A stretch of DNA of 64,000 nt from Tricholomella constricta (lineage: Eukaryota > Basidiomycota > Agaricomycetes > Agaricales > Lyophyllaceae): contig JAACJP010000045.1 in the NCBI GenBank assembly GCA_013368375.1, positions 268,592-332,591 on the forward strand, read 5' to 3'. The notes beneath the pieces are model-generated. The model worked only from the letters and a program-made list of their open reading frames with translations, did not search any database and had not been told where the DNA came from. Each line of letters starts with the position of its first letter. Position 1 is the first letter of the stretch. Shown here piece after piece: positions 1 through 64,000 of this stretch. The translations under genes and the position numbers were made by a program.

Positions 1-97
1 TACGTCGCGACCCTTCACACTAGCCATGAAATCACCCTGGCTGCTGGGGATCGAGATTGATGACGCGACTGAGGTTCTATCGTCCATTATATCGGGG

Positions 98-433
98 TCA
101 AGTAAAAGCGGCTCTGATGTTTGAGGGTGAACGAGGGCTGCTCAGACACTTAAAACATGACTCGCCTTGTGATACATAGTAATAAGCACCAGGGTGTATA
201 GTAGTTTGATAATAATCGACTTCTGCACCATCGGGTAAGGTGGAGATGTGGCCTTCACTGCCATAGATTGTGAACCCAATATAGCATAAGCAGGTCAGAG
301 GATGTATTGAGAAGCGTTGACAATCGTTAACAGGGATGGATAGCGCGAGATGTGGTGTATCATCGAGTGACATCCAGAGGTCAATGTTGGTGGCCATATC
401 ATGTATACTGTACAAGCTTCGGTGCACCGGCAT
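98..433 (-). CDS. hypothetical protein or exon, unassigned
   Basis: A 111-codon open frame starting at a true ATG (complement of 431-433) and ending at 98. The composition is protein-like: Gly-Ser-Glu-Gly followed by Asp-Gly-x-Glu-Val-Asp-Tyr and then Pro-Gly-Ala-Tyr-Tyr-Tyr. This order loosely resembles the short domain that precedes HNH nuclease domains in some Agaricomycete proteins, but no HNH motif is visible here. No intron could be placed. It could be one exon of a gene running off the left edge or a degraded copy. I do not assign a function. Confidence 0.35.
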   Translation of the reverse strand: MPVHRSLYSIHDMATNIDLWMSLDDTPHLALSIPVNDCQRFSIHPLTCLCYIGFTIYGSEGHISTLPDGAEVDYYQTTIHPGAYYYVSQGESCFKCLSSPRSPSNIRAAFT

Positions 434-661
434 GAATGTTTCACGAGAATGACATAATTTTGATCTAATTTGGTGCCTTCTGCGCCACGGCTTGTTATGT
501 CAGGGAGCTCCTCAGAAAAGCTTTCTGCTGCTCCAGAAGGCGAGTTGAACGCGAAATGGGAAATGTGGGTCTCATTCGATCCATGTGCGACTACAACACG
601 CAGTTAACGCTCAGTATGTCTTTCCTTCCATCTAACAACCACGATCAGCTCACCGACTCAT

Positions 662-814
662 ATTCCAGCATTTGATCTCGCCCCACCTCTCCCCAGCACC
701 ATCGGCGTCCTAAGCAAATGGGCCGCAGAATCCGTCTGCAACATCCTCCTCCCCGCATTTACCTTTATCGCAAACGGTGGCAAGGGCTACCCCGTGCTCC
801 CAAAAACTACCTAG
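662..814 (+). pseudogene. short protein-like fragment, unassigned
   Basis: A 50-codon open stretch with protein-like composition (Leu-Ser-Lys-Trp-Ala-Ala-Glu-Ser, then Phe-Ile-Ala-Asn-Gly-Gly-Lys-Gly-Tyr-Pro) ends in TAG at 812-814. No start codon or clear splice sites frame it. It is probably a remnant of a gene; the family is not recognised. The following 815-1140 holds nothing I can support. Confidence 0.2.
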
Positions 815-1400
815 TTGTTCATGCATGATCGTAAGTTCCCCTTTACTCCCCTCGACGACTTACCTCTGATGGCATCACTGGTTCCTTGTTTCTGTCGTTA
901 GCACCACTCAACAGTAATACTGTCTTCGGCGAACACGGGACAGCACTCCCGCGGTGGTGAGTCTGTGTACGTGCAGTATGTGCGCCATCTAGAACAGACG
1001 AGTCCTGTTGTGCAGGCTATGAAATGCACGGGCACAGTCGAGAATTTGCGCAGGGGTACCAGGTTTATCTACAGGCGTCGTTGGAGGTAAATTTGGGGAT
1101 AATGCTAATCAGATCGTCTGCGGAGAGCCTCATGCCCGAACATCTAACCCTTGATAGATAGCAAAGCGTCACGTATCAGATGTTTGAGGGATCCGGTCAA
1201 ATATCGCCAGTATGAGGAGGTGGAAGCCGTCTTTTGTTTGTTACCACGTCTTCGTTGCTGATCCGCTCGAGCTTTCAGGCTATGTAATACGCTTTGCTTG
1301 AGTGGACATTCGAGGGCAAAGTGTAAATGCTCATTAGGGATGGCGGGAGACCGCCCGCAGCAGTACGAATGGCTGAGGGAGAAAATCTGCAGGTCTGGCT

Positions 1401-1662
1401 TCATAAGCCGCATGAGCAGCCTGACACTGCGCGTGCGCTTCCCCACAAGCTGCTGGACTTCTTCACGAACATCTCCTGGATCCGCTGCGTCTGCAGGGCG
1501 GCCTGCTCCGCCACATACTGCGCATGCGCAGCGTGCTCGTGCCGGCTTTGCTGTGCGCGGGAGAGGTATTGGAAGGGGGTGGACTTGGGGTTGATGATGG
1601 TGGGGTGTGGAATGAAGGTGAAGGCGGAGGTAGGGGTGTGTTCACGGAATGGTTAGTGACCA
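1401..1662 (-). pseudogene. possible coding exon with a helical, Gln-rich segment
   Basis: One minus-strand frame reads about 86 codons to a TGA (complement of 1401-1403). It contains an Ala/Gln/Glu-rich helical run (Val-Ala-Glu-Gln-Ala-Ala-Leu-Gln-Thr-Gln) and ends Cys-Ser-Cys-Gly-Leu. A stop lies just upstream and no start was found. The small LTR element inserted at 1724 lies about 60 bp upstream of this frame, so the gene may have been disrupted by it. A Pro/Ser-rich overlapping frame competes, so the frame choice is uncertain. Confidence 0.2.
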
Positions 1663-1723
1663 TGTTGCCTTCGTTCTCCTCCTCTACACCAACACTACCC
1701 CAAATCCGCCCGTGGTCCGACTT

Positions 1724-1903
1724 TGTAAGATTGTTGAGTCTTGAGGTCCTAGCTTCAGTCACAAGTGTGTTTGATCCAATTCTATAGTGAGAAGAGCGAG
1801 CAACACAGGTGTAGTGAAAGTAAAGCAATGGTAAAAACTAGAGCCCGTGGGAATAAGTATCCGGCATGATATACTCCAGTGTCACCCAGTCACAACCCTT
1901 ACA
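1724..1903 (-). repeat. LTR of TRIM-like element (3' LTR)
   Basis: 180-bp LTR with TGTAAG/CTTACA ends, preceded by the target duplication GACTT at 1719-1723. It is the 3' LTR if the element is read on the minus strand. Confidence 0.85.
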
Positions 1904-1917
1904 TTCTCCCCCTCTAG
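1904..1917 (-). promoter_or_regulatory. polypurine tract of TRIM-like element
   Basis: On the minus strand a purine run ending GAGGGGGAGAA sits directly against the LTR. This position and composition match the primer site for plus-strand DNA synthesis and fix the element's orientation. Confidence 0.65.
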
Positions 1918-2050
1918 AATCAGCCCCAAGGATGACTCTATCTGAAGAAAAGATGGTGGAAGGGAAAGGGTGACGAAAAAAGGAAAAAAAAATGGTTGTA
2001 CCTGGTAAAACACTACCTAAAGAGTCCATCAGGTAACCAAATGAAAAAGG

Positions 2051-2470
2051 GGGTCGTCCATCGTCCAGTCGAGTGAAAACATGTCGGAGTAATTACTCCA
2101 AAGGCCCCACCCCCAAGCATGACCTGGGGCTGACGAGGGAATCAGAGGAGGCACGGAGGGAACCGATGTTAGATGCTCCCAAGGCCTCTCAACGAAAGAA
2201 CCAAAGATAGGGCTCGTATGGAACGAATGATAGTCGCGTCGACAGGGTGATGGACAACCGGTAGAAAGGAGGTGGTCCAGTACCCGGGGTGAGCGAGAGC
2301 GTGTCGGAGGAATTACCACAAAGACCCCACCCCCAAGCGTGGCCTGGGGCTGACGAGGGAATCAGAGGAGGCGCGGAGGGAACCAATGGTAGATGCTCCC
2401 AAGGCCTCTCAACGAAAGAACCAGAGATAGGGCGCATATGTAACGACTGCTGCTCGGTGTCAACGAGAGT
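2051..2470 (+). repeat. internal tandem duplication, ~220-bp period
   Basis: Two diverged copies of a ~220-bp unit lie head to tail inside the TRIM-like element. Both contain the blocks CCCCACCCCCAAGC and GGGGCTGACGAGGGAATCAG at a spacing of 220 bp. No coding function is evident. Confidence 0.7.
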
Positions 2471-3285
2471 GATGGACGATGGTGGATTGGGGACGGAAAC
2501 ACCGTGGAATACCTAGAGGATATACCTCAGAGTACATCTCCAGCCTATGCATGGAGGAAAATGCGGATACTTCAAGGTCCCATGCAATAAAGCACCAAGG
2601 GGTGAGTAGCAAAGGCACTGCAGAGGATGATGACCAGATTTCGGAGCAACCAATATGAATGATGGTAGGAGGGTATGGGGAGGTGAAAGAGGCCCAAAAT
2701 GCGAAGAGAATGAGCCCAGAACCAACCCAAGGTGGTGGGAGATGGTTGGGGTAGGAGGGATGGGGATAAAAGCACCAGAACGGGTGCAGGATGCGAACCG
2801 TGGCGCGGATAGCTGTAGACCCAGGTATCGACGGAAAGCGGCAGCCAAGGGCTACGCAGCGAACTTGGAATCGAAGGAATCGGCGCAGTAGGTCGCGAGA
2901 TATCAGCCAGACAATGTCAAAGCATGAAAAGCGATGGTGAGGGGGAAGGAGTTGGCAGAAATGGATGATCCAGGGGTCGAAATGTGCGCAACAGCGAGGG
3001 CCGCATCCACGCAGTATTGGCCCAAGAGATACGCGCCTTCGTTCCAAAGATATGACCCAAACTTCCTGCCACATCATCACCACCCCACCAGGCCCAGTCC
3101 CAAACCTCTACCACTCTCCACCCAATCCTTCCAGCAACCAGTAGGACTGGAAAGCGAACTGAATCACTGCCCAGAGAAGCCTAGAAAGGTGGATAGTCGT
3201 CCAGAGAACAGCTCAGAAAGCTGTGGGTGCTGTGCCAGCAGGTCTCTCCACTATAGCCCCAGAGAGGCTGGGAAACACAAAAAAG

Positions 3286-3465
3286 TGTAAGATTGTTGAG
3301 TCTTGAGGTCCTAGCTTCAGTCACAAGTGTGTTTGATCCAATTCTATAGTGAGAAGAGCGAGCAACACAGGTGTAGTGAAAGTAAAGCAATGGTAAAAAC
3401 TAGAGCCCGTGGGAATAAGTATCCGGCATGATATACTCCAGTGTCACCCAGTCACAACCCTTACA
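3286..3465 (-). repeat. LTR of TRIM-like element (5' LTR)
   Basis: Second 180-bp LTR, identical by eye to 1724-1903, followed by the target duplication GACTT at 3466-3470. Confidence 0.85.
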
Positions 3466-3470
3466 GACTT

Positions 3471-5534
3471 GCTCTCAGTATTGGTCTCTGTTTCGTAGTC
3501 GTCTGATTCGCTCGTGGCCAATACATAACAATCTTCCCTTGCTGTTGCGGTGGTATCACCAACAGCTCAATCTGGCATTGGCCATCACCACTGCCCACTC
3601 TGCTCGCATTTTGCTTCCATTCTGGGCAACTACAGCGACAATGACCCCCTCCCTCGCTCCAGACGCGAGCGGAGGGGTTCTGTTTTCTATTCTAGGCAAC
3701 TACTATCCCCTCTTTGTGAGTCACGACACTTTGGTTAACAACTACCACCATCAGGGAATTCCCCATCTGCTAAATCAATGTAATTAGTGATAAATATGAG
3801 ACTTATGTACAATACTTGGATTACTGGTAATCCATCCGTGACCAAATAATAATCTGGTACAGTTGTATAGAATACCAACGAAATACGTTCAAGATAACTG
3901 CGAGGTATGAACAGCATAAAATTCAACTTGAATGATTATTCGACTACGATACAAGATTGTGACTATATACTGGCTAAAGTCTCCCCCTCCATATCTGAGG
4001 TCCAACATCTGCCTGGAAACCTTGTCTGGGTGCCGGGGGAGGTGCAAGTTTGTAACGGCCACCTTTGTGCGAGCGACATCAAAAGCTGTAGGCTGATTGT
4101 CATCGTATACGGGACATGTGAGGTAGTATTGAAACACACCATATGGCACTTCCTCTCCTGCCCATCTGCAAGTGGTGTGTGCTTGTCTTCGCTTGTCTAT
4201 GGTTGACAGCAATCCTCAGGAAAAAGAAGATGTGAGGTGAGTAGAACGGGAAGGAGTAGGAGGAACATACATGTTTGAGGAATATCGCATAGCAGGGACC
4301 GGAGGAGCAAATTGGCGGGGGCAGAAGGATCGAACCATGATGGCAGGGCCCAATTAATTGAAAAGCTAGAGAACAGCACGTCAGCACGTCAGCTGTGGGT
4401 AACAGGAACGATGGACATGTACCTGAGTCGCTTATCTTGCATTGAAATTGTCGACCGGGCATTGCTGTTATGAAATGTCAACAGAACAGGCAACAGCAGG
4501 TTAGGACATGGAGTAACGGTAAATGGCTACAGTACAGCCTGTGCGCAGGAGAACAAAAGCACTGGAAAGCGACAAGTTGCCAGTTACACAAGCACAGCAC
4601 GTTGAATATGGATGCGGGGAGGGAAGAGGCATGGACGATGTTGGAAAAATTAATGTTCAGTTTCAACAACCCGTGACTTGATGGGAATTTAAGCGGAGTC
4701 TGAATGGACTTCACGATTTTTCTGTAGATAATCACGGTTCTATCAGGCGTCGTCTAAGGCTCGTCATCGTCATTCCTGCCCACGCATGTTCTCTTTCAAG
4801 CATGTGCATTTGTAGACCTCAGAACATAGGATAACTTGTTGGTTTTCTTTGAATATCAAAGTTATCAAAATATCTAAAGATTATTTGATTATTATTGAGT
4901 CTACTGATATTTTGTCATAAATTGGCAGATGGAGGTTTCCCTGATGACCCCCCTCTGGCTCGCAGACATGAGTTGGGGGTGGTCCATCTTCTTGACACTG
5001 CAATACCCTGCAGGCCCTCTCGTTTCTGCCAGATGTAGTAGAACTAGCAAATGAATTGTTTTTTATTGTATTACCTGAAAAAAAAAAACTTGTCGAGACC
5101 GGTTATGTTCTGTTCTTAGAAAAACCCAGTTTGGACTGGTTACGAGACTGGACCGAACCACGCTTAAACGGTTTTGTGCAGTCCGGTCCAGTTACAATGA
5201 CTTCGCTTCACGTCTTGAATCGGTTACAGTCCCCGTTACATGAAAAGGGTGAAAAAACCGGACCAAACTGGACTTTGAAGCACTATGTGTGTCGGCTACG
5301 AGACGAGGAGGAAAAATGATGGCCTGATGTCTGGTCTTCGTGCAGAAGCTCTAAAAACTTGTGCAAAATAGGTATTAGTATGTACAAGCACACAATAATC
5401 CGGATAATCTACAACCATCTGTGGGCTTATTCTCTGCCAGTGTTGTGGTGTGGGTGCCTTACTGATTTGTTACTGATAACCTCAGAGCAGTTGGAAGTCG
5501 AAACAAATAAAGAGAAAAAACAATTCAATGATGA
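3471..5534. other. stretch without a supported gene
   Basis: Only short open frames occur. A minus-strand frame at 3889-4212 has protein-like composition but no recognised motif or splice context. Around 5095-5280 the words GGTCCAG/CTGGACC and CCGGAC/GTCCGG recur, giving weak dyad symmetry with no clear repeat unit. I see no RNA gene. Confidence 0.4.
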
Positions 5535-6551
5535 CTACCATGAATCAATAATATGCTGTCGCCAAGACACAGTATCCAACTGCACACGATCTACACCATC
5601 ATATACCGCAGGCACCTGTCCTCTGAAGATGTCAGAAAGTAAAATATATAGCGGAGTTGCAGCCCGAGTCCAGTCAGCATCCCAGACCATGCGGCCTACC
5701 CTTTGCCAGGCTTCCATTCCAGGGCATGGGGGAAAGGAGGGGGGAACGCCTCTCCATAATTGAACCGTAATTCTTGGAAGAGTCGGGTGGGGAGGAATAG
5801 GGGGATCAATCGACAGCAGGATGACGAGGCGTACCTGAGGTCTGCTTGAGTGAGTGGCAACAAGGGAAGAAGATGGCTGACCTCAGGCATGTGTTCCAGC
5901 CAAAGCCTTGCATCGATTTTCAACTGCGTGAGACTCTCTGAATCCCCAACCTCGAGCACGATGCTAGGACCAGGTAACTTGTCATCAGGCCGGAAACTGG
6001 AATCTCCCTCAATCTTCTGTCCAAGTTGGAAGGCTGTGATAAGAAAGGTAAACTCAGATCCAGATCCTGTATTCCACCAAACTTACTCGTTGATCCCATA
6101 CCCCTGCATCCCAGCGGCAGTAAATGTGGAGTTGTGGTAAGTTGTGCGAGAGCAATATTGAGAGCCGCGCTCCACGAGACATGGGCTGCCTCGTGGGCTG
6201 GATTTGGCATGTACCTAACAACGAAGTTGTGATCATCATTGTATGTTACCCTAAAACAACTTCAACAAAGTCAGCAATTAGGCCTTTGTAGGATGTCAAC
6301 TAACCTCATCGACCTGCGTCCCTGTTGTTTGTCAAGTGAAGCGTGGGCAGAGTCCAATCCGTCCGCGCGAATATTTGAACGAGTATATGTGTAACCTTTT
6401 TGGCGAAGCACTGGAAGCATAAAATAGTTGAGAAAAACATCAGTTATACGAACAGGCTCCCCCACTTGTTCATATTTGACTGAATCTCGCGAATGGCATT
6501 GGCGTAGGGAGTTGTGCTGGATTGTGCATCATTAGCGATGAAGGCAGACAT
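5535..6551 (-). CDS. restriction-endonuclease-fold (Uma2-like) fungal protein, five or so exons
   Basis: A spliced reading gives a coherent protein. It starts at ATG 6551 (exon to about 6450), then 6410-6305, 6250-6087, 6033-5882 and 5834-5535. The last three introns are 54, 53 and 47 bp with GT..AG ends; the first junction could not be placed in phase. The core has a Pro-Ala-His-Glu-Ala-Ala-His-x-Ser-Trp motif, then Gly-Asp-Ser-Ser-Phe-Arg-Pro, Ile-Val-Leu-Glu-Val-Gly-Asp-Ser-Glu-Ser, Asp-Ala-Arg-x-Trp-Leu and Val-Arg-Leu-Val-Ile-Leu-Leu-Ser-Ile-Asp. The order Asp..Glu-x-Gly followed by a strand resembles PD-(D/E)XK folds of the Uma2-like type found in many Agaricomycete proteins. The C-terminus ends in a TAG with no break. 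Function is unknown; nuclease activity is an inference from fold only. Confidence 0.6.
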
Positions 6552-7033
6552 GGGGATGGATCTTTGAAACTGAGCATCAGCATGTCTGAGCTCGCAGGTG
6601 GTCCGAACTGAAGTGTGAGTTGTACGTACAAGGCCAGGAGATTATCTGACTAGAAGCTGGTGAGTTGTGGTATATAGGCATAAGGACTACTCCTCTGAGA
6701 TGAACATTGCAAAAGCATCTGCGTACTCTGCGAAAAGTCCGAATCAGTAAATTTGGAAAGTTTGGGTAAAGCGTTGTTCCAACTGTACATGTTTGGTCAT
6801 GTTATTGAGTAATTTGAACACATTATCGTGAGGTTAGAATAATTGTAAAGGATCATAAGGAGTTGAAAAACATGGTAATTCTTATTGAACATTATACTTG
6901 CGCAGAATGTTTCATCAGAATGCTAACAGGTTTGCCTTTCAGGAAATAATTATATTCTCTGCAAAAATTCCTACCATTTGTGCCCGCATACCTTGGTCTT
7001 GCATGACCTTCATTTTTCGAATCAACTTGCAGT
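6552..7033. other. intergenic, nothing supported
   Basis: AT-rich DNA between the endonuclease-like gene and element A. No open frame longer than 60 codons, repeat or RNA gene was recognised. The last five bases (7029-7033, GCAGT) are the target duplication of element A. Confidence 0.5.
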
Positions 7034-7319
7034 TGGAAACCTGTGGGAACGGGTAACACTAACAGAGACACCGACAGATGGGATCAAGCTTGTATTGTAG
7101 AGGGTACGAGCTAGTACGGTTAAATGATTTGGAGGTGGGGGAAGTGGGAGAGAAAAAGGTAAAGTAAAGTCGTCGTCGATGCCCCGTATTTATAGGCTCG
7201 ACGACATTATGTTCAACCAATGAGAAGAAAGATTATTTAGTGCAAGTAAGGTTCGAGCTTTCCACAAATTGAGGACCCAACCGTTGGTCGGTTTCAGAAT
7301 CGTGTCACGCATGCTTACA
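7034..7319 (-). repeat. 3' LTR of element A
   Basis: 286-bp LTR. On the minus strand it carries a CCAAT-type ATTGG and a TATAAATA (complement of 7187-7194). The outer flank is GCAGT. Confidence 0.9.
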
Positions 7320-7336
7320 CCCCTCCCCCCTTTAAA
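7320..7336 (-). promoter_or_regulatory. polypurine tract of element A
   Basis: On the minus strand TTTAAAGGGGGGAGGGG directly precedes the LTR, the expected primer for plus-strand synthesis. It fixes the element's orientation. Confidence 0.8.
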
Positions 7337-7479
7337 AAATTCCCAAAACAAGTAAGTAAGAAAGGAAACGGAAGAGGAAGGGGGTCAGTATCCGTAAAAC
7401 AAAACTGCTCGCGCGGGTGCGTCAAAACCCAGTGGGAAAGCTACCAGCGGCAGGGACATGGCGAAGGAGAATGTACATA

Positions 7480-10400
7480 TTAACCCGATTTACCATTTCC
7501 TGCCAACCATTTTGTGAGCGCGGCGTTGCCTTGAAGGAGTCGTCCAGAGATCCATTTGTCGTATTCGGAGCCATAGCCCGTATACCGAACGAGGTATTGC
7601 CAGCCGCGTCCACGACGTCGGGCGTCGGCGATGCAGTCGATGAGAAATTCGACTCGGCCGTCAGGCAGTAGAGTTCCCGGCGGCTGGTCAAAGGCGTGCG
7701 AAGGGTACAGCTCGGAGTCATTTTCGATGAAGGGCCGCAGTTGAGATGAATGAAAGGTGTTGAAGGTTCCGGGAGCGTTTGGCATGCAGATGGTGACATT
7801 TGACGTTTCGCGGTAGATGTCTGTAATCACGTACGGTCCGTCGAAGCGCGGCATAAACTTAGTTGCTCGAAATGCGCCGGTGGACTTGAACGTTCGACGC
7901 CTGTTAGCAGTGGACAAGCGGACGCGTTCGCCGATGACGAAAGGAAATTCGGAACGCCTGGATTTGTTTGCCTGCACCGCCTGCTGTAGTTTGGCCTGTA
8001 GAAGGTTGTCCTTAGCCGCGGATGTGTCGATCGCGAGCTGTTGGATGACCGCCTGAGCAGTAATGCCGTCGCGGTTTACCGCAGGTGTCGTCGGAACCAA
8101 AGGTGGAATTAAGCGAGGACTACGGCCCATCCGGAACTGGAAAGGCGAGAAGCCCGTGGACTTGTTGACGGTGTTCATGATGTTGAAGCGCACTCGCCGG
8201 AGAGCGCGCGCCCAACCAGACTGGTTTCGGTCAACATGAAAACGAAGGCACTGGTTGATGGTTTTGTTCGAGCGCTCGCTGACGCCGTCAGTCTGCGGGT
8301 GATAAGCCGACGACATCTTTATTTTCACCCCAATGAGCTGCGCTAAATGCTGCCAGAAGGACGACACGAACAACTTGTCCCTGTCGCAAACGATGTCTAG
8401 CGGCAGACCGTTATCACAGTACCAATGATCGAAGAAGAGGACCGCAAGTTGCGGCGCAGTGAGATCAGTTCGCGTCGGTATACAATCTGGATGTCGGAGT
8501 GCAAGCGGTCCCTTATAGTCAGTATGCAGTTGTAGCCATCGTCCTCCGGCAGTGGACCAATGAAATCCATAGTGACAGAGTCGCCCCTGTTGTCGGGGAT
8601 AGGCAACGGGTGGAGCAGCCCCGTAGGAGACGAGGTGGACGACTTGAATTTCTGACAGTCCCGGCAAGACGGAATATAACCCTGCTCCAAGTCGCAGTGC
8701 ATGTTCGGCCAGAAATAAGAAGCTCGAATTGCGCTGTACGATTTGTCAAATCCAAAATGTCCGAGAGCATCGTGGGCAGAACGGAAAACGTTTTCGCGGA
8801 GGGTACCAGCGCGGGGCACAATGAGACGAGAACCCGTGTACCACAAACCATCGCGGCACGTCAACATGGTCATCCCAGGCGCAGCGGCGATGAGATTTCT
8901 GCACCACGGATCGGAGACATAGCCTTTTCTGATTTCACTGAGCAGAGCAGGATCAGTGGTGATTTCAACGCGAGTCGGGACGGTGCAGGATTGATCGGAC
9001 AAATGATGAGCAGATGCGAATGGGGTAGAGTCGGACACAGGAAGAATACTATTGATGCACTTTGAGATTAAATCGTCGTCATGCAGATGATCGAAGGACA
9101 CAGCATCCTCAATCGCATTGCGGCTGTTGACATCGGGGGACGTTCGAGAAAGAGCGTCGGCGACAGCGTTGTCATCGCCTCTAACATAAACAATTTTGCA
9201 GTCAAATTGGGACAGGAATTCCATCCAGCGCGCCTGTCGTTGTGAAAGATCTTTCTGATTGTTAAAGTTTTCCAGCGTCTTGTGGTCCGTGAAGACAGTA
9301 AATTTGCCTCCGAACAAATCGGCTCGCCATTTTCGGAGCGCCCTGACAATGGCAAGAAGTTCCTTCTCGTGCACAGGATAATTTAATTCGGCACCTTTGA
9401 AGGTGGAAGAATCAAAAGCGACAGGCCGGGCAGTTTCCCAGGTATCACCGAATGACAAAACAGCCCCAGAGCGGAGGTCGCTGGCATCCGTGGTGACGAA
9501 GATTTGTTTATTGTCATCGTTGTGGTCAATTGTCGTCAGGCAGTCCCGACCGATTACAATTTCTTTGATTGCATCAAAGGCATTTTGGTGACGGTTCGAC
9601 CAGACAGGGAATTTCTTATCGCATTCCTTCAAAGTAAGTTCAGTCAATACGCCCGTATATTCGGCAAGTCGCGGCAAGAAAATGGCGATGTAGCGCACGA
9701 GGCCGAGGAATGATCGGACGTCTGTGGCGCACTTCGGTGTTGGCCAGGATAGAATACGATCAACCTTTTTACCGTCGGCCTCAATTCCAGCGACGGATAC
9801 GCGATGTCCAAGAAAATTGATACTGGAACAGTAAAGGTGAGTTTTGGCGGGATTTACATACAGCTGAGCATTACGAAGCGCTTGCAGAACCCTACGGACA
9901 TTTTTGTGATGGTCGTCAACACAGGAAGACCAAATGACAATGTCGTCTAGGTAGACGTGACAAATTTTACCAATGAGATCCTTGAGCGCAACAGATACTC
10001 GACGTTGATGAATGGCAGGCGCATTTCGTAGGCCCATTGGCATGACCAGCCACTCAAACAACCCGAAGGGAGTGGATACCGCGGTAAGATGCACATGTTC
10101 AGGGTTCATCTGAGTCTGAAAAAATGAGTTGGTCATATCAATGGTTCCAAATACAACACCTTTTGAACAGTCGTGCAAAATGTCATCAATACGAGGAATC
10201 GGGTGATTGTCCGGTGTTGTGTGCGAATTCAAAACACGGTAATCATTAACCCACCGGGGTAGCACGGTAGGATCCGCTTTTGGGACAATGAAGGCGGGAG
10301 ACGCGAACTGCGAGGATGAAGGCCAGATCCGGCCTGCTTCAAGATGTTGCGCAATCAAGGTTTTCCATGCTTCACGGTATTTTCGGGGACATTGATAACT

Positions 10401-11912
10401 GCGAACTTTGACAGATGAGTACGAGTCTTTAACATGGATTTCAGCCACCACATCGTTTGGCAATGAACTTATGTGCGGAATAGGCTGGAAAATGTCGCGA
10501 AATTCCTCTTTTATACGGTCACCATGCAGTTGGAAAGCCTCCAATAATGAAAGCTGTTCAATTCTTTTACGCACGGCGGCGATGGTGTCAACCTGCGATA
10601 CTTCGTAATTTATTCCCTGTTCAGTAAGCCGGCGCAATCGGTCGGCGCAAACAAATCCGAGTTCTTTGGAAACTTGAGCGCGGTACAGTTTTAATTTGCG
10701 GTCAAATTCACGTCTAGTTTGGGCGCAAATTCTCTCTTTTATTGTGGCGCGGGGACTAGGAGGTGTAACAGTAGTCATAAGGTTATGACCGGAACACTTA
10801 TCTATGACGGAACGCGCGGCATGATCGATTACAATATGGTTCGCAAGTAGAAAAGGAAGGCCGAGAATGACAGGAGTGCAAAGGCCTGGCGCAATGATAG
10901 CACGAACCACCGTTGACGTCCATGTTTGATCGAGAGAAGTAACCGAAAACTTGCAGAACTGAGTAAGGGTCGTTTGGCTATTGGATTTCTCCGCGGTATT
11001 GGCAGTAATGGCGACATCGACCGTCATCGGGCTATTAAGATGTCGTCTGCATAGACCAAGATGGTCCACTAAATCTGGATTAATCAGAACGACGTGAGAT
11101 CCAGAATCGATAAGCATGGACACGCGCACAGGAAATTCGATGTTCGGTCCGGACATAAGTCCCTTATATAAAAAATGCGAAGCAGTGAGTGGAGCGGCAC
11201 TCACGTCAGAACCGCGGCCGTCATCAGAGTCCGAATTGCTTTCGACGTCCACATCCGGGACGCGTGGCAGAACAGCAGCGACGTTGTTGACATCAATTTC
11301 GTCTTCAGACCATGAAGAGGAAGAAGAAGAGGAAGAATGATTCTTCCCAAGTACGGCGGCGACAGGTTTAGCACTACGGTTTCTGTTGGAAGCAGGTTTC
11401 GAAGGAGCGGAAGCGGGAGTCGGAGTCGGCAAGTCGTTTGCAGCGTTAGCGGCGTCGACAGCGGCTTGCGTCAGAGTTCGGTACGTAGCGGGGTCCGGGA
11501 ATCCATTCGTGCATGTAGCCGTAGTACAATTGACGTTGACACGTCTGCATTTGAAGCAACCACTGTTGCTTGCAAGAAGGTGTCGTTCGGCGGGTGTAAG
11601 ACTCGGCAGTTTAGGCCCAGAAGTGAAAGAAGAAGAGTCGCCAGATTTGCGACGAGCACCGTTCGGAGTAGACGAACGTGGGTTCGCGTTGTTTGCGGTA
11701 CGGGAGTTTAGCAGGGCTTTCTTGGTCGCGCGGATAACGGTTTCTTCGGCAATATCCCGCGATCGCTTTTCAGCTTGACGGCGAGTTTCATCAATGCGTC
11801 GTACAGCGTCTAGCCAAGCGTGGAAATCAGCGACTTTATGGATCTCCTTCTCGAAGTACATTAGAGAAAGCTGATGGTCCAGCCCGGACTCGATTTTCTC
11901 GCGTAAGACGAG
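7480..11912 (-). pseudogene. element A gag C-terminus, protease, RT, RNase H, integrase, chromodomain (frameshifted)
   Basis: Continuation of the gag-pol frame after element B. In order: a Cys-rich segment (Cys-Phe-Lys-Cys...Cys...Cys) ending gag; retropepsin with Asp-Ser-Gly-Ser; RT with Tyr-Leu-Asp-Asp-Ile-Val; RNase H with Thr-Asp-His-Lys-Thr-Leu-Glu; integrase zinc finger His...His...Cys-x2-Cys; integrase core with Met-Asp-Phe-Ile, Cys-Asp-Arg-Asp and Tyr-His-Pro-Gln-Thr-Asp-Gly; and a C-terminal chromodomain (Tyr-Leu-Val-Arg-Tyr-Thr-Gly-Tyr...Trp). Gag and pol form a single frame here. Near 8480-8486 the frame breaks inside the integrase core. A TA dinucleotide duplication in GTATAC would explain the shift. 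The upstream frame runs 8397-11861 and the downstream one 7480-8667. Confidence 0.88.
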
Positions 11913-12417
11913 TGTTAGGGCAACCCTTACAGTGGAGCGCTATCACACTGGCAAGGGGGAATCCGAAGTTATATTGATGTACAGTAACGAAGGTAAGTAA
12001 GGCTTACCTGGCAAGGGGGAATCCGAAGAGAATAGTGTAAAGGATTCCCAAATGCCAGGGGGCCGACTATATACAAGTGTAGGACGTGAGGGCCGGTCCT
12101 CCAGAGTGTACTGTACATGTAATAGTAACGAATGGTGTGCGGCGCGTGTATGGACACGTTCCCGATGCTGTCCGATCCTCGTGGCCCAGGGTACGGGCAC
12201 GAGGCGGGGCAGCCGACGTCGGGATGTCGGGTGGTCGGGATCGGCGTCGGGCGCGCGCGGGGAGTGAGGGGAAGCGACAGGAAGTGAGTAAGTATGTACA
12301 CCGACGCTTGGGTCGGAGCGTCGGGTCGGGATCGCGATCGGTCGGTCGGGGGCGAGCGCGTGAGTCGGGGGAACGATCTGTGAGCATCGGAGAGCGTGAA
12401 CGAGAGTTCCCCTGACA
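11913..12417 (-). repeat. 3' LTR of element B
   Basis: 505-bp LTR identical by eye to 17802-18306. The polypurine tract lies just inside it at 12418. Confidence 0.93.
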
Positions 12418-12431
12418 TCACCCCCCCTTTT
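12418..12431 (-). promoter_or_regulatory. polypurine tract of element B
   Basis: AAAAGGGGGGGTGA on the minus strand ends directly at the LTR. It overlaps the final pol codons (pol stop at 12418-12420), so pol runs right up to the LTR. Confidence 0.75.
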
Positions 12432-15400
12432 GAATCGCAACGGCTCGGTGCGGGGTGACGGTGGCGAAGACGGCGGGGGATAGAGTGAAGATGCCACGGA
12501 TGTGGCGCGCAGCATCAGGATTGTCGCGGTGGAACTTGCGAACCAGGTCGGGTGCGGCGACGTTCTCCCGCGGCTCCCACGAAGCTTCTTCATAGCCGTA
12601 GCCTTTCCACAAGATTTTGTACTGAAGTTTCTTGCGGAAGATGCGACTGTCGAGGATTTTGTGGACTTCGTAGTGGGGTTCGTCATCGATGATGTCTGGT
12701 GGCGGCGGGGGGTCGGACTGTCGACCTTCGATCGGGTCAGCGACGGCGGGGACAAGCTTTATGACGTGGAAGACTGGGTGGATGCGCTTCATGGACTGAG
12801 GCAGCAGGAGGCGGTATGCGAGCGGGCCGACTCGCCTTTGCACGACGAAAGGGCCAAGGTAGCGATGCGATAATTTCTTAGACGGTCGGGTCGTAGAAAT
12901 GTCGGTCGCATCCAAGTACACCTTGTCACCCGGCTGGTAGTCGGGTGTCGGGGCGTGTCGCTGATTGTAATACCGCTCCATGTCATCTTTGGCCTTTGAA
13001 AGCGCCGCCTTGGCTTCCTCCTGTGCTTCCTTCATGCGCTCCACGAACTCGTCGGCCGACTCGTTCTTGGAAGCGCCCCGACGCGGCTCAAAGCCCATGC
13101 GCGGATGCCGACCAGTGTCGAGCAGGAAGGGGGTCTGCTGCGTCGCCGAATGTACATGGTTGTTGTAACTGAATTCGGCGTCGGGCAAGAGGTCCTCCCA
13201 GTCGTTCTGGCGCTCGTTGCAGAAGACCCGCAAGAACTGTTCCAGCTCCTGGTTGACACGCTCAGTCTGTCCGTCGGTCTGCGGGTGGTACGCCGTCGAA
13301 GCCGACAGTTTGATACCCAGGAGTCTGTACAGTTCGCGCGTGAACTCGGCAACAAACTGTGGACCTCGATCGGAGACGAATGCGTCGGGGAGACCGTGCA
13401 GCTTCCAGACGTGGCGACGGTAGAGATTCGCAGCTCCCAAGGCCGAACAGGTCGTGTGCGACGCGATGAAATGCGCGCGTTTTCCGACTGAATACACGAC
13501 GTTCATGATCGCGTCATGGCCGTTGGACTCTGGGAGTTCGGTGATGAAGTCGACCGATACGACATTCCATCGGCCTTCGGGAATTGGGAGCGGCTGCAGC
13601 TGTCCGACGGGGAGTTGGCGGCGAGGTTTCGTGCGCAAGCACATGTCGCAGGTGCTGGTGTATGAACCGATGAAGCGCGACATCTGGGGCCACCAGTAGT
13701 TGCGCGACACCAGCTCGAGCGTCTTCCAGCGACCCGGGTGACCGGCGACCTTGGAGTCATGATGCTGCTCCACAATGCGTCGGCGGAGGTCAGGAACGTT
13801 CGGGACATAGATCCGTCCACGGAACGTGAGCAGACCACCTTCCTCCCCCCACTCGCCGAAGCGTAGGGAGCGACCGGCAGTCTTGGATGCCTTGACCAGT
13901 TGCGCCGCTTTCGCGACCGCGTCCTCCTGTGCGCCGTCGCGATTGCCCTTGCGGATCGCTTTCAGCACATCGTCTTCTTCTCCGACCAGTGCCAGACCCT
14001 CGGTCGCGCGAATCGCGAAGAACTCGGGTTTGAGGAGCACGATGTCGGCATTGTCGCCACTTCCGTCGCCGTGATCAGCGCGACGCGACAGGGCGTCGGG
14101 TTTGCCCATGCTGCGTCCCGGACGGTGGTGGAGGGTAAAGTTGAAGTTGGCAAGGTAGAGCGACCAGCGGGCTTGCCGCCGATTGAGTTTCTTCGCGGTG
14201 AGGAAGTACTCAAGGTTCTTGTGGTCGGTCAGGATCTCCACCTTGTGCTTTGCGCCTTCTACAAAATGTCGCCACTCTTCCAGAGACCGGATGATCGCCA
14301 GCATCTCCTTGTCGTGGATCTCGTAGTTCCGCTCGACTGCGTTCAAGCTCTTCGAGTAGAACGCGACTGGGTGCCACTTGCCATCGGACGGCGACTCTTG
14401 CGACAGGACCGCGCCCGTCGCGAAATCGGATGAGTCAGCTTCGATGCGGTACGGTCGGTCGTCGTCGGGGAATGCAAGCACCGGTCGCGACGTGATCGCA
14501 GACTTCAGGAGGTCAAAGGCCGACTGTTCCGACGCTTCCCAGCGCCAGGCGACGTCCTTGCCCGTCAGATCGAACAGGGGTCGGGCGTGGTGCGAGAAGT
14601 CCTGGATGAACCGTCGGTAGAAATTGGTGAAACCCAAGAACGCTTGCACCTCCTTCTTGTTCCTCGGCGCCGGCCACTCCGACACTCCAGCGACCTTGAC
14701 CGGATCCATTTCCGCTTGCCCGTGCGAGATGATCAGCCCAAGGTACTCGACCTTGGTCTGTTCAAACTCGCATTTCTCGGGTTTTAAGAACAACTTATGT
14801 TCGCGGAGTCGGTCCAGCACGAGTCGCGCGACCCGACGGTGTTCCTCGAGAGTCTTGGTGTAAATCAAGATATCGTCGAGGTACACGCAAACAACACCCT
14901 CAGCGATCAGATCGCGGAAGATGTCATTCATCATGGTCTGGAATGTGGCGGGGCTGTTCGTGAGGCCGAAGAAGATGACGAGCGGCTCGAAGAGACCGCG
15001 GTTCGTCCGAAACGCTGCCTTCCACTCGTCGCCTTCCTTGATCCGAACGTTGTTGTACCCCCATCGGACGTCCAGCTTGGTGAAGTACCGCGCGCCGCGG
15101 AGGTTGTTCACCAGTTCGCTAATGAGCGGCAGTGGGTACCGGTTCTTCACCGTAAGCGCGTTGAGCGTCCGATAGTCCTGCACCAGCCGGAGCGCACCAT
15201 CCTTCTTCTTGATGAAGAACACTGGCGAAGCCATGGGCGACTTCGACGGACGGATCCGACCCGACTCGAGGTTCTCCTTGAGGAATGCATCGAGCTCGAC
15301 TTGCTCCGCTGGCGACAGTGGGTAGACCTTGGTGCCGGACGGTGAAGCGCCCGGCTCCAACTCAATCGCGTGATCCCACTGTTTGCGATCGGGGAGTTCG

Positions 15401-16457
15401 TCGAACGCGACCTTGGAGAAAACATCCTCAAAGTCGTGGAGGTGGGTCGGAACAGCGTCGCGGAACGACTTAGGCGCAGAGTTCGCGGCGTGCGCCTCAG
15501 CGAGTCGCTGCGATGTCGTTTGACTGGCGCGAATGTGCATTTCGGTCGGAGGGGGGTGGATCGCAGTCGCAAAGATGCGATCGCCGTTCAGGAAGGTCTC
15601 CACCAGGAAGTCGTCCGACTCTGGATCGGGTTCCTCCATGATCGGAGTGTAGGGGAGGAACTCGTCGGTGTCGGAGTCGTCTTCGACGTAGGGGCAGGTC
15701 GGGGCTCGCAGGTCAGGCTCGACTGTCGGGATTCCTTCCGCCCGACAAGCCCGAATGGCGGCTCGCAGCTTGGTGCGTGAACGACGCTCCTCCTTGACTT
15801 CAACCTTGCAGGTGTCGCAACGTGTCGGCGCTCGACTCATTTTCACCTTTCCCGTCGCCCAATCAATGTCGGGGTTGTGGTCTCGGAGCCAGGTGAATCC
15901 GAGAATGAGATCCTGCTTCCCAATACCCGCGACCGCGAACAGAACGCGCTCGGAGTGACCGTCGTAACGTAAGACTGCGTCCACGACGTATTCAATGGCG
16001 CCCGCCTCATTAGGGGTTCCGTCAACATTGTAGGCACGTGTCGGGCGATTCAGCCGTCGCGTCTTCAGCTTGTGCTTTTCAACGAAGGCAGTGTTGATGA
16101 AGCAGGCCGATGCCCCGCTGTCAACGAGGGCAGCGAGCGAATGCGTCTCTTGGGTGTCGGTGGTCTCGAGCTCGACCTTGAGCGACAGGGATAAGGAGTC
16201 GGGGGAGGCGGCGATCACGAAGCGACGGGGCAGTCGCTTTTCCCAGCGCGGTAGTCCACGACGCGACGGTACAGTCGGCTCGGTCGGAGCGACCGAAGGA
16301 GGTGGCGTTTGGTCAGGAGAGGATTGTACGTCTTCGTCGATTGGTTCACCCGTAGAAGTAGCAGCAATATTAAGTATATTGGGGTACTCTACAGATAGGG
16401 GGGCGAACCGATTACGACTAGACAACGGGGGCGTACTTTTCACCCGTTGTGCGACTA
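12418..16457 (-). CDS. element B Pol polyprotein: protease, RT, RNase H, integrase, chromodomain
   Basis: About 1345 codons, open to 12418. Order: retropepsin Asp-Ser-Gly-Ala (~residue 105); RT with Phe-Phe-Ile-Lys-Lys-Lys-Asp-Gly and Tyr-Leu-Asp-Asp-Ile-Leu-Ile-Tyr (~525); RNase H with Glu-Ala-Asp-Ser-Ser-Asp and Thr-Asp-His-Lys-Asn-Leu-Glu (~660-730); integrase zinc finger His-His...Cys-Asp-Met-Cys (~880-920); integrase core with Val-Asp-Phe-Ile, Ser-Asp-Arg-Gly-Pro-Gln-Phe and Gln-Thr-Glu-Arg; GPY/F-type segment; C-terminal chromodomain with Ile-Leu-Trp-Lys-Gly-Tyr...Trp-Glu-Pro. The frame lacks an early ATG: the first conventional reading begins at a GTG (16443) and the frame stays open upstream across the gag stop, so it is probably made by -1 frameshifting from gag. 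Compared with D, B has Tyr for Asp in the Val-Val-Asp-Ser-Val segment of integrase. Confidence 0.93.
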
Positions 16458-16461
16458 AAAA
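16455..16461 (-). promoter_or_regulatory. gag-pol -1 frameshift site of element B
   Basis: The coding strand reads GAT TTT TAG at the end of gag. A one-base backward slip on TTTTT re-pairs TTT and continues as TTA in the pol frame, which is open here. The same arrangement occurs in element D at 45020-45026. The mechanism is inferred; no downstream structure was tested. Confidence 0.55.
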
Positions 16462-17675
16462 TCCTCTTCCGTGGCCAAGGCGGTCGGGTCGGCCGACTCG
16501 GGAGTCGGGTCCGCTGGGATCGCATCCTTGCGCGCCAGTAGCTGCATGATCAGCTCATCCAGTTCCTCTGGCATGATGTGGCGCAGGTCAAAGCGCTTTG
16601 GGCAGTCGCGCCAGAAGTGCCCCGGCTGCTTGCATCGACGACAGGTGTCGTCCTGAACAGGACGTCCGCGGAGCCGGTCGATGTCCATAGGGACACCTGG
16701 GGGAAGAGACGGCGTCACGGGCGTGCTGAGAAGGTGCGCCGGTGCCGACACACGAACGGGAGCGGTCGGTGGGGCAGTGGGTCGCCATCGGAGCATGGGC
16801 GCGACCACAGGCGTCGGAATGGGGGCAGTCGGGCGACTCGCAGTCGGAACTGTCGGAGCTGACTGACGGTGGAAGTCCTCCTCGGTCCTCATGATGAAGT
16901 CCTGGGAGCGGGCGATCGCTAGCCAGTCCTCGATCTTGGAGTCGTCGGGCCGACCCGTGGTGATGCTCCCAAGCCTCCTTGAGAGCTTCGGGTCCATGCC
17001 CCGACGGAATTTGAGGACCAGATGGCGGCCGTCTGGGTAATCGGCCTTGATCCACAGCGCCTTGAACGAGTCGATGTACTCGTCGATGGTGCGCCCATTC
17101 TGGAAGTACGCTGTTGACTCAAGGGTGAGCGCAGCGTCGGCGACTTCGTCGAACAGGAAGAACTCCTTTTCGAAGTTCGACGCGAAGTCCTTCCAGGTCG
17201 GGAATGCGCGCTTTACCGACCCATACTGAAAGACCCGACCGACGAAGTCGGCGGCGCGACCGTGTTGCATGTATGACAACACCCAGCTGATTCGGGCGTG
17301 GTCGTCGACGAACTGTCCGACGCTCAGGGAGAAGTAGAGCTGGCACGCGTTCCAGAAGGCGCGGCCGCCCGATCGTGCGCCGTCGTACACGGGAGGGGGC
17401 GACGGCCGAATGTGCGATCCCGATCGCGGAAGGGGAGGGGACGTCGGCAAGGGCTGCGCCGGCGTCGCGGGGGTCGTAGGTGCTGCTGGGGAGGCAGCGG
17501 GGGGGTTCCCCAAAACGATGGTATCTAAAAGAGCGGCGATGCGGTCCATGGTGGCCGAGTTGGTGGTGTTGGATTGCGAGAGAGCCGACATCGCGGTTTC
17601 AAGGCTCACCAGTCGTTCCTCTGGCGTGAGCGCAGCAGGAGACGGAGGCGTGTCAAATTCACCGAAGTCGGACAT
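16455..17675 (-). CDS. element B Gag with CCHC zinc knuckle
   Basis: 406 codons from an ATG at 17675. An N-terminal Pro/Thr-rich segment is followed by the retrotransposon gag capsid region (Ala-Phe-Trp-Asn-Ala-Cys-Gln-Leu-Tyr-Phe, then Phe-Glu-Lys-Glu-Phe-Phe) and a Cys-x2-Cys-x4-His-x4-Cys knuckle (CRRCKQPGHFWRDC). It ends with TAG at 16455-16457, preceded by five T residues on the coding strand. Gag forms the particle and binds the element RNA. The frame is intact. Confidence 0.93.
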   Translation of the reverse strand: MSDFGEFDTPPSPAALTPEERLVSLETAMSALSQSNTTNSATMDRIAALLDTIVLGNPPAASPAAPTTPATPAQPLPTSPPLPRSGSHIRPSPPPVYDGARSGGRAFWNACQLYFSLSVGQFVDDHARISWVLSYMQHGRAADFVGRVFQYGSVKRAFPTWKDFASNFEKEFFLFDEVADAALTLESTAYFQNGRTIDEYIDSFKALWIKADYPDGRHLVLKFRRGMDPKLSRRLGSITTGRPDDSKIEDWLAIARSQDFIMRTEEDFHRQSAPTVPTASRPTAPIPTPVVAPMLRWRPTAPPTAPVRVSAPAHLLSTPVTPSLPPGVPMDIDRLRGRPVQDDTCRRCKQPGHFWRDCPKRFDLRHIMPEELDELIMQLLARKDAIPADPTPESADPTALATEEDF

Positions 17676-17786
17676 CTCGAGACGGGACTGGGCGACGATC
17701 GGAGCAGGCGCGCGCTGGACGGGTTGCGTGTAGCAGACACGTGTTTCGGCGCGGAGGCTGATTGGTCGGCTTCGTCGGGTCTCTGG

Positions 17787-17799
17787 TTTACACTATTCT
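17787..17799 (-). promoter_or_regulatory. self-priming primer binding site of element B
   Basis: Two bases inside the 5' LTR, the minus-strand RNA reads AGAATAGTGTAAA. It is perfectly complementary over 13 nt to TTTACACTATTCT inside the LTR (17918-17930), which would be the 5' end of the transcript. This is the Tf1-type self-priming layout rather than tRNA priming; no tRNA-like TGG start is present. Confidence 0.75.
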
Positions 17800-17917
17800 G
17801 CTGTTAGGGCAACCCTTACAGTGGAGCGCTATCACACTGGCAAGGGGGAATCCGAAGTTATATTGATGTACAGTAACGAAGGTAAGTAAGGCTTACCTGG
17901 CAAGGGGGAATCCGAAG

Positions 17918-17930
17918 AGAATAGTGTAAA
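17918..17930 (-). promoter_or_regulatory. predicted RNA 5' end / self-primer of element B
   Basis: TTTACACTATTCT on the minus strand, 13-nt complement of the primer binding site at 17787-17799. It begins about 32 nt downstream of the start of the LTR TATATA box, the normal TATA-to-start distance, so it should form the first bases of the transcript. Confidence 0.7.
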
Positions 17931-17956
17931 GGATTCCCAAATGCCAGGGGGCCGAC

Positions 17957-17962
17957 TATATA
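17957..17962 (-). promoter_or_regulatory. TATA box of element B 5' LTR
   Basis: TATATA in a GC-rich LTR, spaced about 30 nt from the predicted self-primer start. Confidence 0.65.
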
Positions 17963-18306
17963 CAAGTGTAGGACGTGAGGGCCGGTCCTCCAGAGTGTAC
18001 TGTACATGTAATAGTAACGAATGGTGTGCGGCGCGTGTATGGACACGTTCCCGATGCTGTCCGATCCTCGTGGCCCAGGGTACGGGCACGAGGCGGGGCA
18101 GCCGACGTCGGGATGTCGGGTGGTCGGGATCGGCGTCGGGCGCGCGCGGGGAGTGAGGGGAAGCGACAGGAAGTGAGTAAGTATGTACACCGACGCTTGG
18201 GTCGGAGCGTCGGGTCGGGATCGCGATCGGTCGGTCGGGGGCGAGCGCGTGAGTCGGGGGAACGATCTGTGAGCATCGGAGAGCGTGAACGAGAGTTCCC
18301 CTGACA

Positions 18307-18944
18307 ACGAGGGTCTTTGTATCGAACCAAGCAGAAGTTCCCTGCAGCAGAGAGTTAAGAGACTGAATCTCGGCTGCCCAGTTCCAGAAGGTGGAGTTTT
18401 TCGGATCAAGACGAGCAGACAAGATTTTGATGCGGATTTTCGACGCCCAATCATGCGGAAGGTAGTTGGAGCGGACCTCGGCCATAAATGCGTCGAAGTC
18501 GAGAGCGAGAATACGCACACGGTCACCGTTGATCCAGGAACGCATGCGGGGGTCTCGAATGCCAGTAATGGCGCGACGGACTTGGTCATCAGGCTTGGTT
18601 TCCTTCAGGTCAAAGTAATCGACACAAGCGTCCTCCCATTCCTTAGCGACGGAGGGCGTGAGATCACCGGCAAGCAGGATGGGCAGTTTTCCGTCTTTGA
18701 TTTCACAGGAAGAGGAGGGGACTCTGGGAACAGAAGCCGACATGTTGGAGAGAAAGCGGCGGTAAGAGACGGACAAAGGAGAACTTTCGCAGGACGACGA
18801 AGAAGAATCAGAAGGTACCGGAGAAGTCGGAAGAGATACGGAGGCTGAAGAGACCGCCGGTGCAGGAAGCGCAGGGCGGGAACGGCGGAAGGCGATAAAC
18901 GTGATAGATGCTCGGCAACAGAAGGCGGTACGGTCACGGTACAA
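18307..18944 (-). pseudogene. element A Gag N-terminal part, cut by element B
   Basis: Open frame entering element B's LTR at 18306. It carries the capsid-like region (Ala-Lys-Glu-Trp-Glu-Asp-Ala-Cys, then Ile-Asn-Gly-Asp-Arg) and ends Phe-Asp-Thr-Lys-Thr-Leu at the insertion. After skipping B and one ACGAG, the frame continues in register at 11912 as Val-Leu-Arg-Glu-Lys-Ile-Glu. The likely start is the Met in Met-Ser-Ala-Ser (around 18743) or the upstream ATG near 18944. Confidence 0.85.
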
Positions 18945-19296
18945 GGCACAGTTCGGCTACGAGTCAACAAGGGGAGCGGTGTAGATGGTTCACGTTTAGA
19001 AGTCCGAGGAGTTGCGTTATCCAGTTTCTTGCGGACAGTGACGCGACGATCCAGTGTGGACGCGCGACGCGACGGTGTCTGTAATTACGCACGATCAGCT
19101 GTGATCGGCTTGGCGCGAGCGGAAGTAAAAACGGAAAAAAGAGGAACGGACCAGCGAACGTGTTCGCAAGGTCAAACGCAAAGGACAGCGACGGCACAGT
19201 GACAACCGATAAGGATCGGTAGTTGGTAACAGCGAGCGGCACAGAGGGGCAGGATGACGGTAACGGCAGGTGCTTGATACGAATCAAAAGAAAAAG

Positions 19297-19582
19297 TGGA
19301 AACCCGTAGGAACGTGTAACACTAACAGAGACACCGACAGATGGGATCAAGCTTGTATTGTAGAGAGTACGAGCTAGTACGGTTAGATGATTTGGAGGTG
19401 GGGGAAGTGGGAGAGAAAAAGGTAAAGTAAAGTCGTCGTCGATGCCCCGTATTTATAGGCTCGACGACATTATGTTCAACCAATGAGAAGAAAGATTATT
19501 TAGTGCGAGTAAGGTTCGAGCTTTCCACAAATTGAGGACCCAACCGTTGGTCGGTTTCAGAATCGTGTCACGCGTGCTTACA
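19297..19582 (-). repeat. 5' LTR of element A
   Basis: 286-bp LTR, about 97.5% identical to 7034-7319, followed by the target duplication GCAGT (19583-19587). The TATAAATA is the complement of 19450-19457. The sequence just inside it shows neither a TGG-type tRNA site nor complementarity to the LTR. Confidence 0.9.
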
Positions 19583-19587
19583 GCAGT

Positions 19588-21319
19588 GAGCGCACGTGGG
19601 CGTGGGCGAGGTTGAGCAAAACTCAGTTGAAGCTCAGCTCCGGAAAATCCCGCCTTGACAACCGCATTTTTTTTTTTTTGCTGGCATCTCCCTGCTCTGC
19701 CCATGTCTCTCTCGTCTGCTCCTGCCCAATGTTGCAGTTGGGCTTCTTTGTGATCACATTTGTAACCGTGATTGTCCCAGTTGTGGGCACCAAGTTTATT
19801 GCACAAAGGACCTTTTTGAGCACAAATGTCTACGAGATTCGATGTATTTCTATTTGCCATTCTCTGCTTGGATGACAAGTACGTCGCCAAACACCTGTAA
19901 TCGGCACTTTCACTGACACACACATAGACAGGTTTTTCCCAAGCATGCGACAGCAACGGCAGCCTCTCGTGCTTTTGTCAACACTCCATAAACAATCTGC
20001 CGTGGAACTTTAGGTTTAGGGAGCTGTCGTGGTCAATACTGTAGTGAAAATTTACCAACAATATATATGGTTTGCTGCCCCCATATCCGAATATCTTAGA
20101 ATGTGATTGGTACTGGATGGCACTATTTCACGAAATGACAAAGCATTGGAATTGACACTCATAATTACATAAATTCTCGACCCAATATAACATTTGTATG
20201 GCAACAGGGACAGACCAGCTTGCTAACCGACGGTCAAACCCGAAATTTAAGCTCCGCCGAGCGCCAAACAAACGCAGGGCCCGAACCAGTTCATCTAATG
20301 ATTTTGCGATAATCGGGACGACTCTACACTCTTCCGCGATGGCCACGACGCATGACAACTTCACCACTTATCCCTTCGGTACCTTCCTAAATCTTTCCAG
20401 GTAAAGACTTTTTTTTTGAAATATGGGGGCTACTGCATGTGTATCCAACTCGGTGCGTCTTCTTTTGTTCCATGCCAGTAACTACTGACACTGCTGGCCA
20501 CCGTTCGACGCAATGTCGACGTCAATGTTACTCGCAACATTGCGCACTGGCTTATTTCATTTTTTGGGAGTGCGTTGCGACATTTGTGAGAGGGCGTCTG
20601 CGGGGCCTGGCGATGGGCGCGTCAATGAAGATCGTCGGTGGATGCTTTTGTCCCAGGTGCGTTTCTTTCTCCCCTGCCTCTGACACCCCAATACTGGAGC
20701 AGGGAGGATATATTTCGAGGGTGAATTCTCAAACTCGACATGGTAACTCGAACGACGATGGCGACTACTCGAGAATTGCCGAATGCCATCGTGGTCGTTC
20801 ATCAACACTGTTACTGCAGAAGGCTCCTTTGTATCACAAGTTCCTCCCTTGCCAAATGATTTGTCAAGCTATCGCTCGCCACCTTCGACATCCGTTAGCC
20901 TCACGTTCCCCCCACTTCAGCGCCCTGGAGAGAGAGAGAAGGTCATAGTGCCAGATTTTGGGTAGGATCAGATCACATCCCTTGAGGTTCCATCATTCAC
21001 AAGCCCCCCCACCTGCAGCACCGTCGCCTCTATCACAGAGCCATCGTCTCAATCAATACTATACATCTGGTTACACGAGCGTGAACTCTGCGCCCGAGTC
21101 GATACCAGCAGTACTCAGTCTTGTGCCGCCTTTGACTTGCAGGGCAACGGCAATTTGACATTGGGTGGCAGGACAGCAATTATTCGAGCATTGCCAAGTG
21201 ACCGCGACGGTAACTCGAAATCATCACGTAGTTTTACCCTGTTCCTTGTGTTTGTAGTTTAGAAATGTGATGAGTGATTGTCGCTCTGCATTCGCACTGT
21301 CCAGTATGCGCAAAGTATC
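19588..21319. other. stretch without a supported gene
   Basis: Scattered open frames under 170 codons with no recognised motif. A run of 13 T lies near 19667 and 8 T near 20409. The frame at 20958-21158 has a Ser/Pro/Thr-rich, protein-like composition but no family or splice context. Confidence 0.4.
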
Positions 21320-22556
21320 TTATATTCTACATATGATATCTTCCAGCTTCCGGTAAAGCTTCAACTCTCGTTCCCACCACCCAGCCTTGAGCTCGCATAT
21401 CCGCTGATACTCCTTCAGATTGTTCATCATAAGCTGCTTCTCAATAAAACAACCATTGTCAACATAGCGGAGCAACTCACCCTTGCAGTACTGTATAAAG
21501 GAAACACGACCGTCACCCAGTTGCACGGGGATGTTGGCGTGGATCAACGTTGCCGATGGGATGAAGATGAGTGAGCCCGGTGGGAACTCATGGGAACTCA
21601 ATAACAATCTTGACGTCTGGAAGCACGAGATGGCTGCCTTTCTTGGGGTCGAAAGGCCCGAGTGACTGTATTCTGCACCATCCAATTGCTGCATTCTTGC
21701 CGTTGCGGTATGACTTCGTCCAGACATTGCCGCCAAAGTTGATCGCGGTGGCAGGAATGATGCTTCGGGGAAAGATTTTGTGAAGGTCGGGAAGTTGATC
21801 GAATAAGGTGTTCAGATGGTCGCGATAGCGCTTATGGATGTCAGATGCCCAAAGATGGAGTGCTCTTAGGGAATAAATGGGCACACATTAATAAGATTAA
21901 GAAGTGCAAACTCACCATCAGCAAAGTGCGCCATCCGCATGATGTCTGGGTCAGCTGCAATGACAGGCTGCAGGACGTGATGACCATGCGGCAGCATCGC
22001 GTCGGCGCTGACATTTCCCGTGAACGCGTGCATTTCGACCGCGCCGAGTGTTGCAGTGGGGGCCGCGTGGCAATACAAGAAGCAAATTCTTTGCATCGGC
22101 ATTTGTAGACGTTGTGTGCCGACTGTCGTCAGCATCAACCGATGAAGATCGCAGGTGCTTGGCTGAAGCGGCAGCTCCAGGAGGTGGGGGTACCAGGGGA
22201 GTCGAGTTGGCGCAGCTTGATTGTGAAGTCAGAAATTTGGTGCAATGATCATTCGGCAGCAAGCGAGCAGAAAACACATCCTCGCGGTCTTCTTCCTCCA
22301 AGTATAACTTGAGGGCATCAGGGAGGTTGAGTGCCAGGGCTTCAGCGACTGACATTTGAAACAGCAAAAACTCTGCCCCAGAGCGCGTCTGTAGGCGCAC
22401 CAGTATCATATCAGGAAAAAAGCGAGATGAAGGAAGAGGAAACGCATGCTGCGGGCCAAAAACATCGGCAGCTTCATTGATGTATTTCTGAGGGAGTGTT
22501 TCAGCGTAGGTCAGGCAGAACACAAGGGTCTGTTTTGTACAACTGTTGTGGGGCAA
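21320..22556 (-). pseudogene. TET/JBP-like 2OG-Fe(II) dioxygenase-fold gene, degraded
   Basis: The C-terminal half shows the double-stranded beta-helix signature of the fungal family that accompanies KDZ transposons: Ile-Asn-Phe-Gly-Gly, a Gly-Trp-Cys strand, Leu-Gly-Pro-Phe-Asp-Pro-Lys-Lys-Gly-Ser-His-Leu-Val-Leu, Val-Ile-Glu-Phe-Pro-Pro-Gly-Ser, Ile-Pro-Ser-Ala-Thr-Leu-Ile-His-Ala-Asn, then Arg-Val-Ser-Phe-Ile-Gln-Tyr. The N-terminal part has Leu-Gln-Thr-Arg-Ser-Gly-Ala. An intron is likely near 21855-21905. The copy is broken. A 10-bp tandem duplication at 21582-21600 shifts the frame in the middle of the domain. The usual His-x-Asp iron ligands appear replaced (Tyr-Arg-Asn). The middle of the N-terminal region also looks deleted. 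Family assignment is from memory of motifs. Confidence 0.6.
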
Positions 22557-23075
22557 TCAGCACGCGTACTCGGACCTGGTGTAGTCCTGGAGTTCACGAG
22601 CTGCCTGCCCCACGACGGCCGTGAAAAAACAGACAAAAAATGTTGATTATCGCGGCGCATGAGGAGAGCTCGATGAACCTCAAGTCCCGAGATCTGTTCC
22701 ACTGGTCAGCTATCTGGATATAAGTAGCCAAGGGTGAACTTAGCATCGGACGACCTCACGACTTACATGTATAATGTGCATGTATCAAAAAATTCAACAG
22801 TGATATTGCTGACCCATACTTTTCCTCAACGATCGAGACGTGTTCTGGCGCGTGTTGCAGAGTTCCCGTGCAGTTTTTCCAGACCTAGATGAACCATGGC
22901 ACGCAGAGATAACAAACACGGGCCTCCTAATTACTTGCTGGAAGCCCAGGATAACAGAATTCATCGTTGCAATATGACTTGTAGACAAATCAGCACCAGG
23001 GTTTCCAGGTTAGAGTACTCAGAACCGATGATATGCACCCTCTTCGACTGGTCACCGATCCGACGTCCCGACCAC
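22557..23075. other. stretch without a supported gene
   Basis: No coherent frame. The short minus-strand frame at 22794-22988 has no recognised motif. Confidence 0.4.
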
Positions 23076-23497
23076 TGTAAACCGCCCAAAAGACGCACGC
23101 GACAACATCGACCGACTCACCGACTAACCCGCCGACCAACTCCCGACCGCACGCGACCTACCCGACTCGGCCGACCTAGTTCTAGGGCGCCGGCGATCGG
23201 AGTAACCATGTAGTCACCAAGCGACCATGCACGTTCATCTGTCAAAACGTCAAACCCCTGACTTGGCGCCTTACCCATGACGCATTAACCGACAAAGCCA
23301 CTCCGTCTCCTATTCACGGCACAGATCTGACTAACTCACGGAGTCCCGTAATCGCCGACTGCCCTGATCACGTATCCGATCCGACACTAGTATCCGATCA
23401 ATAACGCGCCACACTCGACTTGTCCTCAGAAAAACGCCGCGCGGCGCCAGACTTGGCGACAACCTAACGCGAAACACCTGCATGGTCGCACTAAGAG
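23076..23497 (+). repeat. left part of presumed 5' LTR of element C
   Basis: From TGTAAACCGCCC at 23076 the base composition becomes rich in CGAC/GACC words, like the C element body at 39-43 kb and unlike the DNA to the left. It is interrupted at 23497 by the KDZ transposon and appears to continue at 38829. The 3' LTR of C is missing, so the left boundary is an inference from the TG start and the composition change. Confidence 0.45.
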
Positions 23498-24895
23498 CAC
23501 ATAGAGGCATCACAGTGTATTGTGTCCCACGGCCCACAGGGCCAATACATGTAGTGTGTTTGACGGAACGAGCGGGCCCGCTGTGGCTCCAGCGGGCCTC
23601 ATACATCGTATCAATGCTCACGGTGCAGCGGGCCTTATACACTGTATCCACTCAGACGGTGTCAGCGGGTCCCGCTGGTCTGCACCAACAGGCCCGATAC
23701 AATGGACACCGCGGCATGCACGATACAGTGTAGCGGATGGCACGGTGCAGCGGGTTTGTACAAGGTATCGGAGAGGACCAGTTCTGCCCCACCGCGGCAT
23801 TGATGATTGTTGCAGGTGTTGAAAGTACGTCGTTCGGCCCCGCGGCATGAGATACAATGTATCGGGTTGCACGGCACCAGCGGGCCTGTTGCAGGTATTG
23901 AAAATACCTCGTTTTGGGTGCCGCGGCGTGAGATACAATGTATCTGACTGCACGGTGGGACGGCCAGCGGGTCCGTTGCAGGTACATCAGTTGGTGCCGC
24001 GGCATGAGATTCAATCTAGCATTGCCGCGGCATGCATAATACAATGTATCGGGCTACACGGTGTAGCGGGTGGTACAATGTATCGGGTTGCACGGCACCA
24101 GCGGGCCTGTTGCAGGTATTGAAAATACCTCGTTTTGGGTGCCGCGGCGTGAGATACAATGTATCGAGCTGCACGGTGTAGCGGGTGGTACAAGGTATCG
24201 TGTGGGACGGGGCCAGCGGGTCCGTTGCATGGCACCAGCGGGCCTGTTGCAGGTATTGAAAATACCTCGTTTTGGGTGCCGCGGCGTGAGATACAATGTA
24301 TCGAGCTGCACGGTGTAGCGGGTGGTACAAGGTATCGTGTGAGACGGGGCCAGCGGGTCCGTGGCAGGTACATCAGTTGGTGCCGCGGCATGAGATTCAA
24401 TCTAGCACTGCCGCGGCATGCATAATACAATGTATCGGGCTGCACGGTGTAGCGGGTGGTACAAGGTATCGTGTGGGACGGGGCCAGCGGGTCCGTTGCA
24501 GGTACATCAGTTGGTGCCGCGGCATGAGATTCAATCTAGCATTGCCGCGGCATGCATAATACAATGTATCGGACTGCACGGTGTAGCGGGTGGTACAAGT
24601 TATCGTGTGGGACGGGGCCAGCGGGTCCGTTGCAGGTACATCAGTTGGTGCCGCGGCATGAGATTCAATCTAGCACTGCCGCGGCATGCATAATACAGTG
24701 TATCGGGCTGCACGGTGTAGCGGGGGTACAAGTTATCGTGTGGGACGGGGCCCGCGGGTCCGTTGCAGGTACATCAGTTGGTGCCGCGGCATGAGATTCA
24801 ATCTAGCCCTGCCGCGGCATGCATAATACAGTGTATTGGGCTGCCCAGTGTAGCGGGTGGTCGTTTGGTGCCGCGGACCGCGGCATGCATGATAC
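23498..24895 (+). repeat. left terminal inverted repeat of KDZ element with 134-bp tandem array
   Basis: An outer ~280-bp unique part is followed by tandem units with a 134-bp period. Each unit carries GCCGCGGCATG palindromes and a GATACAATGTATC dyad. A second unit type with TATTGAAAATACCTCG alternates at the outer side. About 19 CCGCGG sites occur here. Open frames across the array are by-products of the repeat period. Confidence 0.88.
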
Positions 24896-25019
24896 TATTT
24901 ATGTTGGATCTATTGGACTCAAGCCAGAGGGAATACATGTAGCCATCATCATTTTCTTATACACAATAATATGCTTGCAAAAAAAATTGGGATCGGGGGA
25001 CAGGACAACATCATTCTAA

Positions 25020-26681
25020 TCATTCCTCCTCTTCTTCGCTGTCTTCGCTGAATTCCATTTCCATGTCGTCTGCGAGGATTGAATCAGGAATGTGTGCAAA
25101 TGATGATGGCGTGTAAGGGCCATGCGGTACCTGAATACGAGTGGAACCGCTCGCGGTATGCTCCACCGTGTCTGGGATATCACCGTCGTCAAAGGCAAGC
25201 AGCTTGTCAAGGTCCAAATGGGGCAGCCCAGTGCCGGGGCGACGGACATCCTGAACCTCGTCATCACTCAAATCCACTGCAACGACTGCCTCATCATCAG
25301 AGACATCTACAAGGACAATGCCCGTGGAAGGCTCATCATCACTGCTTAGCTCAAGTTGTGGAATGGCTGGACTTTGATCCTCATCGTCGCTAAGCACAAT
25401 CATTGGGAGAGTTTCGTCATCATCAGTCAGCACAATCATGGGGACTGATTCCTCATCATCGCTGAGCAGGATCATAGGAAGGGATGTCGCTTCATCTTCC
25501 TTGTCCTCATCATCTGACAACTCCAACGCAACGATGGAGGATGCCGCGGCGGTCTGCTTTCGTGATGCCGCGGCGTCCAAGTGTGGGGGCGCCACGGCTG
25601 CCTGCTCTGGGGATGCCATGGTGTGTGCTGGGAGAGGAGTTACAATGATAGGAGACCGATCTCTATGGTAGTAGCCGCGGTATGGCTCCACATCGTCAAT
25701 GAAGCTTCGTAGGGGTTGTTGCTCGAAATGGGTGGGTATTTCTGGGCTTTCCAGGCTACGTGGCTGGATGATGTCGGTGCCAATGGCATCAAATCTGTGC
25801 GCACTGGAGGGGGAATGGGTGCCATCAGAAGAGTCCTCCCACTTCAAGGATCCTGAGGCCAGATCACCAAAGTCAGTTCCCAGAGGACCTGAATTGGTCC
25901 CTGGTTCAAAGATGTCCTTGACCTCTTTAGCAGTGAGGTCAGTGGTTTCTGCTGCACCCGCGGTGTTCTCCTTTTGGACCGCGGCCTCATTCATGCTGTG
26001 CAATGCCGCGGCACGGCGCATGATCAAATCCATGCGTGATCCAAAGATGCTGGTATATCCCTGTGTTTGACCCCGAATGTCATTGACGACGCGGCTGGCT
26101 TGATTAGACGGGACCGCCGCGGGAACCCAGGTCTTTGCAGAGTCCGGCTTTAATCCACGATGGGTATCCAAGCATGTGTTGATGGTAAACCGGTTAAAAT
26201 CTTGCCGTGCGTCATCGTCCAAAGGGAAGCTCCACCAGTCACAGGAATAATCGCTGACTGGACCTGTGGGATAATCAATGTTCACCGATGCCTCGAGCTC
26301 CAGCTGCAACTCGGGAGATAGTTGCCATGTGTCCGTGAGATTGTGGGACAACAGGAAAAGGTTGCAGGCTAGGAGGCGAATGAGATCTGGAATCTCGCAT
26401 GGGACCATCATTGCCGCGGCAGCACCAACATATCCCAGCGCAAAATCCTGGGTTGATCACATCAGTCACACAACACGTGATGTGATGTCACAAATACGCA
26501 CAAGCTCTTGAACAATGCGCGGCTGCATCCACTGCTGAACATCCTGTTCCTCTTTCTTGTATATCTCCAGGGCTTTGCGGAAGCGAGATTCACAGTAGAA
26601 GAGGACCTCCTGTATGTGAGCACCATGGACATTGTAAGTGCCCAGGGAGAAATCCATAGAATCTAATGGCTGGAGAGTCAT
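25020..26681 (-). CDS. KDZ-element protein with seven SUMO-interaction-like motifs
   Basis: Two exons: ATG 26681 to about 26511, intron starting GTGCGT and ending CCCAG, then to the stop at 25020; about 520 residues. The N-terminal 130 residues are a plain globular or helical part with Trp-Trp-Ser-Phe-Pro-Leu-Asp. The middle is Ser/Pro-rich. Encoded at about 25255-25530 are seven short hydrophobic-acidic motifs: ALELSDDED, MILLSDDEE, MIVLTDDDE, MIVLSDDED, LELSSDDE, VLVDVSDDE and AVDLSDDE. This pattern (three or four Val/Ile/Leu then Ser/Thr-Asp-Asp-Glu) is that of phospho-regulated SUMO-interaction motifs. The protein ends in a Glu-rich tail. It may tether the transposition machinery to SUMOylated chromatin or repair factors; this is inference. 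The only enzyme-like feature in the element is the transposase. Confidence 0.7.
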
Positions 26682-27135
26682 GAATGTTTTTGTGGAGGAT
26701 TGGGATCAGATAACAAGTTGTGATGAATGTGTGACACTGACAGAAGAGCGTGACAATGATCGGAATTTCAACCGGCCATTCACATTATTTATAGAGTGAG
26801 AGCTGGCATATTTATAGAGTGAGAGCTGGCACCGCGGCCCGCGGTGCGTGAGCTGTAATTCATATCCCTTTCTTAGTGACGATGGTTATGTTGTGTTGTA
26901 TCTAATAATGGGCTAAGCACCATGGTGGCTCGGCCCCATGTGTTACTTTTTGGTGGTGCCGCGGTGCTACTTGAAGCCACCCTGGCCGCGGTGTGACCTT
27001 CAATTGTGACAATGTGCAGGCACACCGCGGTGCCCTGGCTGCAATATGAGTTCCTAGAGATAATGTAGTATGCCGCGGTGTCGCTTCAAATTTCTTGGTC
27101 AAAAACTTGGTCTGTATTCAAATCTTCAAATATTG
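26682..27135 (-). promoter_or_regulatory. promoter region of the SUMO-motif gene with duplicated TATA
   Basis: A 23-bp tandem duplication places two TATAAATA boxes on the minus strand (complements of 26786-26793 and 26809-26816), about 105-135 bp upstream of the ATG. Seven CCGCGG sites crowd 26830-27075. The 27,100 end is the 3' side of the transposase gene. Confidence 0.5.
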
Positions 27136-30100
27136 CTACTGAATGACAAGTGTGAGGTATGCAGTGTTCACCCTTTTAAATTGTTCCTCTGCTGAAGATG
27201 CAAGGCGGTACCACATAGCTGCCTTTCGCTTGGCATAGGCAGCTGCACCGGCTTTACTCGCAGCATCCGCGGCATTGCCGCGGTCTTTCCAAGTTTTCAT
27301 CTGATGAAGGAAATACCGTGTAGTCCAGGTCATTTCATATCCCACTAATATGTACTCCTCATTCCAGCGATGCTTTTGAGCGCGTGCACGTAAGAAATGG
27401 ACCCTTTGATCTATTGGTGAAGAGTGAATTTAGTAACATTGCCGCGGCTAGGTGACGTCCAGTATGACACCTACATTCCAAAAGAGCTTCAGGACTGTCA
27501 GAGGCCTGGCTGCCAGTTTGCCAAATCCAAGACAACCGAAGTGTTGTGGAACCAGGTATGTTAGGATCCAATATGGCTGTGCTAGCCTTGATGTGCTCTC
27601 TGAGTAAGATTTTGTACTTGTCCAATGTAGCTTCATCTGCGTGAAGGCGAACCATAGCAGCTCTGCACTTCCCATATGACTGACAAAGGGTATTGAGAGT
27701 GGTGTTGAGCTTGACGATGGTGACACGGGAGCGTGTACGAACAGCCTTCCGCGGAGCAATACGCATAACATGAGAGTATAGGAATGACTTCTCGGCAATG
27801 CTTTCCCGGAGGTTCGTCAGCAACTTCTCTGCTTGCAGCTTGCGAAATTTCAATTCAAGGCTTGCCAGAGGGGAGATGATTGCAGAATTGTTGACCGAGG
27901 GCAGGAAGAGGGGGGTCCTTTCAGGTTCAATGACTGGGTCATCTGCCTCAGCAGGGTTGGCTCTACCCGCGGCATTGGTTGTGGTTGGGCCACTCCCCAC
28001 GGCTCCTGCTCGGCCACTGCCACCATTTCGTGCCGCGGTATTCATCTCGCCACTCCCGCCATTTGGTGCCGCGGTATTTGGTGCCGCGGTATTCATCTCA
28101 CCTCTTTCCGTTGCACCTGCCGCCCCTTCCCCTTGGTCACCCTGTCCTTCTATCTCATCATCTTCCAGGTAGTCAAACATGTCATCGGGAGGGTCATCTG
28201 GAATGACTGGGGTTGAATGATGATGTCCCGTGCGGGCTTGCAATGCTGTGAAGACGTTAATCTGCGTATGCAGACGTGCTCTTTCAGCCTCCACTGCCTT
28301 GCGGTCCTCTTCCCGCGGCTCCCGCACCAACCTCTTCACTTTATTCTGAAGGCTAGTCCTGGCACATCAGGTCAGAATGATGTTCAACATAAAATGCAAA
28401 AGACTAACTGCTGCTCTTGAAGGTCAATTCCTAGCTGGATCCACTGTTCTTCAAGTGTTAAGCATTCCATGACCTCTGGTGACTCTTCACGGGGTTCGAT
28501 GGCTGTAGTGCGTGCCTTCAGAATGTCCATGGCCTTGGGATCGTTAAGCCTTTCCCTCTCCGCTTCTTCAATCTCTGCAACCCACTCAGCAATCTGCTCA
28601 ACCGGAACTCCATTACACATTTGATCATAATATAGGTCGGCACTTTCCCTGGTTTCAGTAGCTCGACGGAATCTCGAACATAATGCCGCGGCTAGAGAAA
28701 TATTAGGAGTCAACACATGACCGCGGCATACAACACACCGCGGTAAGACCATTATTACTCACACATGTCAAGCAACTTCTTCCAATTTGAATCATTCATG
28801 TGGTCGTCCAGAATTTCTGCCCGATGGGCCAAAGTAGCTGTCCTAGTCATGGGGGAGACGGTGTTAAGGACGGCCCATAAGCTCTCTAGGATTTCTCCAG
28901 CAACAACCGCGGCACCAGGGATGAAAGATGATGCAAAGCGGAAGAAACAGTCAGGCTTGTGGCCATGGACATGCATAAGGCCAATAGCGCGGTCAATTAT
29001 CATTTGAGGGGGAAGGGAGGGTCCGATGCGATCATCAAGGTGGATGATGTACTGGCAAACGATGTCGTAGATAAAAAGAAGCACCTCGATGTCAGTCATA
29101 TTGGTTGTTTTGATTGCCTGTAGAAGAGACCAGTCTACATTCTTTTGTTGCTCGCCAGCATAAAGGTTAGCAAGGCTGTTGGGTGCAAAGCAACCATGAC
29201 GGGCGCATGCAACGGCAACAATCCCCGTCACATCACAAGCCTTGGAAGTCAGCAATGCTTGTTCCAAAACACGAAATTGGTTTTCACATGGGGCTTTCTG
29301 CCGCGGACAAGGTAATCAGTGCCGCGGCGATGCATAACCAAATAGACTTACAGTGAGTTTGTTGAATGCTGTCTTCAAAAACTCATGATAATCCTCCCTC
29401 TTGGCCATCATTCCTCCCCCCTCTGATAACCATACATCAGCCGCGGCGTTTGGCTGGCGAACATGGTCTGCTTTGAAATTTCCATCTGCTACAAAAGACC
29501 GAATGTAGACTTTCCTGTGTTCCAATCTGTTAAAATGCTTAACTTTATGGAAGAAATCAGGTGGAAGTACCTGTTCTGGTCAGATTTCCAGTCAGTGGGT
29601 AGATTGACCTCGGGCTGAGGGCATGGGGGGCAAAAAATTGCAAGATCACCCGCGACAGGGTTCATTGGATCATCTTTCTCATGTCCATAGCCAGCCCACT
29701 TTATTTTCTTCAACCACCTCCAGGAACGAGAAAGCCTCCGCAGTTCACGATAAAAATTATCAATGTCCGCGCTGTTCGTCGCCGCGGCCGTTGCACGACT
29801 AAGTTTTTGCCAATACTGAAAAGCTGATGCTTTACATTCCAGGTTTGCCAATCGATAGTCATCCAAAACGCCAGCTGTGAAGAGTGTTGTGTACCGAGTG
29901 AATGTTGTGGGTATCAAGCGGGCATGCATTAGGTCAATAGTGACCATTGACTGGCCATGGCAAGTGCAGAAGACCAGAGGGATGTAGTGGATTCCGTTGA
30001 TGTGCACAACGCGAACATAGTTATTGTTCAGTCCATCATGCCGCGGCCCAAGGACAGAACTAACATTTCTGTCCGGTGGATCCAAGAATTCCTCGTCCAG

Positions 30101-31260
30101 GTCATCGTCCTCGATGTCCTCTGGTGTCTCTTGAGTGTCACGACCTTCCATGTCATCTTCCAAGTCGTCACCCGTTTTTCGCCCACCTCTGAGGTGAAAT
30201 AACTCATCCAGACGCGCTATATACTCTTCATCAGTGGCTGGGCCGTCATCCGCCAAGTCCGTGTCTTCAAATGCCGCGGAGCCGGAAGCATTCATGTCCA
30301 AATCATATGCCGCTAATCCAGACTCAGCCACTTGTCCTAAGTCCGTGTCTTCAAATGCCGCTGATCCAGAATCGCATGCCGCGGCCGCGGTATCGGGCAC
30401 CGCGGCATCGTTTTCCATAGTGTCAACTTCCATGACACTCTCCGCGGTGTACTGATGGTGTGGCGCAAGGCCTTCTTCCTCTGTGATAGGAGCTTCCGCC
30501 GATGTCCCTGTTGAATGACCTTGCTGTGGCTTAGAGCCCCGCTGGGATATGGTGTTCTGGTCCATGATATCTTTCTGGGTTTGAAAGGTCTCCAGACGGG
30601 TGCGCTGAAACTGAAGTTGGGAGCAGAACTGTTCCCCGGATGAGTGGGGGACGATAATGTACGCCCCAACCTCCCACAGTCATGCTGTACGGAAGTATTG
30701 CCCATTCCAGCACTCAATCTTATGCAGGGGATTGTCTCGGTGATTGATCCGCATACAGTGGCGGCAGAGTATGCGGGGGCTGGTACAGTCCTGACACCGC
30801 CATCGAGCATAATTTTTGTGGGGACAGTCTGGGCAAGGGTGCTTTTCTTGCATAGTCTCTCTAGCCAGTAGACCTTGCAGCATCTCAGGAGCATGGTCAA
30901 CAAACTCCTGTAGGTAGTTGGCTTGTGTCTGTTCACCAATCATTGTCAAAGCAATAATGGAAAGCAACAGTAGTTTACCTTTGTCCGACGAATGGGCACT
31001 GGTATTTCTATGTCATCATTGAAATGACTTCCTCCATTATCAGGATCTACTGGAACTTGGGTTGAGCCAATGGGCACTGGCATGCGTGGAAAGGCACTGG
31101 GAATAGGGATAATTGGCCTTGACTGCAAAGGAACCATTGTTGATTCCACAACATCACCTCGAGCAGTAGTCCGTATGGATGTATGAACATCCAGGCCACC
31201 CTGCACCCGATCAGTCTGTCTAAGGATGGGATCCTTTTTGGTGCGTTTGCGCTTGAGCAT
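27136..31260 (-). CDS. KDZ transposase, seven exons, one in-frame TGA
   Basis: Exons 31260-30979, 30928-29571, 29526-29352, 29297-28763, 28691-28409, 28358-27471 and 27403-27136 join in phase to 1263 codons; all introns are GT..AG and 37-76 bp. The N-terminal cysteine cluster (CPDC, WRCQDC, CRHC, PLHKIECWNG) is the CxC2-like zinc domain fused to KDZ transposases. The core follows in family order: Asn-Leu-Glu-Cys-Lys, Phe-Val-Ala-Asp-Gly-Asn-Phe, Cys-Ala-Arg-His-Gly-Cys, Ile-Tyr-Asp-Ile-Val-Cys-Gln-Tyr, Met-His-Val-His-Gly-His, Ser-Phe-Ile-Pro-Gly-Ala, Gly-Glu-Ile-Leu-Glu-Ser-Leu-Trp and Asp-Asp-His-Met-Asn-Asp. A TGA at 30680-30682 interrupts exon 2 right after the zinc cluster, where Trp is expected. 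Everything else is open, so the gene is either freshly dead or read through. Confidence 0.9.
30680..30682 (-). other. in-frame TGA in KDZ transposase
   Basis: The codon after Tyr-Phe-Arg-Thr-Ala is TGA, followed without a frame change by Leu-Trp-Glu-Val-Gly and 1000 further clean codons. A TGG-to-TGA change is the simplest cause. No GT..AG pair removes it in phase. Confidence 0.75.
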
Positions 31261-31635
31261 GGTAAGGAAAGAGGGTTGACAGAGAAAGCCTGGTGATGGT
31301 TGATAATCTTCACAATGATCTTGAATCACCCCATGTCATCTCCTCATGGCATTGAACCTCCTCATGGCATTGAACCTCCTCATGGCATTGAACCTCCTCA
31401 TGGCATTGAACCTCCTCATGGCATTGAACTCTGTACACATGACCTCCCTGCAGACACATGTACTGCCTTGCTTGCTACACATGTCCTGTCGGACCCCGGC
31501 CAGATGTTAATCAAAGCGATGGATTTGTTTGCGCAGTGTCAGCTGGCCGCGGATCAAATTTCTAACTTGACCCGAGAACCAACCTCATGTTTGTTGTCCC
31601 ATTTTGGTCATTCCTTTCCACTACACTCTCACATG
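31261..31635. promoter_or_regulatory. divergent promoter with five 18-bp repeats
   Basis: The interval separates the starts of the transposase (minus) and the 31636 gene (plus). At about 31342-31430 the 18-bp unit CATGGCATTGAACCTCCT is repeated five times in register. Its place between two divergent genes suggests a control role, but it is also open as Pro-His-Gly-Ile-Glu repeats, so an upstream coding exon cannot be excluded. Confidence 0.4.
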
Positions 31636-33979
31636 TCAGCCAACGAAGCCGAGGCACCAAAGACCATCAGAAAACAAAGTGCCTATTCAAGAGAGGAGCG
31701 TGATGTCCTTAACAAGTACAAGGACGAGTACCGGGGAGAGCCAGATGCAGCCAAGAGAGCCAAGATTTTTACATCCAAGGTGCTTGTTGACATTTTCAAC
31801 TACTGGAGCTTGCAAAAGAAGGATCCCCAAACGGACGAAGCTTCACAAAAAGCAGTAAAGGTACACTATGCACCATTCAACCCATAATCATTTGCTAAAC
31901 TGCCCACAGCAACTTGCCAATTGGGTGAAGAACAACTGGAGGGTGTACCCGGACTTCAAGAAATCTATGGGGGAATTGAACATCACCCTCCGACATGTGG
32001 TCATGCGCACTAAGCGCGACGCAATCCATGATGAACTGGAGCACATACTGGGTGTGGACGACCTTGACCCAGCATGCCCCGAGGCATTTCAGCAGCGGAA
32101 CAAGGCCATTTCCAATGTCATCAAAAACCTGGCCCCTGATGAACGCCAAGCATTGGAAACGACAGCTCAGGAGTGGAGTAGAAAGGGATATCCACAGGAG
32201 GAAAGGCCAAAGTAAGTGTCACCGCGGCGGGCGGCGCACGCCGCGGCTATCGTTATGAGGCTAACACTTGCCCTGCCCACAGAATTGCAGATAAACATGG
32301 CTTCACACGGGTGGAAGATGTGGACAAACGGCGGTGGCGGGAAATGGGAATGGTTTCCCTTACATTTGTTGCATGGACCAACAGTGAAGGGCACCTTTGT
32401 GTGCGCGCGTAAGTAATTTTTCACATTGCATAACTGTCCGCGGCCTGACGTTCCGCGGCGTAGTCACGACAAAATTGCTCACAACATGGGCGCCGTGTAT
32501 AAGAAGTTTACAGAAACCTTTCCTACCTTGATTCAAGACTGCAAAGTCAAGCTTATGGATTATGTGGTTGCTGTACAGCAGTCACTTGACCCCATCCCCC
32601 TAAACCCTCTCGAGGCCGCGCAGCCCAACATCCAAGTGAAGATACATGAGGACGGTTTTCCGATCTTACCATCTCCGGATGACACTCCAAAAACTCACAA
32701 CGATCTTGAAATGATCGTACGTTACTATCTGAATTACCATTACAGTATGTTGTTGTCCATTGCTGTGTTGACTCTCTGACATACTCCTTTAGTGCTTGCC
32801 TCTGGCCGTACAAAAAACTCGACACCATTCAAGGCTGTGGAGGCAGAGTGCGCCAAATTTATTGCCGCGGAATATCTTCCCGCGGGACAGAGAATTTGTG
32901 ATCCACGCAACATTCGATTCAAGGAATTAGAATCGCTCCTTGACTTTTGGTACCAGCGCCAGGAGGAACATGGTCATTCTTCTGCATTCCGGTGGTCCTC
33001 TTACCTGAACACCAAGAAGGAGAGGGTTGCAGCAGTATATGGAGAACGAAAGGATTTGGAGGCCGCGGCAGAACGAAAACAGGCAATCAGGAAGAAGAAG
33101 AGGAAAGATAAACAAAGGATGCATATTGACCCTTTGTTGGAAGGGTTGACATCTATGCCCCCGTTGCCAGCCAGCGAAAACACCGGAGCGGACCGCGGCA
33201 GTCCAGGCCGCGGCGAAATGGAACCAGGGGAGACTGCAGTCAGTCCCAGATCACAGCAACCTAACACCAGCCCAAACACCGGAGCGGACCGCGGCAGTCA
33301 AGGCCGCGGCGAAATTGAAACAGCCACACAATTCAATACCAGATCACAGCCACCTAACACTGAGGCAGCCAGCCCAAATATCGGTGCGGACCGCGGCAGT
33401 CGAGGCCGCGGCGAAATGTCACCAGATGAGGATATGACTGTTGGGGTAGACCAAGGCATGTCTGGGCACCACAACCAGGAGGCTAATTTCAATGCAGCAC
33501 ACAAGGACACTCCTCAAGTCCAAAGTGTACTTGTAGACGATGATACCATGCGCAAGCTCATGGCCCGTGGCTTTGCAGGACAATACCCAATCAATGGCCC
33601 TGCAGACGGACCACCAAAGTACCGCGTGCCTGAGACTGCACTAGAGCTATTGAAGCAGGATAATCCCACCACACCCATAAATGAACCTTCAGCATCAAGG
33701 TCTCCAACCCCTCAACTATCCAGCACTACACCGGCATCACAAAAGCGAAAGCGCGATGAAGCTCATACGATGGGAACTAAGAAGTCAAGGAGCACTCAGA
33801 GGCTGTTAGATGAGGCGCAGCAGATTCTAGAGGGGTCCAGTAGGAGATCGACAAGGCAGCAGGATGCCATGGCAGTTACATCAAGGGCAGCAACACGGTC
33901 CGCGGCAGCGCGGGCCGCGGCACCCAAGCCCGCGGTAACAAGGTCCACAAAAGTCAAAGCAGATAAACGTAGACGTTAG
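31636..33979 (+). CDS. KDZ-element accessory protein with GADRGS repeats, five exons
   Basis: Exons 31636-31860, 31910-32211, 32283-32408, 32464-32744 and 32793-33979 join in phase to 707 codons with GT..AG introns. The start is the ATG opening Met-Ser-Ala-Asn-Glu-Ala. No known family was recognised. The N-terminal third is charged and helical (Trp-Val-Lys-Asn-Asn-Trp). A central part has Arg-Trp-Arg-Glu-Met-Gly and His-Asp-Lys-Ile-Ala-His. Near 33170-33420 three imperfect copies of a motif NTGADRGSxGRGE occur, each encoded by a pair of CCGCGG sites. The C-terminus is Lys/Arg-rich with a Lys-Arg-Lys-Arg nuclear-signal-like run and ends Lys-Arg-Arg-Arg. A chromatin or DNA-binding partner of the transposase is possible but not shown. 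Confidence 0.75.
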
Positions 33980-34371
33980 AGGGAAGCTAGTCAAATATCT
34001 ACACATAATAGTATGCATGCTTATCAACCAGTCTGTTATGATTTAGAAATGTATCTGTGGTGATGGGCAGCAATGCTTGTGCCGCGGCATCATTGATGTG
34101 CCGCAGCATTATAGCATTGCGGCACCTTCAATGACATTGGCACACGTCATTCACACTTCATTTGTTCAACACTTGAGTGCAAGAAAAATTTTTGATTATC
34201 TACAGCTGTAACTAGTATATGTACAGTGTAGCTCTGGATGTTAGCTTTTTGTTATCTACAATTGTCTGAGGTATATATCTACAATTGTCTGAGGTATATA
34301 GAATAGCTATTGTATACAATCAAGAAAGCAGGTGTCAAAAAACAATGTAAAAAAGGGCGTCCGCGGAGTGT
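33980..34371. other. convergent intergenic region with 24-bp duplication
   Basis: Lies between the ends of two convergent genes. The 24-bp unit ATCTACAATTGTCTGAGGTA (first 20 bases) occurs twice head to tail at about 34254-34300. Two CCGCGG sites are present. Confidence 0.5.
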
Positions 34372-36729
34372 TCAATTGAGGCGCGGTTTTTTCGCCGCGG
34401 CCTCATCCAAATCGTCATCTGCCTTCCGCTTTTCACCATCTGTGCTGATGGGAGCCTTGCTACGCGTCCGGTGAAGTGGCTCACCATCTTGATCCATAGG
34501 TGCCGGTGTGCGGCTACGTGACCGTGAGCGACGAGTTGTAGCGGTTGGAGGGGGAGCTAGGTGTTCAGTCTCCGGGGTTGGCGAAGTCACTTGGAGGGTA
34601 GGCGGCAAAGGTGGGGGAGGGCTGTCCGGCACATGTGGAAAGGGCGAGGGGGATGGCGACGGTGGTGGTGGTGATGGTGATGGTGGTGGTGGTGGTGGTG
34701 GTGGTGGTGGCAGGGTGGTGGTTGGTTGGGGCGGGGACACCGGTGCTGGGAAGTCAGCCGCGGCATGCATGTCCGCGGTGTCCATGTCCATGGGGCTCGC
34801 CGCGGCGTGAAGGTCGTCAGACTCCTCAGTACCAAGAGGCTGCTCACCACCTTCTGCGCCGTCTCCCGCCGCGGCATCGACGTTGTTGGGGGGGAAGCTA
34901 CTGCCGCGGCATCAACGTTGGGGGAAGACTCACCCTCCGTCTCACTTGCCTCCTGCATCACCACCCTCTTTCTAAACACCCGGCACTCCATAGAGTCCAC
35001 TCGGTCTGTCAGGACCGCAATGGATGCTGACATCCGGCGGACCGCCTCTGTCAACACTCCAACCCGTCGAGACATCTTCCCGAGAGCCTCAGAGTGACCC
35101 TCCCTCCCTTGCTCCAGCTGCTCAATCTTGGCCTCCTGGGCAGTGACCTCAGAACGGAGGTTTGTGGTGTCCTCATCCATGGCGTCGGCAAAGTCTTCCA
35201 GCTCACGCACTGTCCCCTTGATTGACCTGATGGTGGAAGACATTTCATCATCGTTTACTGCGGCATGAGGGGTCAGGGCCACCGCGGTGACGGGAGGAAT
35301 AGGGGCCGCGGTGGGGGGAGCGGTGGGAGCGCCAGGAGTGGGGGCCGCGGCCTTGTGAGATGCACCTCTATCTTTCCCTACTCTTAATTAGCTTTGAAAC
35401 TGAAATACAAATTTTACACTTACTTGGTTTGCTGGGCCCAGCCACCGGGACCTCATCACCCACCACTCTTGAAGTCCCAGCTGACTTCTTCCTCAAGGGG
35501 CCATATGTGCAGTGCCTCTTCTTGTCACGGCAAGCTTGACATGCCGTGGCTGAGGATGCTTGCTTCCTGCATTCTTGATTGAAGCGAACGCAGGCACTGC
35601 AGGGCGGGTGGTAGAGTGTTGGGTTGTAGGGGGCGGGGGCTGTTCTCTGGGCACCAGCAGGGTCTGCATCTGAGTCAACTTCCATGTAAGTTGTCTCCCC
35701 ACCGCTTTCTGCTCCCAGTGCGGTGAAGGTGGCCGCGGTCGATGAGTGGATGGGCTCCCCCACTGTGATGGTCGTCTTGTGGGGGGTGTGGGGGGGTGCG
35801 GGTGCCTTTTGCTTACCCTTGTCCTTCTTGGTGGCCTTGGGTTTGGGAGCGCGGGCCTTTGCCACCGCGGCCGCGGCCTCCTCCTCTCTCTTCCGCACCG
35901 CAGCCTCCTCCTCTCTCTTCCGCACCGCAGCCTCCTCCTCTCTCTTCCGCACCGCGGCCTCCTCCTCTCTCTTCCGCACCGCGGCCTCCTCCTCTCTTTT
36001 CCTCGCCTCCCCTCTTTTCCTCGCCTCCTCCCTTTTGCGCGCCGCGGCCTCCTCCACTTCTTTCTGTGCCGCCGCGGCCTCTTCTCTCTTCCGTGCCTCC
36101 AGTTCCCTCTTTGCCTTCTTGCTCGCCCTCTTCTCTTCCTGCTCCCTCACCCTCTTCTCTTCCTCCTCCCTCACCCTCCTCTCTTCCCGCTCCCTCACCG
36201 CAGCCTCCTTCATTCGTGCCGCGGCCTCCGCCTTGGTCTTTCTTGCCGCGGCCGCGTCCTTTTCTGCTTCGGCCTTCCTTTTTGCCACCTTCTTTGCGAC
36301 AATGTCATCAGCGACAAGGCTTGCCGCGGTCCCCGCCTGGACCTTTGATGACCCCTCACCCCTGTCCTCCTTCTCCTCCACCACGGTGACCCGCTTCTTG
36401 AACTCCGCAGCCTGCGTCCGGTACGCGGCGAGGTGCTCAGCAAACTTCTCGGTCTCACGAGAGACCTTTTGAAGCAGCTTGAGCGTGAGCCCAAAGAACG
36501 AGCTGTTGAATAGCTTGATTGTTTGGGGGTCTCGGATGCCGGAGACGCGTATGTAGAAGTCCTTCTGCTCAAATATTCAATAATTGGAAAAGAAAAAAAA
36601 AATTAAAAAGCGATGCTTACCGAGTCCTTGTAGATGGCGACGAACTCATCGCGCATCCCAGCCTTTACGGCCTTGAGGAGCCTCCGGTCAGTCGCAGCGA
36701 GGGTGGTTTGAACGGCGGAAGAATCCATC
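34372..36729 (-). CDS. KDZ-element protein: cysteine cluster, long charged coiled coil, Pro-rich tail
   Basis: Exons 36729-36621, 36564-35424 and 35377-34372. After Phe-Tyr-Ile-Arg-Val-Ser-Gly-Ile-Arg-Asp-Pro comes about 190 residues of Ala/Glu/Arg/Lys helix. It includes five tandem RKREEEAAV-type repeats encoded by CCGCGG- and CCGCAG-bearing units. Next is a fungal cysteine cluster (CSACVRFNQEC...CQACRDKKRHC), which resembles a zinc-binuclear-like domain of Agaricomycete proteins, then a second coiled coil and a Pro-rich tail ending in a basic run. A run of seven G at 34888-34894 shifts the frame before the tail, so this copy is either broken or misread at a homopolymer. It was not recognised as a named family; DNA or chromatin binding is an inference from the cluster. 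Confidence 0.65.
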
Positions 36730-36918
36730 AAAGTTAATGTAAGGTGATCGGGTGGAAGAGGGTGCGCGGTGCGGGGGAAGTTGTGGTTGGGAAGAGAGAG
36801 AGGCGGTGAAATTTTTTTCAACATCAGTCACATGACCTTATCTCATCAATCCATCGATCAAACAAATTCACATAAAGTGCTTGGTCTCGGTCTTCAAAAT
36901 CAATCAACTCCCCCCATT

Positions 36919-37579
36919 ATGAACAACGAAGCCTCTGAAGGACACCGCGGTGAGAACCCCCGCGGTGCCAATTCCTCCCGTGTTGTGCAGTCCAGCACCG
37001 CGGCACCTCCCACTGGCTATTCTGTCATTGCCACTGAAAACGGGGACTATCTGGTGCCAAAGTTCCTCGTTCCTGTGACCGAACGTGCACTCATGGTCCA
37101 GCCAATGGACTCAACCTTTCCTGCTGGGGTGAGCCCAATTGAAAGCTTTTCTTTCTGCACACCACTCTGAATAATGCATTTTAGCCCTTGCCACACACAG
37201 AGGGCAAGTGCCATTTCCTAGCCCATGGAAATATCATGATACCTCCAGATCCAGTGGGTTTCAAATGATATGGGTTGAATACATACTAATATAGTTACAG
37301 CCCTTGACTGGCCGTGAGGCCTTGCAACTTCACGTAGAGGTCCTGGCATACCAACAGCAATATGGCGGAACATATGCCGCGGCATCGCGCCAGCTTTATT
37401 TGGCAGAAGTTGCAAAGCTTGAAAGTGTGGCCGCGGCACACAATGCCTTCAGTAATCTGCGTTCTCAAATCGATGGTCCACAGTCAGGTAACATGATAGA
37501 CAAAAAGGGAAAGGGAAAGGACAGAGAAAAGGACGAGAGGCCAAAACCCAAAGCTAAGAAGGGAAAGAGGGCAAAATAG
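36919..37579 (+). CDS. small KDZ-element protein, three exons, basic tail
   Basis: Exons 36919-37128, 37203-37253 and 37301-37579 give 179 residues in phase. The middle reads Tyr-Leu-Val-Pro-Lys-Phe-Leu-Val-Pro, then a helical part with Tyr-Ala-Ala-Ala-Ser-Arg-Gln-Leu-Tyr, and a Lys-rich tail ending Lys-Gly-Lys-Arg-Ala-Lys. The middle junctions are the least certain part. No family was recognised. It starts divergently from the coiled-coil gene at 36729, 190 bp away, and ends just before the right inverted repeat. Confidence 0.6.
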
Positions 37580-37689
37580 TTTACACTTGACAATTGAAGC
37601 ACATTTATCACAAGTCTTGCCACTATGTCCTTTTGAAACACCGCGGTATTACACGAAACAGAAAGTAGGTTGTTGACAAGTGAATATTG

Positions 37690-38821
37690 ATACCATGATG
37701 CCTTGTACACAACCGCTACACCGTGCAGCTCGATACATTGTGTGATGCATGCCGCGGCACTAAATGTGTTTGCCGCGGCAGTGGTACATTGTATTATGCA
37801 TGCCGCGGCACCAGAAGATGTACCTGCAACGGACCCGCTGGCCCCGTCCCACACGATACGTTGTACCACCCGCTACACCGTGCTGCCCGATACACTGTAT
37901 TATGCATGCCGCGGCAGTGCTAGATTGAATCTCATGCCGCGGCACCAACTGATGTACCTGTAACGGACCCGCTGGCCCCGTCCCACACGATACCTTGTAC
38001 CACCCGCTACACCGTGCTGCCCGATACACTGTATTATGCATGCCGCAGCAGTGCTAGATTGAATCTCATGCCGCGGCACCAACTGATGTACCTGTAACGG
38101 ACCCGCTGGCCCCGTCCCACACGATACCTTGTACCACCCGCTACACCGTGCTGCCCGATACACTGTATTATGCATGCCGCGGCAGTGCTAGATTGAATCT
38201 CATGCCGCGGCACCAACTGATGTACCTGTAACGGACCCGCTGGCCCCGTCCCACACGATACCTTGTACACACCCGCTACACCGTGCTGCCCGATACATTG
38301 TGTTATGCATGCCGCGGCACCAATTATGAATGCCGCGGCGTGGCAGCCACGGCGTGCCGTCCTGCCAAAACTTTCTCGCGGCACCAACTGATGTACCTGT
38401 AACGGACCCGCTGGCCCCGTCCCACACGATACCTTGTACACACCCGCTACACCGTGCTGCCCGATACATTGTGTTATGCATGCCGCGGCACCAATTATGA
38501 ATGCCGCGGCGTGGCAGCCACGGCGTGCCGTCCTGCCAAAACTTTCTGACCTTCCTTGTACAAACCCGCTGCACCGTGCAATCCGCTACACTGTATCGTG
38601 CATGCCGCGGTGTGCATCGTATCAGGCCTGTCAGCACAGACCAGCGGGACCCGCTGACACCGTCTGAGTGGATACATTGTATAAGGCCCGCTGCGCCGTG
38701 AGCATTGATACGATGTATGAGGCCCGCTGGAGACACAGCGGGCCCGCTCGTTCCGTCAAACACACTACATGTATTGGCCCTGTGGGCCGTGACATACAAT
38801 ACACTGTGATGCCCCTACCTG
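37690..38821 (-). repeat. right terminal inverted repeat of KDZ element
   Basis: Reverse complement of the left array: the same 134-bp units (for example near 37900 and 38034) and the same outer ~280 bp. A ~175-bp segment containing CCAAAACTTTCT is duplicated (38306-38385 region and 38480-38548 region) and is absent from the left repeat. Thirteen or so CCGCGG sites occur. It ends ...CTACCTG at 38821, followed by CTAAGAG. Confidence 0.87.
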
Positions 38822-38828
38822 CTAAGAG

Positions 38829-39247
38829 TCGGTGATCTGGCTTTACCATATAAACAATCCCATGTAGTACCTACCGTTCTCCAGTGAATTATAGCCCGTA
38901 TTTTCCCTCACGTTCAGAGTTAATAGCTCAAAAACCATCGTCTTCGCCGTCTCCGCACCGTCCTCATCGTATAAACCCGTCACAAACCGCTGTGACCGTC
39001 GCCACTGTAGTAAATCTCGTAAACCGCGGTATCTGTTCGCCCGTAACCGCCGCCCGAACCCGTGAGTTCTCCGTTTTAGCATCGTTCGTCTCGTTGTCGC
39101 GTCACCGACATCAACAGTCGCGTCGCCGACCCGTTCCAGCCGGGAACTATCGCATACGGTCGCGCTCGTCGCATCGTCGTCGGTTCGACTAATATCGAGT
39201 CGGGTCGTCTTTACCTTCGTCCAGACCATCCTTTTAGCCCTACACAC
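38829..39247 (+). repeat. right part of presumed 5' LTR of element C
   Basis: Continues element C composition after the KDZ insertion, with a TATAAA at about 38850. The suggested end is ...CCCTACACA near 39247, followed by CTGGCGTG, a possible TGG-type primer site. Together with 23076-23497 it would make an LTR of about 840 bp. Boundaries are inferred, since no second LTR is present. Confidence 0.4.
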
Positions 39248-39740
39248 TGGCGTGTTTGGGAACTTTTAACACTTCTCGCCCCCTATAGTTGTTAGTTGTT
39301 TTGTTGTTGCGTACAGCACCCACAGGCCTTCTAGCGCTATCATTCTGGAGCCCACCGCGAGGGATTTAAAAACCACCGCCGAACACGCAACCTTCTTACA
39401 CTTCTTCGTAAAAACCTACGACGCGGCGACCATTCCGCCGGAAACTCGATAAGAGACGAGAGCCCGAACCCTTCGTGCCGAAATCCGCGCTGTCTTCGGA
39501 GAGGCCGACACCGACTCAGAATCCCTCTCCCCGCTCTTTCACTCAGTAACCCCACATCGCGCGATCCACAACAACCTCAGTCCCCTGTTCTATAGCCCTT
39601 TATCAGATCTACCATCGCCTATCCCGACCGACCGAACCCCGTCTCGTGAACCGACCGCCCGAACCAACTCAGACTCCGACCCCTTTGCGTCGGAACTCCC
39701 TACTACCGATCAAGGAGTAGAATTTAGACTCACTCCCCTA

Positions 39741-42119
39741 TTGCCTGCGACGCCCGAAACCTCAGATTCTTCCTCACCGTCATATTCCCCCTCTCCGTCC
39801 CCTCTTCAGAAACCAACACCATCTGTCATGGCACAACCACTGATCGTTATAAAACCAATGCCCGCGCGCGGACAAAGTTCGGCACCGACGTTCTCACCCG
39901 AACGCGCACGCGAACTACGGCGGTATTTCTCAGACCTGGATCACCTCTTCACCGAATGTAACGTGGTAGACGAACGAGAAAAGAAAATGCACGCCACACG
40001 ATATACCGATATCGATACGGCCGACCTATGGGAACAACTCGAGGAGTTCGCGAACGGCGCACACGACGACTGGCGAAAAGCGATAATGGCACTATACCCA
40101 GGAGCTAGCGAGGAAAGGAAGTACTCGATGGCCGACCTCGATCACCTGATCAGAGAACGACACCGACTAGGGATCCAATCCAACAGCGACCTCGGAGAGT
40201 ATTACCGACAGTTCCTTCCAATCACTCAATTCCTCGTCAGCAAAGACCGACTCTCGAAAAACGAACGCGACCGCCAATTTCGCCGCGCATTCCAGTCCGA
40301 CTTATGGTCAAAAATCCATCGCAGACTCGAAATCTTAGATCCGAACCACCACCCAGACGACCCCTACTCCACCGAAAACATTCGCGCGGCGGCCGAACAC
40401 ATTCTCCACGGAACCAGCGCCGTCCGACGACAGGAAGAACCGGCGCACGCACCACCACAGATTGCGATCGCACCACGCGGACCTTTATCGGACGCGACCA
40501 AGTCACTGAACGCGAACCAACCCCTCAAATTGGAAGAGCTTTACGAGAAAATTCACCTTCTAGAACAGCACATCCACCGCTTAGAACACACTACAGGAAG
40601 CGACGGCAATCGGCCAAATCGGGTACCTCATGACAACTGCCACTTTTGTGGTGGCGAAGGACATTACATTCCCAACTGCCCCATATGTCAACAATACATG
40701 GCAGAAGGGCGCTGCCGCCGACGACCCGAAGACAACAAAATAGGACTACCGAGCGGCGCGCTCATACCACTTGGGACACCAGGCAGATACATAAAAGACA
40801 AAATCGACGAGTGGCACAGACGTAACCCCAACCAATTAGCAACAGGACAACTATCGGCTAACGCGAACCCGACCGAAGGCATGATGCTAGAAATACTACA
40901 ATTCAACGATATCACCAACCACGACTTGAAAATCGAGGATCGAATGGTCGTATTGGAGCGGGAACTCAACACATTACGCGCGCGAAAAGAAGTCTTTGAC
41001 GGAGTAGAACTCATTAGTCGCGCGCCACAGAAGCGACCTGTCACTATCGAGACCATTCAAGACGCCGACGCTCCGACCACCAAGGAAGTACCCACACCGC
41101 GAACTACACCGGACCCGAAGAAAAGCGACGCTAAAGCTCCCCCACTACCATCCAACATACCGCTGATCCCTAGCACCAGAGCCGACCCCGCGACCGCTAC
41201 GCGCGACAAAGCGCCAATTCATCCGTTCTCCAATATTCCCGACAATCGCTACGTACCTCCCACCACGCGGAACTTAGCTGCCACCGAAAAAGCGAAAGCC
41301 GATAGCGCATATCGAACCCAAGCGCCCATTTCCGACCCGACTAAATCGGCCGACCTCTTTGAACGCGCGCTCGACTCGACAATGTCGGTAACCGTCAGAG
41401 AACTTTGCGGAGTCGCACCAGAGATTCGCGGAAAATTCAGGGACGCCAACACACCCAAGAGGATCATAAACAGCAACCTTATTACGGTATACAATGAAGC
41501 CCCTACGTCCGCCTACATAGAAGAGCTCGATGCACTCCCCTGCGAAGGCAATAGCGACAACGCGACGCCACCACCAGGTGCGTTAGTCACCGGCGACGTC
41601 TACGACACGTACTACCAAAACCTGTTACTGGGAGAATGCCCCGACAGACTGATCGTCGCAATGGAATCGCACGCGCTTAGATCCATCATGCTGATGGTCG
41701 ACGCAAGGGAACAAATCGAAAGTATTGTGGATAGCGGATGCCAAATCATTGCAATGTCGGAGGAGGTCTGCCATGGATTGGGAGTCAAATACGACCCAAC
41801 CATCGTTCTTCAGATGCAGTCCGCGAACGGCACGACTGACCCATCGCTCGGACTAGCGCGAAACGTACCATGCACCATAGGCGAAGTCACTCTCTACCTC
41901 CAGATGCACGTCATTCGTAACCCCGCATACGACATACTCCTCGGCCGACCATTCGACGTGCTCACCTGCTCCAACGTTAAAACGCGCTCTGCTGATGACA
42001 CCATTATAACTATCACCGATCCAAACACTCAAGAAGTCATCGCGATCCCGACCTTCGCACGCGGACAGCGTCGCCGCCCCAAGAAAGACGTAAATTTTCG
42101 TATACTCTCGAGGAATTAA
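39741..42119 (+). CDS. element C Gag-protease
   Basis: 792 codons in one frame; the better start may be the Met of Met-Ala-Gln-Pro-Leu near 39828. The capsid-like region (Glu-Leu-Arg-Arg-Tyr-Phe-Ser-Asp-Leu, Thr-Ala-Asp-Leu-Trp-Glu-Gln) is typical of a common Agaricomycete gypsy type. A knuckle CHFCGGEGHYIPNC (Cys-x2-Cys-x4-His-x4-Cys) lies near residue 300. A retropepsin Val-Asp-Ser-Gly-Cys-Gln-Ile-Ile lies near residue 655, with the second-half motif Ile-Leu-Leu-Gly-Arg-Pro-Phe. The frame is intact and ends TAA just where the pol frame takes over. Confidence 0.85.
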   Translation: MPATPETSDSSSPSYSPSPSPLQKPTPSVMAQPLIVIKPMPARGQSSAPTFSPERARELRRYFSDLDHLFTECNVVDEREKKMHATRYTDIDTADLWEQLEEFANGAHDDWRKAIMALYPGASEERKYSMADLDHLIRERHRLGIQSNSDLGEYYRQFLPITQFLVSKDRLSKNERDRQFRRAFQSDLWSKIHRRLEILDPNHHPDDPYSTENIRAAAEHILHGTSAVRRQEEPAHAPPQIAIAPRGPLSDATKSLNANQPLKLEELYEKIHLLEQHIHRLEHTTGSDGNRPNRVPHDNCHFCGGEGHYIPNCPICQQYMAEGRCRRRPEDNKIGLPSGALIPLGTPGRYIKDKIDEWHRRNPNQLATGQLSANANPTEGMMLEILQFNDITNHDLKIEDRMVVLERELNTLRARKEVFDGVELISRAPQKRPVTIETIQDADAPTTKEVPTPRTTPDPKKSDAKAPPLPSNIPLIPSTRADPATATRDKAPIHPFSNIPDNRYVPPTTRNLAATEKAKADSAYRTQAPISDPTKSADLFERALDSTMSVTVRELCGVAPEIRGKFRDANTPKRIINSNLITVYNEAPTSAYIEELDALPCEGNSDNATPPPGALVTGDVYDTYYQNLLLGECPDRLIVAMESHALRSIMLMVDAREQIESIVDSGCQIIAMSEEVCHGLGVKYDPTIVLQMQSANGTTDPSLGLARNVPCTIGEVTLYLQMHVIRNPAYDILLGRPFDVLTCSNVKTRSADDTIITITDPNTQEVIAIPTFARGQRRRPKKDVNFRILSRN

Positions 42120-43211
42120 GCCATGATCACGGCGATCTCGCGCTCCTCCTCGAGTACGACCTGCGGAGCTATACCCCGACTGTTATTTCCTTTTGCGAAC
42201 TCCCTTTCGAACCTAATAGCGGCGCTACCCACGACGCCCAGCTTGCTTCACTCTACATCACAGCGCCAGGACTAGCGCCTCCCTTCCCCATCAACGAATC
42301 TTTTATCCTCACCTCACCAACGAACTCCGCCGACTCACTACCGCACTACGATCGAAACACCGGTTTACCAATTCCGACCGACACAGACACGTTCGCCGTT
42401 AAAATTAAAGGTGTACAAACCAAAAAGAAGTACAAACCCGTCGCGCAGAAAGTACGATCTATCGTCGCTAGCTGCCCCGATCACTTCAGGATAGAACGAA
42501 ACATATTGGGCGATCCCCTCGCCGACATACCGATACTACATCCCAACCCACCACCATTCCGACCCACGGGACGCTACACTCTGGAACGCAAGGAAGACCT
42601 CGACCGCGAACACCCAGGATTCCTTACCGATGCCGAACGCGCTATAATGCACGACCTCATGTGTAAACAAAACCTCGTGTTCGCATGGGACGACTCAGAG
42701 CGCGGTCGCTTCCGATCGGACTTCTTTCCACCTATTGATATCCCAGTTGTCGCACACACACCATGGATCGAACGAAACATCCCCATTCCACCAGGCATCT
42801 ACGATGAGGTTTGCGACATTATTAAGACCAAACTCGCAGCCGGCGTCTACGAGCCATCCAACTCCAGTTACCGATCGCGCTGGTTCTGTACCCTAAAGAA
42901 AAACGGTAAACTCCGCCTCGTCCACAGCCTTGAACCCCTGAACCGCGTCACCATACGACACTCAGGAGTAACACTGATCCCAGACCACGTCGCAGAACAA
43001 TTTGCCGGTCGCATTTGTGGCGCAATGTTAGACCTATTCGTAGGTTACGACGAGCGATTGATTGCACCATCGTCGCGCGACCTCACTACCTTCCAAACGC
43101 CTTTTGGCGCACTCCGCCTTGTAACCCTGCCCATGGGCTGGACTAACTCGGTACCAATATTCCATGACGATGTCACCTACATTTTACAACCCGAAATTCC
43201 CGACCACACGC
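42098..43211 (+). pseudogene. element C RT fragment, truncated by element D
   Basis: The frame open from at least 42098 (Tyr-Thr-Leu-Glu-Glu-Leu-Ser-His-Asp) is -1 relative to gag-protease. It reaches the RT fingers and palm: Trp-Phe-Cys-Thr-Leu-Lys-Lys-Asn-Gly-Lys-Leu-Arg-Leu-Val, Phe-Gln-Thr-Pro-Phe-Gly and Met-Gly-Trp-Thr-Asn-Ser. It stops before the Tyr-x-Asp-Asp catalytic box at the D LTR. There is no internal stop up to that point. Expression in an intact copy would need a -1 frameshift. Confidence 0.8.
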
Positions 43212-43521
43212 TGTTAGGGGAACTCCCTTTCGCGCCCTCCGACGCTCACCGATCGTCCCCCCGCTCATGCGATCGCTCCCCCGACCGTTCGCGATCCCGA
43301 CCCCCGACGCTCCGACCCAAGCGTCGGTGTATATACTTACACACTTCCTGTCGTTCCCATCTCTCCCTGCGCGCGCCCGACGCCGATCCCGACCACCCGA
43401 CATCCCGACGTCGGCTGTCCCAACTCGTGCCCGTACCCTGAGCCACGAGGATCGGACAGCGTCGGGAACGTGTCCATACACGCGCCGCAGACCATTCCTT
43501 GATTATTATGTACAGTACTCG

Positions 43522-43527
43522 TATATA
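43522..43527 (+). promoter_or_regulatory. TATA box of element D 5' LTR
   Basis: TATATA 31 nt upstream of the predicted self-primer start at 43553, the same layout as in element B. Confidence 0.65.
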
Positions 43528-43552
43528 GTCGGCCCACTGGCATTGGGGATCC

Positions 43553-43564
43553 TTAGTCTATTCT
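43553..43564 (+). promoter_or_regulatory. predicted RNA 5' end / self-primer of element D
   Basis: TTAGTCTATTCT is a perfect 12-nt complement of the site at 43683-43694. The matching site in B differs in both partners, so pairing is kept. Confidence 0.7.
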
Positions 43565-43682
43565 CTTCGGATTCCCCTCTGCCAGGTAAGCCCCTCTTTA
43601 CATTCCTCACTGTACTTAATATAACTTCGGATTCCCCTCTGCCAGTACGACTCAGCTCTGCTCGTGAGGTCGCCCTAACAGC

Positions 43683-43694
43683 AGAATAGACTAA
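43683..43694 (+). promoter_or_regulatory. self-priming primer binding site of element D
   Basis: AGAATAGACTAA starts two bases after the LTR end at 43680, the same offset as in B. It is complementary to 43553-43564. Confidence 0.75.
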
Positions 43695-43808
43695 ACCTAA
43701 GACCCGGCGAGGCCGACCGATCAAGCTTCTGCGTCGAAACACGTGTCTGCTACACGCAACCTGTCCAACACGCGCCCGCTCCGATCATCGCCCCAGCCCC
43801 GTCTCGAG

Positions 43809-45026
43809 ATGTCCGAATTCGGTGATTTTGACACGCCATCGTCTCCCCCTGCGCTTACGCCAGAAGAGCGACTGGCGAGCCTCGAAACCACGATATCGGC
43901 TCTCTCCCACACCCAAACCTCCAACTCGGCCACCCTGGACCGCATCTCCTCTCTTTTAGATACCCTCATTTTGGGGAACCCCTCCGCTGCCTCCCCAGCA
44001 GCATCTACGACCCCCGCGACGCCGGCGCAACCCTCGCCGACGTCTCCCCCTCTGCGATCAGGATCGCACATTCGGCCGTCGCCTCCTCCCACCTACAATG
44101 GCGCACGATCGGGCGGACGTGCCTTCTGGAATGCGTGTCAGCTCTACTTCTCGCTGACCACCGGGCAGTTCACCGACGACCACGCCCGAATTAGCTGGGT
44201 GTTGTCGTTCATGCAACACGGTCGCGCTGCTGACTTCGTCGATCGCGTCTTTCAGTGCGGGTCGGTGAAGCGCGCGTTCCCGACCTGGGACGACTTCGTA
44301 TCCAACTTCGAGAAGGAGTTCTTCCTGTTTGACGAGGTCGCCGACGCCGCGCTCATCCTCGAGTCGACGGCGTATTTCCAGAACAGGCGCACCATCGACG
44401 AGTACATAGACTCGTTCAAGGCCCTGTGGGTCAAGGCCGACTACCCGGATGGTCGCCACCTGGTCCTCAAGTTCCGTCGGGGCATGGACCCGAAGCTTTC
44501 GAAGCGACTCGGAAGCATCACCACGGGTCGGCCCAACGACTCCAAGATCGAGGACTGGCTAGCGATCGCCCGCTCCCAGGACTTCATCATGAGGACTGAG
44601 GAGGACTTCCACCGTCGGACACCTCCGACCATCCCGTCGGCTAGTCGCCCGACCGCCCTCGTCCCCGCGCACCCAGTCGCGCCCGCTCTCCACTGGCGAC
44701 CTTCTGCGCAACCAGTTGCTCCTGCTCGTGTGTCGGCTCCGACGCATGTCGCGCATGCCCCCCGAGCGCCAGCTCTTTCTCCCGGTGTCCCTATGGACAT
44801 TGATCGATTCACCGGTCGCCCTGTTCGCGACGACAAGTGCCGTCGGTGCAAACAACCGGGGCACTTTTGGCGTGACTGTCCATTGCGCTTCGACGTGCGC
44901 CACATCATGCCGGAGGAACTGGATGAGCTGATCATGCAGCTACTGGCACGCAAGGATGCGATCCCGGCTGACCCGACTCCCGAGTCGGCTGACCCGACCG
45001 CCTTGGCCACGGAAGAGGATTTTTAG
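43809..45026 (+). CDS. element D Gag with CCHC zinc knuckle
   Basis: 406 codons from the ATG of Met-Ser-Glu-Phe-Gly-Asp; the frame is open further upstream but only to a GTG. The capsid region matches B closely, with the knuckle CRRCKQPGHFWRDC. It ends TAG at 45024-45026 after TTTTT. Divergence from B is concentrated in the Pro/Ala-rich linker before the knuckle. Confidence 0.93.
   Translation: MSEFGDFDTPSSPPALTPEERLASLETTISALSHTQTSNSATLDRISSLLDTLILGNPSAASPAASTTPATPAQPSPTSPPLRSGSHIRPSPPPTYNGARSGGRAFWNACQLYFSLTTGQFTDDHARISWVLSFMQHGRAADFVDRVFQCGSVKRAFPTWDDFVSNFEKEFFLFDEVADAALILESTAYFQNRRTIDEYIDSFKALWVKADYPDGRHLVLKFRRGMDPKLSKRLGSITTGRPNDSKIEDWLAIARSQDFIMRTEEDFHRRTPPTIPSASRPTALVPAHPVAPALHWRPSAQPVAPARVSAPTHVAHAPRAPALSPGVPMDIDRFTGRPVRDDKCRRCKQPGHFWRDCPLRFDVRHIMPEELDELIMQLLARKDAIPADPTPESADPTALATEEDF
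45020..45026 (+). promoter_or_regulatory. gag-pol -1 frameshift site of element D
   Basis: GAT TTT TAG at the gag end; slipping back one base on TTTTT enters the open pol frame. The sequence is identical to the element B junction. Confidence 0.55.
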
Positions 45027-48000
45027 TCGCACAACGGGTGAAAAGTACGCCCCCGTTGTCTAGTCGTAATCGGTTCGCCCCCCTATCTGTAGAGTACCCC
45101 AATATACTTAATATTGCTGCTACTTCTACGGGTGAACCAATCAACGAAGACGTACAATCCTCTCCTGACCAATCGCCATCTCCGTCGGTTGCTCCGACCA
45201 AGCCGACCGCACCGTCGCGTCGCGGACTACCACGCTGGGAAAAACGACTACCCCGTCGCTTCGTGATCGCCGCCTCCCCCGATTCCTTATCCCTGTCGCT
45301 CAAGGTCAAGCTTGAGACCACCGACACCCAGGAGACGCACTCGCTCTCTGCCCTTGTTGACAGCGGAGCCACTGGATGCTTCATTAACACCGCCTTTGTT
45401 GAGAAGCACAAACTGAAGACCCGACCGTTAAACCGCCCTACACTAGCCTATAACGTCGATGGAACCCCTAACCAAGCGGGCGCCATCGGATATGTTGTAG
45501 ACGCGGTTCTACGCTATGACGGTCACTCCGAACGGGTGCTGTTCGCAGTCGCAGGCATCGGGAAGCAGGATCTCATCCTCGGATTCACCTGGCTTCGAGA
45601 CCACAACCCCGACATTGATTGGGCGATGAAGAGGGTGAAAATGAGTCGGGCGCCGTCGCGTTGCGACACCTGCAAGGTTGAGGCCAAGGAAGAGCGGCGC
45701 TCGCGCACCAAACTGCGAGCTGCCATTCGGGCCTGTCGGGCGGAAGGAATTCCGACCACAGAGCCGGATCTGCGTGCCCCGACCAGCCCCTACGTCGAGG
45801 ACGACTCTGACACGGATGAATTCCTCCCCTACACCCCAGTCATGGAGGAACCCGATCCAGAGTTGGACGACTTCCTTGCGGAGACCTTCCTGAACGGCGA
45901 CCGCATCTTTGCGACTGCGATCCACCCTCCTCCGACTGTGGCGCACATCCGTGCCAGTCAAACGACCTCGCAGCGACTCGCGGAAGCGCATGCCGCGAAC
46001 TCTGTGCCCAAGTCGTTCCGCGACGCCGTTCCGACCCACCTCCACGACTTTGAGGACGTTTTCTCCAAGGTCGCGTTTGACGAACTCCCCGATCGCAAAC
46101 AGTGGGATCACGCGATTGAGTTGGAGCCGGGCGCTTCGCCGTCCGGCACCAAAGTCTACCCACTGTCGCCGGCGGAGCAAGTCGAGCTCGATGCGTTCCT
46201 CAAGGAGAACCTCGAGTCGGGTCGGATCCGTCCGTCGAAGTCACCCATGGCTTCGCCAGTGTTCTTCATCAAGAAGAAGGATGGTGCGCTCCGGCTGGTG
46301 CAGGACTATCGGACGCTCAACGCGCTTACGGTGAAGAACCGGTACCCACTACCACTCATTAGCGAACTGGTGAACAACCTCCGCGGCGCGCGGTACTTCA
46401 CCAAGCTGGACGTCCGATGGGGGTACAACAACGTTCGGATCAAGGAAGGCGACGAGTGGAAGGCAGCGTTTCGGACGAACCGCGGTCTCTTTGAGCCGCT
46501 CGTCATGTTCTTCGGCCTCACGAACAGCCCCGCCACATTCCAGACCATGATGAATGACATCTTCCGCGATCTGATCGCCGAGGGTGTTGTTTGCGTGTAC
46601 CTCGACGATATCTTGATTTACACCAAGACTCTTGAGGAACACCGTCGGGTCGCGCGACTCGTACTGGACCGACTCCGCGAACATAAGTTGTTCTTAAAAC
46701 CCGAGAAATGCGAGTTCGAACAGACCAAGGTCGAGTATCTTGGGCTAATCATCTTGCACGGGCAAGCGGAAATGGATCCGGTCAAGGTCGCTGGAGTGTC
46801 GGAGTGGCCGGCGCCGAGGAACAAGAAGGAGGTGCAAGCGTTCTTGGGCTTCACCAATTTCTACCGACGGTTCATCCAGGACTTCTCGCACCACACCCGA
46901 CCCCTGTTCGATCTGACGGGCAAGGACGTTGCCTGGCGCTGGGAAGCGTCGGAACAGTCGGCCTTTGACCTCCTGAAGTCTGCGATCACGTCGCGACCAG
47001 TGCTTGCATTCCCCGACGACGACCGACCGTACCGCATCGAAGCTGATTCGTCCGACTTCGCGACGGGCGCGGTCCTGTCACAAGAGTCGCCATCTGATGG
47101 CAAGTGGCACCCGGTCGCGTTCTACTCGAAGAGCTTGAACGCAGTCGAGCGGAACTACGAGATCCACGACAAGGAGATGCTGGCGATCATCCGGTCTCTG
47201 GAGGAGTGGCGACATTTTGTGGAAGGCGCAAAGCACAAGGTAGAGATCTTGACCGACCACAAAAACCTTGAGTACTTCCTCACCGCGAAGAAACTCAATC
47301 GGCGGCAAGCCCGCTGGTCGCTCTACCTTGCCAACTTCGACTTCACCCTCCACCACCGTCCAGGACGCAGCATGGGCAAACCCGACGCCCTGTCGCGTCG
47401 CGCTGATCACGGCGACGGAAGTGGCGACAATGCCGACATCGTGCTCCTCAAACCCGAGTTCTTCGCGATCCGCGCGACCGAGGGTCTGGTACTGGTCGGA
47501 GAAGAAGACGATGTGCTGAAGGCGATTCGCAAGGGCAATCGCGACGGCGCACAGGAGGACGCGGTCGCGAAAGCAGCGCAACTGGTCAAGGCATCCAAGA
47601 CTGCCGGTCGCTCCCTACGCTTCGGCGAGTGGGGGGAGGAAGGCGGTCTGCTCACGTTCCGTGGACGGATCTATGTCCCGAACGTTCCTGACCTTCGCCG
47701 ACGCATTGTGGAACAACACCACGACTCCAAGATCGCCGGTCACCCGGGTCGCTGGAAGACGTTAGAGCTGGTGTCGCGCAACTACTGGTGGCCTCAGATG
47801 TCGCGCTTTGTCGGTTCCTACACCAGCACCTGCGACATGTGCTTGCGCACGAAACCCCGCCGCCAACTCCCCGTCGGACAGCTGCAGCCGCTCCCAATCC
47901 CCGAAGGTCGCTGGAACGTCGTATCGGTGGACTTCATCACTGAGCTCCCTGAGTCCAACGGCCACGACGCGATCATGAACGTCGTGGATTCGGTCGGAAA

Positions 48001-49063
48001 GCGAGCGCACTTCATCGCGTCGCACACGACCTGTTCGGCCTTGGGAGCTGCGAATCTCTACCGTCGCCACGTCTGGAAGCTGCACGGTCTCCCCGACGCA
48101 TTCGTCTCCGATCGAGGTCCACAGTTTGTTGCCGAGTTCACGCGCGAACTGTACCGGCTCCTGGGTATCAAGCTGTCGGCCTCGACGGCGTACCACCCGC
48201 AGACCGACGGGCAGACTGAGCGCGTCAACCAGGAGCTGGAACAATTCCTGCGGGTCTTCTGCAACGAGCGCCAGAACGACTGGGAGGACCTGTTGCCCGA
48301 CGCCGAATTCAGTTACAACAACCATGTACACTCGGCGACGCAACAGACCCCCTTCCTGCTCGACACTGGTCGGCATCCACGCATGGGCTTTGAGCCGCGT
48401 CAGGGCGCTTCCAAGAACGAGTCAGCCGAAGAGTTCGTGGAGCGCATGAAGGAAGCCCAGGAGGAAGCTAAGGCAGCGCTTGCAAAGGCAAAGGACGACA
48501 TGGAGCGGTATTACAACCAGCGACACGCCCCAGCGCCTGACTACCAGCCGGGTGACAAGGTGTACTTGGACGCGGCCGACATTTCTACGACCCGACCATC
48601 TAAGAAGTTGTCGCATCGCTACCTCGGCCCTTTCGTCGTGCAAAGGCGAGTCGGCCCGCTCGCATATCGCCTTCTGTTGCCTCAGTCCATGAAGCGCATC
48701 CATCCGGTCTTCCACGTCGTAAAGCTTGTCCCCGCTGTCGCGGACCCCATCGAAGGTCGGCAGTCTGATCCACCGCCGCCCCCAGATATCATCAACGACG
48801 AGCCCCACTACGAAGTCCACAAAATCCTCGACAGCCGCATCTTTCGCAAGAAACTCCAGTACAAGATCTTGTGGAAAGGCTACGGCTACGAAGAAGCTTC
48901 GTGGGAGCCCCGGGAGAATGTCGTCGCCCCCGACCTGGTGCGCAAATTCCACCGCGACAATCCCGATGCTGCGCGCCACATCCGTGGCATCTTCACTCTG
49001 TCCCCCGCCGTCTTCGCCACCGTCACCCCGCACCGAGCCGTTGCGATTCAAGAGGGGGGGTGA
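45024..49063 (+). CDS. element D Pol polyprotein: protease, RT, RNase H, integrase, chromodomain
   Basis: About 1345 codons with no stop. Domain order and motifs are as in B: retropepsin Asp-Ser-Gly-Ala-Thr-Gly, RT Tyr-Leu-Asp-Asp-Ile-Leu, RNase H Thr-Asp-His-Lys-Asn, integrase His-His-Cys-Cys finger and Asp/Asp/Glu core, chromodomain Trp-Lys-Gly-Tyr-Gly-Tyr...Trp-Glu-Pro. The integrase segment reads Val-Val-Asp-Ser-Val, where B has Tyr. The first conventional codon in frame is the GTG at 45038, so frameshift expression from gag is likely. The stop overlaps the polypurine run AGAGGGGGGGTGA before the 3' LTR. It could be functional. Confidence 0.93.
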
Positions 49064-49533
49064 TGTTAGGGGAACTCCCTTTCGCGCCCTCCGACGCTCA
49101 CCGATCGTCCCCCCGCTCATGCGATCGCTCCCCCGACCGTTCCCGATCCCGACCCCCGACGCTCCGACCCAAGCGTCGGTGTATATACTTACACACTTCC
49201 TGTCGTTCCCATCTCTCCCTGCGCGCGCCCGACGCTGATCCCGACCACCCGACATCCCGACGTCGGCTGTCCCAACTCGTGCCCGTACCCTGAGCCACGA
49301 GGATCGGGACAGCGTCGGGAACGTGTCCATACACGCGCCGCAGACCATTCCTTGATTATTATGTACAGTACTCGTATATAGTCGGCCCACTGGCATTGGG
49401 GATCCTTAGTCTATTCTCTTCGGATTCCCCTCTGCCAGGTAAGCCCCTCTTTACATTCCTCACTGTACTTAATATAACTTCGGATTCCCCTCTGCCAGTA
49501 CGACTCAGCTCTGCTCGTGAGGTCGCCCTAACA
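49064..49533 (+). repeat. 3' LTR of element D
   Basis: 470-bp LTR. Its outer edge cuts into a TET/JBP-like gene without the duplication expected from the left side. Confidence 0.92.
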
Positions 49534-50500
49534 CGAACGCAGCCAGTCGTTGGACACTGGCGTCAGCAAGGAGCTGAGCGACCATGTCCTTGTGCTCGTG
49601 GTTGTTTAGGGTGACCGGCGAGGTGGTCCCCTTGCCGTGCGTGATGCCAGCGTTGATGGCAGGGAAGCTCCCTCGTTTGTGCTTGGCTTCTGCCCGATTA
49701 AAGGAGGCCGCCGCTCCCTCGAGTGCAATGCTGGCGTAGGCCGCGCCTACCGCCCGTTGGTAGCTTTTGTCGTGGGGTTGGCCAACGAGCACAGCAATGA
49801 CTGAGCCCGAGTTGTCGAGCAGGGGTCGGTCGTCACTGGAGGGGGCGTTCAGTGGGCCATGCAGAGCGGCGGGAGGAAACACTGACAATCCATCCCACTC
49901 GACCAAACGCAGCCCCTTTGAAACCAGCTCAGCAACTGACCAGCGCTTCTGATCGCCACTTTTCTGTGTGGCGCGCAGAGCTGAGTAAGCGCCCTTGGCG
50001 GCGGGGAGGCTTTCGCTGGCCAGCAGGGTCTGGAGCGGGGCGGATGGCCGCACGTATTTTTCGTACGTCTTGGCTCGCGGAGCGTGGCCGTCGCGAAGGA
50101 CTTGCTGTTCGCGCTTTCGACGGCGTTTGGCGTGGTTGCGAGACACAGCACTGGGAGGAGCTGCTGCTGCAGGGGGCGTGGGCTCCTGGTCTGAGCAGTG
50201 GCGTCGCTGGTCCAGAGTAGCCGCCCCAGGCGCTGCTGCACTGCTGGTCACAACGCCGGTGGGCTCGAGTGGCTCTGTGGCGGTGGCGGTGTTGGCCTCG
50301 GGGTGTTCGTGAGCGCTGTCTGGGTCCACGTCAGCGCTGCACTCCAGGCGCACTGAGTCCTGCAGGAGGGCGGCGAAATCGAACTCCGGGGCGCAGTGGA
50401 TAGGAGCGACTTCATAAGGCGAGAAGGCGGCGCCTGATCGAGTCTGCAGCAAAGCTTTCAGTCGGCCTTGTAGTCGTTGATTAGCACTTACTGATCGCAT
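49534..50500 (-). pseudogene. TET/JBP-like dioxygenase gene, N-terminal half only
   Basis: The frame enters from a probable ATG at 50500 (open further to a GTG at 50551) and runs into element D's LTR. It shows the N-terminal signature of the fungal family: Leu-Gln-Thr-Arg-Ser-Gly-Ala near the start, a basic run (Lys-Arg-Arg-Arg-Lys-Arg), Leu-Val-Glu-Trp-Asp-Gly, Ile-Ala-Val-Leu-Val-Gly-Gln-Pro-His-Asp, Lys-Arg-Gly-Ser-Phe-Pro-Ala and Gly-Ile-Thr-His-Gly-Lys-Gly. The catalytic beta-helix half that would follow is missing, removed or displaced by D. It is divergent from the KDZ transposase 370 bp away, an arrangement known for TET/JBP and KDZ genes in basidiomycetes. The surviving half is intact. 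Confidence 0.65.
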
Positions 50501-50551
50501 GCCTGGCTGCCCGAGCACTAGAGGACCAAAGTCGTCAGCAAGGAATGCCAC

Positions 50552-50869
50552 AAAGTGGACAAGCAGTCGCTCCTAGCCCGCCCTTCTGCAGCGCGTTTGT
50601 CGTCTTGGTCCCAGGTATGATCCCAAAAGCCGCCAAGTGCGCTGCAGAAGCGTGGGCTGGGAGCGGTCGCTCAGGAGGAGATGCCACATACCTGGTAGAA
50701 TAAAACAAACAAGTCGAACTGCGAAGGAGTACAGAGAGAACCACGGATTCCGGACTTGTCATTGTTGAATGAAATCGGCGTGGTCATGTGATTGCATCTC
50801 AACTCATTGTTTGATGTCGTTCCGAAAGCGCTGAGGTGCATCCCAGAGCCTGCAACTGTATAGGCAGGG
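50552..50869. promoter_or_regulatory. divergent interval between TET/JBP-like and KDZ genes
   Basis: About 320 bp between the starts of two divergent genes, presumably holding both promoters. No TATA box or repeat stands out. The first exon of the KDZ gene probably begins here but its ATG could not be fixed (ATG at 50813 leads to a stop). Confidence 0.35.
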
Positions 50870-53800
50870 GGTGGCCAAGGCCTCCAGATCTACCGGCAAG
50901 CTCCTCAACCCCAAGGCCCTTAACCAATTTCGCCAGCAGACAGAAGCAGAATTGCGGGACCGGCTTCATGGTACGTGGGCCTGCTCAGCCATCAGCACCC
51001 AGCAGCAACTGACGTCTCCTCAGCCATGGATGAGCGCGACAGGAAGGTGATGGACTCAATCCGCGATATGCCCGAGTACACATCGATGGACGAGCCTGGC
51101 AGCCCAGGGATCAACGTAGACGACGTTTTGGATGGCAGCATCCCTGTGGAGTTTAGCCATGCAGGTGGCGAATTTCAAGAGCTGCTGGAGGAAGATTTGA
51201 GGCCAAAAAGGTGAGGCAAGTGTGCTGCAATGAGCGGAACAACTCTAACCCTTTCACGCAGCACCAGACGCGTGGATGCTCGATCGCGTCGCAACAGGAC
51301 GCTCCTCCGGAACCAGGGGTTTGAGGGCCAACTAGGCGGGATGGTTGATGCCTATCTGGACTGGAGTGAGGCCTTGGGCGTGTCTGGCAAGGCTGTGGCG
51401 GCGCCCCTTCCCGACGATGCCGTAGTCCAGTCCACTTACTCCGTGCAAGTCTTCGATGTCTTTGGTGAGTTTTGTCGGCAGTAATGAGTGCTCCAGTTTC
51501 GCTGAATAGGGTGTCTCAGAAGCATACCAGGAAAATGTACCTCTTCTCGCAGGAAGTCCAGGCGTCGCGGCGTCGCTCGTGCTACAAGGCCTCCTGCCCT
51601 CTGCGCCATACGCGCCTTCCGTCACATTCACCACCCGAGTCGTTGAACTTTACCGGACAGACCACTTGAGGTGCCCTCACCTTGCCATTCAACCCTTTGT
51701 CAAGGGGCTTTGTGACCTTCACGGCGTACACGCACTGCTTTCTTCCATGCAGCTTCACTGACAACTTTGCAGGTCCCCTTCCGCCCATACCTTTGCAAGC
51801 AATTCTCCATTGCTTATGACCAATACCTTGCCATCCGAGCCGCCGTTGACACCAAAGTTCAGGCTGCACTGGAGCGCGACGCGCCAGGCTGGCAGCTGCG
51901 ACACGCCTGCCCTGCTTGTACGTACAAGCTGAAGGGTGAGGATCAACTAATCTTTCAGATGCTCATTACGTTGGACGGAAACGACTCCCTCAAGCGTGTC
52001 CTGCGTCGAGGCCCCGAGACAGTTGATGAAAATGGAGAGATCGAGCCCGGGGCGTCGAAGGAGTTGAAAGATGACCGTGAAATTGGCGGGGATTACTACA
52101 TCAGCAGGGACCGGGTAGATAAGTGGGCTAAAGGAGTGCTAGCGGAGTTGCTTCCGGCAGGAGAGGAAACGGTAAGCTCCCCGGTATTGCAACCCGCCCT
52201 ACGCTGCTAATTTGTGAAGGGCGACGAGGCCGAGCCCAATCCATGCACTGACCGGTGGAAAGACATGGCTAACGAGCTCACTGCTCGAATGTGGGGAATT
52301 TTTGACGAGACCGGGGCCTTCCTCGCCCTGTGCCGGCATGGGTTTGTGCTCATCGTGGTTGACATGGTAAAAAGTGGAGAGCTGTACGCATTTTCTCCTC
52401 TCATGCCTACTATCGTGCTAAACTATACCCCCAGGGCAAAATATCCACTGGCAGTGGTTGAGACGCTCCTCAAAGCATTTGGCGCCCGCCTGGGCGGTGG
52501 CTATGACATCGGCTGCAAGTTTGGGACCACGCTTGATCGCAGCCCTCTCAGGCCCGAGGCGCGCGAGCTTCTCTACAAATCGCTGGTGGGCAGCTTCCAC
52601 GGCCACGCTCACAACCGCCTCTGCCAGCTATCGTTTCTTGCGAAGTACGTCAAGGGCATGGGCCTCGAGGACCTGGAGGGTTGCGAGCGTTTCTTTTCCA
52701 AGTCCAACGCGTTGGCCTCGTCTGTTCGCTACGCGAGCGTTTTCCACAGGAAGCAAAGGATTGTCAAATTCGCTAAACACATGGACAAGATGGACACGTA
52801 CCAAAATCTCAGTGAGTTTTGCGCATTGATTCTTTCTTTTGAGTCTCAGCGGTGCGCCTAGGCGAATTCCTCGCCAACAACTATAGGCAGGCCATCGATC
52901 TCATCAATGGCCAGGCAGCATTGGAGAAGCAAATGGCCGACCAGAAGGTGGCGTCGACGGAGGTGTTTGAGCAATGGTTGAAGGAGGAAGGCGAGTACTT
53001 GCGGGGGCTTTCGAAGGAGCCCATTCAAGAGACATTGCAGATGGAATATTACCAGAAGCTCGTCAACCTCGAGGCAAGCCGGTGAGTGCCACCTTCGTGC
53101 ATATTTGCCGCAGTGCTGATGGCCTGCAACTCAGGAAGAAGCTGGATGCTGCATCGGCAGCGTGGACCATCGATACCCCCGAAACACACGGCGGTCGCGA
53201 CTTCACTGCCTCCAAGGAAACTGCGCGCCGTCATGCCCTCGAAAACCTTGACAAGGACCTGGCCGTCGTCCAGGGCTTGGAGATGAAGCTGGGCGTAAAG
53301 GAGCGGTGGACGTCGTCGAGTCCTGAGTGGGGCGAGGCGGCTGCAATGACTGGGAAGCGCCGCTATCAACGCTGCCTTGACACGCTCGAGGCGCTTATCG
53401 TTTCCAGGATGTTCGAATTGACCAAGATGAACATGTCTCAGACCGGTGAGCGCCAATCAGCTTCATTACTGCCGCGCTAACATACCTGGCAGGCTACAAG
53501 CTACGGAAGCACATAGGTAACGCACTGAAAGCACGATCTCAAGCGGTTCGTACAGCCCTCGAGAGGTACAACGCCGCGGCTCAGGCCCTCTCCCCGCCTC
53601 GCCCAGAGCTCTCCTGGGACGTGGTAGTCGAGTACGCATTTCTTGCGGATTTCGACCTCCTAGCCGACACCCGAGACGACGTACGCGAACGCCCCTGGGC
53701 AGCTCCTGCTGCCCGCATCCTCATGGACGAGTATTTCAAAATCCAGCGAGCTCACGAAGAAATCCAGCGCCTCAATATCGAAATCGCACGCCTCGTAACG

Positions 53801-54112
53801 TACATCCGTGATGAAGAGGCGTATCTGAAGAAGATGGAGGACGTAATCGGCCAGACGGACAGCGCGCTTGCGCATCAAATCACGCTGCAAAGGGAACGCC
53901 TCGAGAGATTCAACGCCCAACACACGCGGCGGCTTCGCAAGATCGCATCACTTCGGGGCTTCACTGGCTCACTCACCCCGGGAACGAGCGTAGAGCCTGC
54001 GGACGCTGACGATGGCATGGATATGGACATTGACGGCGGAGGGAACACGGAGACGGCTTCGGTGCAGGGCGGCGCGGGCGTCGCGGGCACCGAAGAGGCT
54101 GACGAGGCTGAG

Positions 54113-54147
<35 letters not shown>

Positions 54148-54205
54148 GGACACCCTGCTTGCAGAGCTAGCTCATACTGTCCTCCAGGTTGCTTCTGATG
54201 TGTAG
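50870..54205 (+). CDS. second KDZ transposase, ten or more exons, apparently intact
   Basis: Exons ending or starting at 50970 | 51024-51210 | 51262-51464 | 51553-51725 | 51773-52171 | 52220-52383 | 52435-52811 | 52850-53081 | 53135-53445 | 53493-54205 join in phase; introns are 38-88 bp, GT..AG. Family motifs appear in order: Val-Phe-Asp-Val-Phe, Gln-Gly-Leu-Leu-Pro-Ser-Ala-Pro, Cys-Pro-Ala-Cys-Thr-Tyr, Thr-Leu-Asp-Gly-Asn-Asp-Ser-Leu-Lys-Arg-Val, Tyr-Asp-Ile-Gly-Cys-Lys-Phe, Ser-Phe-His-Gly-His-Ala-His-Asn and Leu-Glu-Gly-Cys-Glu-Arg-Phe-Phe-Ser. The C-terminus has coiled coil and ends after a run of acidic residues. This is the other main KDZ subtype, distinct from the one at 27-31 kb. No stop or frameshift was found; the first exon's start is unresolved. 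The element's left side is lost, so it may be expressed but immobile. Confidence 0.87.
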
Positions 54206-54299
54206 ACTTATGCCAAAATGCCACCCAATTTTAAATTCTATTTACTGCGATTTTTTTAAGGTTTTACAAAGATTTTTGAGGTAGCTGGGGAGCTCGTCG

Positions 54300-54685
54300 T
54301 GCCCAACGACGACGAAGGGGGGCGGAATGATGGGCGGAATGGCGGAATGATGGCGGAATGATGGCGGAATGATGGGCGGGTGGCGGACCGGCGACGACGG
54401 CTGTTCTGACAGCGTTGATGGTGATGGTGATGGGAACATTGATGGCGAACTGATGGCGGACTGATGGCGGACTGATGGCGGAATGATGGGCGGGTGGCGG
54501 ACCGACAGACAGCGACGACGGCTGTTCTGACAGCGTTGATGGCGACGTTGATGGGAACATTGATGGCGGACTGATGGCGGACTGATGGCGGAATGATGGG
54601 CGGGTGGCGGACCGACAGACAGCGACGACGGCTGTTCTGGCAGCGTTGATGGTGATGGTGATGGGAACATTGATGGCCTAGGCAC
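54300..54685 (+). repeat. tandem repeats of ~110-115 bp beside the KDZ gene
   Basis: Three imperfect units start at about 54374, 54488 and 54598. Each has GGGCGGGTGGCGGACC, CGACGACGGCTGTTCTG, CAGCGTTGATGG, GGGAACATTGATGG and runs of the 10-bp word GATGGCGGAC or its variant. They lie about 100 bp past the transposase stop and may be the subterminal repeats of the second KDZ element. No matching inverted copy was found in the window. Confidence 0.75.
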
Positions 54686-54850
54686 GACCGGCAGCGGCTC
54701 TGGCCATACCGGTCAGCCTTCGCAGCATTTGAAAAAGTCCAGGCGGTATTCAATATTTATTGGAGCACGCAGGTAGGTGCTTAAATGCCCTCTAACTATA
54801 GGCGGACTTACACTAAGTATCCACCTCTAATAGGAGGGAATTGTTGGGAA

Positions 54851-56806
54851 CTATAGGTGACCCACTAAAACCCCGCGAATTCCGGTCCAGTCGTCCGGTA
54901 GTCTTTGTTCGTCTTGAATTATACCGGTCCAGGTGGAAAGGACGAGTCTTGTCGGTATCGCCTTGTTTTTCAGATTTTTCTGAGTCATTTGCTTGTCTAT
55001 TTCTAGTCGGTCGTTTATGGCTTTCCACCATCTTGCGCGGATTTCCGGTTTCGAGTGTGCTGTATTATCGTTTTGGATTATACGCTCGCATCTAAGTTTC
55101 CAGATAAGGTATAGTGATTCTGCCATTAGGATGCGGTACAGTCTAGTTCTGCCTTTTTTAAGTTTCCCTCTCTCGTTCGTGATTTCTGCTATTTGGCTGC
55201 CCAGGGCGGCGCCTAACGAGGGTGGGTTCCAGTCTTGCTCATTTGTCTGGCCCCACAGTTTTCCCATTTCTTGCCAGACTTCAGATTGGCCCGCACATTC
55301 GCATTTTATGAATATGTGTTCGAGTGTTTCCGTCGCCCCGTCATGGCTGCAGTTCGCCCTGCTCTGTATCTCGGCACTGAACGAGTCCCTCTGCCAGTGT
55401 GTGCCGACCATGTAGGCGTCGTGTATGGCCATCCAGAGGAAGTACCTCTGTTGTCTTGATAGGTCCTTCCGTCTGGTGCTCTTCCATATTGCTTCTGTGG
55501 TAGGTCGTTTCTTGTATTCCTCCTCGATTGCTTCTTTGATTTTTTCTAGGTTGTTTGATGTTCTCATCCGTGACACAGGTTTGGCTTTCGCTTTGATGTT
55601 TCTTATGGCCTTATAGGCCAGGGCCTGAGTTATATGCGTTAATTTTGCTCCAGAGATCCTTAGGGATGGTTCAATTGCGTCGTCGAAGTTATCGTTCTGC
55701 GGGAGGTTTGCGGCTTCGTTTGCCTTTCGGTCCGCCCCTTCGTTTCTCTCGTGGCCGTTGTGGCCTTTTACCCACTTGACTCGCGTTATGGTCTTGCGTT
55801 TCCGTATTCTCGCTACGGTGAGCTTTATAAGGTCGGCATTTGGGGTCTTGATGTACCCTTCATCTTCGTTTCTTTGTAGGCTTGAAGTTACATTCTGGAT
55901 CGTGTACTTGGAGTCTAGTTCCAGGAACAGGCGTCCGTCCTCTGGTGCATGTTCAATTGCTTCCTTCAAGGCAAGCATTTCTGCTGTTTGATTTGATTGC
56001 CGGTATTTTGCCGGCACCTTCGCGCTTAGGTTCCTCTCATCGTCTGGCGCATAGTATACCCCTGCTCCCGCATAGGCGTCGTCTTGGCCATTGTTCATGC
56101 AGGATCCGTCCGTCGCCGCGAGTAGCTGGGGGCCCGTATCTGAGGCCGTTAGGTTCGCCGGGAGTGCTCCCGTAGTCTCCCCTTCCGTGAAGATGCGGAA
56201 AATATTGCCTAGTTGACCTCCCGTGATTAGGTTCCTCGTCAGAGTTGTCCATTCCTCTATTTCTTCTCGTACGTCCTCTCTGTCTGGGTTGCTCGGCGTC
56301 GGAGCCCTTCTTGGATCCCATTTAGCTGGTAGCGTGTCTAGTAGGCTTTTTGCTTTTGTCGCACACTCATGTGGGTGAGGGCAGCCCACTACCTGTCGGT
56401 AATATTGGCACTTCTGGCATTCGCAGAGGTTAGAGACATTGTGGTCGGGTGCATTTAGAAGTTCTGCTAACGTCTCTGCGTCCCCAGTTAGTTTTACTTC
56501 ATGTTTTCCTTTTAGGCATTCGCTAATGTACCCATGGTTCATCCGTCGTATCTTCTTGTGCGCTTCCCCATGGTACCATATTGGTCTCCGACGGACTATC
56601 TCTTTTGAGAATGCGAGGCCTTCTGGGCGCAGGTTATATTTTTTCGCCGTTTTTTGTAGGTTCCGGAGGTCTAGGGAGGTGCCGGACCTCTCGGTGGATG
56701 AGGCTTTCCATGATTGTAGGAATATATTCTGTTTTGCTCTTTTATCGACGTTTCCTTCTGATTTTGGGGTGTTCTTAGCTAGGAGGGCATCGCAACTAGG
56801 GTCCAT
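54851..56806 (-). pseudogene. LINE copy 1 RNase H and zinc finger segment
   Basis: 651 codons. RNase H acidic residues are visible: Ala-Ala-Thr-Asp-Gly-Ser-Cys, Gln-Thr-Ala-Glu-Met-Leu-Ala-Leu, Leu-Glu-Leu-Asp-Ser-Lys-Tyr and Glu-Gly-Ala-Asp-Arg-Lys-Ala-Asn. A Cys-x2-Cys...His...Cys pair (CECQKCQYY) precedes it. A second Cys-Ser-His...His-Ile-Phe-Ile-Lys-Cys near the end is the usual LINE knuckle. It joins the RT frame near 56780-56800, where one base seems to be missing. Confidence 0.83.
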
Positions 56807-59211
56807 AGTGGGCGTTCGTTGCTGAAGTCAAGGTACGTTTTTAACCACATGACCTCTATTGCTTCGTTTCTCGCTTGGATGTCTAGGAGGGCCCTCCCTC
56901 CATCATTGGTTGGGAGGAAAAGAGCCGCTTCACTAACCGGGGACCTTTTCTCTTTCCAGACAAATTTTCTTATTGTTTTTGCCAGTCTCTTTTCTATTGT
57001 CTTCGGCATTCCTTGTACTTGGGTGAGGTACTGTGTTATGCCTCCCACTACCATGTGCGTGACCAGTTTCCTGCCTTCCATTGTAGGGTTACTTTTCTCC
57101 CATCTCTCTAGGTGGGCGTCTATTTTGTCTAGTACGATTGACCACGGACCTTCCACATTTGTGCTGTTTCCGAACCATGCCCCTAGGATGTGTACCGCTT
57201 CGCCTTCTATTGCGACATGAATATTCCGTGGGATTGCATGGCTGTTTGGGTTCATTTTCCTAGTGCGTATCATATTTTCTCGGAAGGCTGGTGTTCCTAT
57301 TGGTATTATTTCAGTTTTTCCTGTGTTAAATTTCGCTTTGGCCGCGATGCACCAGTCATCCAGTATTCTTTGGAGTTCGTCTAGGTCGTCATTGGCTGAA
57401 AGGAAAACAGTCGTGTCGTCTGCGAAAAGGTTCGCTATTAGCTTTTCCGCGCTGTTTGGGATGTTATAACCTTCTAATGTCGAGGCTCTTAGGGAGGCAG
57501 CGAGGGGTTCTATGGCCAGATCAAATAGCATGCATGATAATGGGTCTCCTTGTCGCACTCCTCTGTTTATTTTCCAGGGGGTGGAGAGATGGCCGTTTAT
57601 CATAATCTTTGTTTCGGCGTTGTCATACAGGGATCTTACTGTGTCTATGAAGACATCAGGTAGATCGAATTTCTTCAGTGTGCGCCACAGATACTCGTGT
57701 CCTATCTTATCATACGCCTTCTCTTGGTCGAGGGCCATTATCAGGCCATTTTGTTGTGTCTTCTCTGCGTAGTGCATCATTAGCCGGATGAGTTTTGTTT
57801 GGTCTGTGATTCGTCTACCCGGGATGAACCCAGCTTGGCTTGGGTGAATTAGGGACGGTGCAATGGTTGCGAGTCTGGTTGCAAGACATTTCGTGTATAA
57901 CTTGTAGTCTGTATTTAGGCATGTTATCGGGCGGTAGTTTGCGATATCATTCTTATCATTTTTCTTGTACAGCGGGCACATCCATCCTTCGGAGAAGGAG
58001 GATGCAGGTGTCAGTCCGTTCGTTAAGATGTCATTAAACACGAGGGTGAGGAGTAAAGCGAGTGAGGATTCAGCTAGGTCGAAAGCAGTATCGCTGCCTA
58101 GCGCCGTTTCCTCCGTGTATTTATTGTGTATTGCTTTCCATAGTTCGTTCGTGGCGCCGTCGAGGCCTGCCGCCGTGTTGTTTTTCGCTTTTTTCAGGGC
58201 CTCTACGACTTCCGTTCTGTCTATGTGTTCCGCTAGGGTTTGTTTTTGCTCGGCTGAGGCTTTTGTCTTGACGTTCTCTAGGACTACGTTCGTTTTCTCT
58301 TCCCACAATTGGGGGGTTGTTGGTGTTTCTACTTTTTGCAGATTATTATGATAGTGACGACCCAATTCTGCCATTTTTTGGGAGTTTGTCTCGTATGTTT
58401 GTTGATCTCTGCCTACATTATTCTCCTCCTTCCTTAGTGCGTAAATCATGTCTCTTGGTTTCGATTCTTTGTTTGCCGTTGTCCAGTATTTGCATATAGT
58501 TTCTCCTTCCAGTCTGTTTCTTGCCGCCGCTGTCTGTCTTTTGTTTTGGTGTTTCCTCTGCTGTAGGGCTCTCATTTTCGTTTCGATTTCTGCTGAGGCT
58601 ATTCTTTTCTCATCTTCCTCGTTCGTTTGGTCATTATTTATTTTATCTAGGGAGTTTTGCAGCTCGCGTAGTCTGCGGTCTATTCTGGGGATTATGGCCT
58701 TGTCTCTTTGTCTTGCGAGGAGGAGAATCTCTGACTTGAAGGTGTTGTAGATGGTTTGAGGGTTTTTTAGTTCTGTTCTACTGGTAATGGTGTTGATTTC
58801 TTCCAGGGCTTTTCTTCCTTCTTGTTGTACTCTTGCGCGGAACAGTTTGTCTCTGAGGACGTGGTGGGGGATTGACCAGCGTCCTTTTCCTACCCAGGGG
58901 GCCTCTTGGTGGGATATTTGTACCGAGATTAGCTTGTGGTCCGCCCCGGGGATTCCTGAGGGTTCGATATTCCATTCCCTTGTGTTTTGCATGACTTCTT
59001 CCGACGTATAAATTCTGTCTAGTCTGGATTGCGTGCCGGTCGCCTCCTGGAGGAACGAGTAAGCCTTCTTGGTCGGGTAGGTTGTTCGCCATCCATCTGC
59101 GAGTCGTAGGTGGTTCCTCAATTCGGTGAGTGCTTCCACCGCTTCATTTGCATCGTTGTACGCGGGCAGTCTGTCAAGCATGTCCTCTACTACATTGAAG
59201 TCGCCTAGCAT
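56779..59211 (-). pseudogene. LINE copy 1 reverse transcriptase segment
   Basis: 810 codons. It begins with the last endonuclease motifs (Leu-Gly-Asp-Phe-Asn-Val-Val-Glu, Asp-Arg-Ile-Tyr, Gly-Ala-Asp-His-Lys). RT blocks follow: Asn-Tyr-Arg-Pro-Ile-Thr-Cys-Leu-Asn, Gln-Ala-Gly-Phe-Ile-Pro-Gly-Arg, Leu-Asp-Gln-Glu-Lys-Ala-Tyr-Asp, Gly-Val-Arg-Gln-Gly-Asp-Pro-Leu-Ser and the catalytic Phe-Ala-Asp-Asp-Thr-Thr. It copies element RNA at a nicked target. It is separated by frameshifts from the frames on both sides. Confidence 0.87.
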
Positions 59212-59216
59212 GACGT

Positions 59217-60116
59217 CTACTTTCGTTCTCGGGTGGTCTTCAAAATAATTTTTATTTTTCTCCAGAAGTCGACGTTCTCCTGGATTCTTGTGAGATTTGG
59301 CGCGTATACTGCTAATATGGTGACTTTTTCGGTTTTGTGCCAGTTTGTGTGTATCATTAAGGCCCTGCCTGGTACGATTTCTATTACTCTTGCCCCGGAT
59401 ATGTTTGTGAGCTCACGGTTTAGGACTATCGCGACTCCTGCGCGCCCAGTTGGGTTGTCCGGGTCCTTTGACATGAAGATTTTCATGCGTTTTGCGAAGA
59501 GTCTTTCGAGATCATCGCGTCGTTCTTCTGTTAAGTGTGTTTCTTGGACTGCAAGAATTCCGATTCTTTTGTCTCTTATTAACTGGTTTACATGTAACCA
59601 TTTGGAGCCTGCGCGTCCGTCGCCTGCTGTTCTAAAGCCCCTGATATTTAAGGAGGCGACTCTAATTGAAGCTTTAGTATTTTTCCTCTCTTGTCTCTCC
59701 ATTGCACGACGTTGGTGTCTGTTCGGCCCTCTTTGTTGGCCCGGCATTTCGTCTGGGGTGGCTGTCCGCGGACTTTGCACATTCTCGTTTGTATCATCCC
59801 CCTCGGGGGAATTTGATCGTCTTGGATCTGGCAGTGGGTCGCGCGGACCTTCATCTTGGTTCTGGAGTGTGTTTTGCCTTTCTAAGTGAGCTGTGGCCCT
59901 TGGGCCGTCTCCTCGCCTTGGCGAGTGGGTGGGGAGTGGGGTCCCCCAATTGTCCCTCGGGACGCCGCCTTCCTCTCCTTGCAATCCGTCATTGACCGCC
60001 GAAAACTTAAAGCCCTTGAACTTGAAAAGAAAGTTGAGCAAGCGGGCTGTAAACCTTGACATCGTAGTGTCGTCGTCGTCGTTTCCGTTGATTTGAATTC
60101 CACAGAAAATGATCAA
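59217..60116 (-). pseudogene. LINE copy 1 endonuclease segment
   Basis: 300 codons. After a polar, Pro-rich N-terminal part come Val-Ala-Ser-Leu-Asn-Ile-Arg-Gly-Phe, Leu-Ala-Val-Gln-Glu-Thr-His-Leu, Gly-Arg-Ala-Gly-Val-Ala-Ile-Val-Leu and Ala-Val-Tyr-Ala-Pro-Asn, the metal and active-site motifs of the endonuclease/exonuclease/phosphatase fold. The frame is lost in an A-rich stretch around 59246-59262, so the final Gly-Asp-Phe-Asn motif lies in the next frame. A separate upstream ORF1 was not found. Confidence 0.82.
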
Positions 60117-60167
60117 TAGACATTTCGAAGGCTACGCTACATCCCTCGGGCACTGAGATTAGCCTAG

Positions 60168-61863
60168 TTATACATACTTCAAGAACTGAACGAAGGGCGG
60201 CTGTCCGGTTCTTCCGCGAACTACATCCATCTTGTACCACACGGAATGTCGATCGAGTCTAGAAAGCGAGAGAGTCTCATTGTGGTAAAGAAAACTGATG
60301 GACTCGAGGCTACGAAGTGCCTTAGCGAACAATAACCCGTCTTCCTGTAATAGGGAACGTTTGGCAGCCCGTATTGACGCGTAGGAGGGTGGATAAGACT
60401 GCTTTCTGACAGGCGGATTATGGACACCAATTTCCATGGTGATGCGAAGATCGCGAAGGTCATGTAGCTGGATAAGAGCTTCGACAAGGGATTCCTTTCG
60501 AACAATAGAGTATTAACAGAGAAATAGTCACACCAGGAAGCGTAACTTACGGTGGTATACGGTGACATTCTATAATTCTTCTCGAACCTGGCTTGTTCGA
60601 GTTCAAGGATGCGGAGTTGCGGACACGCCGATGCTATTGCAGCAAGAACGGTGGGCGATGGCGCGTTCTCCAGAGTCAACGCCAGCTCCACAAGGTATGC
60701 CAACTTGGCTGCAGCATCAATCCAGCGAAAAGTGTCAATTTCGTTAAGCGAAGAGTAGTGCCAACGATACGGATCCGATTTTCGAGTTGGATACCAGGGG
60801 TCTCGACGTGCCACAACTCGCAAGGCTTGCAAGCTGAGAGGAAGCTGCTCGACAATTCTATCCTCACTTTGAACGTTCGATATTGAGAGTGATGTTAGGC
60901 CTGGAAGGACGGATGATAAACGCGGGAGGTTCCCTTCGCCATCATGACAAAATATGGTAGCATCGCGGTGCTCAACGCCTGCACAAAAATCGTATCCAAG
61001 AGTGCGCAGCAATGGCATTTGCGACACGACGATCGGAAGCGGTATAATCTTTCCATGGGGTACGTGGTTGACCAATCGAAGGGTGCGCAGCTGCGGCCAC
61101 TTGATCGTCGCCAGCGTCTCGAACTCGATGAGATCTCCTGCGACCGTTAAGTGGCTGAGGGTTGGCCCTAGAGTTTGAAGAATATTGGCAATGTTCTTGT
61201 GCTCCTCTACAATGTTGATATCCGACGGTCTCTCATCATATATGGTTACAATGAGGGAGGACAGGTGACGTAACCGCGAAAAGGCATGCACCAAGCTTGG
61301 TCCGTCAAGGCGAGATCCCGAGAGCTCCAGAGTCTTCAGCTGAGATATGGTCGATGTGGAAAAGAGCAGCGCTTCTGGAGGTGAGGTGACGAGCATGAGG
61401 TGAAGGTAATTGACATTGACTAAATGTGGCAGCACGAGCTGAAGAGCCACTAAGTCAATGTTTTTCCAATACCAGTAATCTTGAACATGCAGTTTCCTTG
61501 CCAAATTTTGAAAGTCAATTATTGTAAAAGCGAAGTGAAGGGCACTTACTGGATATATGGCCATACTGTTGGAGGCCACAGCTCGTCAGGAGGCGAAAAA
61601 GAAAACAGTCCTCTCTCATCGGCTCTTGGAAGGCCAAAAATATGTCGGTTAGAATACCTGGTGACCCCAGATCTCCAATTATATGTTTCTTTGAATAGGA
61701 TTGGAAGGGCAATGGCTCTTAGATATGAACAAGTCGATGACAAGGCAAGTAGCTCATCGTTCCTTGGTGTTTTCTGTTCGTCCCCACGCCAAGAGGAAAG
61801 TCGTAGGAGGCCGTATATGTAGAGCACGATGTCAAAAGGTAGAGAAGTGAACATCACGTTCAT
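60168..61863 (-). CDS. F-box / leucine-rich-repeat protein, three exons, intact
   Basis: Exons 61863-61550, 61496-60551 and 60494-60168 join in phase to 528 residues; introns are 53 and 56 bp with GTAAGT donors. The start is the Met of Met-Asn-Val-Met-Phe-Thr, with an upstream alternative at 61947. The F-box-like N-terminus reads Leu-Pro-Phe-Asp-Ile-Val-Leu-Tyr-Ile and Leu-Ser-Ser-Thr-Cys-Ser-Tyr-Leu-Arg. The rest is irregular Leu-rich repeats (Leu-Lys-Thr-Leu-Glu-Leu-Ser-Gly; Leu-Arg-Ile-Leu-Glu-Leu). Such proteins are substrate adaptors of SCF ubiquitin ligases and are expanded in Agaricomycetes. The target is unknown. It is the one clearly intact ordinary gene, squeezed between two LINE copies. 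Confidence 0.82.
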
Positions 61864-62330
61864 GGATGAGAAGCTGTTGTTATGTCTGAGTCGGCCAAAC
61901 GAAGGGGTACGAGTCAAACTCCACCGCGATTCCCAAAACGGACGCATGTTCAACGCCACACAATCATCAGTACACAGTCAATAACAAATCGATATCACAA
62001 GGACAAGGATTACCGGACTATGCAATTCCAGTCAATTGCTGGCTGCATAGTAGGTAGCCTAGCATTTTCGGACTAGTCAGTTGTAACTTTTTTGATTCAG
62101 AGTTTTTAGGATGCTGAATGACCCGAAACTAGGCGGCGGCCTTTAGGAACGCCACCCTTTTTTGTCAGTACGATGCAAAGTCCATTAGAGAGGCATCAGG
62201 GGGATTACAGGGAGTATAGTGATCGCGATAGGAGGGTGATCAACACAGACGGTTCTCATTTCTACTGGAAGCAGACGACCTAAGCAAGGGCTTCGTCTCG
62301 TGTCATCCAAGTCACTGTACTTGTACTTAC
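61864..62330. other. intergenic, nothing supported
   Basis: Upstream side of the F-box gene, presumably its promoter (no clear TATA), then sequence past the condensin fragment. The minus-strand reading after 62331 no longer follows the condensin protein. Confidence 0.45.
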
Positions 62331-62686
62331 CAATCTTCAAGCATTGCGCTGTACACGAGCTTGCGGAGAGTGGTGTCAGTGTCATGCAAACAGCTGAGGA
62401 TCTGGGGGTGATGGGGATGTTGAGAAGAGCTGTGAGGCGAACTTCACTAGAAGGGTCAATTTTATAATAAAGATACTGGTAATTGTCTTACGGAGAGGAA
62501 TCGTGCTCTAGAATATCGAGCAATACGTCCGAAGCGGTCGGCTCGCCCTCCTCGACTTCAGACGGGGACGGGTCCTCTGTACCTGAGAGTTTGGAAAGAG
62601 CGACGACGACTTGCACACATATGGACGCTTCTCTATCACTCACCCGATCCATAAGAGAGAGGCGGAGTTGTGTGTAGATGACCTCG
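62331..62686 (-). pseudogene. YCG1: fragment of condensin subunit 3 (CAP-G/Ycg1-like), two exons
   Basis: Exon 62686-62492 follows a good acceptor and reads Met-Asp-Arg-Val-Ser-Asp-Arg-Glu-Ala, then Val-Val-Ala-Leu-Ser-Lys-Leu-Ser-Gly. Exon 62446-62331 reads Glu-Val-Arg-Leu-Thr-Ala-Leu-Leu-Asn-Ile and Asp-Thr-Asp-Thr-Thr-Leu-Arg-Lys-Leu-Val-Tyr-Ser. These are HEAT-repeat motifs of the condensin non-SMC subunit, which helps compact mitotic chromosomes. One base is missing in a C run at 62404-62408, shifting the frame in exon 2. Neither earlier nor later exons follow, and LINE copy 2 abuts about 70 bp upstream. It is a dead partial copy; the genome must hold an intact one elsewhere. Confidence 0.6.
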
Positions 62687-62752
62687 CTACAGAAACTCGC
62701 GACAGGATTCGCCTTGGACTTCCCCCAGATCATGTGACATGCGAGACCGCCG

Positions 62753-62756
<4 letters not shown>

Positions 62757-62789
<33 letters not shown>
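62757..62789 (-). repeat. poly(A) tail of LINE copy 2
   Basis: 33 T on the + strand (A on the minus strand) at the 3' end of a ~190-bp segment that follows the LINE coding end. The position and purity fit a retrotransposed tail. Confidence 0.65.
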
Positions 62790-62790
<1 letters not shown>

Positions 62791-63037
62791 GTGTAGCGTT
62801 TGGATAGCGAGTTGACCGGCGACAATGTCGTCTCCCCCTCGCCCGTTTATGCGGCGAAGGCTTTACCCTTCACCAGATTTGAGTTACCAGCGGGGAAATG
62901 CTTTACGCACGTCGTGTGGGACTCTGGGTCATGCGTGGCGGTGCTAGCCGATGCCTCCTCGCCTCGTTGTTGAGCCTCTACCCACTAAACCCCGCGAATT
63001 CCGGTCCAGTCGTCCGGTAGTCTTTGTTCGTCTTGAA

Positions 63038-64000
63038 TTATACCGGTCCAGGTGGAAAGGACGAGTCTTGTGGTATCGCCTTGTTTTTCAGATTTTTCTG
63101 AGTCATTTGCTTGTCTATTTCTAGTCGCGTGTCGTTTATGGCTTTCCACCATCTTGCGCGGATTTCCGGTTTCGAGTGTGCTGTATTATCGTTTTGGATT
63201 ATACGCTCGCATCTAAGTTTCCAGATAAGGTATAGTGATTCTGCCATTAGGATGCGGTACAGTCTAGTTCTGCCTTTTTTAAGTTTCCCTCTCTCGTTCG
63301 TGATTTCTGCTATTTGGCTGCCCAGGGCGGCGCCTAACGAGGGTGGGTTCCAGTCTTGCTCATTTGTCTGGCCCCACAGTTTTCCCATTTCTTGCCAGAC
63401 TTCAGATTGGCCCGCACACATTCGCATTTTATGAATATGTGTTCGAGTGTTTCCGTCGCCCGTCATGGCTGCAGTTCGCCCTGCTCTGTATCTCGGCACT
63501 GAACGAGTCCCTCTGCCAGTGTGTGCCGACCATGTAGGCGTCGTGTATGGCCATCCAGAGGAAGTACCTCTGTTGTCTTGATAGGTCCTTCCGTCTGGTG
63601 CTCTTCCATATTGCTTCTGTGGTAGGTCGTTTCTTGTATTCCTCCTCGATTGCTTCTTTGATTTTTTCTAGGTTGTTTGATGTTCTCATCCGTGACACAG
63701 GTTTGGCTTTCGCTTTGATGTTTCTTATGGCCTTATAGGCCAGGGCCTGAGTTATATGCGTTAATTTTGCTCCAGAGATCCTTAGGGATGGTTCAATTGC
63801 GTCGTCGAAGTTATCGTTCTGCGGGAGGTTTGCGGCTTCGTTTGCCTTTCGGTCCGCCCCTTCGTTTCTCTCGTGGCCGTTGTGGCCTTTTACCCACTTG
63901 ACTCGCGTTATGGTCTTGCGTTTCCGTATTCTCGCTACGGTGAGCTTTATAAGGTCGGCATTTGGGGTCTTGATGTACCCTTCATCTTCGTTTCTTTGTA
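63038..64000 (-). pseudogene. LINE copy 2 RNase H/zinc finger segment, partial and frameshifted
   Basis: Carries the C-terminal part of the LINE protein after RNase H, including the Cys-Ser-His-Asp knuckle region, with at least two small indels compared with copy 1. At the window edge it reaches the last RNase H motif (Asn-Glu-Gly-Ala-Asp-Arg). It is not functional. Confidence 0.75.

Follow-up and report, generated by a model that had tools for sequence, protein, structure and literature searches.

CCGCGG as a saturating word in a clade of Kyakuja-type KDZ transposons, with an element-encoded zinc-cluster protein as its candidate reader

TnpA, the accessory protein of the large DNA transposon En/Spm, binds many subterminal copies of a short motif, and the Pdr1/Pdr3 sites of yeast are promoter elements. 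For the VANDAL transposons of Arabidopsis, VANC21 motifs are described as mainly non-coding and arrayed in one orientation (PMC5735166). Typical sites of zinc clusters are CGG repeats in direct or everted arrangement, and the site bound by Pdr1 in yeast is TCCGCGGA (PMC8211738, PMC2536678). The Kyakuja DNA transposons of Agaricomycotina combine a KDZ transposase carrying CxC2 with CA..TG ends and 7-bp duplications, and the two Laccaria families described are without terminal inverted repeats (PMC12730594).

The window analyzed here, a stretch of 64,000 nucleotides from Tricholomella constricta, contains a Kyakuja-type KDZ transposon, the features of which are collected in Table 1. All four copies with both ends readable have 7-bp duplications and CA..TG ends, and their target duplications differ (CTAAGAG, CGCGATC, AAATACA and GGGTCGC). 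The KDZ transposase with CxC2, the CA..TG ends and the 7-bp duplications are common to this element and to Kyakuja; unlike the elements described there, the present one has 270-bp inverted repeats, a zinc-cluster gene and a saturating word, and none of the 23 Tet_JBP matches of the genome lies within 10 kb of the five KDZ places of the window family (PMC12730594). The terminal inverted repeats are present as arms of 270 nt; their absence, as stated for the two Laccaria families, may not be defining.

Table 1. Features of the element and of its surroundings in the window (word, CCGCGG; aa, amino acids or amino acid identity)
Feature	Positions	Strand	Remarks
Left 7-bp target-site duplication	23491..23497		CTAAGAG
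Whole Kyakuja-type KDZ element	23498..38821		15,324 bp; ends CACATAG...CTACCTG; 113 words
Left terminal inverted repeat	23498..23765	+	94% complementary to right arm
Left subterminal tandem array	23866..24861	+	unit ~134-137 bp, with CCGCGG
478-aa acidic ORF	25020..26456	-	repeated motifs, which we take to be SUMO-interaction-like; 8 words
ORF downstream of KDZ domain	27359..28366	-	7 words; partly conserved in C3 family (53-62% aa)
KDZ transposase domain PF18758	28755..29315	-	E 4.3e-36, 125 bits
CxC2 cysteine cluster PF18803	29489..30679	-	E 9.6e-18
Longest word-free stretch	30448..31546		spans region between divergent ORFs
ORFs conserved in C3 family (36-49% aa)	31297..33979	+	
Three-copy repeat built round paired words	33168..33430		within ORF region 31297..33979
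402-aa ORF, candidate word reader	35368..36576	-	coiled coil (read from sequence) and C-terminal Zn2Cys6-like cluster
Cluster CSACVRFNQEC-x9-CQACRDKKRHC	35509..35601	-	sole match to scanned double-cluster pattern in six frames of window
Example CCGCGG-N9-CCGCGG pair	36945..36965		outside ten main ORFs, inside smaller ORF 36748-37167
Right subterminal tandem array	37694..38547	-	
Right terminal inverted repeat	38554..38821	-	
Right 7-bp target-site duplication	38822..38828		CTAAGAG
KDZ domain of another family (in-window control)	51953..52786	+	1 CCGCGG in 48001-57000

CCGCGG is the most frequent 6-mer of the element, and all of its copies fall within 23700-38620. The runner-up palindrome, GCATGC, occurs 22 times, and the 18 one-mismatch neighbours of CCGCGG are present in 1-15 copies each. 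Outside the element the window holds 14 copies (nine in 1-23699 and five in 38621-64000). These counts confirm the saturation reported in a preliminary description, which had arrived by hand at about 100 words against about 15 elsewhere and had placed the ends of the range correctly to about 200 bp. Its statement that the word occurs mostly as GCCGCGGC applies to only half of the words (56 of 113), 25 of these 56 being TGCCGCGGCA. The element contains 7.4 CCGCGG per kb compared with a genome mean of 0.276 per kb (12,158 in 44.09 Mb). Shuffling of the element (200 times each) yielded on average 3.3 copies when 2-base composition was preserved (sd 1.9, maximum 9) and 7.5 copies when 3-base composition was preserved (sd 3.0, maximum 19). 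The ten element ORFs contain 58 words, while synonymous shuffles gave 8.6 (maximum 18) and a joint shuffle that preserves protein, codons and dinucleotides, and therefore has little room to move, retained about half of them (26.9, maximum 34). An origin of the words in composition, runs of alanine, biased codon use or tandem duplication, without selection on the word, would agree with this retention, with the alanine-centred frame xCC GCG Gxx of 42 of the 58 ORF words and with the location of some words in tandem repeats. It is nevertheless barely credible, as the shuffle counts are far lower than those observed, many words lie in the terminal arrays or outside the ORFs considered, and nested inserts have none; after the shuffle tests, this explanation would need a mutation process specific to the DNA of the saturated clade. 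Selection on CCGCGG as a DNA word, as proposed in the preliminary description, is well supported, and the codon- and dinucleotide-preserving shuffles that it had named as a possible refutation, run separately and jointly, do not reproduce the count. In view of the shuffles of the element, its ORFs and a related composite, neither composition nor codon use nor alanine runs were retained as sole cause, and regional mutation or chromatin was rejected because nested inserts and flanking DNA are without the word.

The terminal arrays show the highest density of the element (32 words, 12.6 per kb), while the ten ORFs have 6.8 per kb and the remainder 5.3 per kb (23 words). Twelve of these 23 lie inside smaller, possibly coding ORFs, and perhaps only 11 words are found outside the arrays and all ORFs considered. 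The description of a spread regardless of coding state thus holds, but interior non-coding DNA supplies few copies. Even spacing, as for coverage, was not seen in the element; the words are clustered (coefficient of variation 1.23 versus 0.98 at random). Pairs of the form CCGCGG-N9-CCGCGG, with a 15-bp period, number 11 in the interior compared with 2.0 in jittered placements, a preference that is absent in the related C3 family. The density peak in the arrays favours a role of the word as a site for the transposase or an accessory protein during transposition (end recognition, pairing or compaction), with interior copies as overflow or compaction aid and a zinc-cluster protein that may or may not be the accessory factor. 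In line with this role, several arrays with word pairs read plus on the left and minus on the right, 3-15 kb apart, with the zinc cluster absent within 15 kb. Among the 100 matches listed of 255 for TCCGCGGAC-N(0-30)-CCGCGG, 65 lie in arrays without a zinc cluster within 15 kb, and pairs of this kind, located in paired arrays where the protein is absent, favour an older function at the ends. However, 81 of the 113 words are located outside the terminal arrays and end recognition needs no sites in every gene, which makes a transposition site unlikely, if still worth serious consideration.

The likeness to VANDAL elements that had been suggested earlier holds in kind but not in detail. In both systems a short motif is concentrated in one element family and scarce in other DNA, its variants differ between related families (C-type and T-type in VANDAL, R..Y and Y..R here) and many sites are in tandem repeats; an element-encoded sequence-specific DNA-binding protein has been shown for VANC and is postulated here (PMC5735166). 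Unlike the mainly non-coding VANC21 motifs described there, CCGCGG is a palindrome that fills ORFs too (58 of 113 words in the ten ORFs); moreover, the element has a KDZ transposase and a fungal host, and its candidate reader is a zinc-cluster protein without known kinship to VANC (PMC5735166). No VANC-type domain is among the Pfam matches listed for the nine element ORFs scanned. The sites of En/Spm TnpA are subterminal only and do not saturate genes, unlike the words of the present element, which are in genes too.

The C3 composite, a member of the related family, contains 65 CCGCGG in 10.1 kb outside its insert, compared with 2.5 and 7.2 after shuffling. Beyond the window family, loci of the saturated clade were chosen for holding word clusters, so that their density represents a biased sample. 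A 6.2-kb LTR insert nested in the composite has no CCGCGG. Blocks that are 62-69% identical between the window element and C3 contain 8 and 10 words, just 3 of which are shared, and word positions therefore turn over while the density stays. At thirty loci that belong to other KDZ families of this genome, CCGCGG occurs at 0-0.8 per kb, and no 6-mer with a comparable excess was detected in 14 other-family loci of 3.4-3.8 kb each. The second refutation named in advance, related elements without the word, accordingly had a mixed outcome: the nearest family shares CCGCGG, but more distant KDZ families of the genome are without it. Comparison of the window and C33 copies (blocks 90-97% identical, omitting block 30358-30800, which overlaps another) revealed that 117 of 138 CpGs in words were kept versus 258 of 402 other CpGs (p 3e-6). 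Protection of CpGs near words was not seen, with conservation of 0.61-0.69 in all five distance classes; local demethylation is disfavoured because CpGs near words decay as fast as distant ones. Each word contains two CpGs, so that 226 of the 811 CpGs of the element sit in CCGCGG, and DNA-methylase and TET/JBP matches are present in the genome. These observations would be compatible with the word being read by the host, through one of its proteins or a CpG-dependent mark on chromatin, the CpG platform of the preliminary description, in which case the element would use or mimic a host signal and the zinc-cluster gene would be incidental. Such a host reading is improbable. The flanks of the word are family-specific, copies are scarce at the 30 loci that represent other KDZ families of this genome, and although many CpG-rich words would do, close variants of CCGCGG show no similar enrichment.

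Members of the saturated clade usually encode a coiled-coil protein that contains a Zn2Cys6-like cluster with its halves in reverse order; the gene is rare next to KDZ genes of other kinds. The reference spacing of Zn2Cys6 clusters is C-x2-C-x6-C-x(5-12)-C-x2-C-x6-8-C, and the spacing C2C6C-x9-C2C6C, which is found in both the window and the C3 family, conforms to it. The basic loop RDKKRH is located in the second half of the cluster rather than in the first, and the halves align to GAL4 in swapped order, at E 2.8. With the Pfam model Zn_clus, the fragment scored 20.8 bits (gathering score 21), the C3 homologue 16.9 bits and the whole ORF 10.1 bits (E 0.94). The cluster was modelled from its single sequence with low confidence (pLDDT 57), and the two PDB matches of the model (E 5.5 and 9.5) are not zinc clusters; at the sensitivity applied, the protein database yielded no relative of the protein. 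CCGCGG consists of two everted CGG triplets, an arrangement of the type that zinc clusters of fungi recognise. The yeast Pdr1/Pdr3 element has the same CCGCGG core, a zinc cluster is present in both systems, and the exact yeast element falls within the YCCGCGGR of the C3 family (PMC8211738, PMC2536678). Unlike the yeast case, more than 100 dispersed sites are found here, and the cluster is C-terminal with reversed halves.

The flanks of CCGCGG are R..Y for 90 of 113 words in the window family and Y..R for 39 of 65 in the C3 family (chi-square p 2e-33), and the loop is RDKKRH in the window family versus [KR]xAKQS in the other four subfamilies read. Word flanks and the basic loop of the cluster thus differ together between families. 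This parallel amounts in effect to one contrast, and subfamily vi has mixed flanks (2 R..Y and 8 Y..R of 20) despite the same loop as the other non-window subfamilies. Of the 31 CxC2 matches that end at profile position 104, a grouping chosen after the list was seen, 29 have a zinc cluster no more than 30 kb away (23 of them no more than 10 kb away), compared with 3 of the other 61 matches. Likewise, 34 of 36 word-cluster places listed on contigs C1-C14 (about nine elements with several places each, overlapping clusters merged, 123 clusters in all) lie within 20 kb of a zinc-cluster match. Subfamily vii, on C11, has a zinc cluster with one listed word pair and no triple word cluster within 15 kb. 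CxC2 was set aside as a discriminating reader, as it adjoins KDZ families both with and without the word. The preliminary interpretation is partly supported. Its dispersed binding site for a protein of the element is the best interpretation of the word, although in place of the CxC2 cysteine cluster associated with KDZ it is this Zn2Cys6-like protein, which had gone unmentioned, that is likely to read it. As reader and word occur in one clade, their association could also stem from co-inheritance; the poor fold, the Zn_clus score just under the cut-off, the mixed flanks of subfamily vi, the zinc cluster of subfamily vii without a triple word cluster, the 65 listed array matches with no zinc cluster nearby and the absence of the 15-bp preference in the C3 family also speak against a zinc-cluster reader.

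The observed excess, family specificity, gene co-occurrence, parallel flank and loop difference, differing target duplications and better word conservation lead us to propose, with roughly even confidence, that copies of CCGCGG scattered over the element serve one KDZ clade as a cis-acting recognition word, most likely read by the zinc-cluster protein that the element encodes. What we infer is the binding, the dimer geometry and the benefit: selection would keep CCGCGG wherever it is located, also where this constrains the choice of codons and amino acids, and the predicted reader would probably bind the everted CCG-CGG pair as a coiled-coil dimer. With many sites over 15 kb, the protein could then locate and coat members of its own family and hardly any other DNA. 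The most probable benefit would be that the element stays expressed and unsilenced, with the assembly of ends for transposition nearly as likely. Alternatively, coverage by the reader might act as target immunity or an identity tag that would protect family members from insertions made by their own transposase. Genes and spacers are both covered by words, and the inserts seen inside saturated elements are an LTR retroelement, untyped stretches and a KDZ place of another family (C7:678189), apparently nested between parts of a subfamily-vi element; few inserts were seen, however, and the clustering of the words is also at odds with such a tag, which is very improbable. Returning to the recognition word, it is tentatively suggested that the clade writes its own address, a self-recognition word at about 6-7 per kb in coding and non-coding DNA alike that co-evolves with an element-encoded, reversed-half Zn2Cys6 protein, word flanks changing along with its recognition loop, and is possibly an alternative to the TET/JBP genes of other KDZ families in the same genome.

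If this is true, a eukaryotic DNA transposon bends protein-coding sequence to keep a DNA-binding word, and selection of such strength on non-protein information is rarely visible. It would also place VANC-like self-marking outside plants, by means of a common fungal DNA-binding fold, and provide a natural pair of families whose word flanks and loops have diverged, allowing a direct test of recognition. The combination of one over-represented palindrome and a zinc-cluster gene would serve as a computational signature for other self-marking elements. A strict split between TET/JBP and zinc-cluster elements was set aside, as most KDZ places have neither: within 10 kb, TET/JBP was found at 14 and a zinc cluster at 24 of at least 113 KDZ places (hand-merged from matches listed among 157), with both at one place (C51:142753). 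Phage records and viral contigs yielded no confirmed relative of the transposase. Protein relatives of the transposase number 695, and among the 120 listed, all with a named organism are from mushrooms.

The six-base palindrome CCGCGG (here the word) is the commonest 6-mer of the KDZ element, and its saturation there is real, strong and common to a clade. Counting yielded 113 words in window 23700-38620, with 9 to the left of this range and 5 to the right, in line with the roughly 100 and 15 of the preliminary description. The runner-up palindrome has 22 copies, the 18 one-mismatch neighbours 1-15 copies each, and the whole genome contains 12,158 words in 44.09 Mb (0.276/kb). Shuffles of the element (n=200 each) gave 3.3 words (max 9) when 2-base counts were kept and 7.5 (max 19) when 3-base counts were kept, versus 113 observed. 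Synonymous-codon shuffling of ten ORFs gave 8.6 words (sd 2.7, max 18) versus 58, and 10/10 ORFs lay above their own shuffle mean. A joint shuffle keeping protein, codon counts and dinucleotide counts gave 26.9 (max 34) versus 58, although codons then have little freedom to move and much of the original order is retained. Thus the codon- and dinucleotide-preserving shuffles that had been proposed as a check stay below the observed counts, separately and jointly.

The words had also been described as spread irrespective of coding state. Terminal arrays (32 words, 12.6/kb), the ten ORFs (58 words, 6.8/kb) and the rest of the element (23 words, 5.3/kb) are indeed all dense, but smaller, possibly coding ORFs take 12 of the last 23, so that perhaps as few as 11 words lie outside the arrays and all of these ORFs.

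Comparison of copies set the element ends (CACATAG..CTACCTG, 15,324 bp). Four copies are flanked by 7-bp target duplications: CTAAGAG in the window and CGCGATC, AAATACA and GGGTCGC on contigs C72, C70 and C11. Their end pieces, as far as compared, are 97-100% identical to the window, which makes recent movement of the family probable. On contig C33 lies a fifth copy, 90-97% identical to the window in its blocks and with foreign stretches inside. The element codes for a KDZ transposase domain together with a CxC2 cluster, and all transposase relatives with an organism name, among the matches listed, were mushroom proteins. An acidic ORF carries repeated hydrophobic-acidic motifs (MILLSDDEE, MIVLTDDDE, MIVLSDDED, LVDVSDDE), which we take to resemble SUMO-interaction motifs, possibly of a multi-SIM transposon protein. 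With its KDZ and CxC2 domains, CA..TG ends and 7-bp duplications, the element fits the Kyakuja group of Kojima; from two Laccaria families described in that source it differs by its 270-nt inverted repeats (PMC12730594).

A related family on contig C3 (79% identity in the KDZ domain, mostly less in the other reading frames that matched) is saturated as well: its composite outside a nested LTR retroelement (10.1 kb) holds 65 words versus 2.5 and 7.2 in shuffles. The nested retroelement (6.2 kb) holds none, nor do the whole kilobases filled by two foreign stretches in the C33 copy; because such inserts lack it, the word is a property of the element and not of the region. Blocks alignable at 62-69% between window and C3 contain 8 and 10 words, 3 of them co-located, so that word positions turn over at a maintained density. 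Whether relatives lack the word, a point raised in the preliminary description, is answered differently by family: C3 is saturated, but 30 KDZ loci of other families carry 0-3 words per 3.4-3.8-kb locus. Window 48001-57000, a second KDZ region, has one word; its KDZ gene (229 bits, joint top with C18 among the genome matches listed) belongs to a family without the word.

Between the window and C33 copies, 48 words are common (of 62 and 58). CpGs were retained at 117/138 in words versus 258/402 elsewhere (Fisher p 3e-6). CpGs close to words were kept no better than distant ones (0.61-0.69), and hence nothing indicates that words protect their surroundings.

A six-frame scan for a double C-x2-C cluster gave one match in the 64-kb window (CSACVRFNQEC-x9-CQACRDKKRHC) and one in the C3 composite (CVRCTMRNLAC-x9-CFPCKFAKQSC). 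Both lie close to the C-terminus of ORFs that read like coiled coils and are 29% identical with six of six cysteines aligned. For the window fragment, Pfam Zn_clus reached 20.8 bits against a cut-off of 21, the halves matched GAL4 in swapped order (non-significant E 2.8), and fold prediction gave no support for the candidate reader. Between window and C33 the ORF shows pN 0.021 (19 changes) and pS 0.077 (21 changes). Direct or everted CGG repeats are the typical sites of fungal zinc clusters, and yeast Pdr1 recognizes TCCGCGGA (PMC8211738); the word itself consists of two everted CGG triplets with zero spacer. In the C70 copy the zinc cluster matches that of the window at only 89%, although the ends of this copy, as far as compared, reach 99.8-100%, and the C33 domain is identical despite ~5% divergence around it; copies may have exchanged the candidate reader gene.

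Genome searches with the window and C3 clusters gave 35 and 37 matches. Of 92 CxC2 matches, 31 end at profile position 104, a grouping picked post hoc after list inspection; a zinc cluster lies no more than 30 kb from 29 of these 31 (within 10 kb of 23) versus 3/61 others, and TET/JBP lies within 10 kb of 1/31 versus 13/61. Triple-word places (three words in ~80 bases), hand-merged to 36 among the matches listed and representing about nine elements, have a KDZ match within 20 kb in 33 cases and a zinc cluster in 34. Exceptions are a KDZ place with TET/JBP and zinc-cluster matches together, two clade-like C9 KDZ places without a zinc-cluster match, and subfamily vii (C11), which has the cluster and, among the matches listed, one word pair and no triple within 15 kb.

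Flanking bases differ between families: R-CCGCGG-Y in 90/113 window words (Y..R 4), Y-CCGCGG-R in 39/65 C3 words (R..Y 3). Subfamilies v and iii resemble C3 (Y..R 21/35 and 21/46) and vi is mixed (Y..R 8/20, R..Y 2). The base 3' of CGG separates window from C3 (p 2e-33), with no difference between C3 and v or iii. In the window family the second cluster loop reads RDKKRH; the others have KFAKQS, RLAKQS, KYAKQS or KHAKQS (the last from a sequence ending before its last cysteine). This parallel would be expected of a word-reading protein, and is essentially a single contrast. In the interior, 11 word pairs have a period of exactly 15 bp; their sequence contexts mostly differ, and three pairs are copies of one repeat. 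Jitter by multiples of three gave a mean of 2.0, and none of 5000 runs reached 11 (distances 6-60). As this preference is absent from C3, we regard the pairing as suggestive.

The best explanation, which we hold with about even confidence, is that the word is a self-recognition site for a putative element-encoded zinc-cluster reader, which would serve anti-silencing or transposition. No report of comparable saturation appeared among the literature matches listed. The closest system is VANDAL/VANC (PMC5735166): there the family-specific motif occurs chiefly outside coding sequence, and a protein encoded by the element binds it and removes methylation. Word pairs also form arrays elsewhere in the genome, several + then -, 3-15 kb apart. 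The 17-base form, TCCGCGGAC-N-TCCGCGG where letters are shown, makes up 65 of 100 paired-word matches listed (255 in total); among these, 0/65 lie within 15 kb of a zinc-cluster match and 11/65 within 10 kb of CxC2. They are probably terminal arrays of another, perhaps non-autonomous, element family. Such arrays tilt slightly towards a transposition-linked role of the word, a rival that we consider rather unlikely; together with the less extreme joint shuffle they slightly lower confidence in self-recognition. They also point to an older role of the word at element ends, linked to transposition, with interior saturation as an addition in the zinc-cluster clade. A further reversed C2C6C..C2C6C cluster (CDRCVSYGLDC...CAVCEIQSRRC) occurs in a word-free foreign stretch of the C33 copy (L068), so clusters of this kind may also occur outside KDZ elements.

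Coordinates of features in the window and on other contigs
Feature	Position	Strand	Remark
KDZ element	window 23498-38821		
Acidic ORF	window 25020-26456	-	
Longest word-free stretch of element	window 30448-31546		spans region between divergent transposase and plus-strand ORFs
Very low CpG (0.39)	window 31001-32000		beside longest word-free stretch
Candidate reader ORF	window 35368-36576	-	
LTR retroelement gag/protease ORF	window 39453-42119	+	immediately right of element; 1 word in 39001-42000
Second KDZ gene	window 51953-52786	+	
Zinc cluster of C70 copy	C70:40769-40981		
KDZ place with TET/JBP and zinc-cluster matches	C51:142753		
17-base arrays (among others)	C1:985111-988740, C5:970002-973216, C7:94442-97407, C8:50399-53944	+ left, - right
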